Positions 1 through 64,000 of a stretch of DNA of 64,000 nt are shown here, in pieces. Position numbers and translations under genes: made by a program. The notes below the pieces were generated by a model, which was not told the origin of the DNA, searched no databases, and worked only from the letters and a program-made list of their open reading frames with translations. The stretch is from Sphingomonas suaedae. Its GTDB lineage: Bacteria > Pseudomonadota > Alphaproteobacteria > Sphingomonadales > Sphingomonadaceae. The number at the start of each line of letters is the position of its first letter. Position 1 is the first letter of the stretch. Where the stretch lies: NCBI RefSeq assembly GCF_007833215.1, contig NZ_CP042239.1, positions 1,364,001 to 1,428,000 on the forward strand, read 5' to 3'.

Positions 1-1
1 T

Positions 2-1510
2 GGGCTGCTGGAGGCGATCGGGGATGCGCCGCCGGACTTCGTGTTCGACTTCGATCGCGACGAAGCCTGGGGATGGTCGACCGAGACCGGCCATCTGGTG
101 CTGGCCGAAGCGCTGGGCGACGGATCGATCCGCTATTTCTATTATGAGCCCGATGCGGACGCGCCGTTCCTGGTGCAGGAGGCGCGGCTGTCCTTCGCCT
201 ATGCGCGTCAGCGGCTGGCAGCGGTGTATGACAGTGGCGGCGCGGTGCTATCCCCGGCCGAAGCCGATCTGCACGACGATCTGGCGGGCGACCTCTATGC
301 GCGCGGCGTCGCGATGCGCGAGGCGGCGGACGGCGAGGATCAATGGGATGCGGTCGATGCCGGATGGTGGGCCGGGCAGATCGCGACGGTGGTCGACCTG
401 CGGCTGCGCTGGGAAAGCGGGCGATCGCGGCACCCGGGCTGGCAGCGGTGGCGCAGCGGCGCCGAAGCGGCGCGTTGGCGCAACCGGCTGGGCAATGAGC
501 GGATACGGCGACGGATGGACGGCGACCGGTTCCGCGACTGGCAGCGCGGCGGGTTCCGCGGACCGCCGCCCGCGATCGGGGTGCAGCGGCCGGGCAGGCC
601 TGCGCTGGGTGTGCGCCCGCCGCGCCGCGATGGCGCGGGCGGTCGGCCTGGAGCAGGACGTCCGGGAGCCGGGCGTCCGGGAGCAGAACGGCCCGAGGGT
701 GGACGGCCGGGAGCCGGGCGCCCGGGGGCCGGACGGCCCGAGGGTGGTCGTCCGGGCCCGGGGCGGCCAGATACCGGAAGGCCGGATGGCGATCGACCGG
801 GAACTGGGCAACCCGGTGCCGGAAGGCCCGGTTCCGGACGCCCGCCGGTGACGCGACCGGGCGAAGGTCCTGGCGCGGGAAGGCCCGGGGGCGCACGGCC
901 CGACGCGCCGGTCGGCACTCCGCCCACGCGACCGCGTCCGCCGGTCACGACCCCGACCCCGCCGCCGGTTCAGGCACAGCCGCGCCCCACGCCACGACCC
1001 GACCGGCCGGGCGTTCCGGGGGGACCGGGACAGGTCGATCCTGACCGTCGTCCCCCCGGAAACGGACTGATCCGCGAGCGCGAGCCGCAGCGCCCGGTGG
1101 TGGTGCGGCCGCGCCCGCCAGTGACCCGGCCGACTCCGCAGCCGCCGATTGCCCAGCCGCAACCGCGTCCCCCTGTCGCGCAGCCGCGCCCTCAACCGCG
1201 TCCGCCCGTGGCGCAACCTCAGCCGCCAGTGGCGCAGCCCCAGCCTCAGCCCCAGCCACCTGTGGCGCAGCCTCGGCCCCAGCCGCGCCCTCCAGTAATG
1301 CAGCCGCGTCCGGCGCCAAGGCCGCCGGTTGTCCAGCAGCCCCGACCGCCGATCGCACAGCCGCGCCCGCAACCACGGCCCCAACCCCAGGTCCAACCCC
1401 CGCCGCGCCCCCAACCGCAGCCTCAGGCGGCGCCCCCGCCCCGTCCAGCCCCCTCTCCGAGCACATCAACGCAACGCCCGGTTCAACGGGAGTTGGAACG
1501 CCCCGATTGA
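2..1510 (+). CDS. Pro/Gly/Gln-rich low-complexity protein, 5' end outside the window
   Basis: The reading frame is open to the left edge, so the true start lies upstream; a GTG at 41 is the first usable internal start. The first 170 or so residues look globular and acidic/aromatic (FDFDRDEAWGW, several Trp). After that comes a block of GRPGA/GRPEG-type repeats (about 650-900) and then Q-P-R-P-P-V-A-Q-P repeats to the stop. The tail is likely disordered and may span or bind the cell envelope, but no family was recognised. The repeats are a coding minisatellite, so length may vary between strains. The gene ends just before a convergent metalloprotease-like gene. Confidence 0.75.
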   Translation, partial: GLLEAIGDAPPDFVFDFDRDEAWGWSTETGHLVLAEALGDGSIRYFYYEPDADAPFLVQEARLSFAYARQRLAAVYDSGGAVLSPAEADLHDDLAGDLYARGVAMREAADGEDQWDAVDAGWWAGQIATVVDLRLRWESGRSRHPGWQRWRSGAEAARWRNRLGNERIRRRMDGDRFRDWQRGGFRGPPPAIGVQRPGRPALGVRPPRRDGAGGRPGAGRPGAGRPGAERPEGGRPGAGRPGAGRPEGGRPGPGRPDTGRPDGDRPGTGQPGAGRPGSGRPPVTRPGEGPGAGRPGGARPDAPVGTPPTRPRPPVTTPTPPPVQAQPRPTPRPDRPGVPGGPGQVDPDRRPPGNGLIREREPQRPVVVRPRPPVTRPTPQPPIAQPQPRPPVAQPRPQPRPPVAQPQPPVAQPQPQPQPPVAQPRPQPRPPVMQPRPAPRPPVVQQPRPPIAQPRPQPRPQPQVQPPPRPQPQPQAAPPPRPAPSPSTSTQRPVQRELERPD

Positions 1511-1516
1511 AGCCGT

Positions 1517-1978
1517 TCAACCCGGCGTAAAGGGCAGGATACTGCGATAGTGCGCGATCGGCGGGGCGCCGGGAATGACGGCGCCCCGGCCGAGCAGAAA
1601 GATATGGCGGACGATCTCCGCCTGTTGCTCGATCCCGTAGCGGTCGAGGGTCCAGCCGGGCTTCAGCGCATAATCGTAGCGGCAAAAGGGGTGGCGGCGG
1701 AGCGGGAGGAAGATGCCCCGCTGATGCTGCCAGATATGGGTCATTTCGTGGATGAAATGCCCTTGCAGGCCGAGATGGGCATCGGCGAAGTCGTCGCGGT
1801 AATTGCCGCCAGCGGGGTGGAAATGGATGCAGCCGAGCGGTGCCATCGTCACGCGTTTCGGCTGGAAAAAGATCCATTTGCGGTTGGCGACGCGCGCGCT
1901 GGCGTAATCGATCGCATCGCCGAAGACGCTACGCGAAAGGGCGATCTCGCCGGGGGTAAGCGGGCGGCGGTGAGTCAT
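1517..1978 (-). CDS. vgr-related protein with HEMTH zinc-binding motif
   Basis: The protein of 153 residues has HEMTHIWQH near the middle, the HExxH signature of zinc metallopeptidases, with a downstream EQQAEIVRH that could supply a third ligand. It resembles the short family labelled 'vgr related protein' in sphingomonads. No signal peptide is visible. I chose the ATG at 1978 (MTHRRPL) over an upstream in-frame start because the longer form runs into the promoter region of the divergent pseudouridine synthase at 2025. Peptidase activity is inferred from the motif only. Confidence 0.75.
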
Positions 1979-2024
1979 GCGGCAGAGGTGGATGCGTACG
2001 CGGCTTGTGTCTAGGGCTGGGTCG

Positions 2025-2567
2025 ATGCTCATTCTGTTCAACAAGCCCTGGGGCGTGCTCTCGCAATTCACCGATGAGGGGAGCGGGCATCCGACGCTGG
2101 CCGACTATATCGATGTGCCGGGGGTCTATCCGGCGGGTCGGCTCGATCGCGACAGCGAGGGGCTGTTGCTGCTGACCGATGACGGGCGGTTGCAGGCGCG
2201 GATCGCGGACCCGCGGCACAAGGTCGCCAAGACCTATTGGGTGCAGGTCGAGGGCGAACCCGATGCGGCGGCGCTGGAGGCGCTGGCGCGCGGCGTGCGG
2301 CTGAAGGACGGGCTGACGCTGCCGGCGGAGGTCGAGCGGATCGACCCGCCCGATCTGTGGCCGCGCGACCCGCCGGTGCGGTTTCGCAAGAGCGTGCCGG
2401 ATTGCTGGATTTCGCTCACGATCCGGGAGGGCCGCAACCGGCAGGTACGGCGGATGACCGCAGCGGTAGGGCATCCGACGCTGCGGCTGGTGCGCCAAAG
2501 GATTTTTGGGCGTGTGGGCGATTGGTCGCTGGACGGGGTGGCGCCGGGGAACTGGCGGGAAACATGA
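2025..2567 (+). CDS. rluE: 23S rRNA pseudouridine synthase, RluE/RsuA family
   Basis: The 180-residue protein carries the family signature [17 protein letters not shown] with the catalytic Asp of the RLD motif, then KTYWVQVEG and the C-terminal [11 protein letters not shown] block. It lacks an S4 domain, as RluE does, and the length fits RluE, which modifies U2457 of 23S rRNA in E. coli. The start [10 protein letters not shown] aligns with how this family begins; an upstream in-frame start at 1977 would add 16 unlikely residues. It is divergent from the vgr-related gene with 46 bp between starts. Confidence 0.88.
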
Positions 2568-2634
2568 TCTGGCGCAGTCCGCGCAAGTTGAATTCCGTTG
2601 CTCTTTTCGACAACGCGACGCTATTCTTTCGACC

Positions 2635-3051
2635 ATGCAGTATCGACGCTATGGGTGGACGATCGCCAGAGTCCTGCTCGGCCTCTTCTTCATCCTCTCG
2701 ACGATCATGATCCTGGTCCAGTTCGGGGGGCAACACCCGCCCGAAACAGTAGCTGCTGCCGCCCGCTTTACCGAGGCGTTGAACGAGTCCGGGTTCATGA
2801 ACCCGGCATTGATCGTCGTTTTTCTGATCGGTGGCACTGCCATGCTGTTTGACCGATCGGCACCCATCGGGCTGATCCTGCTGGCGCCGCCCGTGCTGGT
2901 GATTGCGGGCTTTCACTGGTTTCTGACGCACAGCTATGTCTGGGGCACGATCTGGCCCGTCTGGCTCGCCATTCTCGCATGGCATTATCGTTCGGTATTT
3001 TCGCGATTATGGGAACCGCGCATAACCGCCGGGGGCGAACCCAGCGGCTGA
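2635..3051 (+). CDS. DoxX-like four-helix membrane protein
   Basis: A 138-residue protein with about four hydrophobic helices, starting MQYRRYGWTIARVLLGLFF. The N-terminal R-x-LLGLFF and the FxEAL/GGxAML pattern resemble DoxX/DoxD-like inner-membrane proteins. No catalytic residue is evident and the role is unknown. The ATG at 2635 is preferred because the longer frame overlaps the rluE gene. The C-terminal end faces the copper chaperone gene on the other strand. Confidence 0.65.
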   Translation: MQYRRYGWTIARVLLGLFFILSTIMILVQFGGQHPPETVAAAARFTEALNESGFMNPALIVVFLIGGTAMLFDRSAPIGLILLAPPVLVIAGFHWFLTHSYVWGTIWPVWLAILAWHYRSVFSRLWEPRITAGGEPSG

Positions 3052-3067
3052 TCCACGACGCGTTGCC

Positions 3068-3496
3068 CTATTTCTCCTGCCCGGGCGCGCGGACTTCGGC
3101 CTCGAGCTCGATCGTCTGGCCGTTGGCGAAGGCAATGCGGAGCGGGACCTTGGTCCCGGCGCGGACGCTGGGAGAAATGTCGTAGAGCATGACGTGCTTG
3201 CCGCCCGGCTGGAACGCCACGGTGGCGCGCGCGGCGATCGGCACATCCTTGATCGGCGCCATCGTCATCATGCCGCCTTCATGCTTCATCTCGTGCAACT
3301 CGGTGCGCAGCGCGACGGGGCTGGACACGGCGAGCAGATTGGTCGCGTCCGCACCGCCCTTTACGGTGAAATAGGCAGCGCCCGGACGACCGGATACGGC
3401 AGGAAGCCGCACCCACGCATCCTCGACCCCAAGCTGCGCCTGCTCGCATCCGGCGAGCGTCACCGCCGCCGCCATCGCCATCATCGCAGACCGCAT
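3068..3496 (-). CDS. PCu(A)C-type periplasmic copper chaperone (lipoprotein)
   Basis: The 142-residue product begins MRSAMMAMAAAVTLAGC, a lipoprotein signal with a lipobox at LAGC. The body has VEDAWVRLPA, YFTVKGG, then HEMKHEGGMMTM and GGKHVMLYDI, which together form the His/Met copper-binding pattern of PCu(A)C (DUF461). Such proteins pass Cu(I) to cytochrome c oxidase assembly or to copper homeostasis systems. It stands alone here with no cox or sco gene beside it. It is divergent from dnaK, whose start lies 175 bp away. Confidence 0.88.
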   Translation of the reverse strand: MRSAMMAMAAAVTLAGCEQAQLGVEDAWVRLPAVSGRPGAAYFTVKGGADATNLLAVSSPVALRTELHEMKHEGGMMTMAPIKDVPIAARATVAFQPGGKHVMLYDISPSVRAGTKVPLRIAFANGQTIELEAEVRAPGQEK

Positions 3497-3554
3497 CGTC
3501 GAACTCCTCCTCCCGATTCGGGAACCTTATGGAAATTCCTAGGGTGGGCATGGG

Positions 3555-3584
3555 CTTGCGGCAAGGCGCGGCACTCCTATATCG
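3555..3584 (+). promoter_or_regulatory. Possible RpoH-type heat-shock promoter of dnaK
   Basis: A CTTGCGG box (3555-3561) is followed about 15 bp later by TCCTATAT (3576-3583). This resembles the alphaproteobacterial RpoH pattern (CTTG, then a CYTATAT-type -10) and lies about 90 bp before the dnaK start, where such a promoter would be expected. Spacing is approximate and no second copy is present to compare. Confidence 0.3.
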
Positions 3585-3671
3585 CCCCTTGTGAAGGCCG
3601 CGTTGCCGCTTCAGGGGCGCGGTAACGCACTGGATTAACTTGATTTAGCACACGGGGGCCAATGAGGACTC

Positions 3672-5585
<1,914 letters not shown>

Positions 5586-5588
5586 TCA

Positions 5589-5770
5589 CACCCCCTCCCT
5601 CTCCCCTTCAGGGGAGAGGGCCGGGGAGAGGGGGAGTGGGGCAATGCAGGATTCACCACTGCGATTACTGCCCCTCTCCCAACCAGTTCGGGGTGAACCG
5701 TGCCCCGCACGGTTCAGGATCGTCTGGGAGACGATCCGACCCCGAACTCCCCTGAAGGGGAGAGGGCTTT
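5589..5770 (+). repeat. REP-like GC hairpins between dnaK and dnaJ
   Basis: Two blocks of palindromes. The first pairs CCCTCTCCCCTTC with AGGGGAGAGGG (about 5597-5625). The second is a nested hairpin: CTCTCCC...AGTTCGGGGT pairs with ACCCCGAACT...GGGGAGAG, enclosing smaller stems GAACCGTGC/GCACGGTTC and TCGTCTGGGAGACGA. The same CCCTCTCCCC/GGGGAGAGGG unit recurs at about 8095-8125, so this is a dispersed repeat, not a dnaK-specific terminator. Its right edge supplies the GGGGAGAGG just upstream of the dnaJ start. Confidence 0.75.
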
Positions 5771-5774
5771 TTGA

Positions 5775-6881
5775 ATGACCACCCAGACTGACTATTATGA
5801 ACTGCTAGGCTGTTCGCGCGATGCGGATGACGCGACGATCAAGTCGGCGTTTCGCAAGCTCGCGATCCAGTGCCACCCCGACAAACATGGCGGGTGCAAG
5901 CAGCAGGAAGCCAAGTTCAAGGCAATCAACGAAGCCTATGACGTCCTGAAGGACCCGCAGAAGCGCGCGGCCTATGACCGGTTCGGCCATGCCGGGCCGC
6001 AGGGCATGGGTGGCGGCGGTCAGGGCTTTGACGGCTTTGCCGATATCTTCGAATCCATGTTTGGCGAGTTCATGGGCGGTGGCGGACGGGGCGGCCAGAC
6101 CCGGCGCGGCGCGGACCTGCGCTATGACATGGAAATCACGCTGGAAGACGCCTTTCACGGCAAGCAGACCGACATCACCATCGACGTGTCTGGCCCGTGC
6201 GAGCCATGCGGAGGCACCGGCGCCTCGCCGGGGACGATGGCCAAGAGCTGTGCCACCTGTCGCGGCCATGGCAAGGTGCGCGCGCAGCAGGGCTTTTTCG
6301 TGGTCGAGCGGACCTGTCCCTCCTGCCATGGCGCGGGACAGACGATCGCCGATCCGTGCCGCAACTGTCGCGGCGAGGGGCGCGTCGACAAGACGGTGAC
6401 GCTGGCGGTGAATGTGCCGCCCGGCGTGGACGAAGGCACGCGCATCCGCCTGTCCGGCCAGGGCGAGGCCGGCGCGCGCGGTGCCCCTCCGGGCGACCTC
6501 TATATCTTCATCCATATCCGGCCGCATTCGCTGTTCGAACGCGAAGGCACGACGCTGTTCGCGCGCGCGCCGATCAGCTTCACGACGGCTGCGCTGGGCG
6601 GCGAGATCGAAATTCCCGGACCTGATGGCGAGGTCCACCGCATCCCCCTCCATCCCGGCACCCAGAGCGGGCGCGAGGTGCGCCATCGCGGCGCGGGTAT
6701 GCCCGTGCTGCAGGGCCGTGGACGCGGCGACCTGGTCGTGCGGATCGAGGTGGAAATCCCGACCAAACTGACCTGCGAGCAGCGCGAATTGCTCGAACAG
6801 TTCCGCGCGCTCGAAACGGGCGAGGAATGCCCGGTGTCGACAGGGTTCTTCGACAAGCTGAAAAAGGCGGTTGGCGGCTGA
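5775..6881 (+). CDS. dnaJ: Co-chaperone DnaJ (Hsp40)
   Basis: A 368-residue type I Hsp40. The N-terminal J domain has CHPDKHGG (the HPD motif that triggers DnaK ATPase); then comes a Gly/Phe-rich linker (GMGGGGQGFDGF). Four zinc-binding repeats follow: CEPCGGTG, CATCRGHG, CPSCHGAG and CRNCRGEG. A C-terminal substrate domain completes the fold (GDLYIFIHIRPHSLFEREG). The ATG at 5775 lies 9 bp after GGGGAGAGGGC, contributed by the REP-like repeat. Confidence 0.97.
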   Translation: MTTQTDYYELLGCSRDADDATIKSAFRKLAIQCHPDKHGGCKQQEAKFKAINEAYDVLKDPQKRAAYDRFGHAGPQGMGGGGQGFDGFADIFESMFGEFMGGGGRGGQTRRGADLRYDMEITLEDAFHGKQTDITIDVSGPCEPCGGTGASPGTMAKSCATCRGHGKVRAQQGFFVVERTCPSCHGAGQTIADPCRNCRGEGRVDKTVTLAVNVPPGVDEGTRIRLSGQGEAGARGAPPGDLYIFIHIRPHSLFEREGTTLFARAPISFTTAALGGEIEIPGPDGEVHRIPLHPGTQSGREVRHRGAGMPVLQGRGRGDLVVRIEVEIPTKLTCEQRELLEQFRALETGEECPVSTGFFDKLKKAVGG

Positions 6882-6983
6882 AGCGCCGTCTCTGCTGATG
6901 CTGGCAGCCACCACAACCGGCGTCGCGAGCCCGAACGCTGCGCAGGCCGTAGGCTGGGCTCCGCCTGAGCTGTTCCGGCAAAG

Positions 6984-7066
6984 GCCCGGGTCCAGTTGCG
7001 ATGGATCTGGAGCGGCGGATTACACCTCGCGCTCCGTGATACTGGACCCCGGCCTTCGCCGGGGAA
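6984..7066. repeat. Intergenic inverted repeat between dnaJ and the TauE gene
   Basis: CCCGGGTCCAGT (from about 6987) pairs with ACTGGACCCCGG (from about 7041), and the right arm carries its own hairpin CCCCGGCCTTCGCCGGGG. The same GGACCCCGG/CCGGGGTCC unit appears at about 7895-7975, so this belongs to a dispersed intergenic repeat family. It sits between convergent genes, where it could also end transcription. No gene was seen in 6882-7095. Confidence 0.6.
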
Positions 7067-7095
7067 CAGCGTGTGTCTCTGCCGGCGAACGCAGT

Positions 7096-7839
7096 TCAAT
7101 ACACCCCGAACAGCTTGGCGCTCGCCACCAGCAGGACGAGGCCGAGCGCGCGCAGGACCCATTTCTGGGGTAATTTGATGCCGAGCGTCGTGCCGATCAG
7201 GCCACCCGCGAGCACCGCGACCGCGTAGAGCGGGAGTTCGGGGGGCAGGCTGCCGACCGAGGCGAGATTGCCCGCAAGGCCCGAGGCGGAGTTGGCGAGG
7301 ATGAACACCGCGACCACGCCCGATGCCGGCTTGGGCGCCGACCAGGCGAGGAACAGCAACAGCGGCGAGAGGAAGATGCCCCCACCTGTGCCGGTCAGGC
7401 CCGCAAGGAGGCCGAGGCCCGCACCCGCGAGGATGGCGAGCCAGATCGGAGGATCGTGCCATTCGCGCTCGGCCCTGAGTTCACGCGGCCAGAGCATCCG
7501 CGCGGCGGAAAAGAGCAGGACGGCACCCATGATCGGGCGATAGATTTCGGGGGGAACATGGATCGCCCCCCCGACGAACGCCGCGGGGAATCCTCCCGCC
7601 AGAAAGGGCCAGAGTGTCCGCCAGCGGAACAGCCCTGCGCGGGCATAACGGATAGAGCCGAGGCCAGCGACGATCAGGTTGAGTACCAGCGCGGTGGGCC
7701 GCATCGTCGCGGCGGGCACGCCGAACAACGCCATCAGCGCGATATAGGACGATGCGCCGCCATGCCCGACGCTGGAATAGAGCAATGCGCCGAAGAACAT
7801 CGCGGCTGCGAGGGCGAGGTGGAGGGAGTCGACGGACAT
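7096..7839 (-). CDS. TauE/SafE family sulfite/organosulfonate exporter
   Basis: A 247-residue protein with eight or so hydrophobic segments. The two half repeats are visible: the N-terminal GALLYSSVGHGGASSYIALM and the C-terminal LLAGLTGTGGGIFLSPLLLF, both with the Gly-rich kinks typical of TauE/SafE. The family exports sulfite, sulfoacetate or related anions, but the substrate cannot be told from sequence. It stands alone, convergent with dnaJ and followed upstream by a repeat-rich noncoding stretch. Confidence 0.85.
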   Translation of the reverse strand: MSVDSLHLALAAAMFFGALLYSSVGHGGASSYIALMALFGVPAATMRPTALVLNLIVAGLGSIRYARAGLFRWRTLWPFLAGGFPAAFVGGAIHVPPEIYRPIMGAVLLFSAARMLWPRELRAEREWHDPPIWLAILAGAGLGLLAGLTGTGGGIFLSPLLLFLAWSAPKPASGVVAVFILANSASGLAGNLASVGSLPPELPLYAVAVLAGGLIGTTLGIKLPQKWVLRALGLVLLVASAKLFGVY

Positions 7840-7884
7840 TGAGGACAGGCGGTAGCGACATCGCTCCAGTGGTCCAGCCTCATT

Positions 7885-8130
7885 TTGTCACCCCGGCCCT
7901 GGGCCGGGGTCCACCGGGGGGCAAGCGCGTAGCAGGAGGCTCGAACGCCGGAGGTGAAGCAGGGTGGACCCCGGAACAAATCCGGGGTGACAGTTGTGGG
8001 GGAGCGTATCGCCCCCTCTCCGCTTGCGGGGAGGGGGTTGGAGGGGCCTGGAACTTCAGGGCTTTCGCTTGTGGCAGAGTCCCCCTCTCCCCGGCCCTCT
8101 CCCCTGAAGGCGAGAGGGAGACGGAGGGTG
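7885..8130. repeat. Cluster of REP-like palindromes
   Basis: From 7886, GTCACCCCGG and CCGGGGTCCACC form the left arms of a cruciform-like repeat whose right arms GGTGGACCCCGG and CCGGGGTGAC lie at about 7963-7992. Then come CCCCCTCTCC/GGGGAGGGGG at about 8010-8040 and CCCCCTCTCCCCGGCCCTCTCCCCTGAAGG-type units at about 8085-8125. The units match those near dnaK-dnaJ and near 7041. No coding potential is apparent in the stretch. Confidence 0.7.
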
Positions 8131-8149
8131 TGCCTCTGCGCCGCCCTGA

Positions 8150-8890
8150 AACCAAAAGGGGGCCGACGTTTCCGTCAGCCCCCCGGTGTCGCCACCCGCT
8201 CGCTTGCCCATCCGGGAGACGGGCGCGCTGCGGCGGCGGCAGGCACGGTTCCGCTAACCGGCAAGGGATGCGGAGCCATGCGTTCCAGCGTCCGGCGTGC
8301 GGCCGCTGGCCGGTCACCGGGACGGGCGCGGCTCCGGAGAGCCGCCAACCCGCCTCGATGTCCTTGCGATCCTTCGCGCCTTGCGGCGTTCCGGTATCGC
8401 GGTCCGGTCATCACTGCGGCACGATCCCCAAGGGGTCGTTTCGCTCGATGGCCTCGCGCCGATCCTGTCGCCCCGAAGGGTTGACGGTGTTCGTCGCGGC
8501 TGTGGTTGCATCTTCCGAACATGCCCGAGGGCGATGCTCCTCCGCTGCAACCCGCTCCACCCGGTCCGAAGACGGGTTTTGCGTCCAAGGCTTCCGGTCC
8601 GAACCGCTGCCCGAAGGCATCGGCCCCTGCCCTTCCGCCCGTCATCCCCGGCGCTAGACCGGAGGATGCCGTCGGACGCCTGTCCGTTTCGTCGCCGCCA
8701 AACCGATGCGAACATCGAAATCGCGGTTTCCCGGGGTGGCGTCCCCGTCCCGTCCTGCGCGGTTTCCCGAAGGCACCATCGCAGGGGAGTCCGTGACAAG
8801 CAGTTGATTTCGCTTTGGTTTCCCGCTGCTTCCTCATCTGCCTGCCTGACGATGCTGTCACGACTTGCGAGTCGGACGAAGCGCTGAATG
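8150..8890 (-). ncRNA. Candidate large structured RNA, no convincing protein on either strand
   Basis: None of the open frames here looks like a protein: they are rich in Arg/Gly/Pro and poor in hydrophobic runs. The minus strand has a high density of short stable hairpins. Examples are CGCC-GCAA-GGCG with a GNRA loop (8377-8388), ACGACCCC-TT-GGGG (about 8421-8438), GCGGCT/AGCCGC (8328-8345), GCC-CTCG-GGC (8523-8532) and CCGGT/ACCGG near 8310. It ends in a minus-strand intrinsic terminator at 8154-8184. I found no RNase P RNA or tmRNA hallmark such as GAGGAAAGTC, a T-arm or a CCA end. The RNA assignment is inference; the hairpins and terminator are directly visible. Confidence 0.4.
8154..8184 (-). 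terminator. Intrinsic terminator, minus strand
   Basis: Read on the minus strand, GGGGGC-TGACGG-AAAC-GTCGG-CCCCC forms a 10-bp stem with one mismatch and a 4-nt loop, followed directly by TTTTGGTTTC. No protein gene on the minus strand ends here, so it must close an unrecognised transcript coming from about 8900. Confidence 0.7.
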
Positions 8891-8915
8891 CACGTTACCA
8901 TCTGTGGATAACGTG
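8891..8915. promoter_or_regulatory. Perfect DnaA box inside a 7-bp inverted repeat
   Basis: CACGTTA and TAACGTG (8891-8897, 8909-8915) form a perfect inverted repeat. The minus strand between and across the right arm reads TTATCCACA, identical to the E. coli consensus DnaA box. It lies 17 bp beyond the end of the cupin gene and just upstream of the candidate RNA at 8150-8890. A single box does not make an origin; it could be a DnaA-responsive regulatory site. Confidence 0.45.
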
Positions 8916-8931
8916 GATCGCGGGAGTGGTT

Positions 8932-9366
8932 TCAGCTTTCGGGCGGGGACCAGTCGGGCGGGGCCAGTTCGAACCCGGCAAAGTCGAAGCCGGGGACGAC
9001 GATACAGCTGACCAATGCCCAGCCGCGATGCGCGTCCGCAGCCTGCCAGCGAGTCGCGGGAACGCGCGCCTGGGGCATGTAGCCAGCGGCGACGTCGCCG
9101 CCAAGCGGGATCGTGACTGGATTGGCGTCCGCCGCATCGCCAATCTTCAAATCGAGCGGCGCGCCGGCGTGCCACAGCCATAGTTCGTCGGCATCGACGC
9201 GGTGCCAGTGCGACTGCTGGCCCTGTTCGAGCAGGAACAGGATCGCGGTGCCGGGGGACCGCCCGCCTGCGACCAATGGCGGCGCGCGCCAGGTTTCCTT
9301 GTACCAGCCACCCTCCGGGTGCGGGGCGAGACCGAGCGTGGCGATGAGCGTTCGTGCTTCCTGCAT
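8932..9366 (-). CDS. Cupin_5 (DUF985) family protein
   Basis: The 144-residue product shows the family signature LGLAPHPEGGWYKETWR, followed by the cupin strands FLLEQGQQSHWHRVDADELWLWHAG with His residues that could bind a metal, and a C-terminal WALVSCIVVPGFDFAGFELA. Proteins of this family are small beta-barrels of unknown substrate. Start chosen at ATG 9366 because upstream frame extension would cross the promoter region of the divergent glycine-zipper gene. Confidence 0.85.
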   Translation of the reverse strand: MQEARTLIATLGLAPHPEGGWYKETWRAPPLVAGGRSPGTAILFLLEQGQQSHWHRVDADELWLWHAGAPLDLKIGDAADANPVTIPLGGDVAAGYMPQARVPATRWQAADAHRGWALVSCIVVPGFDFAGFELAPPDWSPPES

Positions 9367-9458
9367 CCAAGATGAACTGCACGAAATGTTCCGTTCATGA
9401 AACCCACGCCAGAAGCGCCGCGTTGGGGCGGGGTGTTCAGGAAGATGGAGTATGTACG

Positions 9459-9785
9459 ATGCGTAACCTGATGCTGGCGCTTGGCGCCGCTTCGCTGGCC
9501 GTTCCCGCGACGGTGATGGTCCCCAATATGTCGAATGAGGCACAGGCGCAGAGCAAGAAGAAGCGCTACAGCTATCGTGAGTGGAAGGGCCGCGACGGAC
9601 GCCGCTATTGCCGCAAGTCCGACGGAACGACCGGCCTGGTGGTCGGTGGCGTTGCCGGCGCCTTGGTCGGCCGGACGATCGACACCCGGGGCGACCGGAC
9701 CGTGGGTACGCTGCTCGGCGCCGCAGCTGGCGCGGTCGCGGGGCGCGAGATCGAGCGCAGCGGGAGCAAGAAGCGCTGCCGCTAA
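9459..9785 (+). CDS. Exported glycine-zipper (2TM) protein
   Basis: The 108-residue product has an N-terminal signal (MRNLMLALGAASLAVPATV), a basic YREWKGRDGRRYCRKSDG segment and a glycine zipper, GLVVGGVAGALVGRTI...GAAAGAVAGREIE. The GRDGRxYCxKSDGT plus glycine zipper plan is shared with the next gene, so the two are likely paralogues from a duplication. Such proteins sit in the envelope, but the function is unknown. Confidence 0.75.
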   Translation: MRNLMLALGAASLAVPATVMVPNMSNEAQAQSKKKRYSYREWKGRDGRRYCRKSDGTTGLVVGGVAGALVGRTIDTRGDRTVGTLLGAAAGAVAGREIERSGSKKRCR

Positions 9786-9811
9786 CATCGAGATAAAATC
9801 CAGAAAATTGG

Positions 9812-9842
9812 CGGGGCGCGGGATATTTCCGCGCCCCGTTTC
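9812..9842 (+). terminator. Intrinsic terminator
   Basis: A perfect 10-bp stem CGGGGCGCGG/CCGCGCCCCG with loop GATATTT is followed by TTTCG, 27 bp after the stop of the first glycine-zipper gene. Confidence 0.65.
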
Positions 9843-9889
9843 GTTCGTGGAACATGTGTGGGGGGCGTCAATGGTTAGGGAGATGCCCA

Positions 9890-10273
9890 ATGATTAATCC
9901 GATGAAGACGGGAGCGATCGCGCTCAGCGCCGCCGCGATGGCGATGACTGGCGCGTGCACTGGCTATGGCGCCGACCGTCCCGGCTATGCCAGCGGAGGC
10001 GATTACTGGGATGCGCCGCGCTATTATCGCGACGGCAATTATCAGGAGCGACGCCTGGGTCGCGGCGATCGCGTCTATGTCGGCCGCGACGGCCGCTATT
10101 ACTGCAAACGCAGCGATGGCACCGCGGGTCTGATCATCGGCGGCCTGGCGGGCGGCGTGCTGGGCAACATCATCGCTCCGGGCGGATCGAAGACGCTCGG
10201 CACGGTCATCGGTGCCGCAGGCGGCGCGGTGGTCGGGTCGCAGGTCGACAAGGGCGAAGTGCGCTGCCGCTGA
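9890..10273 (+). CDS. Exported glycine-zipper protein, paralogue of the upstream gene
   Basis: The 127-residue product starts MINPMKTGAIALSAAAMAM and has a Cys near residue 19-21 (TGACTGYG) that may be a degenerate lipobox. Then follow a Tyr-rich stretch, VYVGRDGRYYCKRSDGTAG matching the upstream paralogue, and a glycine zipper GLIIGGLAGGVLGNII...GAAGGAVVGSQVD, ending in CR like the upstream protein. Envelope location is likely. It is transcribed separately, after the terminator at 9812-9842. Confidence 0.75.
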   Translation: MINPMKTGAIALSAAAMAMTGACTGYGADRPGYASGGDYWDAPRYYRDGNYQERRLGRGDRVYVGRDGRYYCKRSDGTAGLIIGGLAGGVLGNIIAPGGSKTLGTVIGAAGGAVVGSQVDKGEVRCR

Positions 10274-10322
10274 TCCGCGTCGCGCAAAGCTAAGTTAACG
10301 CGAAAGGTGTAGTGCGCGGGCA

Positions 10323-11489
10323 ATGCTTCGCGTGCTCACCCTTTCGTCGCTGTACCCGGACGCTTCGCGGCCCAATTTCGGGGTGTTCGTGGAGCGCCAG
10401 ACATTGGGACTGGCGGCGCATCCCGATGTCGAGCTGAAACTGGTGGCGCCGATCGGCGTGCCCCCCTGGCCGCTGTCGCGCATGGGCCATTATGCCGCCC
10501 TGTCCGCCCTCCCCGCCCATGAGGTCTGGAAGGGCGTCGAAACGTGGCGACCGCGCTTTCCAAATCTCCCCGGAACCGGCGGGCGTTTTCATGCGCGGAT
10601 GCTGACGCTACGCCTCAAGCCCTTGCTGCGCAGGATCCGCCGCGATTTCGCGTTCGATGTGATCGATGCGAGCTTTTTCTTTCCCGACGGCGTCGCGGCA
10701 GTCGCGTTGAGCCGTGCGTTCGGCGTGCCGGTGTCGATCAAGGCACGGGGCGCGGACATTCATCATTGGGGCCACAGCAGCGCGACGGGCGGACAGGTGA
10801 TCGCGGCGGGCGTGGCGGCCGACGGACTGCTCGCCGTGTCGGACTCGATGCGCACCGATATGGTGGCACTGGGAATGGATGCGGCGAAGATCCGCGTCCA
10901 CCGCACCGGCGTCGACCTCGACCGCTTTGCCCCGCGCGACCGGGCGGCGGCGAAGGCGGCGCTGGGCATCGCCGGCCCGCTGGTCGCCAGCGTCGGCGCG
11001 CTGATCCCGCGCAAGGGGCATGAGATCGTGATCGAGGCGATGGCAGCTCTGCCCGGAGTCCGGCTGATGATCGCGGGCGAAGGCCCTGAACGGCCGAGGC
11101 TGGCGGCGCAGATCGCGCGGCTGGGGTTGAGCGACCGGGTGACGTTGATCGGAAGTGTGGCGCATGACACGCTGCCCGATCTGCTGACTGCTTCGGATGT
11201 GATGGCGCTCGCCTCCTCGTCCGAAGGGCTAGCCAACGCCTGGGTCGAGGCGCTGGCGAGCGGGACGCCGGTGGTGATCCCCGATGCGGGCGGCGCGCGC
11301 GAACTGGTGACGGCGCCCGACCATGGCCGGATCGTCGCGCGGACTGCGGCGGCCTTTGCGGAAGCGATCGGCGGGCTCATTGCGGAACCGCCGTCGTCCG
11401 ACGCGGTACGCACGGGCGCCGCGGGGTTCACCTGGGAGGCGAACAGCGCGGCGCTTTACGATCACCTGGTGGGGCTGGTGCGCGGTTAG
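10323..11489 (+). CDS. GT4-family glycosyltransferase
   Basis: A 388-residue GT-B protein starting MLRVLTLSSLYPDASRPNFG, with the sugar-nucleotide-binding C-terminal half: GALIPRKGHEIVIEAMAAL, LMIAGEGPERP, and ASSSEGLANAWVEALASGTPVV (the ESANxxLEA-like E-x7-E motif with Glu residues). These place it in glycosyl transferase group 1. The acceptor is unknown; no polysaccharide operon surrounds it. Its 3' end overlaps the convergent DUF3089 gene by 4 bp. Confidence 0.88.
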   Translation: MLRVLTLSSLYPDASRPNFGVFVERQTLGLAAHPDVELKLVAPIGVPPWPLSRMGHYAALSALPAHEVWKGVETWRPRFPNLPGTGGRFHARMLTLRLKPLLRRIRRDFAFDVIDASFFFPDGVAAVALSRAFGVPVSIKARGADIHHWGHSSATGGQVIAAGVAADGLLAVSDSMRTDMVALGMDAAKIRVHRTGVDLDRFAPRDRAAAKAALGIAGPLVASVGALIPRKGHEIVIEAMAALPGVRLMIAGEGPERPRLAAQIARLGLSDRVTLIGSVAHDTLPDLLTASDVMALASSSEGLANAWVEALASGTPVVIPDAGGARELVTAPDHGRIVARTAAAFAEAIGGLIAEPPSSDAVRTGAAGFTWEANSAALYDHLVGLVRG

Positions 11490-12610
11490 CGCTTTTTCTC
11501 CCACGCCGCCGCCTGGGTTTTGGCGAGGTCGACCAGGTCGCCTAGCGCGAGGTTCATGTCGATAAGGTGCAGGCCCCAGTCGTCGAGCCTCTGGGGTCCG
11601 ACCATCACATCGCCCGGGATGTCATCGGCGCGCGCATCGGCAGGGTCGGGCTTCAGCGTGATTTCGAAATAGCTCGCCCCGCCCCTCTCCACGCAGGCGC
11701 CGGTCACCATGCCGGGCAGCTTGACGAAGGGCGTGGTCACGGTCGCGCCGCCCTTGCTCCATTCGACCGGCGGCGCGGTGCCGAGCAGCGAACCGGTCGG
11801 CAGATAGGCGTCGAGCGTCGCGCTGCCCCCGCCGAGCGCGGCGGGATTGGTGCAGGCGACCTGCATCCCCGGCGCAGTCGTGCGGGCGAACCGTGTCTTC
11901 GCCGGCGGCGGGACGGTCGAGCGGAAGCTGACATAGGTGACGACACACCCCGTTTCGGTCCCGCTGGCGCAGGTCGGGATTGATTTGAGCGTACCGGTGC
12001 GCTGCCCCGCCGTGACATCGAGGTTGAAGCCGATCGGCATGATCGAGATGATCTGCTTCATCCGATCGGGCTTGCCGTCGAACTCCCGCTGAAGCAGTTC
12101 GGAAATCATCCGTGCGCCCTGGCTATGGCCGATCAGGACGACGCCGCGCCCCTTGTTGTCGTGCTTCATATAGTCGTCGAACGCGGCCTTGACGTCGGCA
12201 TAGCCGAGCGCAGGATTTGCCGAGAGCGGCTTGCCCGCCATCATGTCGCGCAACGCTTTCAGCGTCACCTGCCGGTACATCGGCGCGAAGACTCGACACA
12301 CTTCGCGGAAGCGCGCCGCCTGGATCATCGCGACGCGGCGTTCGGCATCGTCGATGACGAGATCGCTGTTGCCCGTATCGTCGGTCGACACGGTGGGATA
12401 GACATAGAAGCAATCGAATTTCGGGTTTGCCGCCGCCTTGAACGGCTCGACGGTGCGGGTGCCGTCTGGCGCTACCACCGTGGCATCGAGATTGACGGTG
12501 CAGGCATCTTGGCGTCCGGGACGGCACAGCCAGTTGGCGGTATCGCGATAGTCGGCGGTCGCGGGTGCGGCGGCCTGGGCGGCGGCGAGTGCGATTGCGG
12601 CAGTCAGCAT
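11486..12610 (-). CDS. DUF3089 alpha/beta-hydrolase, exported
   Basis: 374 residues with a signal-like start (MLTAAIALAAAQAAAPATA). DUF3089 landmarks are ANWLCRPG, FDCFYVYPTVSTD and the nucleophile elbow VLIGHSQGARM (GHSQG). The domain is a predicted alpha/beta hydrolase of unknown substrate in the periplasm. The start is supported by GGGAGAGG 5 bp upstream of the ATG. It lies 68 bp after the Mth938-like gene on the same strand and may be the last gene of the Sec operon, or separate. Confidence 0.85.
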   Translation of the reverse strand: MLTAAIALAAAQAAAPATADYRDTANWLCRPGRQDACTVNLDATVVAPDGTRTVEPFKAAANPKFDCFYVYPTVSTDDTGNSDLVIDDAERRVAMIQAARFREVCRVFAPMYRQVTLKALRDMMAGKPLSANPALGYADVKAAFDDYMKHDNKGRGVVLIGHSQGARMISELLQREFDGKPDRMKQIISIMPIGFNLDVTAGQRTGTLKSIPTCASGTETGCVVTYVSFRSTVPPPAKTRFARTTAPGMQVACTNPAALGGGSATLDAYLPTGSLLGTAPPVEWSKGGATVTTPFVKLPGMVTGACVERGGASYFEITLKPDPADARADDIPGDVMVGPQRLDDWGLHLIDMNLALGDLVDLAKTQAAAWEKKR

Positions 12611-12677
12611 GATCCTCTCCCTCTGTTCTTACAGAGGTCATGCCGCACTTCGAGCCATATTGGAAGATCGGGTATGC

Positions 12678-13040
12678 TCAGTCCAGGGGGTAGAGCGCGG
12701 CGGCGATCCAGCGCAGTTCGGCGCGCAGCACGCCCCAGGCGCGCGCGGCGGCGCGACTGTCCATCACCTCGATCCCGAAGGGCAATGCCGCTTCCAGTGC
12801 GGGCGACGGGCGCCGCAACCGGCTGCCGGTGCCGAGCAGGACGAATTCGGGCAGCGGGTCCATCGCCAGCAGGAGGGCGAAGGCCTCGGGCGTCAGGGCA
12901 TCGACCGGCGGGGGCGCCCAGCCTTCCGCGCGCGCAGGGGTGAGCAGCAGCCCGTCATAGACGCCCTCATCGACGCGGAAGCCCCGGCCGCTGAAGCCCG
13001 AGACAACCGGCCCTTCGACCCGGGTCTTGTCGACCCTCAG
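12678..13040 (-). CDS. Mth938-like domain protein (DUF498), apparent CTG start
   Basis: About 120 residues. GPVVSGFSGRGFRVDEGVY and LPEFVLLGTGSRLRRP are typical of the Mth938/DUF498 fold that in alphaproteobacteria follows secF. There is no ATG, GTG or TTG in frame anywhere near the expected N terminus; the frame merges into secF upstream. The best-placed candidate is CTG at 13040, overlapping the secF stop (C-TGA), which would mean translational coupling. A sequencing error is the alternative. The function is unknown; human AAMDC/NDUFAF3 relatives hint at assembly roles. Confidence 0.75.
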   Translation of the reverse strand: MRVDKTRVEGPVVSGFSGRGFRVDEGVYDGLLLTPARAEGWAPPPVDALTPEAFALLLAMDPLPEFVLLGTGSRLRRPSPALEAALPFGIEVMDSRAAARAWGVLRAELRWIAAALYPLD

Positions 13041-14023
13041 GGCATGTCCTTGAAGCTGACCTGGCCGGTCGCCTTGGCCTGTTCCTTGGCCTCGGCCGCC
13101 TTTTCCTCTTCGGACTTGAAGCTGCCCGGACCGACCTTGAACTGGATCAGGATGCCGTTGCCGACGAACATCGACGACCAGGTGCCGATGGCGATGCCGA
13201 GCAGCATCGCAAGCGAGAAGCCGAAGATCACGTCGGGCCCCAGGATCACCAGCGCGGCGAGTGCGGTGATGAGCGTCAGCGAGGTCATCACGGTACGCGC
13301 CAGCGTCTCGTTGATCGAGAGGTTGAGCAGCGGGATGATCTCCATCTTGCGATATTTTCGCAAATTCTCGCGCACGCGGTCGAAGATCACGATCTTGTCG
13401 TTGAGCGAATAGCCGATGATCGTCAGCAACGCCGCCACGGTGTTGAGGTTGAACTCGAGCTGGGTCGCAGCGAAGAAGCCGAGCGTCACGATCATGTCCT
13501 GCGCGAGCGCGAGCAGGGCGCCGACGCCGAACTGCCATTCGAAGCGGAACCAAATATAGATGGCGACCGCGAGCATCGCGAAGCCGAGCGCCATCGCGCC
13601 CTTCTGGAACAATTCGCCCGATACCTTGCCCGACACCGCCTCGACCGAGGCGATATGCGCGCCGGGATAGTTGGTCTCTACCATCGCCCGCACCTGCGCG
13701 ACGGCGCGTGCGGTGGCCTCGGGATCATCGCCCGGCACCGGCATACGGATCGCGACTTCGCGCGCGGAGCCGAATTGCTGAACGGTCGATTCGCCATAGC
13801 CGAGCGAATCCACCCGCATCCGCAGCGAATCGATATCGACCTGTTGCGAGAAGGTGACGCGGATATTCTGGCCGCCGACGAAATCGATGCCGAAATTGAG
13901 GCCGCGCATGACCAGCAGGGTAATCGACACGACGACCATCGCGACGGTGATGGCGGTGGCGATATGGCGCCAGCGCATCCAGTCGATGTTCACATTGTCG
14001 GGAACGAGCTTCAAGGGACGCAT
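13037..14023 (-). CDS. secF: Protein translocase subunit SecF
   Basis: 328 residues, six membrane segments with a large periplasmic loop. The family start FGIDFVGGQNIRVTF, the GALLALAQDMIVTLGFFA segment and the C-terminal block SLNDKIVIFDRVRENLR...NETLARTVMTSLTLI are clear. With SecD and YajC it forms the accessory complex that uses the proton motive force to drive late steps of Sec export. It lies 11 bp after secD. Confidence 0.97.
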   Translation of the reverse strand: MRPLKLVPDNVNIDWMRWRHIATAITVAMVVVSITLLVMRGLNFGIDFVGGQNIRVTFSQQVDIDSLRMRVDSLGYGESTVQQFGSAREVAIRMPVPGDDPEATARAVAQVRAMVETNYPGAHIASVEAVSGKVSGELFQKGAMALGFAMLAVAIYIWFRFEWQFGVGALLALAQDMIVTLGFFAATQLEFNLNTVAALLTIIGYSLNDKIVIFDRVRENLRKYRKMEIIPLLNLSINETLARTVMTSLTLITALAALVILGPDVIFGFSLAMLLGIAIGTWSSMFVGNGILIQFKVGPGSFKSEEEKAAEAKEQAKATGQVSFKDMP

Positions 14024-14034
14024 GTCGATAATCC

Positions 14035-15672
14035 TCAGATCACCAGCTCTTTGGGCCGGGTCTTGAGCCAGTTCGAAACCATCAGGCGGGTGAAGGTGAC
14101 CGCGGTGAAGACCGAGGTGACGATGCCGATGGTCAGCACGACGGCGAAGCCGCGCACCGGCCCCGCGCCGAAGATGAACATGATGAAGGCGGCGATGACA
14201 TTGGTGACGTTCGCGTCGAAAATGGCGCGGCTCGCCTCCTTGTAGCCGAACTCGATCGCCGCGTTGTTGGCGCGGCCGCGGTGCAATTCCTCACGAATGC
14301 GCTCGTTGATGAGCACGTTCGCGTCCACCGCCGCGCCGATCGTCAGCACGAAGCCGGCGATGCCGGGTAGCGTCAGCGTTGCGTTGAACAGCGCCATGAT
14401 GCCGATGATCATGATGACGTTCACGACCAGCGCGATATTGGCGTAGATGCCGAAGCGGAAATAGGCGAGCAGCATCAGCACGACGATCGCGGCGGTGCCG
14501 ACGATGCCCGCGATGATCCCCTTTTCGATCGATTCGGCGCCCAGTTCGGGGCTGATCGTCGATTCCTCGACCACGTTGAGCTGAACCGGCATCTTGCCCG
14601 AGCGCAGCGCGATGGCGAGCTGGTTCGCGCTTTCGACCGTAAAGCCGCCGGAAATCTGGCCGCGACCGCCGAGGATCGGTTCGTTGATGTTCGGCGCGGA
14701 GATCACCGATCCGTCGACGATGATCGCGAACGGCTTGCCGGTATTCTGCTGCGTCGTCTGCGCGAAGCGGCGGCCGCCCTGTGCATCGAAGGTGAAGCCG
14801 ACCACGACTTCCTGATTCTGGTTATATTCCTGCTGCGCGTTGATCAGCTGGTCGCCGCTGACGATCGTCTGGCGCTTGAGCGCGATCTGCGGCTGATGCC
14901 CTTCCTGGGTCGGATAGGCGATATAGGGGATGCCGGGGGGGGCATCGGGATAGGGCATGATCTCGCTGCCGATCGGCGCGACGCCACGCGCAATGTCGGC
15001 CGGATTGGCGGTGATATCGACCAGCTTGAATTCGAGCCGCGCGGTCTTGCCGAGCAACGCCTTGAGCGCTTCGGGGTCCTGAAGCCCCGGCACCTGGACA
15101 ACAATGCGATCCGCGCCCTGGCGAACGATGGTCGGTTCGAGCGTGCCGAGCGCGTTGATGCGGCGATCCACCACCTCACGCGCGTCGTTCATCGCCTGAT
15201 CGATCGCCTGGGCGATCCCCGCCTGGGTCGGGGTGACGATGAAGCGGGTCGAATCCCGCACCTCGATCGTCCATTCGCGCTGGCCGGTCATCCCGACGCC
15301 GCTGCCCGCCAGCGTCAGCAGCCGCTCACGCGCCGCATCCACCTGGCTCGCGTCGCGCACCATGAAGGTGATGCGATTGTCGCGCAGCGAAATGTCGCCG
15401 ATGTCGATGCGCGGATCCTGGCGCCGGAACTCCGTCTCGATCTCGTCACGCTTGGCGGCGAGCCGCACGCGCGAGAAATCGAACATGTCCGCTTCGAGCA
15501 GGATGTAGCTGCCGCCCGCAAGGTCGAGGCCGAGATTGACCGTCGGCTGGGGCACCCAGCCCGGCCAGTTGGCCCGCACGCTCTGCGGCATGAAGCTGGG
15601 CACGGCGCACAAGGTGAAGACGAGGATGGTCAGCCAGACCGACCATATCTTCCACTTCGGAAAATCGAGCAT
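14035..15672 (-). CDS. secD: Protein translocase subunit SecD
   Basis: 545 residues. The N-terminal membrane segment is followed by GLDLAGGSYILLEAD (motif D1). The P1 periplasmic domain contains DRIVVQVPGLQDPEAL, and the membrane part has LTIGAAVDANVLINERIREEL and FDANVTNVIAAFIMFIFGAGPVRGFA. All SecD hallmarks are present. Operon order is yajC-secD-secF-Mth938-like, with small gaps (17 and 11 bp) between the first three genes. Confidence 0.97.
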   Translation of the reverse strand: MLDFPKWKIWSVWLTILVFTLCAVPSFMPQSVRANWPGWVPQPTVNLGLDLAGGSYILLEADMFDFSRVRLAAKRDEIETEFRRQDPRIDIGDISLRDNRITFMVRDASQVDAARERLLTLAGSGVGMTGQREWTIEVRDSTRFIVTPTQAGIAQAIDQAMNDAREVVDRRINALGTLEPTIVRQGADRIVVQVPGLQDPEALKALLGKTARLEFKLVDITANPADIARGVAPIGSEIMPYPDAPPGIPYIAYPTQEGHQPQIALKRQTIVSGDQLINAQQEYNQNQEVVVGFTFDAQGGRRFAQTTQQNTGKPFAIIVDGSVISAPNINEPILGGRGQISGGFTVESANQLAIALRSGKMPVQLNVVEESTISPELGAESIEKGIIAGIVGTAAIVVLMLLAYFRFGIYANIALVVNVIMIIGIMALFNATLTLPGIAGFVLTIGAAVDANVLINERIREELHRGRANNAAIEFGYKEASRAIFDANVTNVIAAFIMFIFGAGPVRGFAVVLTIGIVTSVFTAVTFTRLMVSNWLKTRPKELVI

Positions 15673-15689
15673 CTGCGTGCGGATCCCGG

Positions 15690-16031
15690 TCAGTCGTTCG
15701 CGGGCTTGCCGCCGAGCGGCTGGACCTCGACGATCGTCGCCTTGACCACCTTGACCTTCACGGTCGGCGCGATCTCGACATTGGCGTAGACGTCGTCGAC
15801 TGAGACGACCTTGCCGACCAGCCCGCCGGCGGTGACCACGGTATCGTTCTTCTTCATCGCCCCGATCGACGCCTGAAGCGTCTTCATCCGCTTTTGCTGC
15901 GGGCGAATCATCAGGAAGTAGAAGGCGACGAAGATCAGGACGAGCGGCGCGATCGAAAGGAACGATCCGGCGGCGCTGCCGGCTCCTGCCGCGCTGCCTG
16001 CGGCCTGTGCAAATGCTGGGGTGATGATCAT
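15690..16031 (-). CDS. yajC: Preprotein translocase subunit YajC
   Basis: A 113-residue single-span protein with the family core PLVLIFVAFYFLMIRPQQKRMKTLQ and GGLVGKVVSVDDVYANVEIA. First gene of the Sec accessory operon, 17 bp before secD. The Ala/Gly-rich N terminus precedes the membrane helix. Confidence 0.96.
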   Translation of the reverse strand: MIITPAFAQAAGSAAGAGSAAGSFLSIAPLVLIFVAFYFLMIRPQQKRMKTLQASIGAMKKNDTVVTAGGLVGKVVSVDDVYANVEIAPTVKVKVVKATIVEVQPLGGKPAND

Positions 16032-16204
16032 GGGTTTCCCGGGCCTGGACTAGTGGGCCTGAATGGTGGGGAGCGAGGCCCCCCGGTTCAAGCCGCGGGC
16101 GCTACCATGAGTGTTGCGGCCGCGCAACTGTCGCGACCCCGCACCACCATATCCGATCCCCCTTGCATCGCGCGGCGCCCGCGCCTAGAGGGCCTGCCTT
16201 CGGT

Positions 16205-16281
16205 CGGGGCGTAGCGCAGCCTGGTAGCGCATCACACTGGGGGTGTGGGGGTCGCAGGTTCGAATCCTGTCGCCCCGACCA
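16205..16281 (+). tRNA. tRNA-Pro, anticodon GGG
   Basis: The 77-nt cloverleaf has acceptor CGGGGCG/CGCCCCG, D arm GCGC...GCGC and anticodon stem TCACA/TGTGG with loop CTGGGGG (anticodon GGG). The T arm is GCAGG-TTCGAAT-CCTGT and the encoded CCA follows the discriminator A. A phage-like broken gene lies immediately downstream, so this tRNA has probably served as an integration site. Confidence 0.95.
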
Positions 16282-16379
16282 ATTTTTCATTTATTTATAG
16301 CCATTTACACCCTCCACTTGGGGTGAAGGCGGTCCGTGACGGCCACGCGTAAGCCCATCGTAAGCGTCTTGCGCAGTTC

Positions 16380-17138
16380 TCAGAACGGCACGTCATCACC
16401 AAGGTCATCGGAAAAGCCGCAACTCGCAGCAGGAGTCGGTCCCTTGCGAGGAGCACTCAAAGCCTTAGGCGGTGCGGGCGCGGGAAGCTGTTTAGTCTCT
16501 TCCTCGGCTGCCTTCGCCTCAGCGACGGTCTGCATAATGCTCGTGGTAAGCTTATGGGTGATGTCTACTGACGCCCACACCGTGCCGGGAACAGCCAGGA
16601 TAAGATACGTGAGACGCGCCACCGCGAGCATGTTTAAGCGGCGCTTCTCCAACTCCTTTTCAAATGCATCTAGCTTTGAGAGCAAGGCTTCGCGCTTGGC
16701 CTCTGTCATGTTGCCGTTCTCGATGCATTGCCGAAGACCACTAACGTACGTTCGAATTTGATCTTTGGTCTTAGGCAGAACCTCGACGGAATCTCGTTTC
16801 GAGCGGAGACTATTGTCCAGTACTAGCTGCGTGACATAATGATCTAAGTCAGATTTAAACTGTCGATGATCACCGTCCCTGAAGTTGGATTAGTGAGGAA
16901 CGTCCATCGAGTGAAACGGCTCAATTTCGAACCTTTTGGCCGCTGCGACCACAACGTTCATGAAACTGTAGCGAAGCTCCTCGATTTTTTGCCACTCGTA
17001 TTGGTTTTCCGGGTCTAACGAGCTGACCTTCGCAGACAAACTCCGCTGAGCGTTGTTTACGAGCTGCATGAACGCGGTCCGAGGATCTTCATCTAAGTCG
17101 TCGAGTTCGTCTTGGCTCAAAAACTCCAAAATGCTCAT
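16380..17138 (-). pseudogene. Phage/plasmid-like coiled-coil protein interrupted by one in-frame stop
   Basis: Two open pieces (17138-16890 and, from its first ATG, 16709-16380) lie in the same frame. The 60 codons between are also open and protein-like (FRDGDHRQFKSDLDHYVTQL, SKRDSVEVLPKTKDQIRTY), broken only by a TAA at 16892-16890. Restored, the protein has 252 residues: an acidic start MSILEFLSQDELDDLDED, a basic coiled coil (KLDAFEKELEKRRLNML), a hydrophobic stretch and a Pro-rich tail. I recall similar proteins from mobile elements but know no function. Base composition is lower in GC than the flanks. This is all that remains of an insertion beside tRNA-Pro. Confidence 0.75.
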
Positions 17139-17284
17139 TAACGTTATGCCTCCACCCTGTTGGCTTCAGCTTACCACGAACAGCGGCCCACGCCAGGCGC
17201 ACACGCGATATCGCACGCCAACCGTAACGCATCCCGTAACATTGCGGGGATGCAGCACGCGTCGGGCTGGTGTAGGCCGGTGCC

Positions 17285-20200
17285 GTGCAAATGACGGGCG
17301 CCCCTTCGTGGTCCACCGCCGCCGGAGCCGATGGCGCTCCGGAACCACCTCCATTTGTCGTTCCCGCGCGCGGCTGGCGATACCGGGTCCAGGCGATTTT
17401 GCTGCTCGCGATCTGCTTCGCCATCAGCGGCTTGGTCGCCAAACAGCTTGCCATTCCCCCTGCCCGCGTGACGATGCTGTGGTTCCCCTCCGGTGTCGGG
17501 GTGGGCGCGTTGCTGCTCTATGGTCGCTGGCTGTGGCCGGGCGTTTGGGTCGGTTCCTATGTGCTCAACGTCGCGCTGGGCGTGTCGATGGGCGGGGATC
17601 TGGAGCGAACGGGCGTGCTCGCGCTGGTCACCGCGACCGGTGCGACGCTTCAGGCACTGGCCGCCGAATGGCTGTTGCGACGCCGGTTCGGCGCGCGGAT
17701 CGATTTCGCCCAGCCCTCCGCGATAGTCACAGCGATCCTGCTCGGCGTCGTCATCCCGGCGCTCTGCTCTTCGGTCATCGGCCATTTCGGGCTGGTCTTC
17801 CTGCGCGATTTCCCGCTCGACCGGCTCCCGTCGAGCCTCGCAACCTGGACGCTGGGGGATGCGCTCGGCATCTTGATGGTGGCGCCCTTTGCGATGATCG
17901 GCGAGCGGCGGCAGTTGCGCGCCTATTGGCACGGGCATCCGGTGCGCGGCCTGTACGGCTTCATGGCACTGGGCTTCGGGCTGGGGCTGGCGCTCACCCT
18001 GTTCGCCTGGGCCATCGCGCGCGAGCGGGTGTATGAGCGCAACGAAGCCGCCTTTGCAACGCTGACCGCCGAAAGCGAACAGACGTTGCGGAGCCGGCTG
18101 AACGCCGCCGCGCGTAGCCTGGACGGCGCCGCCGCGCTGTTCAGCGCGGGCGAGCGGGTGACCTGGCCCGAATGGGTCACCTTTGCCCAGGTGGTCGATA
18201 TCGAACACTCGCTGCCCGGAATCCGGGATATCGGCTTCATCAAGGCGGTTCCCCAGGACGGGCTGGAGCAATTCAAGGCGGAAGCGGCCCGCGACGGGCT
18301 GGCGATCGACACTATCCATCAGGCGCGCGCGTCGGGTTGGCATTATGTCGTCAAATATATCTATCCGCTCGAGACCAACCGCCGGGTGCTCGGGATGGAC
18401 GCGTCGTTCGATCCTCGGCGCCGGGAAGCGGCTGAGCGCGCCCGCGATTCGGGGACGGCGATCGTTTCGCGCCCCATCGCCTTCGTCCAGTATCGCGGCC
18501 CGGGGGCGAGCTTCATCATGCTCCGCCCCGTCTATAGCGGACCGGCCGCGCCGCGCACCGCAGCCGAGCGACAGCGCAGCTTTGTCGGCTGGGTCTATCA
18601 TCCGTTCACAGCCCCCCGTTTCCTTGGCCAGTTGACCCCGTATCAGGGCACGGAATTCGATCTGAGCATCTCCGTCGATCGCGCCGATGGTGGGGAGGAA
18701 CGGGTCTATGATTCGACCGCCCCGGACGACCGGAGCGTCCGCAACGCGCAGTTTACCGCATCACGCACATTCGAGGCGCAGGGGCGGCGCTGGACCATTC
18801 AGTGGCGCAGCACCCAGGCGTTCGAGAACCGGGTCGCGAGCAACGAGCCGCTGCTGGTGCTGCTCACCGGCCTGACCATCAACATCGCGCTGGCCGCGGT
18901 GCTTGCGATCATCGCCCGGCGCGAGTCGATCGTCACGCGGGAGGTGGAGCGGGCGACCGCCGAACTGTCCGAAGCGAACCGGATGCTGATGCTGACCGAG
19001 GCGCGCGTGCATGTCGGCCATTGGCGCTATGATGGCAAAACCGATAGCCTGTTCTGGTCCGACGAGGTTTACCGCATCCACGGGCGGAAACCCGGCACGC
19101 CGATCGATCGGAAGCAGGCGGCGGCGGCCTATCACCCCGAGGATCGCGATCAGGTCCGCCAGATCGTGACCGCAGCGATCGCCGATGGGACGGAGTTCCA
19201 GTATCGCGCGCGGATCGTGCGCCCCAATGGCGATGTGCGGCATCTGTCGTCGATGGGCCGCGCGGAAATCGGCGCCGACGGGGCGACGACGGTGTTCGGC
19301 GTGCTCCAGGACGTGACGAGCGAAACCAAGATACGCGCGCAATTGCTGCTCGCGCGCGACGCGGCGCAGGAGGCGGCGCGTGCGCGGGGGGCGTTCCTGG
19401 CCAATCTGAGCCATGAGATCCGCACGCCCATGAACGGGGTGATCGGCTTTGCCGACCTGCTGCTCGAAACGTCGCTCAACGCCGATCAGCGCGCCCATGT
19501 CCAGATCATCGCCGAATCGGGCGCCAGCATGATGTCGCTGCTCAACGACGTTCTCGACCTGTCGAAGATCGAGGCGGGACATATGGCGCTGGCGAGCGAA
19601 GCGATCGACCTGACCGACCTGGCCAATTCGGCGATGCGGATGCTGTTGCCGAGCCTCAGGCAGCGCGCGGTCTTTCTGGAATTGCAGATCGATCCGAAAC
19701 TGCCGCGGTGGATCATGGGCGACAAGCTGAGGCTGCGCCAGGTGATGCTCAACCTGCTGGGCAACGCGGTGAAATTCACCGAACGCGGGTTTATCCGGCT
19801 GGAGATCAGCCGCCATGGCGCGCGGATGCGGTTCGCCATTGTCGATACCGGCGTCGGCATTCCCCCGGAGCGGCTGGACGATATTTTCGGATCGTTCGTC
19901 CAGATTGACGCGAGCGCGCGCACCGCCGGCGTGGGAACCGGGCTGGGGCTGGCGATCAGCGATTCGCTGGTCCGACTGATGGGCGGTCGCCTGAAGGTAG
20001 AGAGCAAGCCCGGCGTGGGCAGCACCTTTTTCTTCACCCTGCCCTGCATCGTCGCACCCGATAGCGCGACCGATTTCGGCGGCGCCGATGCGCCCCCCGC
20101 TTCGCTGACCGTTCCACCGGCCCGTATCCTGCTGGCCGAGGATAACGACATCAACCAGGCGTTGATGCGCGCCACTGCCCGACAGCTCGGCCTGGAGCTT

Positions 20201-20842
20201 GATGTCGTCGATAACGGGGCGGAAGCGGTCGCGCGTGTCGAACAGGCCGAGCGCGACGGGGCGCCCTATGACCTCGTATTGATGGACGTGCAGATGCCGG
20301 TGATGAACGGCCTGGTCGCGACCGAAAGACTGCGCGCGAGCGGACACACGGCAGATCGGCTGCCGATCATCGCGCTGACCGCCAACGTCTATCAGGACGA
20401 TGTCGATGCCTGTATCGCCGCGGGGATGCAGGCGCATCTTGCCAAGCCGTTGCGCCGAGAGGCGCTGGAGCGGGCGATCGCAATCTGGGCCAGGCGGAGC
20501 CGCCCGATCCCCTCGACCAGCGGGACCGCGCCTGCCCCCGCCCCTGCTGACGCGATCCCGGCGGTTTTGGTAGAACGCTATACCAAGCGGCGCGCCGAAC
20601 TCGTCGATCTGCTGCGCGCCTTCGATACCGTAGCGGCGAGCGACACGCAGCGTGTCACCAAGCTACTGTCGGAAGTACATAAACTCGCCGGAACGGCCGC
20701 GCATTTCGGCGACGCGGCGGCGGGGGAAGCGGCGCGGGAGACCGAACGCGCAATGATTGATGCGACGCCCGAAGAACGGCTAGCGCTGGCCCGCAAGTTG
20801 TTGACGATTCTAGAAACCCACTCCCCGCAAGTGTCATCTTAA
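17285..20842 (+). CDS. Hybrid sensor histidine kinase, MASE1-CHASE-PAS-HisKA-HATPase-REC-Hpt
   Basis: 1185 residues. Residues 30-270 form a MASE1 membrane sensor (LWFPSGVGVGALLLYGRWLWPG). About 280-540 is a periplasmic CHASE domain closed by a further membrane helix. A PAS domain follows (HWRYDGKTDSLFWSDEVYRIHG). HisKA has NLSHEIRTPMNGVIG with the phospho-His, and HATPase has LNLLGNAVKFTERG and DTGVGIP. The receiver has LMDVQMPVMNG with the acceptor Asp, and the C-terminal Hpt has EVHKLAGTAAHFGD. All catalytic residues are present, so the full phosphorelay could run in cis. GTG at 17285 and ATG at 17291 are both possible starts. The ligand is unknown. Confidence 0.93.
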   Translation: MQMTGAPSWSTAAGADGAPEPPPFVVPARGWRYRVQAILLLAICFAISGLVAKQLAIPPARVTMLWFPSGVGVGALLLYGRWLWPGVWVGSYVLNVALGVSMGGDLERTGVLALVTATGATLQALAAEWLLRRRFGARIDFAQPSAIVTAILLGVVIPALCSSVIGHFGLVFLRDFPLDRLPSSLATWTLGDALGILMVAPFAMIGERRQLRAYWHGHPVRGLYGFMALGFGLGLALTLFAWAIARERVYERNEAAFATLTAESEQTLRSRLNAAARSLDGAAALFSAGERVTWPEWVTFAQVVDIEHSLPGIRDIGFIKAVPQDGLEQFKAEAARDGLAIDTIHQARASGWHYVVKYIYPLETNRRVLGMDASFDPRRREAAERARDSGTAIVSRPIAFVQYRGPGASFIMLRPVYSGPAAPRTAAERQRSFVGWVYHPFTAPRFLGQLTPYQGTEFDLSISVDRADGGEERVYDSTAPDDRSVRNAQFTASRTFEAQGRRWTIQWRSTQAFENRVASNEPLLVLLTGLTINIALAAVLAIIARRESIVTREVERATAELSEANRMLMLTEARVHVGHWRYDGKTDSLFWSDEVYRIHGRKPGTPIDRKQAAAAYHPEDRDQVRQIVTAAIADGTEFQYRARIVRPNGDVRHLSSMGRAEIGADGATTVFGVLQDVTSETKIRAQLLLARDAAQEAARARGAFLANLSHEIRTPMNGVIGFADLLLETSLNADQRAHVQIIAESGASMMSLLNDVLDLSKIEAGHMALASEAIDLTDLANSAMRMLLPSLRQRAVFLELQIDPKLPRWIMGDKLRLRQVMLNLLGNAVKFTERGFIRLEISRHGARMRFAIVDTGVGIPPERLDDIFGSFVQIDASARTAGVGTGLGLAISDSLVRLMGGRLKVESKPGVGSTFFFTLPCIVAPDSATDFGGADAPPASLTVPPARILLAEDNDINQALMRATARQLGLELDVVDNGAEAVARVEQAERDGAPYDLVLMDVQMPVMNGLVATERLRASGHTADRLPIIALTANVYQDDVDACIAAGMQAHLAKPLRREALERAIAIWARRSRPIPSTSGTAPAPAPADAIPAVLVERYTKRRAELVDLLRAFDTVAASDTQRVTKLLSEVHKLAGTAAHFGDAAAGEAARETERAMIDATPEERLALARKLLTILETHSPQVSS

Positions 20843-20920
20843 GTTGGACTGCGGACGGCTATGGTGCATTTGCCGTGTACCCCGTATATCTACGGAAACA
20901 ACTCTTGTTAGCGAACGCCC

Positions 20921-21535
20921 ATGCCCCGCACGATTCACATCGTTGACGATGACGATCTGGCACGCGATGTGATCGCAAGCCTGGTCGGAACGCTGCCCGG
21001 CGTAACCGTTCATGCGTGGGATTCGGCCGAGCGTTTCCTCGCCGCCGCGCAGGACGGCGCCGATCCCGGCGTAGTCCTGCTGGATCTGAACATGCCGGGC
21101 CTGTCGGGGAACGAGGCGCTCAAATCGCTCGATCATCAGCGCTTCGCCGCGATCATCGTGTCCGGCCAGGGCGAGATCACCTCGGCGGTCGAATCGCTGA
21201 AGCGCGGGGCCATCGACTTTATCGAGAAGCCGTTCACGCTGGAAAAGCTGCTGGGCCCGCTCAAGGTCGCGTTCCAGGCGCTCGACCGCAACCTGACCGC
21301 AGAGCGCACCAGCGATCATAATCGCGAGCGACTGGATACGCTGAGCGAGCGCGAGGTCGAAATCCTGTCCCTGCTCGTCGATGGCCTCACCAATCGCGAG
21401 GTTGCCGAGAAGCTGGGGCTGAGCGTCCGCACGGTCGAATCGCACCGCGCGCGGATCATGCTCAAGCTCGACGTGTCGAGCTTTGCAGAGGCGATCCGGC
21501 TCGCCGTGCTGGCGGGTATCGAGACGCCGCGTTAA
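20921..21535 (+). CDS. FixJ/NarL-type response regulator
   Basis: 204 residues: receiver domain with HIVDDDDLARDVI, VVLLDLNMPGLSGNEAL (phospho-acceptor Asp) and IEKPFTLEKLL. A LuxR-type helix-turn-helix follows, LSEREVEILSLLVDGLTNREVAEKLGLSVRTVESHRARI. It lies 78 bp after the hybrid kinase on the same strand and is its likely partner, taking phosphate from the kinase Hpt domain. Target genes are unknown. Confidence 0.93.
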   Translation: MPRTIHIVDDDDLARDVIASLVGTLPGVTVHAWDSAERFLAAAQDGADPGVVLLDLNMPGLSGNEALKSLDHQRFAAIIVSGQGEITSAVESLKRGAIDFIEKPFTLEKLLGPLKVAFQALDRNLTAERTSDHNRERLDTLSEREVEILSLLVDGLTNREVAEKLGLSVRTVESHRARIMLKLDVSSFAEAIRLAVLAGIETPR

Positions 21536-21586
21536 GGACGCTGTCGCTGGCCGATCGGGTGGCGGAGCAAAGCGGGGCCGCCGTCC

Positions 21587-23167
21587 CTAATCCCCAATCC
21601 CCCAGCGCGCCATCATCGCGCGGGTGACTCCGTTGGTCCAGCCGAACCCATCCTGAAGCGGATATTCTCCGCCCCCGCCGGGACGCACCGTTTCGACGTC
21701 ATATTTCTCCACCAGCTTGCCGCTCGATTGATAGCCGCGCTGCACCGTCGCAACCCATCGCGCCGCGATCCTGCGCGCCGGGCCGTCATGGCCATAGGCC
21801 AGTAGCCCGTCCGCCGCGATCCATTGCAACGGCGCCCAACCATTGGGCGCGTCCCATTGCTGCCCGGTATCGATCCGCGTGGTGCGCAGCCCGCCCGGCG
21901 CGATCAGCTTCGCGTCGATCGTGGCGGCGACGCGCGCGGCGCGCTGGGGCGACGCAAGCCGGGTGAACAGCGGATAGGCGGTGACGGCGGACAGGCCCGG
22001 GCGGATGCGACCCGCATCGCGATCATAGTCGCCATAGCGCCCCTCCGCATCGTCCCACAGCCAGCGCTCGACAGCCTGTCGCCGGGCATCGGCGCGCCGT
22101 TCGAACGACGCGGCGCAGGGACGGACGAGCACGCGGCAGCGCGCAGCGATGGCGCGCTCCATGCCGTAGAGGAGGCTGTTGAGATCGGCCGGGACGAGAT
22201 CGGTCGTGTCGATCGTCGCCAGCGTGCGCCCGTCCGCGAGCCAGCGCGAGGAGAAATCCCATCCGCTCTCCGCCGCGGCGCGCAGATGGCGATAGACCGT
22301 AGCGGCCGGGCGCCCACTGGCACGCGCGGTCTCTACATCCTCGCGGAAACTCTCGTCGCGCGGCGTGTCGAGATCGTCCCAATAGCGGTTGAGTAGCGCA
22401 CCATCGGCCATCGTCACCACCCGCCCGCCGCGCATCCAATAGTCGTGTTCGGCGATCAGCGCGTCGAGGCGGCGCCCGAGCACCGCCGGGTCGCGCATGT
22501 CGGACAGGTCCATCATCGCGTAGAGAAAGGGCGGCTGCGAACGGCTGAGATAATAGCTGCGCGCGCCGTTCGGGACATGGCCGTGCCGTTCGACCAGCGC
22601 GACAAAGCCATCGACCATCCCCTCGATCAGGTCGCGCCGCCCGTCCTCGCGCAGCCCCAGCATCGTGAAATAGCTGTCCCAGTAATAAATTTCGCGGAAC
22701 CGCCCGCCCGGCACGACATGAGCGCCGTCGAATGCGAGCGCGGAACCGCCCGGTTCGGGCTCCACCGGCGGGCGGGCGAGATCGTCCCACAGGGCGCGGA
22801 TATGCGGGAGCAGCGGTCGCGAAGGTCGCGAAGGCTGATCGGCGACCGGGGCTTGCTCCGCGGGCAGGTCGAAATTCGCCTGTACGAAGGCGCGCAGCTC
22901 GGCATCTGTGCGGCGGGCGGCCACGCGATAATCGGCGAGGATCGCCCGGGGATCGCGGCGGGGAACGGCGTCAACGAAGGTCTTTCCATCGGCGAAGAGG
23001 CGCCGCATCTGCACCTCGACGAACAGAGGACCGAACAGCTGGGCGGGACTTTGCGCTATGGCTGCACGCGAAACCTCGCCGCGCTGAAGCGGAGATGTCG
23101 CACACCCCGGTGCCAGAGCGAGCAGCGCTGCGGCGAGTGTCACTCGGGCGCTGGCGTAATGTGGCAA
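21587..23167 (-). CDS. treA: Periplasmic trehalase, GH37, lipoprotein
   Basis: Both trehalase signatures are present: PGGRFREIYYWDSYFTMLG and QWDAPNGWAPLQW. The enzyme hydrolyses trehalose to two glucose. I place the start at TTG 23167, since GGGGAGGA lies 6 bp upstream and the product then begins with a lipoprotein signal ending LALAPGC; a longer frame from 23404 would add about 79 non-homologous residues. With this start the protein has 526 residues, usual for the family. The enzyme would sit in the periplasm, anchored to a membrane. Its start region is divergent from the 23275 gene. Confidence 0.92.
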   Translation of the reverse strand: MPHYASARVTLAAALLALAPGCATSPLQRGEVSRAAIAQSPAQLFGPLFVEVQMRRLFADGKTFVDAVPRRDPRAILADYRVAARRTDAELRAFVQANFDLPAEQAPVADQPSRPSRPLLPHIRALWDDLARPPVEPEPGGSALAFDGAHVVPGGRFREIYYWDSYFTMLGLREDGRRDLIEGMVDGFVALVERHGHVPNGARSYYLSRSQPPFLYAMMDLSDMRDPAVLGRRLDALIAEHDYWMRGGRVVTMADGALLNRYWDDLDTPRDESFREDVETARASGRPAATVYRHLRAAAESGWDFSSRWLADGRTLATIDTTDLVPADLNSLLYGMERAIAARCRVLVRPCAASFERRADARRQAVERWLWDDAEGRYGDYDRDAGRIRPGLSAVTAYPLFTRLASPQRAARVAATIDAKLIAPGGLRTTRIDTGQQWDAPNGWAPLQWIAADGLLAYGHDGPARRIAARWVATVQRGYQSSGKLVEKYDVETVRPGGGGEYPLQDGFGWTNGVTRAMMARWGIGD

Positions 23168-23274
23168 GGCGGATCCTCCCCGTTGCGATGCTGCCGGGAT
23201 AATGAACGAGCGGCCCGGAATGTCCCAGATAGTGCAGGTTGCGACGCGCGGCGATCGGGTGCAGTGCGCGGACG

Positions 23275-24135
23275 ATGCCTCCTTCCCCCACCCATTTTCG
23301 CCGCTTCGCCGCGATCGACTGGTCGGGGGCGAAGGGAGCACGGCACCCCGGGATCGCGATAGGGGTGTGCGACAGCGGCGATGCGGCGCCGGTTCTGGTG
23401 TCACCGCCCGGCGGACTCTGGTCGCGGGCCGAGGTGCTCGATTGGGTGCGCGCCCACGCGGATATTCCGATGCTGATCGGCTTCGATTTCAGCTTCTCCG
23501 CACCGTTCCTGGCGCGCGGGGCGCATCTGCCCGGCGAGACCGCAAGCACCACGGCGCGGCAACTCTGGGCGCATGTCGACGCCGCATCCGACGAAACGGA
23601 TCTGGGCGCCGCCGGGTTCCTGGAGGCGCGACGCGGCACCCATTTCTATCTGGGCGCGGCGGACGGGACCAAGGCGGACTTCCTCCATTGGCGTGCATGT
23701 GAGGTGGCGCATGATGGCAGCACCAAGCCATCGACCGTGTTCGACGCGATCGGGGCGGCGCAGGTGGCCAAGGCGAGTTTCGCGGGGATGCGGCTGCTCC
23801 ACCGGCTCGACGGGCGGGTGCCGGTCTGGCCGTTCGATCCGGTGCCCGACCGCGGCGCGGTGGTGGTCGAAATCTATACCGCCATCGCCGCCCGCGCCGC
23901 CGGACTGCGCAAGGGCCGGTCGAAATTGCGCGACGCGACGGCACTGGACGCCGGCCTTGCGGCGCTGGGGTCACGACCGCACGCACCGCTCGAACGCTAT
24001 ACCGACCATGCAACCGATGCGCTTCTGACCGCCGCCTGGCTTCGCCGCGCGGCGAATGACGCGACGCTTTGGCATCCGCCGGCCATGACCCGCGAAATTG
24101 CAGTCAGCGAGGGCTGGACCTTCGGCATCGCTTGA
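23275..24135 (+). CDS. RNase H-like fold hypothetical protein (DUF429-like)
   Basis: 286 residues beginning MPPSPTHFRRFAAIDWSGAKG. The AIDWSGAKG strand and LIGFDFSFSAP resemble the acidic positions of DUF429/RNase H-like predicted nucleases; near the C terminus TDHATDALLTAAWL gives further Asp residues in the expected place (DHxxDAxxAA). Function is not established. It lies just before tRNA-Thr and ends the core segment left of the mobile element. Confidence 0.7.
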   Translation: MPPSPTHFRRFAAIDWSGAKGARHPGIAIGVCDSGDAAPVLVSPPGGLWSRAEVLDWVRAHADIPMLIGFDFSFSAPFLARGAHLPGETASTTARQLWAHVDAASDETDLGAAGFLEARRGTHFYLGAADGTKADFLHWRACEVAHDGSTKPSTVFDAIGAAQVAKASFAGMRLLHRLDGRVPVWPFDPVPDRGAVVVEIYTAIAARAAGLRKGRSKLRDATALDAGLAALGSRPHAPLERYTDHATDALLTAAWLRRAANDATLWHPPAMTREIAVSEGWTFGIA

Positions 24136-24181
24136 CGCAAAGGAACGCGATCCAGATGCGGGCCGCGCTCAGGCCCGCCGC

Positions 24182-24257
24182 GCCGGTTTAGCTCAGCTGG
24201 TAGAGCAGCGGTTTTGTAAACCGAAGGTCGCGGGTTCGATTCCTGCAACCGGCACCA
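24182..24257 (+). tRNA. tRNA-Thr, anticodon TGT, integration site of the element
   Basis: The 76-nt cloverleaf has acceptor GCCGGTT/AACCGGC, D arm GCTC...GAGC, anticodon loop TTTGTAA within GGTT/AACC (anticodon TGT), T arm GCGGG-TTCGATT-CCTGC and CCA at 24255-24257. The serine recombinase frame on the other strand reads through the whole 3' part of this tRNA. Confidence 0.96.
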
Positions 24258-25779
24258 TCTTCTCCCTTCCCCCGGACAAATCCGATAAAAGCGTGAAGGG
24301 AGAGGCGGTTACGGCGGTTCTAAACCCGGTTCCGCGCAGATATTGCAGGTTGTCGGCGAAGGCGAGCTTCAGAACGATTCGTTTGTAGGCAAAATTGCCG
24401 GAAACCCATATTTTATGCGGGTTTGCGAGGAACGTCATGGCGGTTCTAAATGCCGCGTCAAAATCCTTCGGCGTCCGGCCTGATTTCGACAGGCTTTCGC
24501 GAAGCTCGGCCTTGCGGACCTCCAGCCCTTGGATGCGGCTTTCATAGGCTTTGATGAGCGTTGGGCTTTCGGCGTCCATCACGCGGTCGATAAGCTGGGT
24601 GACATTGCCCTCGATCTGACGGATTTCAGCTTCCCAGCCCTTCTTGCGGGATTTGATCCCGTCGATGCGGATATTCCAAAGTTTGCGGAACACCTCATAG
24701 GCTAGCACGACCATATCCTGCGTCGGCCTCATGTCCTGTAAGATGGCCTCGAACTCGCCCTCGATCCGGTCGCGCGGAACGGCCTTGCCGTATTCGGAGC
24801 AATCTTTGCTGGGGCAGTGATAATAGGCGTAGTGCTTGTTGCGGCCCTTTGCCCAATAGCTGGTCAGGCGCGTATCGCAGCAACCGCAGGTGACGAACCC
24901 GCGCAGCGCAAAATCTTCACCCAGATTCTTGCGACCCGGCACCTTGGCCGTGCCTTTGAGCCGATCCTGAATCTTGCGGAATGTTTCGAAGCTGATCAAC
25001 GCCTCGTGCTGCGCGGGGCGCAGCGGGACATTCCAGCGTGCGACCTCGATATGGCCTGAGTAGAGAACCTGATTGAGCATATCATGGACTCGCTGGCCGT
25101 GGACGTCGCCGCGATAGGTGCGCGGATAATCCGGCTGGCTTTCAAGGAACCGCTGCACCTCGGCCTGTGTCGCGAAACGACCTGAGGCGAACCCCTGCAA
25201 CGCTTCGCGCACGATTGAGGCCATCGGCTCATGCGGCACGAGCAGCTTGTTCTTGCCCCGGCTGTCCGTCACTTCGGCGAACTTGTAGCCGATTGGCGGC
25301 TGGAACACCCAAAAGCCGTCAAGGCAGCGCGAACGCATCCGGTTCAGCGTCTGCTCGGCGTTCTTCTCGCGCTGGTGCTGATAGGAACTGGCGAGGACAT
25401 TCTCGACGAAGCGGCCATCGCTGTCCTCGCGGAACTGGTGCGAGGGCGATACCATGATCGCGCCGGCGCGTTTGACGGCGGCGCGGAGTTGCTGGTGCGC
25501 GACGACATCGCGGGCAAGGCGCGACAGGTCGTCTATGATTACGAAGTAGGTTTGCTTCTGGCCACGCAGAAATTTGAGCATGGCCTTCATTTCAGGCCGG
25601 TCGGATTTCGCGCCGGTATAATCGTCGCGGAAGACGCGAACGACGAAATAGTCGTTGCGCTCTGCATATTCGCGGCAGCGGGTTTCCTGACTGTCGAGGC
25701 CATGGCCATCGGTCTTTTGTTTGGGGTCGGACACACGGCAGTAGATCACCGCCTGTTGTCCGTTGATCGCGTTGGTCAT
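24193..25779 (-). CDS. Large serine recombinase (integrase of the element)
   Basis: 528 residues. Resolvase domain: VIYCRVSDPKQ (catalytic Ser), then FVIIDDLSRLARD. A recombinase domain follows (NQVLYSGHIEVARW), then a zinc ribbon (TCGCCDTRL and HCPSKDC) and a C-terminal coiled-coil/basic region. The last 21 residues (from MVPVAGIEPATF) are simply the antisense translation of tRNA-Thr and flanking DNA, so the C terminus is created by integration and would change after excision. It overlaps the upstream 85-residue gene by 4 bp, indicating one transcript. Confidence 0.93.
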   Translation of the reverse strand: MTNAINGQQAVIYCRVSDPKQKTDGHGLDSQETRCREYAERNDYFVVRVFRDDYTGAKSDRPEMKAMLKFLRGQKQTYFVIIDDLSRLARDVVAHQQLRAAVKRAGAIMVSPSHQFREDSDGRFVENVLASSYQHQREKNAEQTLNRMRSRCLDGFWVFQPPIGYKFAEVTDSRGKNKLLVPHEPMASIVREALQGFASGRFATQAEVQRFLESQPDYPRTYRGDVHGQRVHDMLNQVLYSGHIEVARWNVPLRPAQHEALISFETFRKIQDRLKGTAKVPGRKNLGEDFALRGFVTCGCCDTRLTSYWAKGRNKHYAYYHCPSKDCSEYGKAVPRDRIEGEFEAILQDMRPTQDMVVLAYEVFRKLWNIRIDGIKSRKKGWEAEIRQIEGNVTQLIDRVMDAESPTLIKAYESRIQGLEVRKAELRESLSKSGRTPKDFDAAFRTAMTFLANPHKIWVSGNFAYKRIVLKLAFADNLQYLRGTGFRTAVTASPFTLLSDLSGGREKMVPVAGIEPATFGLQNRCSTS

Positions 25780-26033
25780 GTCTCCTTCTTTCCGGCTGCC
25801 TCGTCTTGGGCAGCGCCGTTGAAATCCAGTTGCGCGGTATGCTCCAATTCTAGCTGAAGCGGCGGGAGATCGGAACCAAGATCATCGCTTGTCCCCAGCG
25901 CAAAGCTTTCAAGCGCCTTGATGACGAACGGATCGAGCAACGCCTCACAGAGTTCGAGTTGCGCGCGGCCATCGGCTTCCGCGATGCCGCGCGCTTCAAA
26001 GAAGGGCCGAAAATCATCGTAGGATAGCAGCAT
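25776..26033 (-). CDS. Small acidic protein co-expressed with the serine recombinase
   Basis: 85 residues (MLLSYDDFRPFFEARGIAEA...), acidic and mostly helical, with no known domain. Its stop overlaps the recombinase start (ATGA), so the two are translationally coupled. A small protein in this position could be a recombination directionality factor or an accessory factor. That is inference from position only. Confidence 0.65.
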   Translation of the reverse strand: MLLSYDDFRPFFEARGIAEADGRAQLELCEALLDPFVIKALESFALGTSDDLGSDLPPLQLELEHTAQLDFNGAAQDEAAGKKET

Positions 26034-26139
26034 GGCGCGAAAACCCGTCCGCGCCTGGGCGTCAGCCCAAGCGCGATAATATGTTGATGTGATTGGAAGA
26101 ATAGCCGCTCGATCCCGCTCTCATGGGGGGATACAAACG

Positions 26140-26162
26140 AAAAGGCCCGCACGAGGCGGGCC
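26140..26162 (-). terminator. Leader terminator upstream of the recombinase operon
   Basis: On the minus strand GGCCCGC-CTCGT-GCGGGCC is followed by TTTTCGTTTG. No gene ends here: the next minus-strand gene starts downstream at 26033 and the opposite strand has the 26275 gene divergent. It may act as an attenuator for the recombinase operon or end a short RNA of about 100 nt started near 26240. Confidence 0.55.
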
Positions 26163-26274
26163 GATCAGGGTGCAAGTCTGGCTATGTTGCCGGGATTAGA
26201 ACATAAATGGAACGAAAAGTCGAGACAAATCGGCGTTTGGCAGATATAAGTCTGGCGAGCAGAAGCGACCGACG

Positions 26275-27480
26275 ATGCAAACCGTATACCTCGATACGTC
26301 TGACTATTCCCGCTTCGGCGACGTATTGCGAGGCAAGGGCGACCCGCAGACAGAACGCATTTTTGACCAGCTCATCCGCCTGAAGGAGGGGGGAGTAGCG
26401 CAGTTCGCCTATTCTATGCCCGTGCTGAGCGAGTTACTCCAATATGACGAAGATCATGCCGAGACCACGACGCACAAGGCTCAGGCCGTGGAGATGCTAT
26501 GCGGCAGCAACGCCTTTATCTGGCCGGGACGCCTGATCGCGTGGGAGGTTTCGGTCGCAGCCGCAAAGAACGACCTGTCTGAACACCCATTGCTCGCATC
26601 ACCGCTCAGTGAAGCTGCGAACTGGTTTCCCAACGTTGAAGGTGCTCTGGACGATTTGAAGGGCGGATTTCAACGAACTCTAAACGAGGCTCTCGCCGAC
26701 ATCACGCCCGTTAACCGAAAGCAGCGGCGAACGATCGAAGCCCATGTTCGCAAACTGAGCATGACCAAGATGGTCAATGCGGCTGCACCGGAATTCGCAG
26801 ACAAATACGGCCTGAAAGTTTCAGATGTCCAACGCTCGCTGATTGCCGTTCTTGAGGATAAGATATCGCCGTCGGAAGGCGCAAAGCGCCTCTTTTCGGC
26901 GATAGCCACGCCCACGACCTTCATTCACACCTATTTCAAAGGCTACGACGGGAAGAAGGATTTCCCCGCATGGATGTCCAGTCTTGGGGCGAAGTTACAA
27001 TCAGGCCTAATGGAAGGCAGGGAGAAGTTAAGCGCGATAGACATATCGCTACTGTCACCGGATTTTATCCGGTCAGGCTTCGAGGAAACAGCCCCAGAAT
27101 ATGGGTCAATGGTGCTGCGCCTCGCATCATCCGAAGCGACTGAATTTGGTTTGGAGCAAGCTGTCATTGACCTTTACGCCCATCGCCAAGACCTCGCCAA
27201 TGAAGTGTCATGCTGGCGAAATTTTACCCGCTTTATTCCAGCCTTTATGATGGCCAATCTTGGCCTGCGGGGCGATGGCTATGCGCCGGAGCGCAGCGCG
27301 GGCGGCGATATCATACACTCGTTTTATCTGCCGTATTGCGATCTCTGGCGCGGCGACCGCCGCTTTTCGCATATATTGAAGCAAGCACTGCCGGATCAGG
27401 CACACAGGATCGTCTCACGACTGGCGGATTTGCCGAAGTTGGTTGAAGCGGGTGCTAGCGATAGCCCTCCACATAGCTGA
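26275..27480 (+). CDS. PIN-like domain protein, candidate nuclease
   Basis: 401 residues. The N terminus VYLDTSDYSRFGD has the first PIN-type Asp after a beta strand. An acidic Glu lies in VLSELLQYDED, and the C-terminal GGDIIHSFYLPYCDLWRGDRRFSHIL has the spaced Asp residues of the H-x-x-YLPYCD...DR pattern seen in long PIN-like proteins. That makes it a probable metal-dependent ribonuclease. The middle helical part is unassigned. It is alone on the plus strand, convergent with the coupling protein gene and overlapping it by 26 bp. No antitoxin-like partner is visible. Confidence 0.7.
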   Translation: MQTVYLDTSDYSRFGDVLRGKGDPQTERIFDQLIRLKEGGVAQFAYSMPVLSELLQYDEDHAETTTHKAQAVEMLCGSNAFIWPGRLIAWEVSVAAAKNDLSEHPLLASPLSEAANWFPNVEGALDDLKGGFQRTLNEALADITPVNRKQRRTIEAHVRKLSMTKMVNAAAPEFADKYGLKVSDVQRSLIAVLEDKISPSEGAKRLFSAIATPTTFIHTYFKGYDGKKDFPAWMSSLGAKLQSGLMEGREKLSAIDISLLSPDFIRSGFEETAPEYGSMVLRLASSEATEFGLEQAVIDLYAHRQDLANEVSCWRNFTRFIPAFMMANLGLRGDGYAPERSAGGDIIHSFYLPYCDLWRGDRRFSHILKQALPDQAHRIVSRLADLPKLVEAGASDSPPHS

Positions 27481-29062
27481 TCCCGTCGCGATATTGCGGG
27501 TAGTGCGCCAGTTCCGGCCTGCGCTCTGTGATGATGCGGCGCTCCGTGCTGCCAAACGTGCCGGGGAGCCGAACGCGGTCCAGCGGCGGATGATAAGGGT
27601 TGGGCAGCCATAGGCCATTGAGGCTCCTGGTCGAGTAATAGGGATACTTGTCGGCAAGGATCGGCGGCAAATCGAGGCCTGAGATGAAACTGATCATCTT
27701 GCCATCGCCCATGCCGATGATCTCGTCGGGGGTCATCAGCAGCCGGGACATCTTGGTCCGCGCATTGGCGGCGTCACGATAGTGGTGATAGTCGATGGCG
27801 GCCTTCGCGGGATCGCCGCCGGACATGAAGTTGCGCATTGCTTCGTTCTGCAAGCGCCGCGCCGCGTCGGTCTGGAGCTTGTCGGTATATTCGAGGGTCT
27901 CGCTGCCCAGCATATCGGACAGCAATCGCGCGGTCGGATAATCGCGCACGCCGAAGAAACAGCGCCATTGCGCCGAACCGATGAATCCTGTGATGGCTTC
28001 CCGCCCGAAGTTTCTAGAAATCTGGTCAACATCTTGAAAAACAGCGATTGTTTTCACACCTTCGCCGCGACCGATGGTGAAGGCTGCGAGCAATTCTTCG
28101 AATCTGCCCATCTGACCGGCCTCATCGACCAATAGCGTCAGGCGTCGGGCTTGCGGCGCTCTTGCCTTGTAGATCATCGCGACGACGAACATCACGCGCA
28201 GCACGGACGCCCATTGCGCGATGTAGCGGCGCGGCACCATCAGGAACAGGCTGGTGAGTTGCTCGGAGGTCAGGTCGCGCAGCGAGAAGTCGGGATATTC
28301 CAGCGAAGCGGAAAGAACCGGATCGTTGAGAAACGACAGGTTGGCCTTGATGGTCGATAATATCAGCCCGAACTCGTTCGAGGTCGAATGGCGCTGCGCC
28401 TGCCACATATCGGCGGCTGCGGCGCGAACATCGTGAAACGGGGAGTGATCCATCGCATCGAGCTGAAAGGCCCATGCTTCCGCGTCCGAGCGGATCGACT
28501 GGATCGTGCGCCAGAGCATTGGAAAGGTGACATGGCCGCATCGCTCGACTAGCGATTTGAGCAGCGCGGTGATCCATTCCCGCGCCTTCTTCTCGAAATG
28601 ATGGCCGTGATTGCCGCCGCTGCCGACCAGCGGGATCATGCACGCGGCAAGGTCCGCGCAATCGCCATGAAAATTAGGATTGTCGAAGGTCAGGAGATCG
28701 AGCGGGTTGCAGCGATGACTCGCCATCCCGTGCAGGCCGGTGGGGTTCCACAGATAGACGAAGGCGTTCCAGCGCAGAAAGCTGCTGATCGTGACGGCAG
28801 CAAGTTCGCCTTTCGGATCGCAGACCAGCAACGGATGCATACCGCCCCGAATGATCGTTTCGACCAGCCAGTCGCGCCCTTTGCCCGCGCCCGATCCGGC
28901 AATGACGATGCCGGGGCTGTCGGAACGCAGGAACATCTGCCGGTTGCCCTTGTAACCGACGAACAGGCCGTCCTTGTCGAACAGGCCAGCGGACTCGATG
29001 TCGCGCTCATTGGCCCATCGCGCCATCCCGTGGCGCAAGTCTTCGCGTTTGGGATCGATCAT
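27455..29062 (-). CDS. TraG/VirD4-like conjugal coupling protein ATPase
   Basis: 535 residues with Walker A VIAGSGAGKGRD, Walker B LTLLVDEAGQMG, and the family segments HPLLVCDPKGELAA and FQDVDQISRNFGREAITGF. It lacks the long N-terminal membrane anchor of VirD4, so it may be soluble or use the 43-residue membrane protein encoded just upstream as an anchor. It would pass the relaxase-DNA complex to a type IV secretion channel, which this element does not encode. Confidence 0.9.
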   Translation of the reverse strand: MIDPKREDLRHGMARWANERDIESAGLFDKDGLFVGYKGNRQMFLRSDSPGIVIAGSGAGKGRDWLVETIIRGGMHPLLVCDPKGELAAVTISSFLRWNAFVYLWNPTGLHGMASHRCNPLDLLTFDNPNFHGDCADLAACMIPLVGSGGNHGHHFEKKAREWITALLKSLVERCGHVTFPMLWRTIQSIRSDAEAWAFQLDAMDHSPFHDVRAAAADMWQAQRHSTSNEFGLILSTIKANLSFLNDPVLSASLEYPDFSLRDLTSEQLTSLFLMVPRRYIAQWASVLRVMFVVAMIYKARAPQARRLTLLVDEAGQMGRFEELLAAFTIGRGEGVKTIAVFQDVDQISRNFGREAITGFIGSAQWRCFFGVRDYPTARLLSDMLGSETLEYTDKLQTDAARRLQNEAMRNFMSGGDPAKAAIDYHHYRDAANARTKMSRLLMTPDEIIGMGDGKMISFISGLDLPPILADKYPYYSTRSLNGLWLPNPYHPPLDRVRLPGTFGSTERRIITERRPELAHYPQYRDGISYVEGYR

Positions 29063-29096
29063 GATTTGTCTCGATGATTTTGAGGAAAGCCAAACG

Positions 29097-29122
29097 AAAA
29101 GGGCGGGAGTTTCCTCCCGCCC
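29097..29122 (-). terminator. Intrinsic terminator between the 43-residue ORF and the coupling-protein gene
   Basis: On the minus strand GGGCGGGAG-GAAA-CTCCCGCCC, a perfect 9-bp stem, is followed by TTTTCGTTTG. It lies 35 bp ahead of the coupling-protein start and shares the exact CCTTTTCGTTTG tail with the terminator at 26140-26162, suggesting a common control element in front of both minus-strand operons. Confidence 0.7.
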
Positions 29123-29147
29123 TTCCGCGCCCGCTGGCTACCTGCCG

Positions 29148-29279
29148 TTATGAGCAGGTCTGGAGCAGCACCAGCGCGACGCCACCCCAGAAGAGCCAGC
29201 CCCACGGGAAGCGCTTCTTCTTGCGGCGGTAGACGCTGCCAACCCGTTCCCACTCATCAGGATTGATGATTTCACCCAT
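29148..29279 (-). CDS. 43-residue single-span membrane protein
   Basis: A short gene encoding MGEIINPDEWERVGSVYRRK, then a basic KKRFPWG and a hydrophobic span WGWLFWGGVALVLLQTCS. It is an N-in/C-out type membrane peptide with positively charged residues before the helix. It directly precedes the coupling-protein gene, which lacks its own membrane segment, so it may serve as a separate anchor (inference). It overlaps the end of a possible 63-residue frame upstream. Confidence 0.6.
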   Translation of the reverse strand: MGEIINPDEWERVGSVYRRKKKRFPWGWLFWGGVALVLLQTCS

Positions 29280-29463
29280 GTCCGTTCTCCGTCTTTGATG
29301 CCGCTTGGATCAGCGGCATGGAGATCGGATAATCCAGCCGGTGCGCTGGTTCGGGGGGATAGCCAATTTCGGAGATGGTGAATCCCGCTGCGTTCAATCG
29401 GCTCTTATGCGGAGTTGGCGATTCCCTCGCTATCACGAGTTGTTGGGTGTTGCGTCCCTTCAT
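29272..29463 (-). CDS. Possible small hypothetical protein
   Basis: 63 residues (MKGRNTQQLVIARESPTPHK...). It has no domain and only a weak ribosome site (GGGCGG). In its favour, its stop overlaps the start of the 43-residue membrane gene on the same strand and its amino-acid content is protein-like. It overlaps the presumed promoter region of the divergent SIR2 gene. It may not be expressed. Confidence 0.35.
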   Translation of the reverse strand: MKGRNTQQLVIARESPTPHKSRLNAAGFTISEIGYPPEPAHRLDYPISMPLIQAASKTENGHG

Positions 29464-29584
29464 ATCCGCCCTGATCCCATAACTCAGGTGAGACTGGACG
29501 AAACCACAGCAATTTCTGACGTCGGTCGTTCGATTGTGCTAATATCCGGGCTTGGTCAACCTAGGGTAACACTGGTCGATTTTG

Positions 29585-31366
29585 ATGGGTCTTCTTGCTA
29601 ACGACGCGATCACGCAGCTCTCGTTTTCGATATACGAGAACAGGGGAGTTTTTGCGCTGTTGCTTGGCTCCGGGCTATCGCGAGCTGCCGAAATTCCAAC
29701 AGGCTGGGAAATTACGCTTGATTTGGTCCGGCGTGTCGGGGAGGCACGCGGCGCGGAGGCTCAGACTGATTGGGCGCAGTGGTATCGCGAAGAGACGGGC
29801 GAGGAACCGAACTATTCCACTCTGCTGGAGGAATTGGCCTCGTCTCCGGAAGAACGACGTTCGATCCTCCACAGCTATATCGAGCCTACAGAGCAGGATC
29901 GAGAAGAGGGCCGAAAGATACCGACGGCGGCGCACCGAGCTGTCGCGCAGTTGGTCCGCACAGGACATTTACGCGTCATCATCACAACCAACTTTGATCG
30001 CCTGATGGAGAACGCCCTGCGCGAAGTTGGTGTTGAACCAACTATCGTCGCCTCGATTGATGCCTTGCACGGCGCGGAGCCGATTACGCATAGCACGTGC
30101 TACATCCTCAAACTTCATGGCGACTACAAGGACGCTCGCATCCTCAACACAGATGAGGAACTGCGGGGTTATCCGGTGCAATATGACGCCTTACTCGATC
30201 GAATTTTCGACGAATTTGGTTTGGTTGTTTGTGGTTGGTCTGGGGAGTGGGATCATGCCCTTCGCGCAGCGATGCTCCGCACACCAAACAGGCGCTACTC
30301 GCTGTTCTGGGCTACCCGTGGCAGGATTGGCTCAGGCGCTCAGGAGTTGATTGATCATCGTCGGGCGCGGGTGATCGAGATCGGCGACGCGGATACATTC
30401 TTCACTTCGGTTGCTCAGCGCGTCGAGACGCTCGAAAAATCACGCCGTCAAAACCCGCGCAGCATCGAGCTGTTAGTCGGGACGACCAAGCGCTACCTCG
30501 CCAAGCCCGAATATCGCATCCAGTTGGATGAGTTGTTCGTGGACGAGTGCAAGCGCCTGATTGAGGTTCTAGACTCTGGTGATTTCGCGCCTCATGGATC
30601 AATCACATCTGCCGACATTGTGTCACGCGTACAGCGATATGAGGCCGCCACCGAAGCGCTGGCGCTGATGGCCGGCACGCTTGGTCGATGGGGTGATGGC
30701 ACGGAACTGCCGCTCGTCCTGGACCTCTTGCAAACGATTAGATCGCACGCTGGGCAAATAGGAAACGGGCTGACCGCTTGGATAGAGCTACGGTCTTACC
30801 CCGCGGTATTGATTTTCACGAGCTACGGAATTGGTTTGACGCGTGCGTCGCGCTGGTCCGCGCTGCACGGACTTCTAACGGCGTCCATGCCTAAGCCCTA
30901 TCGGGAATCAGAACCAGCGGTGAGGGTGCTGTTCCTTTCGGCTTGGGCGGGGGGCGAGAACAATTTCTGGCAGCACTTGGAGGGGCTGGATCGCCGGAAA
31001 ACCGCGCTAAGCGATCATTTGCGCGATGTTTTCGAGAATTGGTCAAAGAGTTTCGTGGGAATGGTGCCTGACTTCGAACTGCTGTTTGAGCGTTTTGAAG
31101 TCCTTGCGTCCATCGCGTCTCTAGATACGGTGGAAACCGAAGCACTCAAACAAACACTTGCTGATGCGTCGAGACGAGACTTCGTCTGGATGCCAGTCGG
31201 TCGGTCCGCGTGGCATACCGACACGCGGGAGCGTCTATTTAAGGAGCTTGAATCCGAGCCGATCAGGCAGGCGCTTCTTGAAGCCGGATTTGCACGCGGC
31301 AGCTCTGAGCACTACGCTTCGGTGCTCACCAACTATAACCGAATGGCGAGCCGAATTTCGTGGTGA
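29585..31366 (+). CDS. SIR2-domain protein, probable NAD-degrading defence effector
   Basis: 593 residues. The N-terminal 280 residues carry SIR2 motifs: LLLGSGLSRAAEIPTGWEI (nucleotide-binding GSGLS), VIITTNFDRLMENAL (TTNFD), YILKLHGDYKD with the catalytic His, and LVVCGWSGEWD. The remaining 300 residues are helical and have no known domain. SIR2 domains fused to long C-terminal regions act in anti-phage systems by depleting NAD; here no ThsA/TIR, Argonaute or STAND partner is adjacent. Start could be TTG 29582 or ATG 29585; neither has a good ribosome site. Confidence 0.82.
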   Translation: MGLLANDAITQLSFSIYENRGVFALLLGSGLSRAAEIPTGWEITLDLVRRVGEARGAEAQTDWAQWYREETGEEPNYSTLLEELASSPEERRSILHSYIEPTEQDREEGRKIPTAAHRAVAQLVRTGHLRVIITTNFDRLMENALREVGVEPTIVASIDALHGAEPITHSTCYILKLHGDYKDARILNTDEELRGYPVQYDALLDRIFDEFGLVVCGWSGEWDHALRAAMLRTPNRRYSLFWATRGRIGSGAQELIDHRRARVIEIGDADTFFTSVAQRVETLEKSRRQNPRSIELLVGTTKRYLAKPEYRIQLDELFVDECKRLIEVLDSGDFAPHGSITSADIVSRVQRYEAATEALALMAGTLGRWGDGTELPLVLDLLQTIRSHAGQIGNGLTAWIELRSYPAVLIFTSYGIGLTRASRWSALHGLLTASMPKPYRESEPAVRVLFLSAWAGGENNFWQHLEGLDRRKTALSDHLRDVFENWSKSFVGMVPDFELLFERFEVLASIASLDTVETEALKQTLADASRRDFVWMPVGRSAWHTDTRERLFKELESEPIRQALLEAGFARGSSEHYASVLTNYNRMASRISW

Positions 31367-31745
31367 GTTTCCGGTTCCAGTTACGCGACCCATGCATTCG
31401 GTTGGCCCATCGGCCTGCCGGACCTTAGATGATACGACGCTTAGTTGCTGGTCGATGGGGAAGAATCGTCACGGACGATCCTGCGGGGAGAGCGAAGTCT
31501 CCCCGATGGCGCTGATCCGGCCCTGACCAAAAGGCGTATAGCCTGCTTGGACACGGGAGCGATAGAGCGCCAAAAGCCGGGAGGGATGCAACGGGAGGCG
31601 CGCAGCGGGTCTCCCTTGCCAAGGTGTCGAGGTAGTACCTCGAACATCTTGCGATCCAGCCTATCAGGCACATCTCGCACAAATATCCGTTTATCCAAAG
31701 TTGCACGTAAGGAATGATATATGATATCATCAACCTGAGGATTTG
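31367..31745. other. Unassigned intergenic stretch
   Basis: No convincing gene. A minus-strand frame from 31767 (MVTFLNSSNPQVDDIIY...) and a plus-strand frame at 31445-31717 are open but look like shadows, rich in Arg/Ser/Pro. A perfect hairpin GGGGAGA-GCGAAG-TCTCCCC lies at 31487-31506 without a T run. The right end is AT-rich (ATGATATATGATATCAT) and probably holds the promoter of the 31746 gene. Confidence 0.4.
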
Positions 31746-32021
31746 ATGAGTTCAGGAAAGTTACCATTTAAGCATTGGCATAGCACTAAGGACCCAGCTG
31801 GCCCCAACCGAGCAGCAGAGCCGGGTACATTTAGGGACATCGCCCTTGAGAACTTTGATATAGCTTGGGTCGATGCAATCGATGCACAGTGTGTAAAGCG
31901 ATCCATTGCAAGAAGCCATTTTATGCAGTTTGCCGTCCAGTACGCGGTGGAGCACCCAGATCAAGTTTTTGAGATCGGGCTTGGGTCTGATTCTCGTCTA
32001 ACAGTGGATTTTGATAAATAA
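31746..32021 (+). CDS. Small hypothetical protein
   Basis: 91 residues (MSSGKLPFKHWHSTKDPAGP...), no recognised domain. The start is supported by CTGAGG 5 bp upstream and an AT-rich promoter-like region before it. Amino-acid content is balanced, with an amphipathic segment SHFMQFAVQYAVEHPDQVFE. It ends 6 bp from the convergent broken gene at 32028-33071. Confidence 0.6.
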   Translation: MSSGKLPFKHWHSTKDPAGPNRAAEPGTFRDIALENFDIAWVDAIDAQCVKRSIARSHFMQFAVQYAVEHPDQVFEIGLGSDSRLTVDFDK

Positions 32022-32027
32022 GATAGA

Positions 32028-33071
32028 TCATTTATTTTTATACGACAAAATACAATCAATGATCGCATGACATATTTGATTAGCCATACGAATTGTGTTC
32101 AGATCAATTTGATATCTAAACTTTTCAAAAATTCCTCTATCTTTATCAGTTAGCATATGAATACGTGTATATAAATCATCTAGCGATACGAGCGAGAGAA
32201 CTGTATCTGTCCTTATCGTAGAACAAATTAATGCAATGCAGAAATTTCTGAAGAAGTATGTTGAATCTCCCTCTTTTGATGAAGAAAGAAAATATAGTAT
32301 TGATTCAATATAAAGGGGATTAAGAAATTTAGTTGGTTCAAACTTGCATTTTACGCATTGAAGTTTTTTCTTCGACCGGTCAGCCAGTAAGTGAATATCC
32401 TTAGTTACACTTGGGCCACGCTCCTCTGACCATCTGCATATTATCTCACTTTTTTATCCTCTTCTAGAAATATCCTCCACCTAAACATCCAATATTCATA
32501 GGTGGATTTTCCATTAAATTTCCGAACGAACTCGTCACGAGTCAATCCTGCCGGACAGCGATAGAAGCATTCCCGACCCATATCCCATTTAAATTGCCGC
32601 CGGGAGCGTTCAGACTCATGTATTTTCTCAAACAATCCCTCCCGTATGCAAAATTTCATAGCTTTACCGAATTGATCATAAGTCAATTCAGGAAGCTGTG
32701 ACGCATTAATCACTCTATTGAATATATGAGATAAAAATTCAATTGAATATATGAGATAAAAATTCAGGCCTTGAGGATATGATCCTCTTCCAGATATTTA
32801 TTTTAGTTCTGATTGATCGCTCTGAAATTTTAACAGATTCAAAATTCATACCCGGCTGATAAATTTCTCCCGGCGTGGTCGAAAGTGTCATTCCTGCCAG
32901 TTGTTCAACGGTAACGCCCGTTATCAATCCATAAAGGTAGTGTGAATCGACGATAAATCCTTTGTTTGATCCGGCAAAGGCTTCGGCCGCTTTGGGGTGA
33001 TAATGCACTCCTGCGTGCGGAAAGGGGTACCCAAGAATGCGCCAATCAGGATCGCTGTAGTCGATTGGCAC
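32028..33071 (-). pseudogene. Unknown ~345-codon gene broken by a 25-bp tandem duplication and a frame change at A6
   Basis: Three pieces in order on the minus strand: 33071-32739 (GTG start, MPIDYSDPDWRILGYPF), 32713-32441, and an open frame to 32028 with no start codon of its own. Removing one copy of the 25-bp repeat at 32717-32766 joins pieces 1 and 2 in frame (SHIFN-RVINASQL). One extra A, or a -1 ribosomal slip, at GAT-AAA-AAA-GTG joins pieces 2 and 3 (EEDKK-SEIICRW). The third piece has a CxxC (CVKCKF) and ends CILSYKNK. The 3' half is strongly AT-rich, a sign of transfer. No family was recognised. Confidence 0.75.
32717..32766. repeat. Perfect 25-bp tandem duplication
   Basis: Unit 32717-32741 is repeated exactly at 32742-32766 (it starts ATTGAATATATGAG and ends AAAAATTCA). 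Since 25 is not a multiple of 3, it shifts the frame and creates a TGA in the host gene. Identical copies mean a recent event. Confidence 0.95.
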
Positions 33072-33278
33072 GCGGTGCTTCCCAAGCTGCTCATCGGCGC
33101 ATTCTTCCGAATGTTCGCGAACGTTGCCGCATCGGCTTCCGTGCGGTCAACTCAAACTTGAAGCGCAGCAGGGAGCGAGCAGTCTGAGTGGGCTGGAAGC
33201 GGAGGAATTCCGGTGGTCCTAAGGCCTTATAGGATCGAACTGGCTACGTAGTTTTCCTCCATCGCGAAGGATAGCGCG

Positions 33279-33647
33279 ATGGGTAAGCACATAATATTAG
33301 CGTCGACTGCGATCTTGTTGGCTCCTGACTTCAAACAGGCGTTGGCTAAGCGGCTGGTAGAAGATGAGATGACTCGAATGGGCGGCTTTATCTTCCTGAT
33401 GAGCCGAATACTGGATTTTGCGGAAGGAGGCGGGAAAATCGTGAATGAATATGGCGCTTCGATCTACATTCACCCCGATATTGTCGAGGAAGCCTATGCC
33501 TACGAACTGTCGTTCAGTTGGACGACCGACATCAAGGTGTTTGCGAAGCGCAAGCCGCGTCGGCAAAGCCGGGGCGTTCATCTCCTGAGACTTCAACTCT
33601 GGGATGCCGCCTACAAGATCGACGGCAGGCCAGTCATGGTCGAGTAA
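33279..33647 (+). CDS. Hypothetical protein of the mobile element
   Basis: 122 residues starting MGKHIILASTAILLAPDFKQ, with no recognised domain. A hydrophobic start could be a signal or a buried strand. The C-terminal half is basic (FAKRKPRRQSRG). It is convergent with the methyltransferase gene; a hairpin AATGAGGGAAGCT/AGCTTCCCTCATT at about 33704-33734, partly inside the methyltransferase end, could stop both transcripts. The 207 bp upstream hold no gene that I can support. Confidence 0.6.
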   Translation: MGKHIILASTAILLAPDFKQALAKRLVEDEMTRMGGFIFLMSRILDFAEGGGKIVNEYGASIYIHPDIVEEAYAYELSFSWTTDIKVFAKRKPRRQSRGVHLLRLQLWDAAYKIDGRPVMVE

Positions 33648-33713
33648 GTGGGGCGGAGCGGGACCGGAAAGCCGGTTCCGCTTTCGCACTGAAACCATCG
33701 GAAATGAGGGAAG

Positions 33714-34376
33714 CTACGCAGCTTCCCTCATTTCGTTTGCGAGGCGGGCGCTGGCGGTGCGGTGGTGGCCGGGGTCGAGTTCGATGCCGAGCCAGTCGCG
33801 GGTTTGCTGCTTTGCTGCCAGCAGCGACGAACCTGAGCCGCAAAAGGGATCGAGCACGATGCCACCTTTAGGGCAGAAGCTTTCGATCAGCGGTATAAGC
33901 GCGGCGACAGGCTTCTGGGTAGGATGCAATCGGTTGCCTGTGTAAGGCATATCAATCACATCGCCGATGACTCCTAGAGGTAGCACATTTGGCCGACCCT
34001 TGGCCAGCAAATAGGCGCTTTCGTGGTGGCGAGCGAGATAACCCCGCGACGACGCATAGCGTTTGCGGAACACGATGTGGCCGAGGACGTGGAATCCTGC
34101 TTTCGTCCAAGCGGCTGCGAAACGGTCGATGCTGTTCCAGCCGTAGAAGCTGACGGCACACCCTCCCGGTTTGAGCAGTCGATACATCTCTGCAAACGCA
34201 GGCTCGATCCAGTCGGCATTGTCATCGTTCAGCACGGTCCTGCCGCAGCGGTCGCGATATCGCGTGACATAGGGCGGATCGGTCAGGATCATATCGACGC
34301 TTGCGCCGGGGAGCGTTGGCATCACCTTTAAGCAATCGCCGTGGAGGATGCTATTGCGGGGAAGAATGAGGGTCAT
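33714..34376 (-). CDS. DNA methyltransferase (N4/N6, DPPY type), orphan
   Basis: 220 residues. DMILTDPPYVTRYRD (motif IV, DPPY) precedes VLDPFCGSGSSLLAA (motif I, SAM binding), the beta-class order, with IELDPGHH following. The target-recognition part between is short. No restriction gene is fused; the nearest nuclease-like gene (DUF2726 at 35495) is frameshifted. It could protect the element from host restriction. It overlaps the 71-residue gene upstream by 4 bp. Confidence 0.9.
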   Translation of the reverse strand: MTLILPRNSILHGDCLKVMPTLPGASVDMILTDPPYVTRYRDRCGRTVLNDDNADWIEPAFAEMYRLLKPGGCAVSFYGWNSIDRFAAAWTKAGFHVLGHIVFRKRYASSRGYLARHHESAYLLAKGRPNVLPLGVIGDVIDMPYTGNRLHPTQKPVAALIPLIESFCPKGGIVLDPFCGSGSSLLAAKQQTRDWLGIELDPGHHRTASARLANEMREAA

Positions 34377-34588
34377 GGCTGACCCCCATTGGTTTCCGTG
34401 GTTTCGCCGATGACGCGCATAACGATGCGCCCGGTCAGTGGAACCAGGTCAAGCCTGACAGCAAAACCGAGTTGGTCGCGATGTTCCCATGCAGCTCCTA
34501 TCGGCGTCCAGATGGCTTTGTCACCCTGTCCGACGACATGATAGATACGATATTCGGGTTTGCGGGTCTGTGAAGTTTCGTTTGTCAT
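34373..34588 (-). CDS. Small hypothetical protein coupled to the methyltransferase
   Basis: 71 residues (MTNETSQTRKPEYRIYHVVG...), with alternating strand-like pattern and no known domain. Its stop overlaps the methyltransferase start (ATGA). Similar small proteins are common beside methyltransferases on alphaproteobacterial elements, but their role is unknown to me. Its ATG follows GGAGAAG. Confidence 0.7.
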   Translation of the reverse strand: MTNETSQTRKPEYRIYHVVGQGDKAIWTPIGAAWEHRDQLGFAVRLDLVPLTGRIVMRVIGETTETNGGQP

Positions 34589-34816
34589 GTTCTTCTCCTA
34601 TTGTTCGCGCCCACCATCGGGCGTCATGGGGAGAAGACAGGGCGGCGGCAGAGCGGCGGGGTCACACCTCGCAACGCAGTTGCGCCCGAAGGGGCTGGAG
34701 TTGGCAGGAACGAAACGAAGCAGGTTTACCCCGCTGCGCCGCTGCCCATGATCCCCGTGATGATGCCTGATGGGCTGGGTCGCGACGATCAGAGGAAAGG
34801 CGACAATTCCCGAACC

Positions 34817-35383
34817 TCACCACAACCGTTCGGCAAACTCGCGTTCTTCAACGCCGACCGCGTCAAGATAAATCGCCTTGGTTTGGATCGAGGCATGGCC
34901 CATCCAGCGTTGGATAAGGTTGGGCGGGATCGACGCCGATGCGCAGCGCATCCCGAATGCGTGCCTGAGCGCCTTTGGGCAGCGAACAGGTCCAGCGATA
35001 CGAGCATCCTCCATCGCCGCTGTAACGTGCCGCCATGCGGTCGAACGATGCCACTGCCATAGCTGCCCGTTGTCAAGCACAGGCAGCGCCAGCAGCTCGG
35101 TCACGAAGGGCGGCGGCAGCGGGACTCGTCTGAACGTCAGTTTGCGCCTCTTGAGGGTGCGGATCACGACTGCGCTGGCCTCGATGTCGATATGCTCACG
35201 ACAAACCGCCAGCGCCTCCGATACGCGACAGCCGGTATAGGACAGGAAATAGCACAGCGCGCGCGCTTCTGAGGGCAAGCGATTGGCTGCGTTCAAGAAC
35301 CGCTGGCGTTCGGCCTCGTTGAGATATTTACGGCGGCCCTGCTGGTCATAGGGTTGCCAGTCGCCGCTCCAGATAAACGACAT
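34817..35383 (-). CDS. Tyrosine recombinase/integrase
   Basis: 188 residues from MSFIWSGDWQPYD. Catalytic boxes: first Arg in YTGCRVSEAL, Lys in IRTLKRRK, box II CPKALRHAFG, in which Lys replaces the usual first His, and GHASIQTKAIYLDAV with the nucleophile Tyr. The core-binding N-terminal domain is very short. A TTG at 35434 would extend it, but then the palindromic site at 35404-35430 would be inside the gene; I prefer 35383, leaving the site 21 bp upstream. It may act on that site and its partner at 38337. Confidence 0.85.
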   Translation of the reverse strand: MSFIWSGDWQPYDQQGRRKYLNEAERQRFLNAANRLPSEARALCYFLSYTGCRVSEALAVCREHIDIEASAVVIRTLKRRKLTFRRVPLPPPFVTELLALPVLDNGQLWQWHRSTAWRHVTAAMEDARIAGPVRCPKALRHAFGMRCASASIPPNLIQRWMGHASIQTKAIYLDAVGVEEREFAERLW

Positions 35384-35403
35384 CGGTACGATGATCTCCG
35401 ATT

Positions 35404-35430
35404 CGCAACAGAATCGGCAATAGTGTTGCA
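35404..35430. repeat. Palindromic site A beside the tyrosine recombinase
   Basis: GCAACAG-N9-TAGTGTTGCA, with outer arms GCAACA/TGTTGC separated by 13 nt. The core TCGGCAA is the reverse complement of the core in site B (38337-38363). Arms and size (11-6-11) resemble tyrosine-recombinase crossover sites, but an operator is also possible. Confidence 0.6.
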
Positions 35431-35494
35431 GCAAAAATTTTGACGCCGGACGATCCGCTGGCGCGCGATCCCGCCAACAGGCATAATTGCAGGT

Positions 35495-36431
35495 ATGCTA
35501 AAGCGATTGTCGAATTTGGGTGAGCAAAAGGTTCACGATGAGATTGTAGGTGCAGCGGAGGAGTATCAAGCTCACATCTACCGCAAGGTGCGTATCGCGG
35601 ATGTCGTTGACATAAGCAGGCTGTCGGGGCCGGGCCTGAGCCGCTACGCCTTGCAGGCCCATTTCGATTTCTGCGTCTGTAACGAAAGCCACGTTCCGGC
35701 ATTCGCTATCGAATATGATGGCGGCGGACATAGCGCGATCAACGATGCCAAGAAGGACGAGATCGCTCTACAAGCTGGATTGGCATTGTTCAGGATTGAC
35801 GAGCGGCTGCTGAACCGCACCAGAGGTGGTGTGACCTTCCTCCAATATCTCGTTCACACCTATTTTCTCGGCAACGCGTTCCTTGAAATGCAGGAGAAGG
35901 GGCAGCTTGATCCTACCGAACCCTTTATGATGAGCGGTTTCCTTAAGAAGGATGCGAGGCACATATTCGACTCTGACTTCAATTACTCAGGGGTGGCCCG
36001 AGGGCGCCTCACCAAAATCATGACGAAGGCCGGTGTACCCGACGGGGCAAATATCTCATCTGTGGATTTCCGAAGCGATGTTCGGAAAGGCGGATTCCAG
36101 CTTTATCGCCTTCGCCAGCATTCCGGTCGGCGGGCAATTCGTGTTCGGGCGCGCGCGACTGGATATCGGGACGCCCAGCCTTGGCCGACTTGGTGAACTT
36201 CCGTTCGGGTGGAGTGCGCTAGGAGATTACTGCGAAGGAATGGTGCTTGAGGATTTGTGCGACGAGCTGGAACTCTACTTTGCGGCAGGCCAACACGTTC
36301 TGAGAACGAGGGAGGAGATCGAAAGCGAGGTCGAACATCTTCAAACGCTCGGCTACGAGCCGCTGAGGTCTTGCGGCGGCAAAGATACCTACCTGATGAA
36401 TTGCGGCTTCCCCAAAACGTCAACTGGATGA
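35495..36431 (+). pseudogene. DUF2726 nuclease-like gene with a frameshift
   Basis: The first part (35495 to about 36080) carries the DUF2726 core FAIEYDGGGHSAINDAKKDE, a restriction-endonuclease-like motif (E-YDG-H...KKDE). Between about 36033 and 36095 the protein-like signal moves to the +1 frame and continues as SSFIAFASIPVGGQFVFGRA...LEDLCDELELYFAAGQ to the stop at 36431. Restored length is about 312 residues. The original frame instead gives an Arg-rich tail. Either a one-base insertion has inactivated it or a sequencing error is present. It lies between palindromic sites A and B. Confidence 0.65.
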
Positions 36432-36515
36432 AGCAAGCCCGCCGTTGCAGCCGAGCGCTGGCGCTCCGTCCCGATGATCGTCAGAATCAAATGAAGATCG
36501 CCAGAGCCAGCCCGA

Positions 36516-38141
36516 TCAGATATTCATGAAGCTCAGACGAACGTCATACTCCTGTGCGAGTAGGCTTATTGCCTCGTTGCGGAGCGTGATCTTACTGAAA
36601 AAAGGAATGTTAAAAGAACCATCGGCACGCGGAGTATCGAGGATCAAAAATTCGACGATCCATCGGCGATCATCCGCGATCGTGTCGGCAAGCTGCTGTC
36701 GAATACCATCTCCATAAAGACCCTGCACCATGGCGAGAAGACCGTCCCATGCCGCAGGAAACCTCTTGAGCTGTTGAGCCGAGTTTGATCCCTGTTTGAA
36801 AAAATGACTCAACACGCTGGATCGGCGAGAGCTCTTCTTAACGTGGAGGAAACGCTTGCCGGGAACGTCAAGCAAATCGCATACTTCGAAGTTAGACCGC
36901 TGGATATCCGGAATGTCCACTAGTTGGCGGTCTAACAGACAAACACCGAGATGATTCGCAAGCCGCCGGTTGTAGGATTCCTCCGACTCTAGCGTTCCAG
37001 TGCGTCCCTTTGCGTCGTAGGTTTTGATCATTGGGAACGCGCCGTGTTCCCAATGATGGCAGGTTTGCTGGAATCGCTCTTCAATGCCGTTCTTGAAAAG
37101 CTGATCAACCTGATACCATTCACCCTCGTTGATGGCAAAGCGCGAGTTATCGACTACAATTGAACCTATAAGAGACTGACGGATGCTCCATTTCTGATTC
37201 CGCATGGCGTCTTGATGGATCGAACCAATTTTATGTTCACGCAGCATCTTCGGCGTCAGCGTAGCGAGTTCGTCGCCAAGTGCTTCGATATAATTACTCA
37301 AGAGCAACTCGGGGTGCGTGCCCGGATGCCCCGGGCCGTGAAACTTATAGCCGACGCTATCGCTGTCATTTGTGGTCGGTAAGCCTAGCTCAAACTCCCC
37401 AGCTTCATCCTTGATGCTTTGACAAGCTTGGTCGTCAAGACGGCCGATCAAGCGGCGATCCATGACGGGGCTGACAAAATCAATGACGCTGAAGCTCGTA
37501 TCTTTGTAGGCCTCGGCGCCGAATGCCGTCAGTGCATCGACGGCAAGCTCGGGCAAATCCGGTATGCTAAATTCGCCCGTGATCTTGAGGGATTTTGCGC
37601 CTGTCACGCTGTCTGCTGTAGCCTCATCACGCGTTGTGCCACTAATCTTCCGTACCAAGTCGAGTGCGTCGTCCAATCCAAAAGAAGTGAAATCTCGTTG
37701 GAAAGGCGAAAGTGAGACGCCGCGCAAGGCATCTCCGAGGTTCGCTCTTTCCAAACGTTTGAGCTTTTTGTCATTGAGAAGGTTGATTGCAACACGAAGT
37801 CCGAAGTCCCCTTCAATGTTGCTTTCCTCGACGAGCATCCAGCCATGGGCATAGGTCGAAATGAATATGCGGCCTTCTGTTCTGAACATCAAAAGGGCGC
37901 AGGCGGAGCATGATGCAATATTACCTCCGAAGGGAAAATGCCTCCTGAGTTCCAAAACCCACGTCGGGGTAAAAAAATCACCAGCGAAAACATAGAGCCG
38001 TGCGCCATCGGCAAAATCGGCAATATCCAATATTTGCGTTCCGTCGCGACCAACGCGGTCACGTGCTTTTTCCGTCAGTAGTCGATCAAAATCGTCTATG
38101 TCGGGCTTCGCTAGAAAAAGCGTATGGGTTTGCTTAGCCAT
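36516..38141 (-). CDS. TIGR04141 / DUF6119 family sporadically distributed protein
   Basis: 541 residues. The diagnostic C-terminal part is clear: KRFLHVKKSSRRSSVLSHFFKQG followed by SAQQLKRFPAAWDG and WIVEFLILDTPR. The N terminus TLFLAKPDIDDFDRLL is also typical. The family is patchily spread among bacteria and often found on elements and in defence-rich regions; its activity is not established. It is convergent with the DUF2726 gene and inside the segment bracketed by sites A and B. Confidence 0.82.
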   Translation of the reverse strand: MAKQTHTLFLAKPDIDDFDRLLTEKARDRVGRDGTQILDIADFADGARLYVFAGDFFTPTWVLELRRHFPFGGNIASCSACALLMFRTEGRIFISTYAHGWMLVEESNIEGDFGLRVAINLLNDKKLKRLERANLGDALRGVSLSPFQRDFTSFGLDDALDLVRKISGTTRDEATADSVTGAKSLKITGEFSIPDLPELAVDALTAFGAEAYKDTSFSVIDFVSPVMDRRLIGRLDDQACQSIKDEAGEFELGLPTTNDSDSVGYKFHGPGHPGTHPELLLSNYIEALGDELATLTPKMLREHKIGSIHQDAMRNQKWSIRQSLIGSIVVDNSRFAINEGEWYQVDQLFKNGIEERFQQTCHHWEHGAFPMIKTYDAKGRTGTLESEESYNRRLANHLGVCLLDRQLVDIPDIQRSNFEVCDLLDVPGKRFLHVKKSSRRSSVLSHFFKQGSNSAQQLKRFPAAWDGLLAMVQGLYGDGIRQQLADTIADDRRWIVEFLILDTPRADGSFNIPFFSKITLRNEAISLLAQEYDVRLSFMNI

Positions 38142-38336
38142 GCCTCCCCCGAGACTTATCTAGAGAAGAGCTTAACTAGGGGCGTTGCGGCTTGCAACTC
38201 ACGCCTTGACCAGCCCGGCCATCGCGCGCCTGACAACATCTCGGATCAACTCCGAACGCCGCAGTCGGGGCGGCGGCAGGTAGCAGCCCGCGACCGCAGA
38301 CAAGGCGATAACGTATTGATATCGCAAGAATACGTG

Positions 38337-38363
38337 TGCAACAGTTTTGCCGATAGTGTTGCA
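38337..38363. repeat. Palindromic site B
   Basis: TGCAACA-N13-TGTTGCA, with the same outer layout as site A: GCAACAG-N9-TAGTGTTGCA. Its core TTGCCGAT equals the reverse complement of the site A core. It lies 38 bp before the 38402 gene and about 195 bp upstream of the TIGR04141 start. Confidence 0.6.
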
Positions 38364-38401
38364 CGAGGGTAGATTCCTCCCGCTGATGCCGGGAGGGTTC
38401 A

Positions 38402-38833
38402 ATGTTTCGTTCCCATGCTCGTTTGTTGTTGTCGGTCGCCGCGCTGGCCGTTGCCGCCGCGCCAAATGGCGCGTTGACACAAAACCGCCCCGCAAGTGTC
38501 GCCGATGTGAGCATCCCGCTATCGGATGCCCGCAATATCGAACCCAATTCCGTCCGCTTTTCAGCAGCACAATTCACGCGCTCCGGTCCCGCTGTGGTGC
38601 TGTTCGGCGTTACCAAGGCCAATTGGCCGAAACTCAAGGCGGCGATCCAACAGGCAGTGTATGACGGCTACCGGGTGCAGGCCGTCTTCATCGGCCCCGC
38701 CAATGTGCAACCCGCTATCGAAATCTACGCCAAGGGTCAGCACGTCACGGTGAACGGGATCAACCCCAATACGATCAGCGGCGCGGAACTGACGCGCCTG
38801 ATCCGCGACATCAATCGCGAATATTACGGCTGA
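38402..38833 (+). CDS. Exported hypothetical protein
   Basis: 143 residues with a signal peptide (MFRSHARLLLSVAALAVAAAPNGA), then a compact domain with VVLFGVTKANWPKLKAAIQQ and VQAVFIGPANVQPAIEIYAKG. No family was recognised. GGGAGGG lies 6 bp upstream of the ATG. Site B lies between it and its likely promoter. It is followed by a 53-residue zinc-ribbon protein on the same strand. Confidence 0.7.
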   Translation: MFRSHARLLLSVAALAVAAAPNGALTQNRPASVADVSIPLSDARNIEPNSVRFSAAQFTRSGPAVVLFGVTKANWPKLKAAIQQAVYDGYRVQAVFIGPANVQPAIEIYAKGQHVTVNGINPNTISGAELTRLIRDINREYYG

Positions 38834-38897
38834 CGATTCTGTCGCGACGGCGCTGCCGTTCGCAACCCCTTCGGTATTTATGATTGGAGGATTGAAG

Positions 38898-39059
38898 ATG
38901 TTCGGCAAGACCAAGATCGAATGTGGCCGCTGCAACGGGCGCGGCATGGAGTCTTATTATGAGGACGAGCCTATAGGCGGTGCCAGCACACGAACGCGGC
39001 GCGTCCAGAAATCGCGAAGCTGTCTGCCGTGCGCGGGTAAGGGTTACCACTACAGGTGA
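38898..39059 (+). CDS. 53-residue DnaJ-type zinc-ribbon microprotein
   Basis: Encodes MFGKTKIECGRCNGRGMESY and, after a basic linker, SCLPCAGKGYHYR. The two CxxCxGxG units (CGRCNGRG, CLPCAGKG) match one half of the DnaJ cysteine-rich zinc-binding domain, enough to bind one zinc. GGAGG lies 9 bp upstream of the ATG. It could be a small chaperone-like or regulatory factor of the element. Its end is 3 bp from the end of the convergent 39063 gene. Confidence 0.75.
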   Translation: MFGKTKIECGRCNGRGMESYYEDEPIGGASTRTRRVQKSRSCLPCAGKGYHYR

Positions 39060-39062
39060 GGA

Positions 39063-39968
39063 TCAGGGCGAGAAGGATTTGATGTCATCCCGTGTGACAT
39101 CGGGTTGACCGGCGACCGCAGCACGATTGTATTTCTCGCTCTCCGCTGCGATGCCCACCGCGTCGGCGGCGATCACCTTCGCGGGTTGGCTTTGCGTTCG
39201 ATAGGCGGCACCGCCTAGCTGCTGCGCTCCCAGCACGGTCTGCGCGCGGCGCTCCGCGAGCAGACGTGCTTCGTCTGTATCGGCAAGTTCGATGTCCTTC
39301 TGTGCAGCCTCGGCCTGACCGATGCCCGTGACGACTTCACCGCGCCGCTTCATGCGGGCGTTCCATTCGGCATCGAGATCGCTGTCCAGCTTCACCAACT
39401 GCTGACGGCGCTGCACAAGGGCGGCGACATCCATCTGCGCCAGTTCCTCCGGCGTCAGCTTCGCATTGCGAGCAAGTCGCGCATGGGCAGGATCGTTCGG
39501 ATCGAACTTCCCGCTGCGCTTGAGGCGGGTCAGTTCGTCAAGCGCCTCCAGCTCGTCGCCGATCTGCTCGCGGCGCTGGCGGATTTGCTCTAGCCGTTCG
39601 TCAATGGCGACAAGTTCGGCGCGTAGATCGGCAAGGCGCTGCGCAAGCTGCTGGCGCACCTGATCGAAGATGAAGTCGCTATCCTTGCGCTTTTCGCGCT
39701 CCTGCCGTTCGGTCTGGACGGCGCGCGCGATGGCGTGACCTCCGGTCAGCAGAAAATTGGGATTGGCGGCGTCCTCGTCGGAACTGCCGACAAAGGCCGT
39801 GCCGTAGTTGAAGCGGTCGAGTTCGCTGCCCTGCAGGGCATTAGATTCACGCAGTGAATCTAATGATGAAAAATGATTGGTGAGCCTGCCACTCGCATCG
39901 CGCGGCGGCCTGTGATCTGCGGGAACGGCGGCTTTGAGCCGTTCGATATCTGCGGCGTCCAGCGCCAT
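39063..39968 (-). CDS. Coiled-coil hypothetical protein of the element
   Basis: 301 residues. The central part (about 85-240) is charged and helical, with heptad-like runs (RLADLRAELVAIDERLEQIR, RREQIGDELEALDEL). It has no membrane segment or known domain. It lies near the Mob genes and could be a structural or accessory mobilization protein, but nothing in the sequence proves this. The frame contains a perfect 11-bp inverted repeat at 39840-39864. Confidence 0.65.
   Translation of the reverse strand: MALDAADIERLKAAVPADHRPPRDASGRLTNHFSSLDSLRESNALQGSELDRFNYGTAFVGSSDEDAANPNFLLTGGHAIARAVQTERQEREKRKDSDFIFDQVRQQLAQRLADLRAELVAIDERLEQIRQRREQIGDELEALDELTRLKRSGKFDPNDPAHARLARNAKLTPEELAQMDVAALVQRRQQLVKLDSDLDAEWNARMKRRGEVVTGIGQAEAAQKDIELADTDEARLLAERRAQTVLGAQQLGGAAYRTQSQPAKVIAADAVGIAAESEKYNRAAVAGQPDVTRDDIKSFSP
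39840..39864. repeat. Perfect 11-bp inverted repeat inside a gene
   Basis: ATTAGATTCAC-GCA-GTGAATCTAAT, directly preceded by the palindrome GCCCTGCAGGGC. The pair lies in the 5' quarter of the coiled-coil gene and would form a very stable hairpin in its mRNA or act as a protein-binding site. Confidence 0.8.
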
Positions 39969-40158
39969 GCACCCTCACGATGGCCCCGCTGTTTTGCTCT
40001 TTTGGGACCACAACCATGATATGCGGAAATCCGCTAAGAAATGGTTAACAAATCCCTAACTGCGGCCCTTCACCTATCCCCCCGGATGCCATCTCGCGCC
40101 GGGATATTCTCCCAGCCCTAGCGGGGCATCCTGCCTCGCCACGGCGCGGGAGACGAAG

Positions 40159-40467
40159 ATGATCGGAAACAATGGCAATGGCGGGGGCGGCAGCCCCAGC
40201 AACTGGGTGATCAAATGGCTGTCCATCGTGCTGGCCGTGGCCATCGCGTTCGTGTTCACGCCGCTGATCCACGGCGCGACGGTGGATTGGGTGCTGGGCT
40301 ATATGGAGGAAAACTACGGATCGTGGATGGTGGCGCTCGGCTGGTTCTTCTGGTGGATCATCGTCGCGATGCTGACCTTCCTCACCAGCGTGTTGGGCGT
40401 GATGACCAGTATCATGCTGGGGCAGTTCTTCCTGTTCACGATGCGAAGCGGCGGCGGCGGTCGCTAG
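40159..40467 (+). CDS. Small two-span membrane protein
   Basis: 102 residues with a Gly/Asn-rich start (MIGNNGNGGGGSPSNW) and two hydrophobic spans (WLSIVLAVAIAFVFTPLI and MVALGWFFWWIIVAMLTF, the second continuing into LLTSVLGVM-like residues), ending RSGGGGR. Such small proteins are common on conjugative elements. The function is unknown. A promoter is likely in the 190-bp gap before it, between divergent genes. Confidence 0.65.
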   Translation: MIGNNGNGGGGSPSNWVIKWLSIVLAVAIAFVFTPLIHGATVDWVLGYMEENYGSWMVALGWFFWWIIVAMLTFLTSVLGVMTSIMLGQFFLFTMRSGGGGR

Positions 40468-40562
40468 GGACGAACAAACTCAGGTAAAATTGATATTTTA
40501 AATAAATATGACGTTCAATCCATCATAAAAATAAATAATTACGCGCAATCTGAATATTGCAA

Positions 40563-41603
40563 TTACAATGTAATTCCAATTTTAGATTTAATATAATCTT
40601 TTATCATATCAATTATGATCGACTTTACTGCGGATTTTCCGACGGCGACCAGGGCACGAGTGGCATCTTCTACAGCCATAATGACCCCAACTCTGATTTG
40701 AATCAGTTGAAGCTCGGCTGATGACCATAGCTCTTTGGCTGCTGAGAGTGAAATCAGAATGCGATTTCGCTCTCCAGGAGTAGTGCCTACCTCATTGTCT
40801 TGACGTACCTGCTCGTAAAGAGATTCCAATCCTTCTTTAATGGCATGATATCGCTGGTCGCTATGATCAAGAACAACAAGTGTATCGCTAGCTTCGCCTT
40901 CATCCTGCCCCCCTGTTTCGGACGGCGATGACCCCTTCGTTTCTGGACTCGCCCGCAACAGGTCAAACGCATCATCAACGCCGTTCTCACGGTCAAGGCG
41001 GCGCGCAAACATCACCCCTTGCTCCGTGACTGTTACCAATGGCCCTTTGAACTGCTCCGCGAGTTCGGGAGGAAGGTTAACAAAACCAGCTACTTCTAGC
41101 TTCTCCAGCGCACCATGTATCCATCGAGAGGGAAGCGGTATTCCGAACCTCTCAAAGGCATCCGGGACGATAATAATGTCGTCGCCGGTATGCCTCTTAT
41201 GGCTAGCGAGAATCCTAAGAAGCCATTTGTCATCGTCGTCAAGATCGGTCCTAGATATGTGGCTTTCAGGCTCTATGGGTACAGCCTCCACGTGATTACC
41301 GCGTGAACCAGTAGCGGCGCTCACGCCTACTGGCGTCTCTTCGCTTCCTAAGCGGAATGCCTTTTCGGACGCACCAGCACCGATATATGTCTCGATTAGC
41401 CCTCGATTGGCCAGGTCATCGAGAATAGGGAGAAGGGATTTTTCAAGATCATACTGTTCCAAGCCGCCTAAACTTGCTTCCCACCACTCCTCAGGCAATG
41501 GCATTAGTTCTACAATTTTTCTAAGAGACTGAAATCGCTTCGGAACGCTAGCATCAGATGCTAGATATCTTAACACAACACGTTCAAGAGTTTCATCTGT
41601 CAT
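40563..41603 (-). CDS. Hypothetical protein with winged-helix-like N terminus
   Basis: 346 residues from MTDETLERVVLRYLASD; a longer frame from 41636 is possible. The N-terminal half has two helix-rich segments with strand turns like winged helices (LLPILDDLANRGLIETY, ALEKLEVAGFVNLP, VTVTEQGVMFARRL). An acidic linker follows. The C-terminal 110 residues (ERNRILISLSAAKELWSSAE...) form a helical tail with a hydrophobic stretch. The gene is more AT-rich than its neighbours at the 3' end. A regulatory or defence role is possible but not shown. Confidence 0.65.
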   Translation of the reverse strand: MTDETLERVVLRYLASDASVPKRFQSLRKIVELMPLPEEWWEASLGGLEQYDLEKSLLPILDDLANRGLIETYIGAGASEKAFRLGSEETPVGVSAATGSRGNHVEAVPIEPESHISRTDLDDDDKWLLRILASHKRHTGDDIIIVPDAFERFGIPLPSRWIHGALEKLEVAGFVNLPPELAEQFKGPLVTVTEQGVMFARRLDRENGVDDAFDLLRASPETKGSSPSETGGQDEGEASDTLVVLDHSDQRYHAIKEGLESLYEQVRQDNEVGTTPGERNRILISLSAAKELWSSAELQLIQIRVGVIMAVEDATRALVAVGKSAVKSIIIDMIKDYIKSKIGITL

Positions 41604-41725
41604 ACGAAAATCCTTGTTGTGTCGAAGATCCTTCAATTTTTTCTGCGATATAGTCTAACGCTAGATAGATGATGATTGGGGCAGCTGATACTCGAAAAAT
41701 CTACAAATGAATGCTCGTCTTCGGC

Positions 41726-43273
41726 TTAGAAGAAATCAGGGCCGGAATCGATATCCGGCTGCGGCGTGTCGCGATCCATGTTCCGACGAAGCCATTCGGC
41801 GCGGTCGTTGAAGTTCGTCGATAGTTCACGCTCACGCTGTGCCGTGTCGTTCAGGTCGGGGCGTTGCTGCTGCTCGAACAGCCATGACAGGCGATCCTTG
41901 TCCGGCTCCGTCGCGATGTGCCGGGTGGTCGCTCTCTCATCGGGCAATACGTCGTGCCGCTGCGCGATCTGCTGCTGTTCCTCCAGCCAGCGGCGGCGAT
42001 CATCTTGCTGCGCACGTTCCTTGTCGCGTAGCCATTGCGCCCGCTCGTCGCGCTGGGCGGTTTTGTCATCGTTGAGAAGCTGGGCAAGATCGCGGTGCAG
42101 TTCGGCAACACGATCATGATGCGTATTGCGGATATCGAGAATCCGCTGCTGTAGCTGCTGGCGCTCGGCAAGCTGCACTGCGACCAGCCGTTGCCGCTGA
42201 TCGCGGTCGCGCTGGAGCGATGCCCATGCCGCACGTTCGTTCTCGTCGCGCAGTTCGTTGTAGCGACCCGTGATGCGGTCGAGCAGGCCAGCAAGCCCAC
42301 GCCGCATCCGATCTGCGCGTTCGCGCTGTTCCTCGTCCTGCCGCGCCGCAAGCGCGGTATCGAGCCGTTGCCGTTCGGCGGCATGGTTAACCTTCATCGC
42401 CAGCCGCTCGGCCTCGACCGGACCAAGCTGCGCGGCGCGTTGCTGTTCCGCTTCGCCGATCACCCGTTGCAGCGTCGGCGCGATATGCTGGGAGATATAG
42501 GCACGCGCGCCCTCGACGCTGCGCAGCGCATCGGCATTACCAAGCCGTTCGCGCACTTCCTTGGTCTTGCGGTCGAGCAAGCGGGAAAGCGCGATCACCT
42601 GTCCGCGCCATGTCATCGCAATATGGCTGCGGCGCTCGCCTCTGGCGAGATACAGGCCACGCTCCTCCAATGCCTGCTCGAATGCTTCGCGACTGTCGGA
42701 GAGCGCCCATGCTTCCTTCGCCATGAGCTTCAGACGGCCCGCGTCGACATCCTCACGCTTGGCCTGCTGATACAAGGTGAGATCGAAGTTGCGCGGATCA
42801 CGCTGGGCCTTGTCGATATAGCCTGCGGGCAGTTTCCATCCTTGCTCCAGATAGATGTCTTTCGAAATCGCCATCAGCTTTTGCTTGTAGAAGGGAAGCG
42901 GGATCGCGGTCATGCTCTCCGCATCGATGCGCGACCACACCGCATGGGCGTGCCGCCGTCCTTCCTTCTCGTGAAAGATAACGACGCGCGGCTGGTCCTT
43001 GAGGCCGACCGACAGCTCGATATCATCGATGGCCTTCTCGAACACGGAGACATCGACGCTCTGGTCCTGTGGCGGGGATAGTGATACCGAGAACAAGGTC
43101 TGGCGGGATTTGACGCCCTGACCGATGGCCTGCTGTTCGCGCATCGCGCCCATGACATCATCGGCCATGAAGCCGCGCACCTCATGCGGTTCGATCTGGT
43201 CGTTGTCACGGTCGTTGAGCAGATGCCGCGCCAGCGCAGGCGGGTTCCCCCGCGTCGATGCTTTGATGATCAT
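41726..43273 (-). CDS. Relaxase / mobilization nuclease (VirD2-like)
   Basis: 515 residues from MIIKASTRGNPPALARHLLN, the usual start of this family. The relaxase core has HEKEGRRHAHAVWSRID, with the His triad motif H...HAH that binds the metal. The C-terminal 250 residues are a charged coiled coil rich in Gln/Arg. It nicks the element at oriT and is carried into the recipient. It overlaps mobC by 4 bp, so the two are coupled. Confidence 0.9.
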   Translation of the reverse strand: MIIKASTRGNPPALARHLLNDRDNDQIEPHEVRGFMADDVMGAMREQQAIGQGVKSRQTLFSVSLSPPQDQSVDVSVFEKAIDDIELSVGLKDQPRVVIFHEKEGRRHAHAVWSRIDAESMTAIPLPFYKQKLMAISKDIYLEQGWKLPAGYIDKAQRDPRNFDLTLYQQAKREDVDAGRLKLMAKEAWALSDSREAFEQALEERGLYLARGERRSHIAMTWRGQVIALSRLLDRKTKEVRERLGNADALRSVEGARAYISQHIAPTLQRVIGEAEQQRAAQLGPVEAERLAMKVNHAAERQRLDTALAARQDEEQRERADRMRRGLAGLLDRITGRYNELRDENERAAWASLQRDRDQRQRLVAVQLAERQQLQQRILDIRNTHHDRVAELHRDLAQLLNDDKTAQRDERAQWLRDKERAQQDDRRRWLEEQQQIAQRHDVLPDERATTRHIATEPDKDRLSWLFEQQQRPDLNDTAQRERELSTNFNDRAEWLRRNMDRDTPQPDIDSGPDFF

Positions 43274-43653
43274 GGCGAATCGCCTCCTGCGTCGAGGCCG
43301 AGCGCCTTCATCAGCATCCGGCGCATCTCGGCAATCTCGCGGCACGCCTGCATCAATGCGGCGGCGACTTCGGGCGTGACGGGAAGCGATCCACTATTCG
43401 CGGCCTTGGCGAGCTGGTTGACGTTCGATGCCAGCCGCAAATTGCCGAGCATCGCGAGAAGGTGAGAGAGAATGGCGTGATCGCGCACGGGAGCCTTGCC
43501 CCTTGTGCGGGGCGGCGGCGTGTTCGGATCGAACAGCCGCCATTTGATGTATGCGCCCAGCGTCATGCCTGCCGCGTCACGCTCAAGGCGTGCGCGTTCG
43601 TCGCGCGACAGCCGCAGGGATAGCGGCGCTTCGCGCTTTTTCTTCTCAGGCAT
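43270..43653 (-). CDS. mobC: MobC-like mobilization accessory protein
   Basis: 127 residues: basic start MPEKKKREAPLSLRLSRDER with a ribbon-helix-helix-like LRLSRDERARLERDAAGMTLGAYIKWRLF, then a helical tail with LLAMLGNLRLASNVNQLAKAAN, typical of MobC/relaxosome proteins. It would bind oriT and help the relaxase open the DNA. The candidate oriT lies just upstream. Confidence 0.85.
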   Translation of the reverse strand: MPEKKKREAPLSLRLSRDERARLERDAAGMTLGAYIKWRLFDPNTPPPRTRGKAPVRDHAILSHLLAMLGNLRLASNVNQLAKAANSGSLPVTPEVAAALMQACREIAEMRRMLMKALGLDAGGDSP

Positions 43654-43670
43654 GGGTCACAAAAGGCAAA

Positions 43671-43715
43671 GGCGCACCATCCTCGCGCGGTGAAACACGC
43701 GCGGCATGATGCGCC
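43671..43715. other. Candidate oriT inverted repeat
   Basis: GGCGCACCAT-CCTCGCGCGGTG and CACGCGCGGC-ATGATGCGCC form an imperfect inverted repeat of about 20 bp around AAA. It lies 18 bp upstream of the mobC start, where relaxosome sites are normally found. The nick site cannot be told from sequence. Confidence 0.45.
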
Positions 43716-44047
43716 GGGTTGAAACGAGGTTCGGGGGTTTACGGAAATTATCCGGCGTCTACGGCCCTGACGGTTCAGGGCTTTCCGGGTCCGGCAAATC
43801 TTCCATTGCTTCCAAAGGGATATTGGACAACACTTGGTTCCAGTCGGCCAAGGTGGCGAAGAGTTGGTTCAAACTCTCTCCTTCAAGGCGCACCATCCCG
43901 CCCCCCTTCGCGGGGAGCAGTGCGGTTTCCGGCGAGACCTGGCCGGTCCGAACGCGCAACACGGCCCCTATTGTGATTGACGATGTTCGACGCCGGGTGT
44001 CTAATGTTCTTTTCTCGAGGCGTTTGGACGCCACCTCGCGACATCGG
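43716..44047. other. Unassigned stretch at the right end of the element
   Basis: No gene that I can support. A minus-strand frame at 43759-44034 ends LNQLFATLADWNQVLSNIPL..., looks partly protein-like and could be a gene remnant. A hairpin GCCCTGA-CGGT-TCAGGGC lies at about 43763-43780. The right attachment site should be in or near this stretch, and the Crp/Fnr promoter probably lies in its last 100 bp. Confidence 0.35.
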
Positions 44048-44767
44048 ATGATTGAAAGTCATTTTGCCCGAATCCGTGCGCGCCACGCGCTGAGCACGGA
44101 AGAAGAGAGTGCCATTCGCGACGCGATGGGGCCGTCCCGTGCGTTCGATGCGCATCATACCTTTATCGAAGCAGGCACGCCGCTGAACGTCAGCGTGCTG
44201 CTGGTCGAGGGAATCGCGGGTCGTTACAAGGACCTCAGCGACGGGCGGCGCCAGATCACCGAATTACACGTGCCCGGCGATTTCGCCGATCTGCACAGCT
44301 TCACGCTGAAGCAGCTCGACCATAACCTCATTTCGCTCACGCCGTGTCGCGTCGTCCTGTTCCCCCATTCGAACCTGACCGAGTTGACCGAACGCTATCC
44401 GCGCATCGGCCGGCTTTACTGGTTCGCGACAAATCTGGACGCCGCCATCCATCGCGAATGGGTGTTGTCGATGGGAAGGCGTACCGCGATCGCCCGCACG
44501 GCGCATCTGTTCTGCGAATTGCAGGTACGACTGTCGCTTGTCGGCAGGGCGGAAGCGGACGGGTTCGACTTCAAACTCAGCCAGGTCGACCTTTCTGAAT
44601 GCCTTGGCCTGACCGACGTCCATGTCAACCGGTCGCTGCGGCGCCTGCGCGAAGCGGGACTGATGACCTTTCGCGGCGGGCGCGTGACGCTGCATGATCT
44701 GGACGGGCTGCGCGAAGTTGCCGAGTTCGATCCATCCTATCTCTATCTGGCCCCGCATCCGCTTTAG
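44048..44767 (+). CDS. Crp/Fnr family transcription regulator
   Basis: 239 residues from MIESHFARIRARHALS. A cyclic-nucleotide-binding-type barrel (FIEAGTPLNVSVLLVEGIAGRY, ITELHVPGDFADLHS) is followed by a winged helix (LSQVDLSECLGLTDVHVNRSLRRLREAGLM). There are no N-terminal cysteines, so it is not an oxygen-sensing Fnr. Upstream frame extension to 43706 is non-homologous. Similar regulators in sphingomonads accompany stress genes, as here. Confidence 0.88.
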   Translation: MIESHFARIRARHALSTEEESAIRDAMGPSRAFDAHHTFIEAGTPLNVSVLLVEGIAGRYKDLSDGRRQITELHVPGDFADLHSFTLKQLDHNLISLTPCRVVLFPHSNLTELTERYPRIGRLYWFATNLDAAIHREWVLSMGRRTAIARTAHLFCELQVRLSLVGRAEADGFDFKLSQVDLSECLGLTDVHVNRSLRRLREAGLMTFRGGRVTLHDLDGLREVAEFDPSYLYLAPHPL

Positions 44768-44851
44768 GCAGTCCAACTTACCCAGATTAATGACGCCCCC
44801 GACATGCCGCGTCCATATGGCGCCGGGTGGGCATTGATATGGAGACGGACA

Positions 44852-45022
44852 ATGCCGACCGACGACAGGGATTATTATCGTCAGCGCGCTGCAAAATCAC
44901 GCGATCTGGCGCAGGCGTCTCAGGACATTTCGGCGCGCCACGCGCATCTCATCCTGGCCGAGCGCTATGATCGGCTGGCGGCGGGCGAGAAGGTCGAACT
45001 CACCATCGTAGAGCGCGGCTGA
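44852..45022 (+). CDS. Small hypothetical protein
   Basis: 56 residues, MPTDDRDYYRQRAAKSRDLA..., helical with an RA-rich core (HAHLILAERYDRLAAGE). The pattern YYRxRAxxSRxLAxxA...A..HxxLAxRYxxLA is common in small alphaproteobacterial proteins of unknown role. GGAGACGG lies upstream of the ATG. Confidence 0.65.
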   Translation: MPTDDRDYYRQRAAKSRDLAQASQDISARHAHLILAERYDRLAAGEKVELTIVERG

Positions 45023-45170
45023 ACGCGGGTCTTGTTTGACTAACGTCCACAAAACATTGTGATTTCATGCGCATCATTGTGACCAAGCGAGGCAATTCCG
45101 CGACAGGCTGAATGGAACGGGCCGCCGTCGTGCATCGTTCAATCCGTACCATCCACAAAAGGAATATGCG

Positions 45171-45779
45171 ATGATCGAGCCCCTCGACCCGGCGGTCGCG
45201 GACGACGCGCCGCTGTCCGCATCCAAGCGGCAATCGGCTGCGGTCGGCGCCGCAACGGATGCGTTGATCGACAAGGCTGGCGACGGCGATGCCGATACCC
45301 TGGTCGGGCGCACGGTTACGATCAATCGTCCGCGCGAAGAGCTGTTCGCCTATTGGCGGGATTTCACCAACCTTCCGACATTTATGGACAATCTTGTCTC
45401 GGTCGAGATGCTGGACGGGGATCGGTCGCGCTGGATCGTGAAGGCGCCGGGCGACAAGACCGTCGAGTGGACATCGGCCATCACCGAAGAGCGCGACGGC
45501 GAGATGATCGCCTGGGCTTCGGAAGAGGGCGCGGACATACCCAATAGCGGCCGCATCGACTTTCGCGATGCCCAGGGCGATCGCGGGACGATCGTCACCG
45601 CGACGATCCTGTACGATCCGCCCGCCGGCATCATCGGCAAGGTCATCGCCAAGATGTTTCAGCGCGAACCGGCGATCCAGGCCCGGCGCGATCTGCGCCG
45701 CTTCAAGCAATTGATGGAAACCGGCGAAATCGCCACGGGCGCGCGCAACCGGCGTCTGATCGAGGAAGGGAAGAACTGA
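45171..45779 (+). CDS. SRPBCC-family (COG5637-like) protein
   Basis: 202 residues. The core from residue 45 is a SRPBCC/polyketide-cyclase fold: [27 protein letters not shown], then [18 protein letters not shown] and [20 protein letters not shown]. Such proteins bind hydrophobic ligands in the cytoplasm; the ligand is unknown. It overlaps the dehydrogenase gene by one base (TGATG), so the two are co-translated. Confidence 0.82.
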
Positions 45780-46981
45780 TGCGCGCACTCGCCTGGCACG
45801 GAAAGCACGACGTCCGCGTCGATACCGTCGACGATCCCGAAATCATCAACCCGCGCGACGCGATCATCAAGGTGACATCGACCGCGATCTGCGGGTCGGA
45901 TCTGCACCTTTACGACGGGTATATCCCGACGATGCAGTCCGGCGACATTCTCGGCCATGAGTTTATGGGCGAGGTCGTGGAGACGGGCCCCAAATCCACC
46001 CTGAAAAAGGGCCAGCGGGTGGTGGTGCCGTTCACCATCTCCTGCGGCAGCTGCTATCATTGCGGCAAGCAGCAATATTCGGCGTGCGACAACGGCCTGC
46101 CCGCCGACAATCAGGATATCGCGCAGCAACTATACGGCCAGCCGATGGCCGGGCTGTTCGGCTACAGCCACATGACCGGCGGCTATTCGGGCGGACAGGC
46201 CGAATATGTCCGTATTCCGTTCAGCGATGTCGGCCCGCTGGTGGTTCCGGACGGAGTTGACGACGACAAGGTGCTGTTTCTGTCCGACATTCTGCCGACC
46301 GGCTGGATGGCGGCAGAGAATGCCGAGATCGAACCGGGAGACACGGTCGCGGTCTGGGGCTGTGGTCCGGTGGGGCTGTTCGCCGTCCAGTCCGCCTTTC
46401 TGATGGGCGCAGAGCGGGTCATCGCCATCGACCATTTCCCCCGCCGGTTGGAATTGGCGAAGACGTTCGGCGCCGAGACGATCAATTTCGAGGAAAGCAA
46501 GACCTATGAAGCCTTGATGGAGATGACCGGCGGGATCGGACCTGACGCCTGTATCGACGCGGTCGGGCTGGAGGCGCACGGCTTCTTCGTCGATAATGTG
46601 ATCGACCAGATCAAGGCATCGACCTTCCTTGGGACGGATCGCGCACATTCGATCCGTCAGGCGATCGTCGCGTGCCGCAAGGGAGGCCGCGTGTCGATGC
46701 CCGCCGTCTATGGCGGCTTCGTCGACAAGTTCCCGCTCGGCGCGTTCATGGAAAAGGGCCTGACGCTCAAGACCGGGCAAACCCATGTCCAGCATTACAT
46801 GCCCGGACTTCTGAACGCGATCATGGAAGGGAAGATCGATACCACGTTCCTCATCAGTCACACGCTTCCGCTCGAAGAGGCGCCGCGTGGCTACAAGATG
46901 TTCCACGACAACCAGAATGAGGTGACCAAGGTCGTCCTCAAGCCCGGAATGGCGTCCGACGCCCGGATCGCAGCGGAGTAG
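45779..46981 (+). CDS. Zinc-dependent alcohol dehydrogenase, formaldehyde-dehydrogenase-like
   Basis: 400 residues. Catalytic zinc residues: [11 protein letters not shown] and [11 protein letters not shown]. The structural zinc region is reduced to [16 protein letters not shown]. The NAD-binding [14 protein letters not shown] motif follows. Length and the long insertion about [10 protein letters not shown] resemble glutathione-dependent formaldehyde dehydrogenase relatives. Substrate is unknown. Part of the cluster SRPBCC-ADH-SDR-small protein. Confidence 0.9.
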
Positions 46982-46985
46982 CCAG

Positions 46986-47771
46986 ATGACCAACAAGCTC
47001 GCAATCGTAACCGGAGCATCGACCGGTATCGGCTTTGAACTGGCCAAACTGGCGGTCGCCGATGGGTATGACCTTATCGTCGTCGCCAACGAGCCGCAGA
47101 TCCAGAATGCGGCGGCGGCGTTCGGCAAAGCCGGTGTCACGGTCGAATCGCTTGAGACGGATCTGTCCACCATCGAGGGCGTCGACCGGCTGCTCCACGC
47201 GGTCGGGGGAAGACCCGTCGACGTCCTCGTCGCCAATGCCGGCGTCGGTACAGGCGGAGCATTTCTCGATCTTGAGGTGTCCGCCTGGCGCCATTCGATC
47301 GACACCAACATCACAGGCACGATCTATCTGCTGCAAAAGGTGCTTCAGGCCATGGTGGCGCGCGGAACAGGCCAGGTGCTGGTGACGGGATCGATCGCGG
47401 GCTATATCCCCGGCAGCTTCAACGCCGTGTACAACGCGACCAAGTCCTTCATCGACAATTTCACCGAAGCGCTGCGCAACGAACTGAAGGATGTCGAGGG
47501 TGTTACGCTCACCACGCTGATGCCCGGCCCGACGGACACCCCGTTTTTCGCGCGCGCCGACATGCTCGACACCCGGGTCGGACAGGATGACAGCAAGGCC
47601 GACCCGGCCAAGGTCGCGCAGGACGGGTGGTCGGCGATGAAAGATCGCAAGGGGCATATCGTCTCGGGGATCGGCAACAAGCTCCAGGTCGCGGCGTCGG
47701 GCATCGTCCCGCAATCCATCCTGGCCGAAATGCACCGCGGCATGGCCGAACCCGGCTCCGGCAAGGAATGA
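46986..47771 (+). CDS. Short-chain dehydrogenase/reductase
   Basis: 261 residues with the SDR hallmarks VTGASTGIGFELAK (NAD(P) loop), VLVANAGVGTGG, the catalytic Ser in VTGSIAGYIPGS and YNATKSFIDNF (YxxxK). It starts 4 bp after the alcohol dehydrogenase, so it belongs to the same operon. Confidence 0.92.
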   Translation: MTNKLAIVTGASTGIGFELAKLAVADGYDLIVVANEPQIQNAAAAFGKAGVTVESLETDLSTIEGVDRLLHAVGGRPVDVLVANAGVGTGGAFLDLEVSAWRHSIDTNITGTIYLLQKVLQAMVARGTGQVLVTGSIAGYIPGSFNAVYNATKSFIDNFTEALRNELKDVEGVTLTTLMPGPTDTPFFARADMLDTRVGQDDSKADPAKVAQDGWSAMKDRKGHIVSGIGNKLQVAASGIVPQSILAEMHRGMAEPGSGKE

Positions 47772-47811
47772 ACGACATTCATTGCCAGATGGAAAACCGA
47801 AGGAGAGACCC

Positions 47812-48006
47812 ATGACCGACGCCCACACCGAAACCCAGCCGCGCCCCAACCTCTCGACCGAGCCGGGAGAAAAGAAGGTCGCGCCGAACGCCGCGACGAC
47901 GACTCAGGACCAGCCGAACCTGTCAACGGAACATCAGCGTGAGGGCGATGCGCGCAGCCCGAGCGACACACTCGATCGCGGCGAGGACAAGACCGACGTT
48001 CGATGA
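47812..48006 (+). CDS. Small disordered acidic/polar protein
   Basis: 64 residues, MTDAHTETQPRPNLSTEPGE..., containing two copies of QPxPNLSTE-like sequence (PRPNLSTEPGEKK and DQPNLSTEHQRE). No hydrophobic core, so likely disordered. AAGGAGAG lies 5 bp upstream of the ATG, a strong ribosome site. Last gene of the stress-type operon. Confidence 0.7.
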   Translation: MTDAHTETQPRPNLSTEPGEKKVAPNAATTTQDQPNLSTEHQREGDARSPSDTLDRGEDKTDVR

Positions 48007-48211
48007 CAGAGCGCCAGGGCGCCGGCGGACGGACAACAGCCCGGCAATAGCCTGGCAATTCCCCGTCGGCGCCGGTCAGCTACACGGCTAATAATGGTTG
48101 CAGCAGCGGCGACACCGCTCCCCGGGCGCCTACGCGCTACTTTCCCCCTCGCCTTTCGCCGCCGCCGCGTTAAACATGCGCGCGACTGACAACGTTATCA
48201 GGAGAGGGGCC

Positions 48212-49522
48212 TTGGCCGCACCGGTTATGGAAATAAGCTCGACCGACCCGAATCCGGGCGATCCGGGCGCACAGGGCATCAACGCGCCCGACCTTCAGGT
48301 CTTCGTCTTCGCACTCTTCTTCATCTTCGGCGGCATCACCTCGCTTAACGATGTGCTGATTCCGAAGCTCAAGGAACTGTTCACGCTCAACTACACCCAG
48401 GCGATGCTGATCCAGTTCTGCTTCTTCACTGCCTATCTGGTGATCGGCATTCCCGGCGCGAAGCTGGTCAAGAAGCTCGGCTATATGCGCGGCGCGGTGG
48501 CGGGGCTCGTCACCATGATGGTCGGCTGTCTGTTGTTCATTCCGGCCTCGCAGACCGCGACCTATGGGCTGTTCCTCGGCGCGCTGTTCGTGCTGGCGAG
48601 CGGCGTCGTGATCGTCCAGGTCGTCGCCAACCCGCTGATCTCCCTGCTCGGCAAGCCGCAGACGGCGCATAGCCGCCTCACCTTTGCCCAGGCGTTCAAC
48701 TCGCTCGGCACGACGGTGTTTCCGCTGGTCGGCGCGGCGCTGATCCTGGGCAGTATTGCGGGTGTCGAGGCCGCCGATCTGTCGGGCGCGGAACTCGCCG
48801 CCTATCGCACGGCGGAGAGCCAGGCCATCGTCAACGGCTATCTGGGCATCGCCGCAGCACTGGCGATCGTCGCGATCGCCGTGTGGCTGTTCCGCAACCG
48901 GCTGAAGGGCGAACGGCACGAGGCGAGCAAGGGCTTTGCCGGACTCGATCTCGTCAAGCGCCCGCGCTTCGGGTTCGGCGCGCTGTGCATCTTCCTCTAT
49001 GTCGGCGCGGAAGTCTCGATCGGATCGCTCATCATCAACTATCTCGCGCTGGAGCGCGTGTTGGGAGAGCCGGAATCGGTCGTCGGCTGGATGATCATGT
49101 TCTATTGGGGCGGCGCGATGGTCGGCCGCTTCATCGGGTCGGCGCTGATGCGGATCATCAGCCCTGGCAAGCTGCTCGCATTCGTCGCGGTCGGTGCGAT
49201 CGCCTTGATCGTCATTTCGTCGAACACCAGCGGGACGCTCGCCGCCTATTCGTTGCTCGCAGTGGGTCTGATGAACTCGATCATGTTCCCGACGATCTTC
49301 GCGCTGGCGTCGGAGCGGCTGGGCAGCCGTGCGGCGGACGGATCGGGGATCATCAACATCGCGATTTTTGGCGGCGCGGTGATTCCGCTGGCGACCGGCG
49401 CGCTGGCCGACATGACCGGAAGCCTGGCGTTCGCCTTCACGCTCCCAGCGCTTTGCTACGCGATCATCGCGGGCTTCGGCTATTATGCCCGCCGCCCCTA
49501 TGACGGGCCGGTCGCGGGATAA
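48212..49522 (+). CDS. FucP/GluP-like MFS sugar transporter
   Basis: About 436 residues with twelve membrane segments. Landmarks of the fucose/glucose-galactose MFS family: FALFFIFGGITSLNDVLIPKL, QFCFFTAYLVIGIPGAKLVKKLGY, QVVANPLISLLG and LTFAQAFNSLGTTVFPLVGA. It takes up a hexose with protons. I prefer the TTG at 48212, which has GGAG 7 bp upstream, over ATGs at 48176 (no ribosome site) and 48227. A strong terminator follows. Confidence 0.85.
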   Translation: MAAPVMEISSTDPNPGDPGAQGINAPDLQVFVFALFFIFGGITSLNDVLIPKLKELFTLNYTQAMLIQFCFFTAYLVIGIPGAKLVKKLGYMRGAVAGLVTMMVGCLLFIPASQTATYGLFLGALFVLASGVVIVQVVANPLISLLGKPQTAHSRLTFAQAFNSLGTTVFPLVGAALILGSIAGVEAADLSGAELAAYRTAESQAIVNGYLGIAAALAIVAIAVWLFRNRLKGERHEASKGFAGLDLVKRPRFGFGALCIFLYVGAEVSIGSLIINYLALERVLGEPESVVGWMIMFYWGGAMVGRFIGSALMRIISPGKLLAFVAVGAIALIVISSNTSGTLAAYSLLAVGLMNSIMFPTIFALASERLGSRAADGSGIINIAIFGGAVIPLATGALADMTGSLAFAFTLPALCYAIIAGFGYYARRPYDGPVAG

Positions 49523-49537
49523 GGGCCCGAAATGATT

Positions 49538-49570
49538 GAAGGGGCCGGCAGAGGGATCGCCGGCCCCTTC
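49538..49570. terminator. Bidirectional terminator hairpin
   Basis: GAAGGGGCCGGC and GCCGGCCCCTTC form a perfect 12-bp stem with a 9-nt loop, between the convergent transporter gene and the 49619 gene. T runs are weak on both sides. Confidence 0.6.
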
Positions 49571-49618
49571 GCTCGGGGGTGACCAGAAGTGGCAGGTAGC
49601 GCCCCCGGGTCTTGAATG

Positions 49619-49945
49619 TCAGGCGGCGAGCGCGTCCTGGCTCGGCAGGCCCGGCATCGCATCGACCCAGAAATCGTCGACCGAACAGCCCGGCACCAGC
49701 GACGGTGCGCACAGCAGCGCGATGCAATCGGCCAGTTGCGGCGCTTCGACGGGGCCGATCGTTTCCTCGACCATCTCGTCGCAACCGCCCGGCGCGGCCA
49801 GCAGCCGGTCGCGGGCCGCGTTCCACAGCCGCTCGGCATCGCTGAGCGCCAGCGTCACCGTCACGCGGAACTCGGGCTGCGGACCCATGCCCCATACGCG
49901 CCGGTCGGGGTCGTTCTTCAAGCCATGTGACTCACGTGGGTCCAT
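49619..49945 (-). CDS. Hypothetical protein
   Basis: 108 residues, MDPRESHGLKNDPDRRVWGM..., with a strand-rich N-terminal half (EFRVTVTLALSDAERLWNAA) and an acidic helical tail containing two Cys (LADCIALLCAPSLVPGC). No family was recognised. The start is ATG 49945, preceded by an in-frame TTG. A perfect palindrome lies 35 bp upstream and may be an operator. Confidence 0.65.
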   Translation of the reverse strand: MDPRESHGLKNDPDRRVWGMGPQPEFRVTVTLALSDAERLWNAARDRLLAAPGGCDEMVEETIGPVEAPQLADCIALLCAPSLVPGCSVDDFWVDAMPGLPSQDALAA

Positions 49946-49979
49946 CAACCTTGTTCCTCACAGTTTAGCGCTATTGTCA

Positions 49980-49993
49980 GGCGATTAATCGCC
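49980..49993. promoter_or_regulatory. 14-bp perfect palindrome, possible operator
   Basis: GGCGATTAATCGCC, in the short noncoding region upstream of the 49619-49945 gene. No second copy was seen. Confidence 0.35.
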
Positions 49994-50073
49994 CATTCGC
50001 GGCGCGGACGGAATATCGCGGGACTACCTATCGTAGTTGTACCTAGGCGGTTCGGCTGGCCGGAAACGGCTCT

Positions 50074-50487
50074 TCACGCCGCCCGCTCCGCCGATGGCAT
50101 ACCACCCAGCGCCCGCGCATGGGCACAGACGATGCACAATTCAGCGAACAGCCGGTCCCACATCGTTGCGGGGATCGTCAGCGCGGCTTCGTCGAGCGGA
50201 TGGCGGCGCACCTCGATCCGGACGACCGGATCGTGGCCCAGGCTGAAAGTCGCCGCGAGCGGACCGAACGACGTTTCGTCGGGAAGCTGTTGCCGCCCCG
50301 CCAGCCGCGCTGCGACGATATAGCCGCACAACAGATCGACCCCGTGAATGTCGAGCCGCACCTCCGCATCGATATCGAACCGATGCAGCCGGACCGCCGC
50401 TCCGCGCGCATCGCGTTCGATAGTGACGCGCAGCCGGATGCCGGTAGCGTCGATGATTTCGCGGATGCGGGGCGCGGTCGTTACCAT
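50074..50487 (-). CDS. Hypothetical protein beside flagellin
   Basis: 137 residues from MVTTAPRIREIIDATGIRLR; a TTG at 50514 would add nine residues. The content is beta-rich and acidic/basic mixed (RLRVTIERDARGAAVRLHRF, DAEVRLDIHGVDLLCGYIV), perhaps a small PilZ-like or barrel fold, but without a diagnostic motif. It sits downstream of fliC on the same strand, separated from it by the fliC terminator, so it is a separate transcript. Confidence 0.6.
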   Translation of the reverse strand: MVTTAPRIREIIDATGIRLRVTIERDARGAAVRLHRFDIDAEVRLDIHGVDLLCGYIVAARLAGRQQLPDETSFGPLAATFSLGHDPVVRIEVRRHPLDEAALTIPATMWDRLFAELCIVCAHARALGGMPSAERAA

Positions 50488-50571
50488 GGTCTGTCTTATA
50501 GAAGCGTCAACCAAGCGGCGGGTGCGTTACCCAAATTTGTGACGCGGAAACTTCGGTCTATGCCAGAAACG

Positions 50572-50606
50572 AAAAACGGGCCGGAACGCGAATGCGTCCC
50601 GGCCCG
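50572..50606 (-). terminator. fliC intrinsic terminator
   Basis: On the minus strand CGGGCCGGGACGC-ATTC-GCGTTCCGGCCCG, a 13-bp stem with one G-U pair, is followed by TTTTTC. It lies 22 bp after the flagellin stop. Confidence 0.85.
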
Positions 50607-50627
50607 CCTTTGTCAGGGCCGTTAAAC

Positions 50628-51446
50628 TTAACGGAACAGCGAGGTGATCGTCTGCGGCGCCTGGTTGGCGATCGACAGAGCCTGCACGCCCAGCTGCTGC
50701 TTGACCTGCAGCGCCTGGAGCTTGGCCGATTCCTTCGCCAGATCGGCGTCGACAAGGTTGCCGATGCCGCTCTCGATCACGTCCGACAGCTTGCCCACGA
50801 AGGTCTGCTGACCTTCGATCTTGCGCGAAGCCGCACCCAGCGTGCTCATCTTGGTGTTGATGGCAGCGGCCTGGGTGTCGAGCGTGCCCACCATCGTCTC
50901 CGCCGTGGCGGCGTCGGTGAAGGTGGCGCCGACAGCAGTCACGATCGCCGTGAAGTCCTGGTTCGCGACGTCGAGCGTGGCAGCGGCCGTATCGGTCGAC
51001 TGCAGCGCGGCGACGGTGCCACCGGCCGCCTTGAGCAGGTTGGTTCCGTTGAACTCGCTGGAATCGATGATCGTGTTGATCTGTTCCTTGAGGCCATCGA
51101 AATCCGCTGCCAGTGCGGTGCGGCTGGTTGCATCCAGACCCGCATCCGACGCTTCGACAGCCTTCGCCTTCATCTGGTTGACGAGGTCGGAGATCTGCTC
51201 GGCGCCGGCAACCGCGACGTCAACCGTGCTCTTTGCACGGCTGAGCGACGAACCGACCGACTTCAGACCGCCCAGATCGCCGCGAAGCGTCTGTGCGATG
51301 GCGAAGGCAGCCGAGTCATCCTTGGTCGACGCGACGTTCATGCCGGTGTTGATGCGGCTCTGGGTGGTAGACAGGGACTTGTTGGTCTGATTCAGGCTCT
51401 GGAGAGCCGCCATCGCGCCAACGTTGGTGTTAACCGAAAAGGCCAT
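50628..51446 (-). CDS. fliC: Flagellin
   Basis: 272 residues. The N-terminal D0/D1 part AFSVNTNVGAMAALQSLNQT...SRINTGMNVASTKDDSAAFAI and the C-terminal DLAKESAKLQALQVKQQLGVQALSIANQ...ITSLFR are textbook flagellin ends; the variable middle is short. It polymerises into the filament after export by the flagellar type III system. The start MAFSVNT has AAGGAA upstream; an extension to 51524 is not flagellin-like. Confidence 0.97.
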   Translation of the reverse strand: MAFSVNTNVGAMAALQSLNQTNKSLSTTQSRINTGMNVASTKDDSAAFAIAQTLRGDLGGLKSVGSSLSRAKSTVDVAVAGAEQISDLVNQMKAKAVEASDAGLDATSRTALAADFDGLKEQINTIIDSSEFNGTNLLKAAGGTVAALQSTDTAAATLDVANQDFTAIVTAVGATFTDAATAETMVGTLDTQAAAINTKMSTLGAASRKIEGQQTFVGKLSDVIESGIGNLVDADLAKESAKLQALQVKQQLGVQALSIANQAPQTITSLFR

Positions 51447-51737
51447 GATAAATTCCTTCTGGAAGAATGGCCGCTTCTGCGGCCAAGGTCGGGGCGCCGA
51501 CCCGGCGACGGCTCGCAAAGACACGGACCGCAGGTGTATTTTGGAATGGCAGCGCGGGGTTCGGTCGCGCGCATCGACAATTGATGGTTAGCCAGAGATT
51601 AAGCACCCCATCGGAGCCGCCGACCCGCTCCATTTATGCCAGCGCCCGACCGCAGGGACGGTTGCGGGCCTATAATGACGGCGTTTGGTCGCCCGCAACG
51701 GCGACGCCTCCCGATCAACAATAAGGGGTTCTTCCCG

Positions 51738-53504
51738 ATGCAGAATTGGCCCATCTGGCGAAAACTCGCCGCGTCCTTCCTGCTGCTTGTCCTGACATTC
51801 GCGGGCGTCAGCGCGCTGATCGTCTCCAGCATGTCGGGCCTGCAAAAGGCCCAGACCGAAAAAGCCCATGCGCACGAAGCGGCGCGGGTGGCGCAGACCC
51901 TGCTCTACCTGACGCTCGAACAGATGAACGCCGTGCGCGGCTTCACCATCCTGGGCCAGGACGCCTTCTACAAGACCTATGTCGAGAATCGCGATCTGGT
52001 CGCCCCTGCTGTCGCGGACATCCGCAAGTTCTCCGAGGGACATGATTTCGGCGCGCTGATCGACGAATATGCCGCCGCGACCGAAGCATGGCAGAAGGAG
52101 AAGCTCGAGCCGACGATCGCGCTGGCACGTAACCCCGCGACCCGCCTCGAGGCGCAGGAACTGGCCGGCAAGAAGCAGCTTGGCCGGATCCGTGACGCGA
52201 TCGAGGTCATCGACAAGGCGCAGGGCGACCGCGTCGTGGCGGCCGACGCCGAAGAAGCACGGCTGCGCTCGGCAGTGCAGTGGACCCTGGGCCTCGGCAT
52301 CGCGATCATGGTGGCGCTCTCGGGGGGCCTCGCCTATCTGCTCAACCGCTCGATCGCCAAGCCCGTGTCCGACATGGTCGGCAAGATGGGCCGCCTCGCG
52401 GCGGGCGATCATGCCGTCGAGGCACAGACCGGCGATCGCCGCGACGAGATCGGCGACATGGGCCGTGCGCTCCACGTCTTCCGCGACGCCGCGATCGAAA
52501 AGGAACGTTCGGAAGCCGCCAAGCGCGCTGCCGATGCCGAGCAGAAGAAGGTCGTCGATTTGCTGAGCGGCGCGCTCAAGCGCCTGTCGGCAGGCGATGT
52601 GTCGCACAGCATCGACGCCGACGTGGCTCCGGCCTATCAGGGGCTGCGCGACGATTATAACGCTGCGGTCGGCGGGCTGCGTAACCTTGTCACCGCAGTC
52701 AGCCAGAGTGTCAGCGCAATCCGCACGGGCACCAGCGAGATCGCCAGCGCGACCAATGATCTCGCGCGCCGCACCGAAAGCAATGCCGCTTCGATCGAGG
52801 AAACCGCCGCTGCGGTGACGCAGATCGACGGCAGCGTCCGCGCCAACACCGACGCTGCGGGCCAGACCGTCAACCGCGCCAGCCGTGCGCACGAAGCGGT
52901 CGAATCCGGCCGCTCGGTCGCCGATGAGGCGATGCAGGCGATGACCCGCGTCTCCGACAGCGCACGCGGCATCGACGACGTGATCGAAGGGCTCGACAAG
53001 ATCGCCTTCCAGACCCGTGTCCTCGCGATGAACGCGGCGGTCGAGGCAGGCCGTGCAGGTGAGGCTGGTCGCGGTTTCGCGGTTGTCGCCGATCTCGTCT
53101 CCGCGCTCGCCATGCGCGCCGAGGAGGAATCGAAACAGGCCCGCGAACAGCTCACCGCGACCCAGGTCGATATCGAGGGCGCCGTCGAGGCGGTGCGCCG
53201 CGTCGATGCCGCACTGGTCGGCATTGCAGGCGATGTGGACGAGGTAAACGGCCTGCTGAACTCGGTTGCCGAGGGCAGCCGGTCGCAGGCGACGGCGATC
53301 GGCGAAGTTTCGGGCGCGATCCAGTCGCTCGACAGCGCAACGCAGCAAAATGCCGCGATGGTCGAACAGACCTCCGCCGCAGCACGCACGCTGAGCGTCG
53401 AGGCCGATCGCCTTGCCGAACATGCCAGCGCGTTCGAACCCGGCTTGCGCCGCGATCACGGGGCAGGCAACGGCACCACGCAGGATTGGGAGATGGCGGC
53501 ATGA
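51738..53504 (+). CDS. Methyl-accepting chemotaxis protein
   Basis: 588 residues. N-terminal membrane helix (LAASFLLLVLTFAGVSALIV), a periplasmic helical domain, a second helix (LGLGIAIMVALSGGLAYLL), HAMP (KPVSDMVGKMGRLAAGD), and the signalling domain with hairpin tip IDDVIEGLDKIAFQTRVLAMNAAVEAGRAGEAGRGFAVVA. It relays a periplasmic signal to CheA. The tip has QTRVLAMNA where QTNLLALNA is usual. Its end overlaps the start of the next gene (ATGATG), so they are co-translated. Confidence 0.93.
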   Translation: MQNWPIWRKLAASFLLLVLTFAGVSALIVSSMSGLQKAQTEKAHAHEAARVAQTLLYLTLEQMNAVRGFTILGQDAFYKTYVENRDLVAPAVADIRKFSEGHDFGALIDEYAAATEAWQKEKLEPTIALARNPATRLEAQELAGKKQLGRIRDAIEVIDKAQGDRVVAADAEEARLRSAVQWTLGLGIAIMVALSGGLAYLLNRSIAKPVSDMVGKMGRLAAGDHAVEAQTGDRRDEIGDMGRALHVFRDAAIEKERSEAAKRAADAEQKKVVDLLSGALKRLSAGDVSHSIDADVAPAYQGLRDDYNAAVGGLRNLVTAVSQSVSAIRTGTSEIASATNDLARRTESNAASIEETAAAVTQIDGSVRANTDAAGQTVNRASRAHEAVESGRSVADEAMQAMTRVSDSARGIDDVIEGLDKIAFQTRVLAMNAAVEAGRAGEAGRGFAVVADLVSALAMRAEEESKQAREQLTATQVDIEGAVEAVRRVDAALVGIAGDVDEVNGLLNSVAEGSRSQATAIGEVSGAIQSLDSATQQNAAMVEQTSAAARTLSVEADRLAEHASAFEPGLRRDHGAGNGTTQDWEMAA

Positions 53505-54817
53505 TGCGGATCGCATTGCTGGCGACGGGCGTCGCCTTCACGACTCCTGCGCTCGCGCAGGACGACGGGTTCACCCTCTCGGGCACCGCCCGGGCGCGCG
53601 CCGAACTGCTCGACGAACAATTTCGTCCGACGGCGGATGACGGCGGCGGCCTGTGGCTGCGTACCACGCTCAAGGCCGAGTACCGCACCGGCCCGCTGGA
53701 ACTGGTTGGCGAGGTTCAGGATTCGCGGACCTATTTCGTCGACTCCGGCCTGCCCCCGCTCGGCACCGGCGATGTCAATGCGATCGAGCCGATCCAGGCC
53801 TATGCTGCGGTGAAGCTGGGTGGTGGCGCGAAGCTGACCGCCGGGCGCTTCACCATGGACTGGGGCTCGCGTCGTCTGGTTGCGCGGGCCGGGTTCGGTA
53901 ACGTCACCACCAGCTTCGTCGGTGCGCGTTTCGACTGGAACCCGTCCAAGGGCAATGGCGCGACGCTGTTCTGGACGATGCCGTCCAACCGTTTGCCCAA
54001 GGACGCAGCTTCGGTGCGCGACAATGTCGTCGAGATCGATAATTTTCGCACCGGCGTCCAGTTCTTCGGCATCCACGCGACCCGCGCGAAGATCGCGGCC
54101 GGGGTGAATGGCGAAGCCTATGCCTATCGCCTGGCCGAGGAGGATGCGCCCGGTTTCGCGACGCGTAACCGCCGCCTTTGGACGGTCGGTCTGCGCGCGG
54201 TGAAGCCCGCGTCCAAAAACGCATTCGACGGCGAGATCGAGGCGGTCTGGCAGAGCGGCACCACCCGCCTGTCGACCGGCGCCGCCGATCTGAACGACGT
54301 TCCGGTCGATGCCGCGCTGCTCCGCGTCGCGCTGGGCCGCACCTTCGATGCGAGCTGGTCGCCGCGCGTCCAGGTGACCTTCGACTATGCGAGCGGTGAC
54401 GGCAGCGGTCGCACCTATGGTCGCTACGACACATTGTTCGGCGACCGGGTGTTCGACTTCGGGCCGACCGGCATCTTCGGCCCGATCGCCCGCGCCAATC
54501 TCAAGAGCGCGGAACTGCGCTTCGAGGGCAAGCCCGGCAAGCGCAGCGACGCGTATGTTGCCGTGCGTCCGGCCTGGCTCGCCTCGTCCACCGACAGTTT
54601 CGGCGGCACCGGGGTGCGCGATGCGAGCGGCGCATCGGGCGACTATGCCGGAACGCAGATCGACGCCCGTGTGCGTCGCAAGCTGATGGATGGCAAGCTG
54701 ACGCTCGCGGTCGGCGCGGCGACGCTGTTCAAGGGCCGGTTCCTGAAGGAGGCGCCGAACGCACCCGCCTCCGGCAACCCGCATTACGGCTTCACGGAGC
54801 TCTCCGCGAGCTTCTGA
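53501..54817 (+). CDS. AlgE-like (alginate export family) outer-membrane protein
   Basis: 438 residues with a signal peptide (MMRIALLATGVAFTTPALAQ). Many alternating strands follow (LWLRTTLKAEYRTGPLELVG, AYAAVKLGGGAKLTAGRFTM) and a terminal aromatic residue (SASF), as for outer-membrane barrels. RFTMDWGSRRL and FDYASGDGS resemble the alginate-export family. Co-translation with a chemoreceptor hints that it carries the compound that the receptor senses, an inference. Confidence 0.82.
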   Translation: MMRIALLATGVAFTTPALAQDDGFTLSGTARARAELLDEQFRPTADDGGGLWLRTTLKAEYRTGPLELVGEVQDSRTYFVDSGLPPLGTGDVNAIEPIQAYAAVKLGGGAKLTAGRFTMDWGSRRLVARAGFGNVTTSFVGARFDWNPSKGNGATLFWTMPSNRLPKDAASVRDNVVEIDNFRTGVQFFGIHATRAKIAAGVNGEAYAYRLAEEDAPGFATRNRRLWTVGLRAVKPASKNAFDGEIEAVWQSGTTRLSTGAADLNDVPVDAALLRVALGRTFDASWSPRVQVTFDYASGDGSGRTYGRYDTLFGDRVFDFGPTGIFGPIARANLKSAELRFEGKPGKRSDAYVAVRPAWLASSTDSFGGTGVRDASGASGDYAGTQIDARVRRKLMDGKLTLAVGAATLFKGRFLKEAPNAPASGNPHYGFTELSASF

Positions 54818-54850
54818 CCCTGTTTCGCGTCCGCTTCCCGGGGACGCGAA

Positions 54851-54911
54851 CGGCCCGCCTGCCCCTCCACCCCCCGCTCCCTCGGGGACGCCGGAGCGCG
54901 CAGGCGGGCCG
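54851..54911. repeat. 12-bp inverted repeat between the porin and sheath genes
   Basis: CGGCCCGCCTGC (54851-54862) and GCAGGCGGGCCG (54900-54911) pair perfectly across a 37-nt loop. A smaller stem GCGTCC/GGACGC lies at 54828-54847. They may end the porin transcript; no T run follows. Confidence 0.6.
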
Positions 54912-55029
54912 ATGCCGTTTGGCCCATCAACGCTCTACCGAACCGTTGTCGCACCTGACCGATTTGAGTATGGCCAGACCGATGCACCGCGCTCTCGTTC
55001 GGCGACGCGGTCTGCAAGGGGGAGCAGCC

Positions 55030-56787
55030 ATGGCCAACGCAACGAGTTCCTATCTCAATCGCTCGACACCCGGCGTCTATATCACGGAGATCGATGCATT
55101 CGGCAACTCGATCGTCGGCGTGCCGACGTCGGTGCCGGTCTTCATCGGCTATACAGAGTTCGCGGGAGACCCGAATACCGGACGGGCGCTGTACAACACC
55201 CCGGTTTCGATCACGTCGATGGCCGAATTCGAGATCTATTTCGGCGGTGCCGCCCCGCAAACCTATACGGTACAGCCGGTGCCACAGCCGACGGCGACCT
55301 CGCCCGCTCCCACGCCAGGTTTCACTGCCGACTATACAATGGTCTCAACCGATCCGGGCGCTCCGGAAGTGGTCCCCACGGCATTCACGCTCACGCCAGC
55401 GGCAGACGGGGCCTCGTTCAACCTCTACTGGCAGATGCAGCTGTTCTTCGCCAACGGCGGCGGCATGTGCTACGTCGTATCGGTCGGGAGCTATTGGGCG
55501 GACCAGTATCCGGCGCGCTTCCCCGGGCCGGTTCCGGCCGACTGGCTGCCCGGAACGATCGCCGCCGGCGACCCTGCACAGTCAGGTAAGCCCGGCCTGT
55601 TGGGCGGACTCGACGCGGCGGGTGCGGCGGTGGGGCCGACGATGATCGTCATCCCGGAGGCGTGCCAGCTCGACCAGGCCGACTATGCGACGGTCGCGAC
55701 AGCGATGCTCGAACAGGCCGGGTCGCTCCAGGACCGCGTCGCGATCCTCGACCTGCCCGGCTGCATGACCGCCGACAGCTATGCCGCGTTGCAGACGTGC
55801 CAGGAGAATCTGACCGCCGCGATAGATTCGCAGACGGCGAACCTCAGCTATGGCGCGGCCTATGCTCCGGCGCTCAACGCGACGATTGTGACGACCGCCC
55901 ATCTCATGTTCACCAACCTGACAGCGTCGGATGGCGACAATTCGGTGATCAACAATATTCTGACAACCCAGGCGATACAGCTCTACACCGGTTCGCAACT
56001 GGCAACCGCCCGGAGCGCGATCGCCGCCGCATTCCCGCCTGGGCCGGCGTACGGAACAACCGACAGCGCCCAATATTCCGTCGACGCGAGCGCCTATCCG
56101 GCCCCGCCGCCGGGACCGGCGCTCCCCCATTGGCAGCGGGCGCTCGACACGTTTCTTCTCAACAGCCTGCCGATGTTCAAGGAGATCGAGCAGCTCATTG
56201 CCAACGCGATGAACATCGCGGCGCCAAGCGGCGCGATCGCCGGTGTCTGGGCCTTAAGCGATAATAGCCGGGGCGTGTGGAACGCTCCCGCAAACCTCGC
56301 GCTCGCTTCGATCGCGTCGCCGCTCTACAATATGAGCGACAGCGAGCAGGCCGGGTTCAACGTGCCGGTCAATGGGCAGGCGATTAACGCTCTGCGCCTC
56401 CAGACCAACCGGGGTACGGTCGTGTGGGGCGCGCGGACGCTGGACGGGAACAGCTTCGACTATCGCTATATCCAGGTTCGCCGCACGCTGATCTATGTCG
56501 AACAGTCGATCAAAGCAGCGCTGCAATCCTATGCGTTCGCCGCCAATGATGCCACCACATGGGCGACGGTGACCGCCGCGATCTCGCGCTTCCTGACCGA
56601 ACTGTGGCAGCAGGGCGGGTTGATGGGCGCCAAGCCCAGCGACGCGTTCACGGTACAGTGCGGGCTGGGATCGACAATGACGTCGCAGAATATCCTGGAC
56701 GGCTATATGGTCGTTGCCGTCACGGTCCAGATGATTCACCCGGCCGAGTTCATCGAGCTGACCTTTACCCAGACGATGGCCGGCTGA
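55030..56787 (+). CDS. Contractile-tail sheath protein, solitary
   Basis: 585 residues from MANATSSYLNRSTPGVYITE, with GGGGGAG upstream. The N-terminal STPGVYITEIDAFGNSIVGV and SVPVFIGYTE are the sheath signature. The C-terminal sheath domain has RGTVVWGARTLDG, YRYIQVRRTLIYVEQSI and the terminal MIHPAEFIELTFTQTM, as in Afp/Pvc and phage sheaths. The middle domain (Pro-rich, 120-200 and 370-400) is lineage-specific. All parts for self-assembly look intact. No tube, baseplate, spike or AAA+ ATPase gene lies in the window; both flanks are motility genes. Confidence 0.92.
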   Translation: MANATSSYLNRSTPGVYITEIDAFGNSIVGVPTSVPVFIGYTEFAGDPNTGRALYNTPVSITSMAEFEIYFGGAAPQTYTVQPVPQPTATSPAPTPGFTADYTMVSTDPGAPEVVPTAFTLTPAADGASFNLYWQMQLFFANGGGMCYVVSVGSYWADQYPARFPGPVPADWLPGTIAAGDPAQSGKPGLLGGLDAAGAAVGPTMIVIPEACQLDQADYATVATAMLEQAGSLQDRVAILDLPGCMTADSYAALQTCQENLTAAIDSQTANLSYGAAYAPALNATIVTTAHLMFTNLTASDGDNSVINNILTTQAIQLYTGSQLATARSAIAAAFPPGPAYGTTDSAQYSVDASAYPAPPPGPALPHWQRALDTFLLNSLPMFKEIEQLIANAMNIAAPSGAIAGVWALSDNSRGVWNAPANLALASIASPLYNMSDSEQAGFNVPVNGQAINALRLQTNRGTVVWGARTLDGNSFDYRYIQVRRTLIYVEQSIKAALQSYAFAANDATTWATVTAAISRFLTELWQQGGLMGAKPSDAFTVQCGLGSTMTSQNILDGYMVVAVTVQMIHPAEFIELTFTQTMAG

Positions 56788-56906
56788 AAGGAAAAGGGGG
56801 AAGGGTTTCTCCCCTCCCCCCATCGATACGAACCGGGATTCTCCCTCGCCCTTCCCTTTCCTCTGCCCCCCGGCTCGGAAAAGGGACTCCTTCCTTTGCC
56901 CCCGGC

Positions 56907-57686
56907 TCAGAAGGGAAACAGGGCGTCGTAAATCTGCTGGCCCCAGCGCGCCTGCTGCGCGTCCGACAGCTGGCCACGGCCACCATAGCTGATCCGCGCC
57001 TCGGCGATCTGGCTGTGGCGGACCGAATTGTCGCGACCGATGTCCTGCGGGCGCACCACGCCGCTCACCACCAGCTCGCGCAGCTCGTTGTTCACGCGCA
57101 CTTCCTGGCGCCCGCGAATGCCGAGATTGCCGTTGGGGAAGACGTTGGTGACGATCGCCGACATGGTCATGTTGATCGTTTCGGACCGGCTGATATTGCC
57201 GCCGCCGCCCGATTGCGACTTGCTGTCGGTGCTGGCGAGGTTGGCCGGGTTGATCGCCTTTGGAAGCAGCTTTTCAAGGCCGAGCAGCGAGGCGATGCTG
57301 GCGCTTTCCGAACCGGTGCGGACGCGCGAGGTGTTGTTGCCTACCTCTGCCTTGTCGGCGATGTTGATCTTGATCGTCAGAATATCGCCCAGCCGCGTCG
57401 CGCGCTGATCGCTGAGGAATGCGCCTGCGCCAGCGCGGAACAGCGAGGCCGAGGCGGCAGGCGCCTGCACCGGGATAGCACCGGCGGGCGCCGGGGCATT
57501 GGCTACCGCTGCGGCGACGGTACCGCCGCGATATCCGGGATTGCCGAGCGAGCGTTCGCCGCCAGGCATCGCCATCTCTTCGGGGGCGGTCATCTTCGGT
57601 GCCTTGCCGATGCGGCCGAGGCGTCCGACGCTGCCGCACCCCGCGACCAGGCTGGCGGCGGTGATGACGAGGATGATCTTCTTCAT
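56907..57686 (-). CDS. flgH: Flagellar L-ring protein FlgH
   Basis: 259 residues with a lipoprotein signal (ITAASLVAGC). Family motifs: SLFRAGAGAFLSDQRATRLGDILTIKI, SRSETINMTMSAIVTNVFPNGNL and VSGVVRPQDIGRDNSV, ending RWGQQIYDALFPF. It forms the outer-membrane ring of the basal body. Last gene of the minus-strand flgF-flgG-flgA-flgH operon, 12 bp after flgA. Confidence 0.96.
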   Translation of the reverse strand: MKKIILVITAASLVAGCGSVGRLGRIGKAPKMTAPEEMAMPGGERSLGNPGYRGGTVAAAVANAPAPAGAIPVQAPAASASLFRAGAGAFLSDQRATRLGDILTIKINIADKAEVGNNTSRVRTGSESASIASLLGLEKLLPKAINPANLASTDSKSQSGGGGNISRSETINMTMSAIVTNVFPNGNLGIRGRQEVRVNNELRELVVSGVVRPQDIGRDNSVRHSQIAEARISYGGRGQLSDAQQARWGQQIYDALFPF

Positions 57687-57698
57687 GGCTCTATTCCC

Positions 57699-58163
57699 TC
57701 AATATGCAATGCGGACCAGCCCGTTGCCCGCGACGAAGCCGTCGAGCGTGCGCTGGGTGGAGTTGGTGACGACGCGGACCTGTTCGCCCGCGCCCGCGCT
57801 GGCGAGCGCGCGGCCCTGGGTGGTGATGGTGAGGCCGCCGGTCTTGTAGGCGATCAGCACCGGCTCGCCCCGGCGAACGAGGCGCGGGGTGATGATGTCG
57901 CTGACCCGAACGATGCGGCCGGGCGCCAGCGGGCGGACCGCCTCCATCCCCTTTGCCGCATCCGCCTCGATCGCGCCGCGCGCCATGTTCGGCGAGCGCG
58001 GCTCGTAGACGAAGTCGTCGGCCGACAAAATCTCGCCGCGCTGGATCGGTCGCGCGAGGATCGCGACCTCGACCTGTGCCGGCGACGCGGCGGCGGGGGT
58101 TGCGGTCTGCGCGGGCGCCGGGAACGGCACCAGCACGGCGAGAAGGAAGGCGAACCGCAACAT
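57699..58163 (-). CDS. flgA: Flagellar P-ring chaperone FlgA
   Basis: 154 residues with a signal peptide (MLRFAFLLAVLVPFPAPAQ). The SAF domain is seen as RPIQRGEILSADDFVYE and RIVRVSDIITPRLVRRGEPVLI, and ends GFVAGNGLVRIAY. It chaperones FlgI assembly in the periplasm. It overlaps flgG by one base. Confidence 0.93.
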   Translation of the reverse strand: MLRFAFLLAVLVPFPAPAQTATPAAASPAQVEVAILARPIQRGEILSADDFVYEPRSPNMARGAIEADAAKGMEAVRPLAPGRIVRVSDIITPRLVRRGEPVLIAYKTGGLTITTQGRALASAGAGEQVRVVTNSTQRTLDGFVAGNGLVRIAY

Positions 58164-58945
58164 CAGCGCAGCTGGCTGGTGGTGGCCAGCATCTCGTCGG
58201 CGGTCTTCACGACGCGGCTGTTCATTTCATAAGCGCGTTGCGCGGTGATGAGCGCGGTGATTTCCGCCACCGGGTTGACGTTCGACGCCTCGACAAAGCC
58301 CTGTTGCAGCGTGCCGAAGCCCGGCTCGCCCGGATTGGCGATCGTCGCCTGCCCCGATGCGGCGGTTTCGAGGAACAGATTGCCGCCCTGCGCCTCAAGC
58401 CCCGCCTCGTTGATGAAGGTGGCAAGCTGGAGCTGACCGACATTCTGCGGCTCGGGCTGGCCGGCCAGGATCACCTGGACCTCGCCGGATTTGGAGATCG
58501 TCACGTCGATCGCTTCGGCCGGAACCGTAATACCCGGCTGGACCGGAAAGCCGTCGGCATTGACCAGCTCGCCCTGGTCGGACAGCTGGAACGATCCGTC
58601 ACGGGTATAGGCGGTCTCGCCCGAAGGCAAAGTGATCGCGAAATAGCCGCGCCCCTGGATCGCGACGTCATAGCGATTGTCGGTCTGGGTCAGCGCGCCC
58701 TGCGTCGCGATGCGATAGACGCCGCCGGTCTTGACGCCTGCGCCGATCTGGATGCCCGTCGGCACCCGGCTGTCGGGGCCGGTCGCGCCGCCGGGACGCG
58801 AAACCTGCTGGTACAGCAGGTCCTGAAATTCGGCACGCTGGCGCTTGTATGCCGTCGTGTTCATGTTCGCGATATTGTTCGAGATGACGTCGACATTGGT
58901 CTGCTGCGCGAGCATTCCGGTGCCGGCGATGGAGAGGGTACGCAT
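58163..58945 (-). CDS. flgG: Flagellar distal rod protein FlgG
   Basis: 260 residues: MRTLSIAGTGMLAQQTNVDVISNNIANMNTTAYKRQRAEFQDLLYQ-type N terminus (shown in parts: NVDVISNNIANMNT, YKRQRAEFQDLLY) and C-terminal GFVEASNVNPVAEITALITAQRAYEMNSRVVKT. It builds the distal rod. It lies 24 bp after flgF. Confidence 0.96.
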   Translation of the reverse strand: MRTLSIAGTGMLAQQTNVDVISNNIANMNTTAYKRQRAEFQDLLYQQVSRPGGATGPDSRVPTGIQIGAGVKTGGVYRIATQGALTQTDNRYDVAIQGRGYFAITLPSGETAYTRDGSFQLSDQGELVNADGFPVQPGITVPAEAIDVTISKSGEVQVILAGQPEPQNVGQLQLATFINEAGLEAQGGNLFLETAASGQATIANPGEPGFGTLQQGFVEASNVNPVAEITALITAQRAYEMNSRVVKTADEMLATTSQLR

Positions 58946-58969
58946 TGGATCGGTCTCCGTAGAAAGGGG

Positions 58970-59710
58970 TCAGCCGAAGCGGCCGAGCTTGTCGATCGCC
59001 GAGCGGCGCAGATCGCCCAGCGCTTCCGACATCTTCATGCTGGTCTGATAGGCGCGCAGGATCTCGACCATCGACGTCGTCTCGACGATCGCCTGGACGT
59101 TCGATCCCTCGACCCCGCCCGCGCGCAATCTGGTTTCCGCGGCGCCGAGCTCGCGACCGCCGGCGCCGGTAAAAGTCCCGTCGCCGCGCGGATCGACCGC
59201 GCGTTCGTCGTCGAACACGGTCACCGCGACCCGACCGACACGTTCGCCACCGGCACTTACGGTTCCGTCTTCGCCGATGGCGACAGTGGCGGCCTGTTCG
59301 GGCGGGATCGCGATCGGGCGCCCACCCTCGCCCAGCAGCGTCAGCCCGCCGGAGGTTTGCAGGTTGCCGTCGTCGCCGACACGCAGATAGCCCGCGCGCG
59401 TATAGGCGGTGCCACCCTCGGGCGTCTCGACCGCCAGATAGCCGGGTCCGTCAATCATCACATCGGTCGCATTGCCAGTGACGAGGAACGCGCCTGCGCT
59501 CTGGTCATGGACGGCGCCATAATCGAGCACCATCGACGCGGTCCTGAGCGGTGCATCACCGCTGCCCGCCTGTTCCACATATTCGCGGAACACCGGCTGC
59601 TCGCGCTTGAACCCGGCCGTCGACAGATTGGCCATATTGTTCGCGGTGACGTCGAGCCGGCGTCGCAATGCCTGTTCGTGACTCAGCAGCACATAGGATG
59701 AGACATCCAT
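58970..59710 (-). CDS. flgF: Flagellar proximal rod protein FlgF
   Basis: 246 residues with the rod-protein ends RLDVTANNMANLSTAGFKRE and GVEGSNVQAIVETTSMVEILRAYQTS. It is shorter than FlgG and starts MDVSSYVLLSHEQAL. First gene of the minus-strand rod/ring operon; it is divergent from fliL with about 125 bp between starts. Confidence 0.94.
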   Translation of the reverse strand: MDVSSYVLLSHEQALRRRLDVTANNMANLSTAGFKREQPVFREYVEQAGSGDAPLRTASMVLDYGAVHDQSAGAFLVTGNATDVMIDGPGYLAVETPEGGTAYTRAGYLRVGDDGNLQTSGGLTLLGEGGRPIAIPPEQAATVAIGEDGTVSAGGERVGRVAVTVFDDERAVDPRGDGTFTGAGGRELGAAETRLRAGGVEGSNVQAIVETTSMVEILRAYQTSMKMSEALGDLRRSAIDKLGRFG

Positions 59711-59776
59711 CGGCAGCGCCCTTCAAAAAAAATCTGCGTCGTTTTTGCGGCTAGGCAAATGTTGCCGCCCCGCTCT

Positions 59777-59787
59777 CCTATAATAGG
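59777..59787 (+). promoter_or_regulatory. CCTATAATAGG motif upstream of fliL
   Basis: An 11-nt palindrome containing TATAAT, 48 bp before the fliL start. Related sequences are TCTATAATAGA at 63487-63497 (26 bp before the 63523 gene) and CCTATAATG at 51669-51677 (61 bp before the chemoreceptor). It may be a shared -10 element; no consistent -35 was found. Confidence 0.4.
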
Positions 59788-59835
59788 AACATTCCGCCGA
59801 TCCGGTCGCGGATGGGCAAAGAGTGGGAACGGGAT

Positions 59836-60366
59836 ATGAGCGACGACATCATCGTCGAGGCGGACGAGGGCGCACCACCCAAGAAGAAGGGCGGGAAGAA
59901 GAAACTGCTCATCATCGCGGGCGCGGCTTTACTGGTGCTGGGCGGCGGCGGTGGCGGTGCGGCCTGGTTCCTGATGGGCTCTGACGGCGAGGCGGCAGAA
60001 TCTGCCGGGGGCCATGAAGACGCCAAAGCAGAGTCCGAGGCGGAAGAGGGCAAGGAAGGTACATCCGCCTATCTGGATGTGCCGCCGCTGGTCGTGAACC
60101 TGCGCAGCACCGACGGTGCCGCCCGCTTCCTGAAAATTCACTTCATGCTGGTGCCACAAGCCGGGGTGTCGAGCGAGAGCCTCAAGGAGAAGCTCCCGCT
60201 GGTGATCGATGCCTATCAGCCCTTTTTGCGCGAACTGCGTCCAGAGGATCTCAACGGTTCCGGCGCAGTCTATCGCGTCAAGGAAGAGCTGCTGATCCGC
60301 GCCACCCAGACGCTTGGCGCCGATCAGGTGAAAGACGTGCTGATCCAGGATCTGGTGCAGCAATGA
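59836..60366 (+). CDS. fliL: Flagellar basal-body protein FliL
   Basis: 176 residues from MSDDIIVEADEGAPPKKKGG. A single membrane span follows (LLIIAGAALLVLGGGGGGAAWFL), then an acidic linker and the FliL domain (YLDVPPLVVNLRST, RFLKIHFMLVP, ending VKDVLIQDLVQQ). It sits around the stators and supports torque. It overlaps fliM by 4 bp. Confidence 0.94.
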   Translation: MSDDIIVEADEGAPPKKKGGKKKLLIIAGAALLVLGGGGGGAAWFLMGSDGEAAESAGGHEDAKAESEAEEGKEGTSAYLDVPPLVVNLRSTDGAARFLKIHFMLVPQAGVSSESLKEKLPLVIDAYQPFLRELRPEDLNGSGAVYRVKEELLIRATQTLGADQVKDVLIQDLVQQ

Positions 60367-61379
60367 GCGACGATTTCGACGATTTCGACCTGCCCGAACC
60401 GCCGCGGATCGATCAGGGCGCCGAGGGGCTGCTCGACCAGGCGGGCATCGACGCGCTGTTCGGCCAGGTCGGCGGCTTCGGCCAGCCGAAACAGGGGCTG
60501 CGCGCGGTCATCGAATCCAACGTCATCAGCCGCGAGCGGCTGCCGATGCTGGAGGTGGTGTTCGACCGCATGGTCCGCATCTTTGCCACCTCGATGCGCA
60601 ACCTTACCTCCGACGCGATCGATGTGAGCCTGGAGGAAGTGACCTCGATCCGTTTCGGCGACTATCTCAACCACATCATGCTCCCCGCAATGATCGGCGT
60701 GTTCCGCGTCGAGGAGTGGGAGAATTACGGGCTGGTGACGGTCGACTCCGGCCTGATCTATGCGGTGGTCGATGCGCTGCTGGGCGGACGACGCGGCGGC
60801 GAGCCGTTGATGATCGACGGTCGCGGTTTCACGACGATCGAGACCGATCTGGTGTCGCGGATGCTGGGCCATGTGCTCAGCGACCTGTCGACCTCGATGG
60901 CGCCGATCACCCCGACGACGATCGAGCTGGAGCGCGTCGAGAGCAGCCCGCGCTTCGTCGCGATCGCGGGAACCACCAATGTGTGCGCCGTCGCCACCTT
61001 TCGCGTCGATATGGACGAGCGGGGCGGCAGCTTCAGCATCCTGCTGCCCTATGCGACGATCGAACCGGTGCGCCATTTGCTCAACCAGCGCTTCATGGGC
61101 GAAAAGCTGGGTCGCGACACGATCTGGGAATCGCACATGGCGTCCGAAGTCCGCAAGGTCGATGTGACGCTCGATGTGCTGTTGGGCGAGCGCGACATGG
61201 AGCTGGGCGTCGTGCGTGACTTCAAGGTCGGCCAGACCATTCCGCTGTTCGCCGACCCCGATCAACCCCTCGACATGCAATGCGGCGGCGTGACCATCGG
61301 TCGCGCGCAGATCGGCCAGCGATCGAACAAGATCGCGGTTCGGCTGGTGTCCGATATCGCCAAGGAAAAACGCGCATGA
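60363..61379 (+). CDS. fliM: Flagellar motor switch protein FliM
   Basis: 338 residues. The N-terminal part has LLDQAGIDALFGQ, in place of the usual LSQDEIDALL. The middle domain has SLEEVTSIRFGDYLNHI and the GGxG-type LLGGRRGGEPLMI, and the C-terminal SpoA domain ends the protein (VTLDVLLGERDMELGVVRDFKVG). It forms the C-ring and binds CheY-P. It overlaps the next gene by 4 bp. Confidence 0.96.
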   Translation: MSDDFDDFDLPEPPRIDQGAEGLLDQAGIDALFGQVGGFGQPKQGLRAVIESNVISRERLPMLEVVFDRMVRIFATSMRNLTSDAIDVSLEEVTSIRFGDYLNHIMLPAMIGVFRVEEWENYGLVTVDSGLIYAVVDALLGGRRGGEPLMIDGRGFTTIETDLVSRMLGHVLSDLSTSMAPITPTTIELERVESSPRFVAIAGTTNVCAVATFRVDMDERGGSFSILLPYATIEPVRHLLNQRFMGEKLGRDTIWESHMASEVRKVDVTLDVLLGERDMELGVVRDFKVGQTIPLFADPDQPLDMQCGGVTIGRAQIGQRSNKIAVRLVSDIAKEKRA

Positions 61380-61714
61380 CCTATCAGATCGCAGCGAATG
61401 TGCTGACCATGTTCTTGTGCGCGGCGGTGGTCGTGCAGAGTATGCGGATGATGCGCAGCCTGAACGCGCTCAAGCGAAACGACCTGGGCCAGATGGTCTC
61501 CGCGCTCGATCAGGCGACGGTCCAGGCGCGCCTCGTCCTGTCCGAGCTCAAGGGCACGCTGACCCAATATTCCAGCCGTGCGGGCGACACTGCGCGCGCC
61601 AAGGCAATTTCCGACGAGCTGCGGATGATGATCGACATCGCCGATTCGACCGCCGAACGGCTGGTCGATGCCGCCGCGGCGGCCCGGCGCGTCGAGCCGG
61701 TGGAGCGTTATTGA
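61376..61714 (+). CDS. DUF6468 flagellar-cluster protein
   Basis: 112 residues: N-terminal membrane helix (IAANVLTMFLCAAVVVQSM), then a helical domain (LNALKRNDLGQMVSALDQAT). It occupies the position between fliM and motE seen in alphaproteobacterial flagellar operons. Its function is not established. Start and stop overlap both neighbours. Confidence 0.82.
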   Translation: MTYQIAANVLTMFLCAAVVVQSMRMMRSLNALKRNDLGQMVSALDQATVQARLVLSELKGTLTQYSSRAGDTARAKAISDELRMMIDIADSTAERLVDAAAAARRVEPVERY

Positions 61715-62274
61715 TGCGGGTTCCCTTTCTGTTGCTGCTGGTCGGCGCGGCCGGGATCGGCGCGATCGCCAATGGCGTCGATGCAGCGGTCACGGTCGGG
61801 CAGTCGGTCGTCCCGAAAACCCGGCTCGGCACCCAGATCGAAGGCGAGTTGAGCGACGCCCAGCGCAAGGAGGCCGAGCGCCGCCGCACGCTGGACCTGC
61901 GCGAACAGGCGCTGAAGGCGGCACGGCTGAGGCTGCAGCGGCAACAGCAGGCGCAAAAGCAAGCGGCGACCGCAACCCCCTCCCCCACCACCGACGCGTC
62001 ACAGGCCGCGCCGGCGGCGGAAGAACGGTACAGCGACCTCGCCCGGATCTTCCAGTCGATGAAACCCGCCAAGGCCGCGCCGGTGTTCGAGAAGCTGACC
62101 CCCGAGGTGCAGTTTCAGGTCGCGCAGCGGATGCGTGATCGCAATGCGGCGCTGATGATGCAGGCAATGTCGCCCGAAGCCGCCGCGACGCTCGGCATGG
62201 CGCTGGCCCGGGGCGAGACGTCACAAGGGGCTGCGGCCAAGCAGACGGGGGGTCGCAAGACCGTCTCCAAGTGA
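61714..62274 (+). CDS. motE: MotE-family flagellar chaperone-like protein
   Basis: 186 residues: a signal/anchor (MRVPFLLLLVGAAGIGAIAN), a long charged coiled coil (RKEAERRRTLDLREQALKAA) and a C-terminal MgtE-N-like helical domain (YSDLARIFQSMKPAKAAPVFEKLTPEVQFQVAQRM). That plan matches MotE, a periplasmic chaperone for MotC in rhizobia. The start overlaps the previous stop (TGATG). Confidence 0.82.
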   Translation: MRVPFLLLLVGAAGIGAIANGVDAAVTVGQSVVPKTRLGTQIEGELSDAQRKEAERRRTLDLREQALKAARLRLQRQQQAQKQAATATPSPTTDASQAAPAAEERYSDLARIFQSMKPAKAAPVFEKLTPEVQFQVAQRMRDRNAALMMQAMSPEAAATLGMALARGETSQGAAAKQTGGRKTVSK

Positions 62275-62368
62275 GAATGAGACGCAGATACGTATTTCTA
62301 CGATACTGGCGAATGGCATAAGAAATCGACATTCTGCATCGCGCGGGGGTTCTTGATCGGAGAAGACA

Positions 62369-63019
62369 GTGACAGTCCCCGAATCGGGCGACATCCCGGT
62401 TTCCAGTGCGGATGCATTCCGGCGAGCCGCCCTGTTCGCTTCGGGGTTGCTCGCGCTGCGCCAATCGCCGCGGCTGCACGAGCTGCTTCACGAGCTTGCC
62501 CATCAGGCGAGCGCGCCGATCGCTGGCGTATCGGTCATCGATGGCCAATTTTGCTGGCTTCCCGTTGCGATCGGGCTTGATGTCGATCGCCTGCCGATTG
62601 CCGAAGCCTTATGTGTGGACGAGCGCGGGCTGCCCCGCCGCGCCATCGAACCCGACCTGCTCGCCATTCCCCATTTCGCGGCGCATCCAGCGGTCGCCGG
62701 ACCGATCGCCATACGCGCCTTTGCGGCCGCCCCGTTGCGGGGCGTGGAGGGGGTAGGGCTGGGTGCGGTATTCATTGCCGATCGGGTGGCGCGGACCGAT
62801 TTCATCGATTGCGCCTTACCGATCCTGGATGATGCCGCAGACCGGATCATGATCGAGGCGAGCGCGCCGCACCATCTGCGCCGCATGGGCCGCTCGACGC
62901 TGGACGAGCTGGAACGGCTGATCCGGGAGGCGACCCGCAATGGCGACGACGAACTGGTGACCGCAATCGACCGCGTGTTACGCGCGGTGCTCCCGCACAC
63001 GGGTCTTCGCCACCTTTGA
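62369..63019 (+). CDS. GAF-like domain protein
   Basis: 216 residues, GTG start at 62369. A GAF-type core is suggested by SPRLHELLHELAHQASAPIAGVSVIDGQFCWLPVAIGL and FAAAPLRGVEGVGLGAVFIADR; the C-terminal 60 residues are helical. No kinase or cyclase domain follows. It may sense a small molecule for motility control, but that is inference from position. Confidence 0.65.
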   Translation: MTVPESGDIPVSSADAFRRAALFASGLLALRQSPRLHELLHELAHQASAPIAGVSVIDGQFCWLPVAIGLDVDRLPIAEALCVDERGLPRRAIEPDLLAIPHFAAHPAVAGPIAIRAFAAAPLRGVEGVGLGAVFIADRVARTDFIDCALPILDDAADRIMIEASAPHHLRRMGRSTLDELERLIREATRNGDDELVTAIDRVLRAVLPHTGLRHL

Positions 63020-63029
63020 CGCCAGCCGG

Positions 63030-63434
63030 TCAGGGCGTAGGCGAGGCCGATCGCGTGCGGACTTCGAGGATCAGCACATGCGCCGCCGCCGGATCGGCAG
63101 CCCGGGCGGCAGCATCGAGCGCCTGGGACAACGCATCGGCATCCACCGCGACACGCGGCGATGCCCGCAGCTGGGCGAAATCCAGCACTGCGCCCAGCAC
63201 CGCTGCACGCAGCGCAGGCTGCGCCGCGCCCAGTTTCTGCACGTCGGCACGATCGGCCGGCGTGACGGCCAGCTCGAGTTGAAGGCTGCCATCGACCCGT
63301 CCCCCGTCGATGATCGGCACGTTGAACGTGCCCAGCGAAACGACTTCGCTGCTTCCGCCACCAGCGGCCCCGGCAGGCGCAGCCAGGGCAAGCAGCGCCG
63401 CGGCGGCGGGCAATCGGGCGGTCGAAAGGCGCAT
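63030..63434 (-). CDS. Exported hypothetical protein of the flagellar region
   Basis: 134 residues with a signal peptide (MRLSTARLPAAAALLALAAPAGAAGG). The body VVSLGTFNVPIIDGGRVDGSLQ and LAVTPADRADVQKLGAAQP resembles FliL-like periplasmic domains in strand order, but the similarity is weak. ATG 63434 is preferred over an upstream start at 63482. It is divergent from the 63523 gene. Confidence 0.65.
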   Translation of the reverse strand: MRLSTARLPAAAALLALAAPAGAAGGGSSEVVSLGTFNVPIIDGGRVDGSLQLELAVTPADRADVQKLGAAQPALRAAVLGAVLDFAQLRASPRVAVDADALSQALDAAARAADPAAAHVLILEVRTRSASPTP

Positions 63435-63522
63435 CGGAAACTCCGGGGAAAGGGGCGAGGTGCCGGACCGCGCATGGTCCAACCTCTCTATAATAGAATG
63501 AATTCACCCCGTCGGGACCCGA

Positions 63523-63741
63523 ATGAGCTACGATCAGAAGCCCAAACGCGCACGGATATTCGGAGCGAGCGATACGGCATCCAGCCGCGTCGTCCGCCCT
63601 GCACCGATGCCCGCCGCCAAAGGCGCTACGCATAGGCGCACAACGCCCGTGCGCCCCAGGCTGGGGACCGGGATGGTAATATTGTTTCTTGCAAGTGCGG
63701 CGATCGGTGGGGCGCTTCAGGCGTTTCTGATTCGACCATGA
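63523..63741 (+). CDS. Small basic membrane protein
   Basis: 72 residues: a basic cytoplasmic part (MSYDQKPKRARIFGASD..., TTPVRPRLG) and one membrane span at the end (TGMVILFLASAAIGGALQAFL). No family was recognised. Its stop overlaps the next start (ATGA), so they form an operon. Confidence 0.65.
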   Translation: MSYDQKPKRARIFGASDTASSRVVRPAPMPAAKGATHRRTTPVRPRLGTGMVILFLASAAIGGALQAFLIRP

Positions 63742-64000
63742 GCCGCGCGCTGCGCCACGCAAGTCTGCTCTTCGCAGGAGTGGCGACGAGCGCGCTCGCG
63801 GCGAGCGGAGGCGAACCGCAACCAACGGCTTCGACCGCCCCCGCCCGGTCTGCCCCTGCCCCGGCTGGCCCGCCCGCAGGCTCTCGGCTTCCCCCCTTTG
63901 CTGCGCAGCTCGCCGAAATGCCGCGCGCCGCAGCAGGTGAACGCCCGGCGATCGACATCCCGCTCGCTTGGTCGCTCATCGCAAAAAGCACCGCCGAAAC
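63738..64000 (+). CDS. Exported protein, 3' end outside the window
   Basis: At least 87 residues with a signal peptide (MSRALRHASLLFAGVATSALA), then a Pro/Ala-rich linker (APARSAPAPAGPPAG) and the start of a domain (AIDIPLAWSLIAKSTAE). No identification is possible from this part. It overlaps the upstream gene by 4 bp. Confidence 0.65.
   Translation, partial: MSRALRHASLLFAGVATSALAASGGEPQPTASTAPARSAPAPAGPPAGSRLPPFAAQLAEMPRAAAGERPAIDIPLAWSLIAKSTAE

Follow-up and report, generated by a model that had tools for sequence, protein, structure and literature searches.

The stretch of DNA analysed here (64,000 nucleotides; hereafter the window) contains a gene for a small tyrosine recombinase beside two imperfect palindromes of 25-27 nt, sites A and B, which bracket a DUF2726/TIGR04141 gene pair. 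The features of this region are as follows.

33714..34376, minus strand: DNA methyltransferase adjoining the recombinase, element backbone (PF01555, PRK13699)
34817..35383, minus strand: small tyrosine recombinase of 188 aa, probable DNA invertase (PF00589; inverted site pairs beside homologues)
35405..35429, no strand: site A (proximal), GCAACAGAA-TCGGCAA-TAGTGTTGC
35430..38337, no strand: segment of 2,908 bp enclosed by the sites, predicted to be invertible (from the site pair and relatives with the same layout)
35495..36196, plus strand: DUF2726 cargo gene, first frame (PF10881, E 7.1e-10), with an apparent frameshift after about codon 190
36033..36431, plus strand: second frame, probably the 3' part of the DUF2726 gene shifted out of frame (weak similarity to a Methylocella relative)
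36516..38141, minus strand: TIGR04141/DUF6119 cargo gene, open frame of 541 aa (PF19614, E 1.3e-122; TIGR04141, E 6e-121)
38309..38321, minus strand: putative IHF-like motif TATCAATACGTTA, 16 nt inside site B
38338..38362, no strand: site B (distal), GCAACAGTT-TTGCCGA-TAGTGTTGC
38402..38833, plus strand: distal outer gene, small protein with a signal-peptide-like N terminus (by eye), starting 39 bp from site B

The original prediction had placed the two sites at 35404-35430 and 38337-38363, and a pattern scan found them there. When GCAACAG-N9-TAGTGTTGCA was searched with up to 3 mismatches, three matches were obtained in the window against a chance mean of 0.07, namely A and B at 0 mismatches and B again, on the opposite strand, at 3. 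Compared as 25-mers, A and B share 20 identities in direct and 21 in inverted orientation, in agreement with the predicted 21 and 22 of 27. The spacer of site B, TTGCCGA, is the reverse complement of the site A spacer, TCGGCAA; the inverted core match that had been claimed is real, and in place of an 8-nt core each site is more aptly read as a 7-nt spacer flanked by arms of 9 nt. The distance from site A to the ATG of the recombinase is 21 bp, as had been noted. Occurrence of the motif at many unlinked promoters had been named as evidence that would count against a recombination cassette; however, a scan of all 4,154,291 bases of the genome for GCAACA-N13-TGTTGC at 0 mismatches found A and B only, against 0 for the backward control. 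Across the order, a loose form of the arm pattern gave raw pattern matches in 64 of 396 genomes, compared with 16 for the backward control.

The recombinase matches PF00589 with E 6.5e-15 (longer ORF form), and its best matches among solved structures are XerC-like, XerA and XerD chains. Tyrosine recombinases carry the catalytic residues R...K...H/KxxR...H...Y. In a 26-row alignment R140, H163 and Y172 are invariant and R53, K78 and K79 nearly so, and K137 is nearly invariant in an 11-row alignment; judged by domain and residues, the protein is a member of the tyrosine recombinase (Phage_integrase) superfamily. The curated models for FimB/FimE-type tyrosine invertases were not passed (34.2 and 33.1 bits versus cut-offs of 222 and 221). 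The nearest recombinase in the collections searched is 60% identical, and homologues that have matched inverted sites beside them are spread over several alphaproteobacterial families and are found on mobile elements too. No homologue was found in phage records at E 1e-15, nor in viral contigs in a first scan with a single protein query.

The genes farther out belong to a mobile element.

24193..25779, minus strand: large serine recombinase, likely the element integrase (PF00239 and PF13408)
27455..29062, minus strand: TraG/VirD4 coupling protein (PF02534)
41726..43345, minus strand: MobA/VirD2-like relaxase (PF03432)
43270..43653, minus strand: MobC/NikA-like mobilisation protein (PF05713 above cut-off, PF21983 below cut-off)

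As a large serine recombinase is encoded on the element itself, integration probably does not depend on the tyrosine enzyme. Homologues of the serine recombinase and TraG are common to the window and the related loci L170 and L175, and methyltransferase homologues are present in 6 of the 14 loci compared (L170-L183). A search for plasmids with DNA similar to the window matched none. The 38402 gene has a homologue at the equivalent position in L170 (32%) and G345 (50%).

Two convergent, defence-like genes had been predicted between the sites. The genes are real and convergent; however, the DUF2726 frame appears to be broken in the window. Its first frame is 48% identical to a Methylocella protein over residues 1-190 only, with similarity ending at codon 190 of 233, and the frame at 36033-36431 shows 22% identity (E 3.3e-4) to residues 182-278 of the same Methylocella protein, which is 289 aa long. 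PADLOC models matched neither cargo protein (0 families), a sequence search for a solved-structure relative of TIGR04141 returned none at E 0.1, and the open PMC literature on TIGR04141/DUF6119 yielded nothing relevant, only an unrelated wheat paper. By association only, a TIGR04141 homologue lies within a type I restriction-modification operon of Mameliella, and a DUF2726 homologue lies close to HEPN and TIR-domain genes.

Sites were then called beside homologous recombinases from 10 arm bases only, with spacer match no condition. Of 93 non-redundant recombinases, 39 are accompanied by a proximal arm site, and for 29 of those there is also an upstream arm candidate. At 27 of the 29 testable loci, the window included, a partner carries a 7/7 inverted spacer, and at none of the 29 is there a 7/7 direct match; 15 distinct spacer sequences occur, and no such match came from four controls with shifted anchors. 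At two loci of one genome, G861, the spacers are TGCACAA/TTGTGCA and TTCACAA/TTGTGAA, that is, one base has changed alike on both sites. The arrangement that defines an inverton, a recombinase gene near inverted sites with a matching spacer, is thus present by sequence at these loci, including the window, and the suggestion to look for the motif beside recombinase homologues in other genomes was borne out. A proximal GCAAC-type site is absent in 54 of the 93 recombinases, some of which have arms of a different type, and no convincing inverted pair was seen at the plasmid homologues of Komagataeibacter and Shewanella. An earlier calling round had matched 76 of 132 loci, a figure that is no test because a matching spacer was a condition in it; four of its rows (L186, L200, L071, L234) looked spurious by arm sequence and were dropped before the tree was built. 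Of 80 viral loci, only L090-L106 (17) entered both site-calling rounds, and L090-L111 were looked at; the plasmid loci L253-L260 were left out of the unbiased calling. With L268/L269 included and 9 identical rows taken out, the tree comprised 65 distinct rows.

Constant gene content and orientation between the sites had been named as a further point that would tell against a cassette; homologues vary in both. In the tree, the window, L170, L172, L177 and 14 short-segment rows form one supported set, and a short, promoter-sized segment alone is present in 14 of these 18 rows. What lies between the sites in this subclade is Hachiman, RHS proteins, a single rare protein of 406 aa, the window's DUF2726/TIGR04141 pair, or no more than 93-107 bp. 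L170 has one gene between the sites, with 3 cargo homologues listed besides what is evidently the L170 query itself (the 100% row), and L175 has 107 bp. In L172, HamA (E 1.8e-148) and HamB (E 0) lie between sites at 5751 and 9942, and by the presence of both genes this cargo is Hachiman. The same spacer accompanies different cargo in the window and L170, and again in L172 and L177.

Related genomes were also searched for the inverted arrangement, as had been suggested. A flip was found in L217/L239, loci of a close pair of genomes: their flanks (4.4 and 9.7 kb) are 93-94% identical, but the 0.9-kb segment is reversed in one relative to the other, and the breakpoints coincide with the sites; unlike in the window, the recombinase of this subfamily is inside the segment. 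No inverted copy of the window's own locus was found in the collections searched, which held no close relative. L281, which is without a recombinase, is the only locus that looks flipped by landmarks. Short-segment close relatives (the phage group L092-L098, L076/L078 and L224/L226/L235) have the same orientation by eye, with no inversion. The IHF-like inner motif is clear in L170, L171, L172, L175, L177, L178 and L185, weaker in the window, and distal in every case, giving no sign of a flip within this set of subclade loci; at the remaining loci it is clear at neither end, with L176 matching better proximally.

The window's copy, TATCAATACGTTA, has 0 mismatches to the IHF consensus WATCAANNNNTTR. 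With up to 1 mismatch, an IHF-like motif is present in 11 of the 29 inner flanks at distal sites and in 5 of the 29 at proximal sites, the distal count comparing with a mean of 2.2 and a maximum of 7 in 100 mononucleotide shuffles; for IHF sites at the distal inner flanks these data are suggestive only. A second inner motif was derived from the same loci and is hence no independent test, and 150 of 2,000 random 45-mers match it at up to 2 mismatches. No sigma-70-like promoter was found at the segment ends: a scan of 35300-38600 gave one match, inside a gene, versus a shuffled mean of 2.0.

Taken together, these data point to a DNA-inversion cassette on a mobilizable element, the segment of which has turned into a cargo bay, and we give this reading a probability of roughly 0.78. 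The predicted invertible or exchangeable cassette, driven by the neighbouring recombinase, gains support from the spacer covariation, the L217/L239 flip and the differing cargo of relatives. The small tyrosine recombinase would bind the palindromic arms of A and B and exchange strands within the 7-nt spacer common to both; with the spacers in facing orientation, recombination would invert the intervening 2.9 kb, an expectation supported in relatives. Only 21 bp lie between site A and the start of the recombinase, and 39 bp between site B and that of the 38402 gene, so transcription of both should originate in the segment or the sites. By this anatomy, inversion would exchange the ends driving the recombinase and the putatively secreted 38402 protein and would act as an invertible promoter switch. 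The window's segment would serve as a cargo bay for the defence-like DUF2726/TIGR04141 pair, as a relative's would for Hachiman, and cargo may arrive through whole-segment exchange between matching site pairs.

The original prediction had offered one alternative, in which the palindromes are a shared operator binding a repressor of the recombinase and the 38402 gene, with no recombination. Both palindromes do lie immediately 5' of the two outer genes and have the typical shape of an operator; however, spacers that match within a pair, and only in inverted orientation, yet differ between loci disfavour this idea, and it leaves the L217/L239 flip with breakpoints at the sites unexplained. We consider it very improbable. 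Scarcely any probability attaches to the idea that these are sites of dif/pdif or plasmid multimer type, serving a mobile element in resolution or dimer control and inverted by chance, because resolution requires direct sites and the testable loci have inverted spacers in 27 of 29 cases and exact direct ones in 0, although two Komagataeibacter plasmids do have recombinase homologues close to partition-type genes and show no convincing inverted pair. In phage Mu, inversion of the G segment alternates genes, and inversion here could likewise toggle the cargo or alternate its two genes as phase-variable defence. The cargo pair is convergent, so each orientation sets a different gene beside each outer flank, and Hachiman occupies the equivalent segment of L172. 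We regard this as unlikely, however, since there is hardly space for an inward promoter, the outer genes pointing away at 21 and 39 bp, and since the listed cargo ORFs of L170, L172 and L177 all run in one direction with the first about 200 bp inside the segment, so that they probably bring their own promoters; in addition, the window's DUF2726 gene is apparently frameshifted.

A further alternative is that the inverted sites are mainly a docking frame, at which segments with the same spacer swap by double crossover and inversion is a by-product. Laboratory recombinase-mediated cassette exchange swaps segments wholesale in this manner. Equivalent sites hold different cargo in the window, L170, L172 and L177, some sharing a spacer, and in L217/L239 the recombinase within the segment matches at 43.8% of 89 fourfold sites, while the flanks match at 82.7% of 1,477 (filtered ORFs) or 86.4% of 2,495 (all matched ORFs); synonymous sites so much more diverged than those of the flanks suggest cassette exchange. 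The corresponding recombinase and flank values are 96.7 and 96.6 for L213/L258, 82.0 and 78.4 for L232/L237, and 87.6 and 92.1 for L210/L063, with a smaller gap, without inversion, in L224/L235 (64.3 versus 78.0). However, L217/L239 is one clear case in another subfamily, no donor segment has been identified, and replacement after inversion by ordinary homologous recombination would look similar. We therefore see exchange as the main role of the sites as a serious possibility that we incline against. Equally tentative is the broader proposal that a tyrosine invertase with two inverted sites forms a natural cassette-exchange machine, by which Sphingomonadaceae elements with a shared 7-nt spacer might swap whole segments, anti-phage systems included, each new cargo being wired into an inversion switch.

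Set beside known systems, the preferred reading of an inverting cargo bay resembles integron cassettes and pdif modules in having variable cargo between recombination sites beside a tyrosine recombinase. The recombinase fails the integron integrase model TIGR02249, however (30.5 bits versus a cut-off of 265), and the site pair is inverted with locus-varying 7-nt spacers, so the predicted integron- or dif-module-like character was not upheld. The dif/pdif sites have XerC and XerD arms and a 6-nt spacer and are acted on by chromosomal XerC/XerD; by this description, the palindromic GCAAC arms, locus-varying matched 7-nt spacer and dedicated adjacent recombinase would place the present sites outside that class. 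Inversions of hsdS in type I restriction systems, reportedly including those by PsrA of Streptococcus pneumoniae, likewise involve a tyrosine recombinase inverting a defence-related locus, but there inversion occurs between hsdS genes, whereas the present pair of short dedicated sites encloses entire unrelated genes. Invertible promoters of Bacteroidales are said to control resistance genes, the promoter inverting beside the cargo. They too tie inverting DNA to accessory cargo, partly on mobile elements, whereas in the present loci the cargo lies within the inverting segment and varies between relatives. According to one review (PMC11868660), phase-variable loci serve predominantly in surface structures and restriction systems, and loci of this kind that include putative resistance genes occur on integrative conjugative elements. 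DNA inversion is also connected with phage defence through PinQ, which affects adsorption of phage T2; unlike the present enzyme it is a serine recombinase acting on a cryptic prophage segment, and the portion of the report considered here describes no defence system inside that segment (PMC12529663). A genome-wide survey of inversions found none in the 4 Alphaproteobacteria it covered (PMC5903667). Among the matches listed in the open PMC literature, judged by titles and abstract starts, none was a paper on this cassette system. A complete defence system in an inverting segment, such as the Hachiman of L172, would tie DNA inversion to defence-gene turnover, and the matched spacers allow the specificity of a site and its possible exchange partners to be read off the sequence.

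FimB/FimE with fimS in E. coli is similar in having small stand-alone tyrosine recombinases, inverted sites around a segment that is promoter-sized in many homologues here, a gene for a surface or secreted protein on the outer side, and an IHF-like site (here in some loci). It differs in that the present sites are 25-nt palindromes with 7-nt spacers and the window's recombinase fails the invertase models, and in that defence or other cargo lies within the segment, on a mobilizable element. The review already cited (PMC11868660) names IHF, FimB and FimE in connection with the type 1 fimbrial switch. A recombinase homologue in S. parapaucimobilis adjoins a spore-coat-U/chaperone-usher pilus operon.

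Two palindromic sites flank the 2,908-bp predicted invertible segment of the window, each consisting of two 9-nt arms around a 7-nt spacer:

Site A (beside the tyrosine recombinase), 35405-35429: GCAACAGAA-TCGGCAA-TAGTGTTGC
Site B, 38338-38362: GCAACAGTT-TTGCCGA-TAGTGTTGC

The matching palindromes with inverted cores described in the original prediction are present. The spacers are exact reverse complements of each other, so the sites are inverted by spacer, and their high identity in direct orientation arises because the arms are palindromic. The exact pattern GCAACA-N13-TGTTGC has no third occurrence in the 4.15-Mb genome; it is found at sites A and B only, not at the many unlinked promoters that would have spoken against recombination sites. 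No second copy of the tyrosine recombinase was detected in this genome at E 0.001. The loose arm pattern was present in 64 of 396 genomes of the order (16 for a backward control, by our own count), and among the matches listed from these genomes, inverted pairs with a shared spacer adjoin a recombinase in G004 (two pairs), G029, G070 and G076.

Homologues of the recombinase were collected from whole genomes, named genome contigs (the best 80 of at least 458 relatives) and viral contigs (80 of 87 retained, 17 of those used), giving a test set of 93 non-redundant recombinases, no two more than 90% identical. Sites were called without bias from ten arm positions only, requiring at least 9 of 10 and ignoring the spacer, and partner candidates were sought up to 8 kb upstream of the proximal site, the one next to the recombinase. 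A proximal arm site was present for 39 of the 93 recombinases, and 29 of those 39 had at least one candidate partner upstream. The spacers matched at 7 of 7 positions in inverted orientation in 27 of these 29 loci, the window included, and in direct orientation in none of the 29. Among all 45 candidates, 27 matched 7/7 inverted, 17 matched at three or fewer positions, and one fell between. The matched loci carry 15 distinct spacers; when distal spacers were permuted among the 27 loci, the mean was 2.9 matches and the maximum 10 in 2,000 permutations, and an anchor relocated 2 or 3 kb to either side gave zero spacer matches. The GCAAC-type proximal site was absent for 54 of the 93 recombinases. 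Several of these have other arms with matched spacers (types TGAAC, GATAC and GTTAC, for which the spacer match itself aided site finding), and others yielded no convincing site pair. In genome G861, the spacers of two nearby loci are one base apart, with the same change on both sites; these related loci lie about 15 kb apart, and one of their recombinases has an internal TAG.

Judged from sequence, the window system would work like known tyrosine-recombinase inversion switches, although its recombinase does not pass FimB/FimE-type models. The proposed integron- or dif-module-like character was not upheld, as neither the integron-integrase feature nor dif features were found. Among the papers listed from the open PMC library, none was seen to describe a defence system within a segment that inverts, and an inversion survey gives 0 of 4 Alphaproteobacteria (PMC5903667).

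The content between the sites is not constant among homologues, in line with the proposed exchangeable cassette. In the recombinase tree, 18 rows including the window form a group with good support (98/93), inside which branching is mostly without resolution; 14 rows have short segments (93-107 bp) and four are filled, each with different cargo. The window carries the DUF2726 and TIGR04141/DUF6119 pair, L172 carries Hachiman HamA and HamB plus a small ORF, L177 carries two proteins with RHS repeats, one bacterial-Ig protein and one of 159 aa that matches no family, and L170 carries a single protein of 406 aa, for which the search gave three further homologues. L174, whose contig stops about 1.2 kb upstream, showed no partner site. 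A separate filled set comprises five related loci (L070, L072, L074, L075 and L077), one from an uncultured Kordiimonas; three of its cargo proteins have no NCBIfam family and three no Pfam family. No PADLOC model matched the window's DUF2726 or TIGR04141 protein; in Mameliella alba, a type I R-M operon includes a TIGR04141 homologue, and in Methylocella, HEPN and TIR-domain genes are found close to a DUF2726 homologue. The window's DUF2726 gene (35495-36431) apparently loses its frame at roughly codon 190, through a frameshift near 36064, and similarity to a 289-aa Methylocella relative shifts into another frame.

The expected inverted arrangement in relatives was found in part, in a locus pair of another subfamily. 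In L217 (a Sphingosinicella MAG) and L239 (Sphingobium indicum BiD32), one flank is 93.3% identical over 4.4 kb and the other 94.3% identical over 9.7 kb, and the 0.9 kb between their palindromic sites is in opposite orientation, with breakpoints at the sites; unlike in the window's subfamily, the recombinase lies inside this segment. Only 43.8% of 89 fourfold sites match in the recombinase, against 82.7% of 1,477 (filtered) or 86.4% of 2,495 (all matched) in flanking ORFs. Four non-inverted control pairs gave recombinase/flank matches of 96.7/96.6, 82.0/78.4, 87.6/92.1 and 64.3/78.0, and the last pair shows that a segment can be moderately more diverged than its flanks although it has not been inverted. 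L217 and L239 are most simply explained by replacement of the whole segment in opposite orientation, so that it was probably swapped as well as flipped; the proposed exchange of segments has this one clear case.

A further relative, L281 in genome G301, has homologues of the coupling protein, methyltransferase, 39063 protein, relaxase and 38402 protein of the element, and no recombinase homologue anywhere in that genome at E 1e-6. Two inverted sites with the window's spacer lie 1.33 kb apart (2152-3507) and enclose a 230-aa ORF, and the IHF-like inner flank is found at the methyltransferase end, opposite to the window. This locus looks like a flipped relic, with the reservation that its neighbourhood is rearranged as well. 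A STAND-type NTPase gene (3800-6877) adjoins the site pair.

Site A lies 21 bp from the recombinase ATG, and site B lies 39 bp from the ATG of the 38402 gene, which encodes a small putatively secreted protein. Because these gaps are so short, both outer genes would be transcribed from inside the segment or from its edges, and the layout suggests that inversion would exchange the promoters of the invertase and the outer gene; no sigma-70-like promoter was found at the segment ends. By eye, the ORF neighbouring the distal site begins like a signal peptide in 23 of the 43 loci listed (11 of 18 in the window's subclade), and in 18 of those 23 it overlaps the site or starts no more than 60 bp away; such starts are mostly missing from the phage group and from the five Kordiimonas-type loci. 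Several loci of the window's subclade have an IHF-like motif 15-18 nt inside the distal site, which recalls the fimbrial switch, among whose factors IHF is named (PMC11868660). The window's genome encodes three HU/IHF-family proteins.

By gene content, the surroundings of the cassette resemble an integrative mobilizable element, with the following genes:

24193-25779: large serine recombinase
27455-29062: TraG/VirD4 coupling protein
41726-43345: MobA/VirD2-like relaxase
MobC-like protein

Since the element has a large serine recombinase and mobilisation genes, the tyrosine recombinase is probably dispensable for its integration. In L170 and L175, too, the homologous tyrosine recombinase has relatives of the serine recombinase and of the coupling protein in its vicinity. 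Between the coupling protein gene and the cassette, a SIR2-domain protein (29582-31366) matches the PADLOC candidate defence model PDC-S65 (E 1.5e-225).

Recombinases of this family were also observed in other settings. On the Shewanella plasmid pSXM33 (L253), an abortive-infection-family gene ends about 1.1 kb upstream of a distant homologue, and no inverted site pair was detectable. Two phage-associated viral contigs (L093 and L094) have a 102-bp segment of the window type beside an acyltransferase-like gene (PF01757, tested in L094), possibly a prophage-switchable surface modification. In an SYK-6-like locus (L063:8463-9365), the 301-aa recombinase frame continues through one of its two sites (8511-8535), so inversion would alter the recombinase C terminus. 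On a Sphingomonas parapaucimobilis plasmid, a homologous recombinase (L259:7880-8725) lies between inverted sites and has as neighbours a spore-coat-U/chaperone-usher pilus operon and an EAL gene, and phase variation of this pilus is possible.
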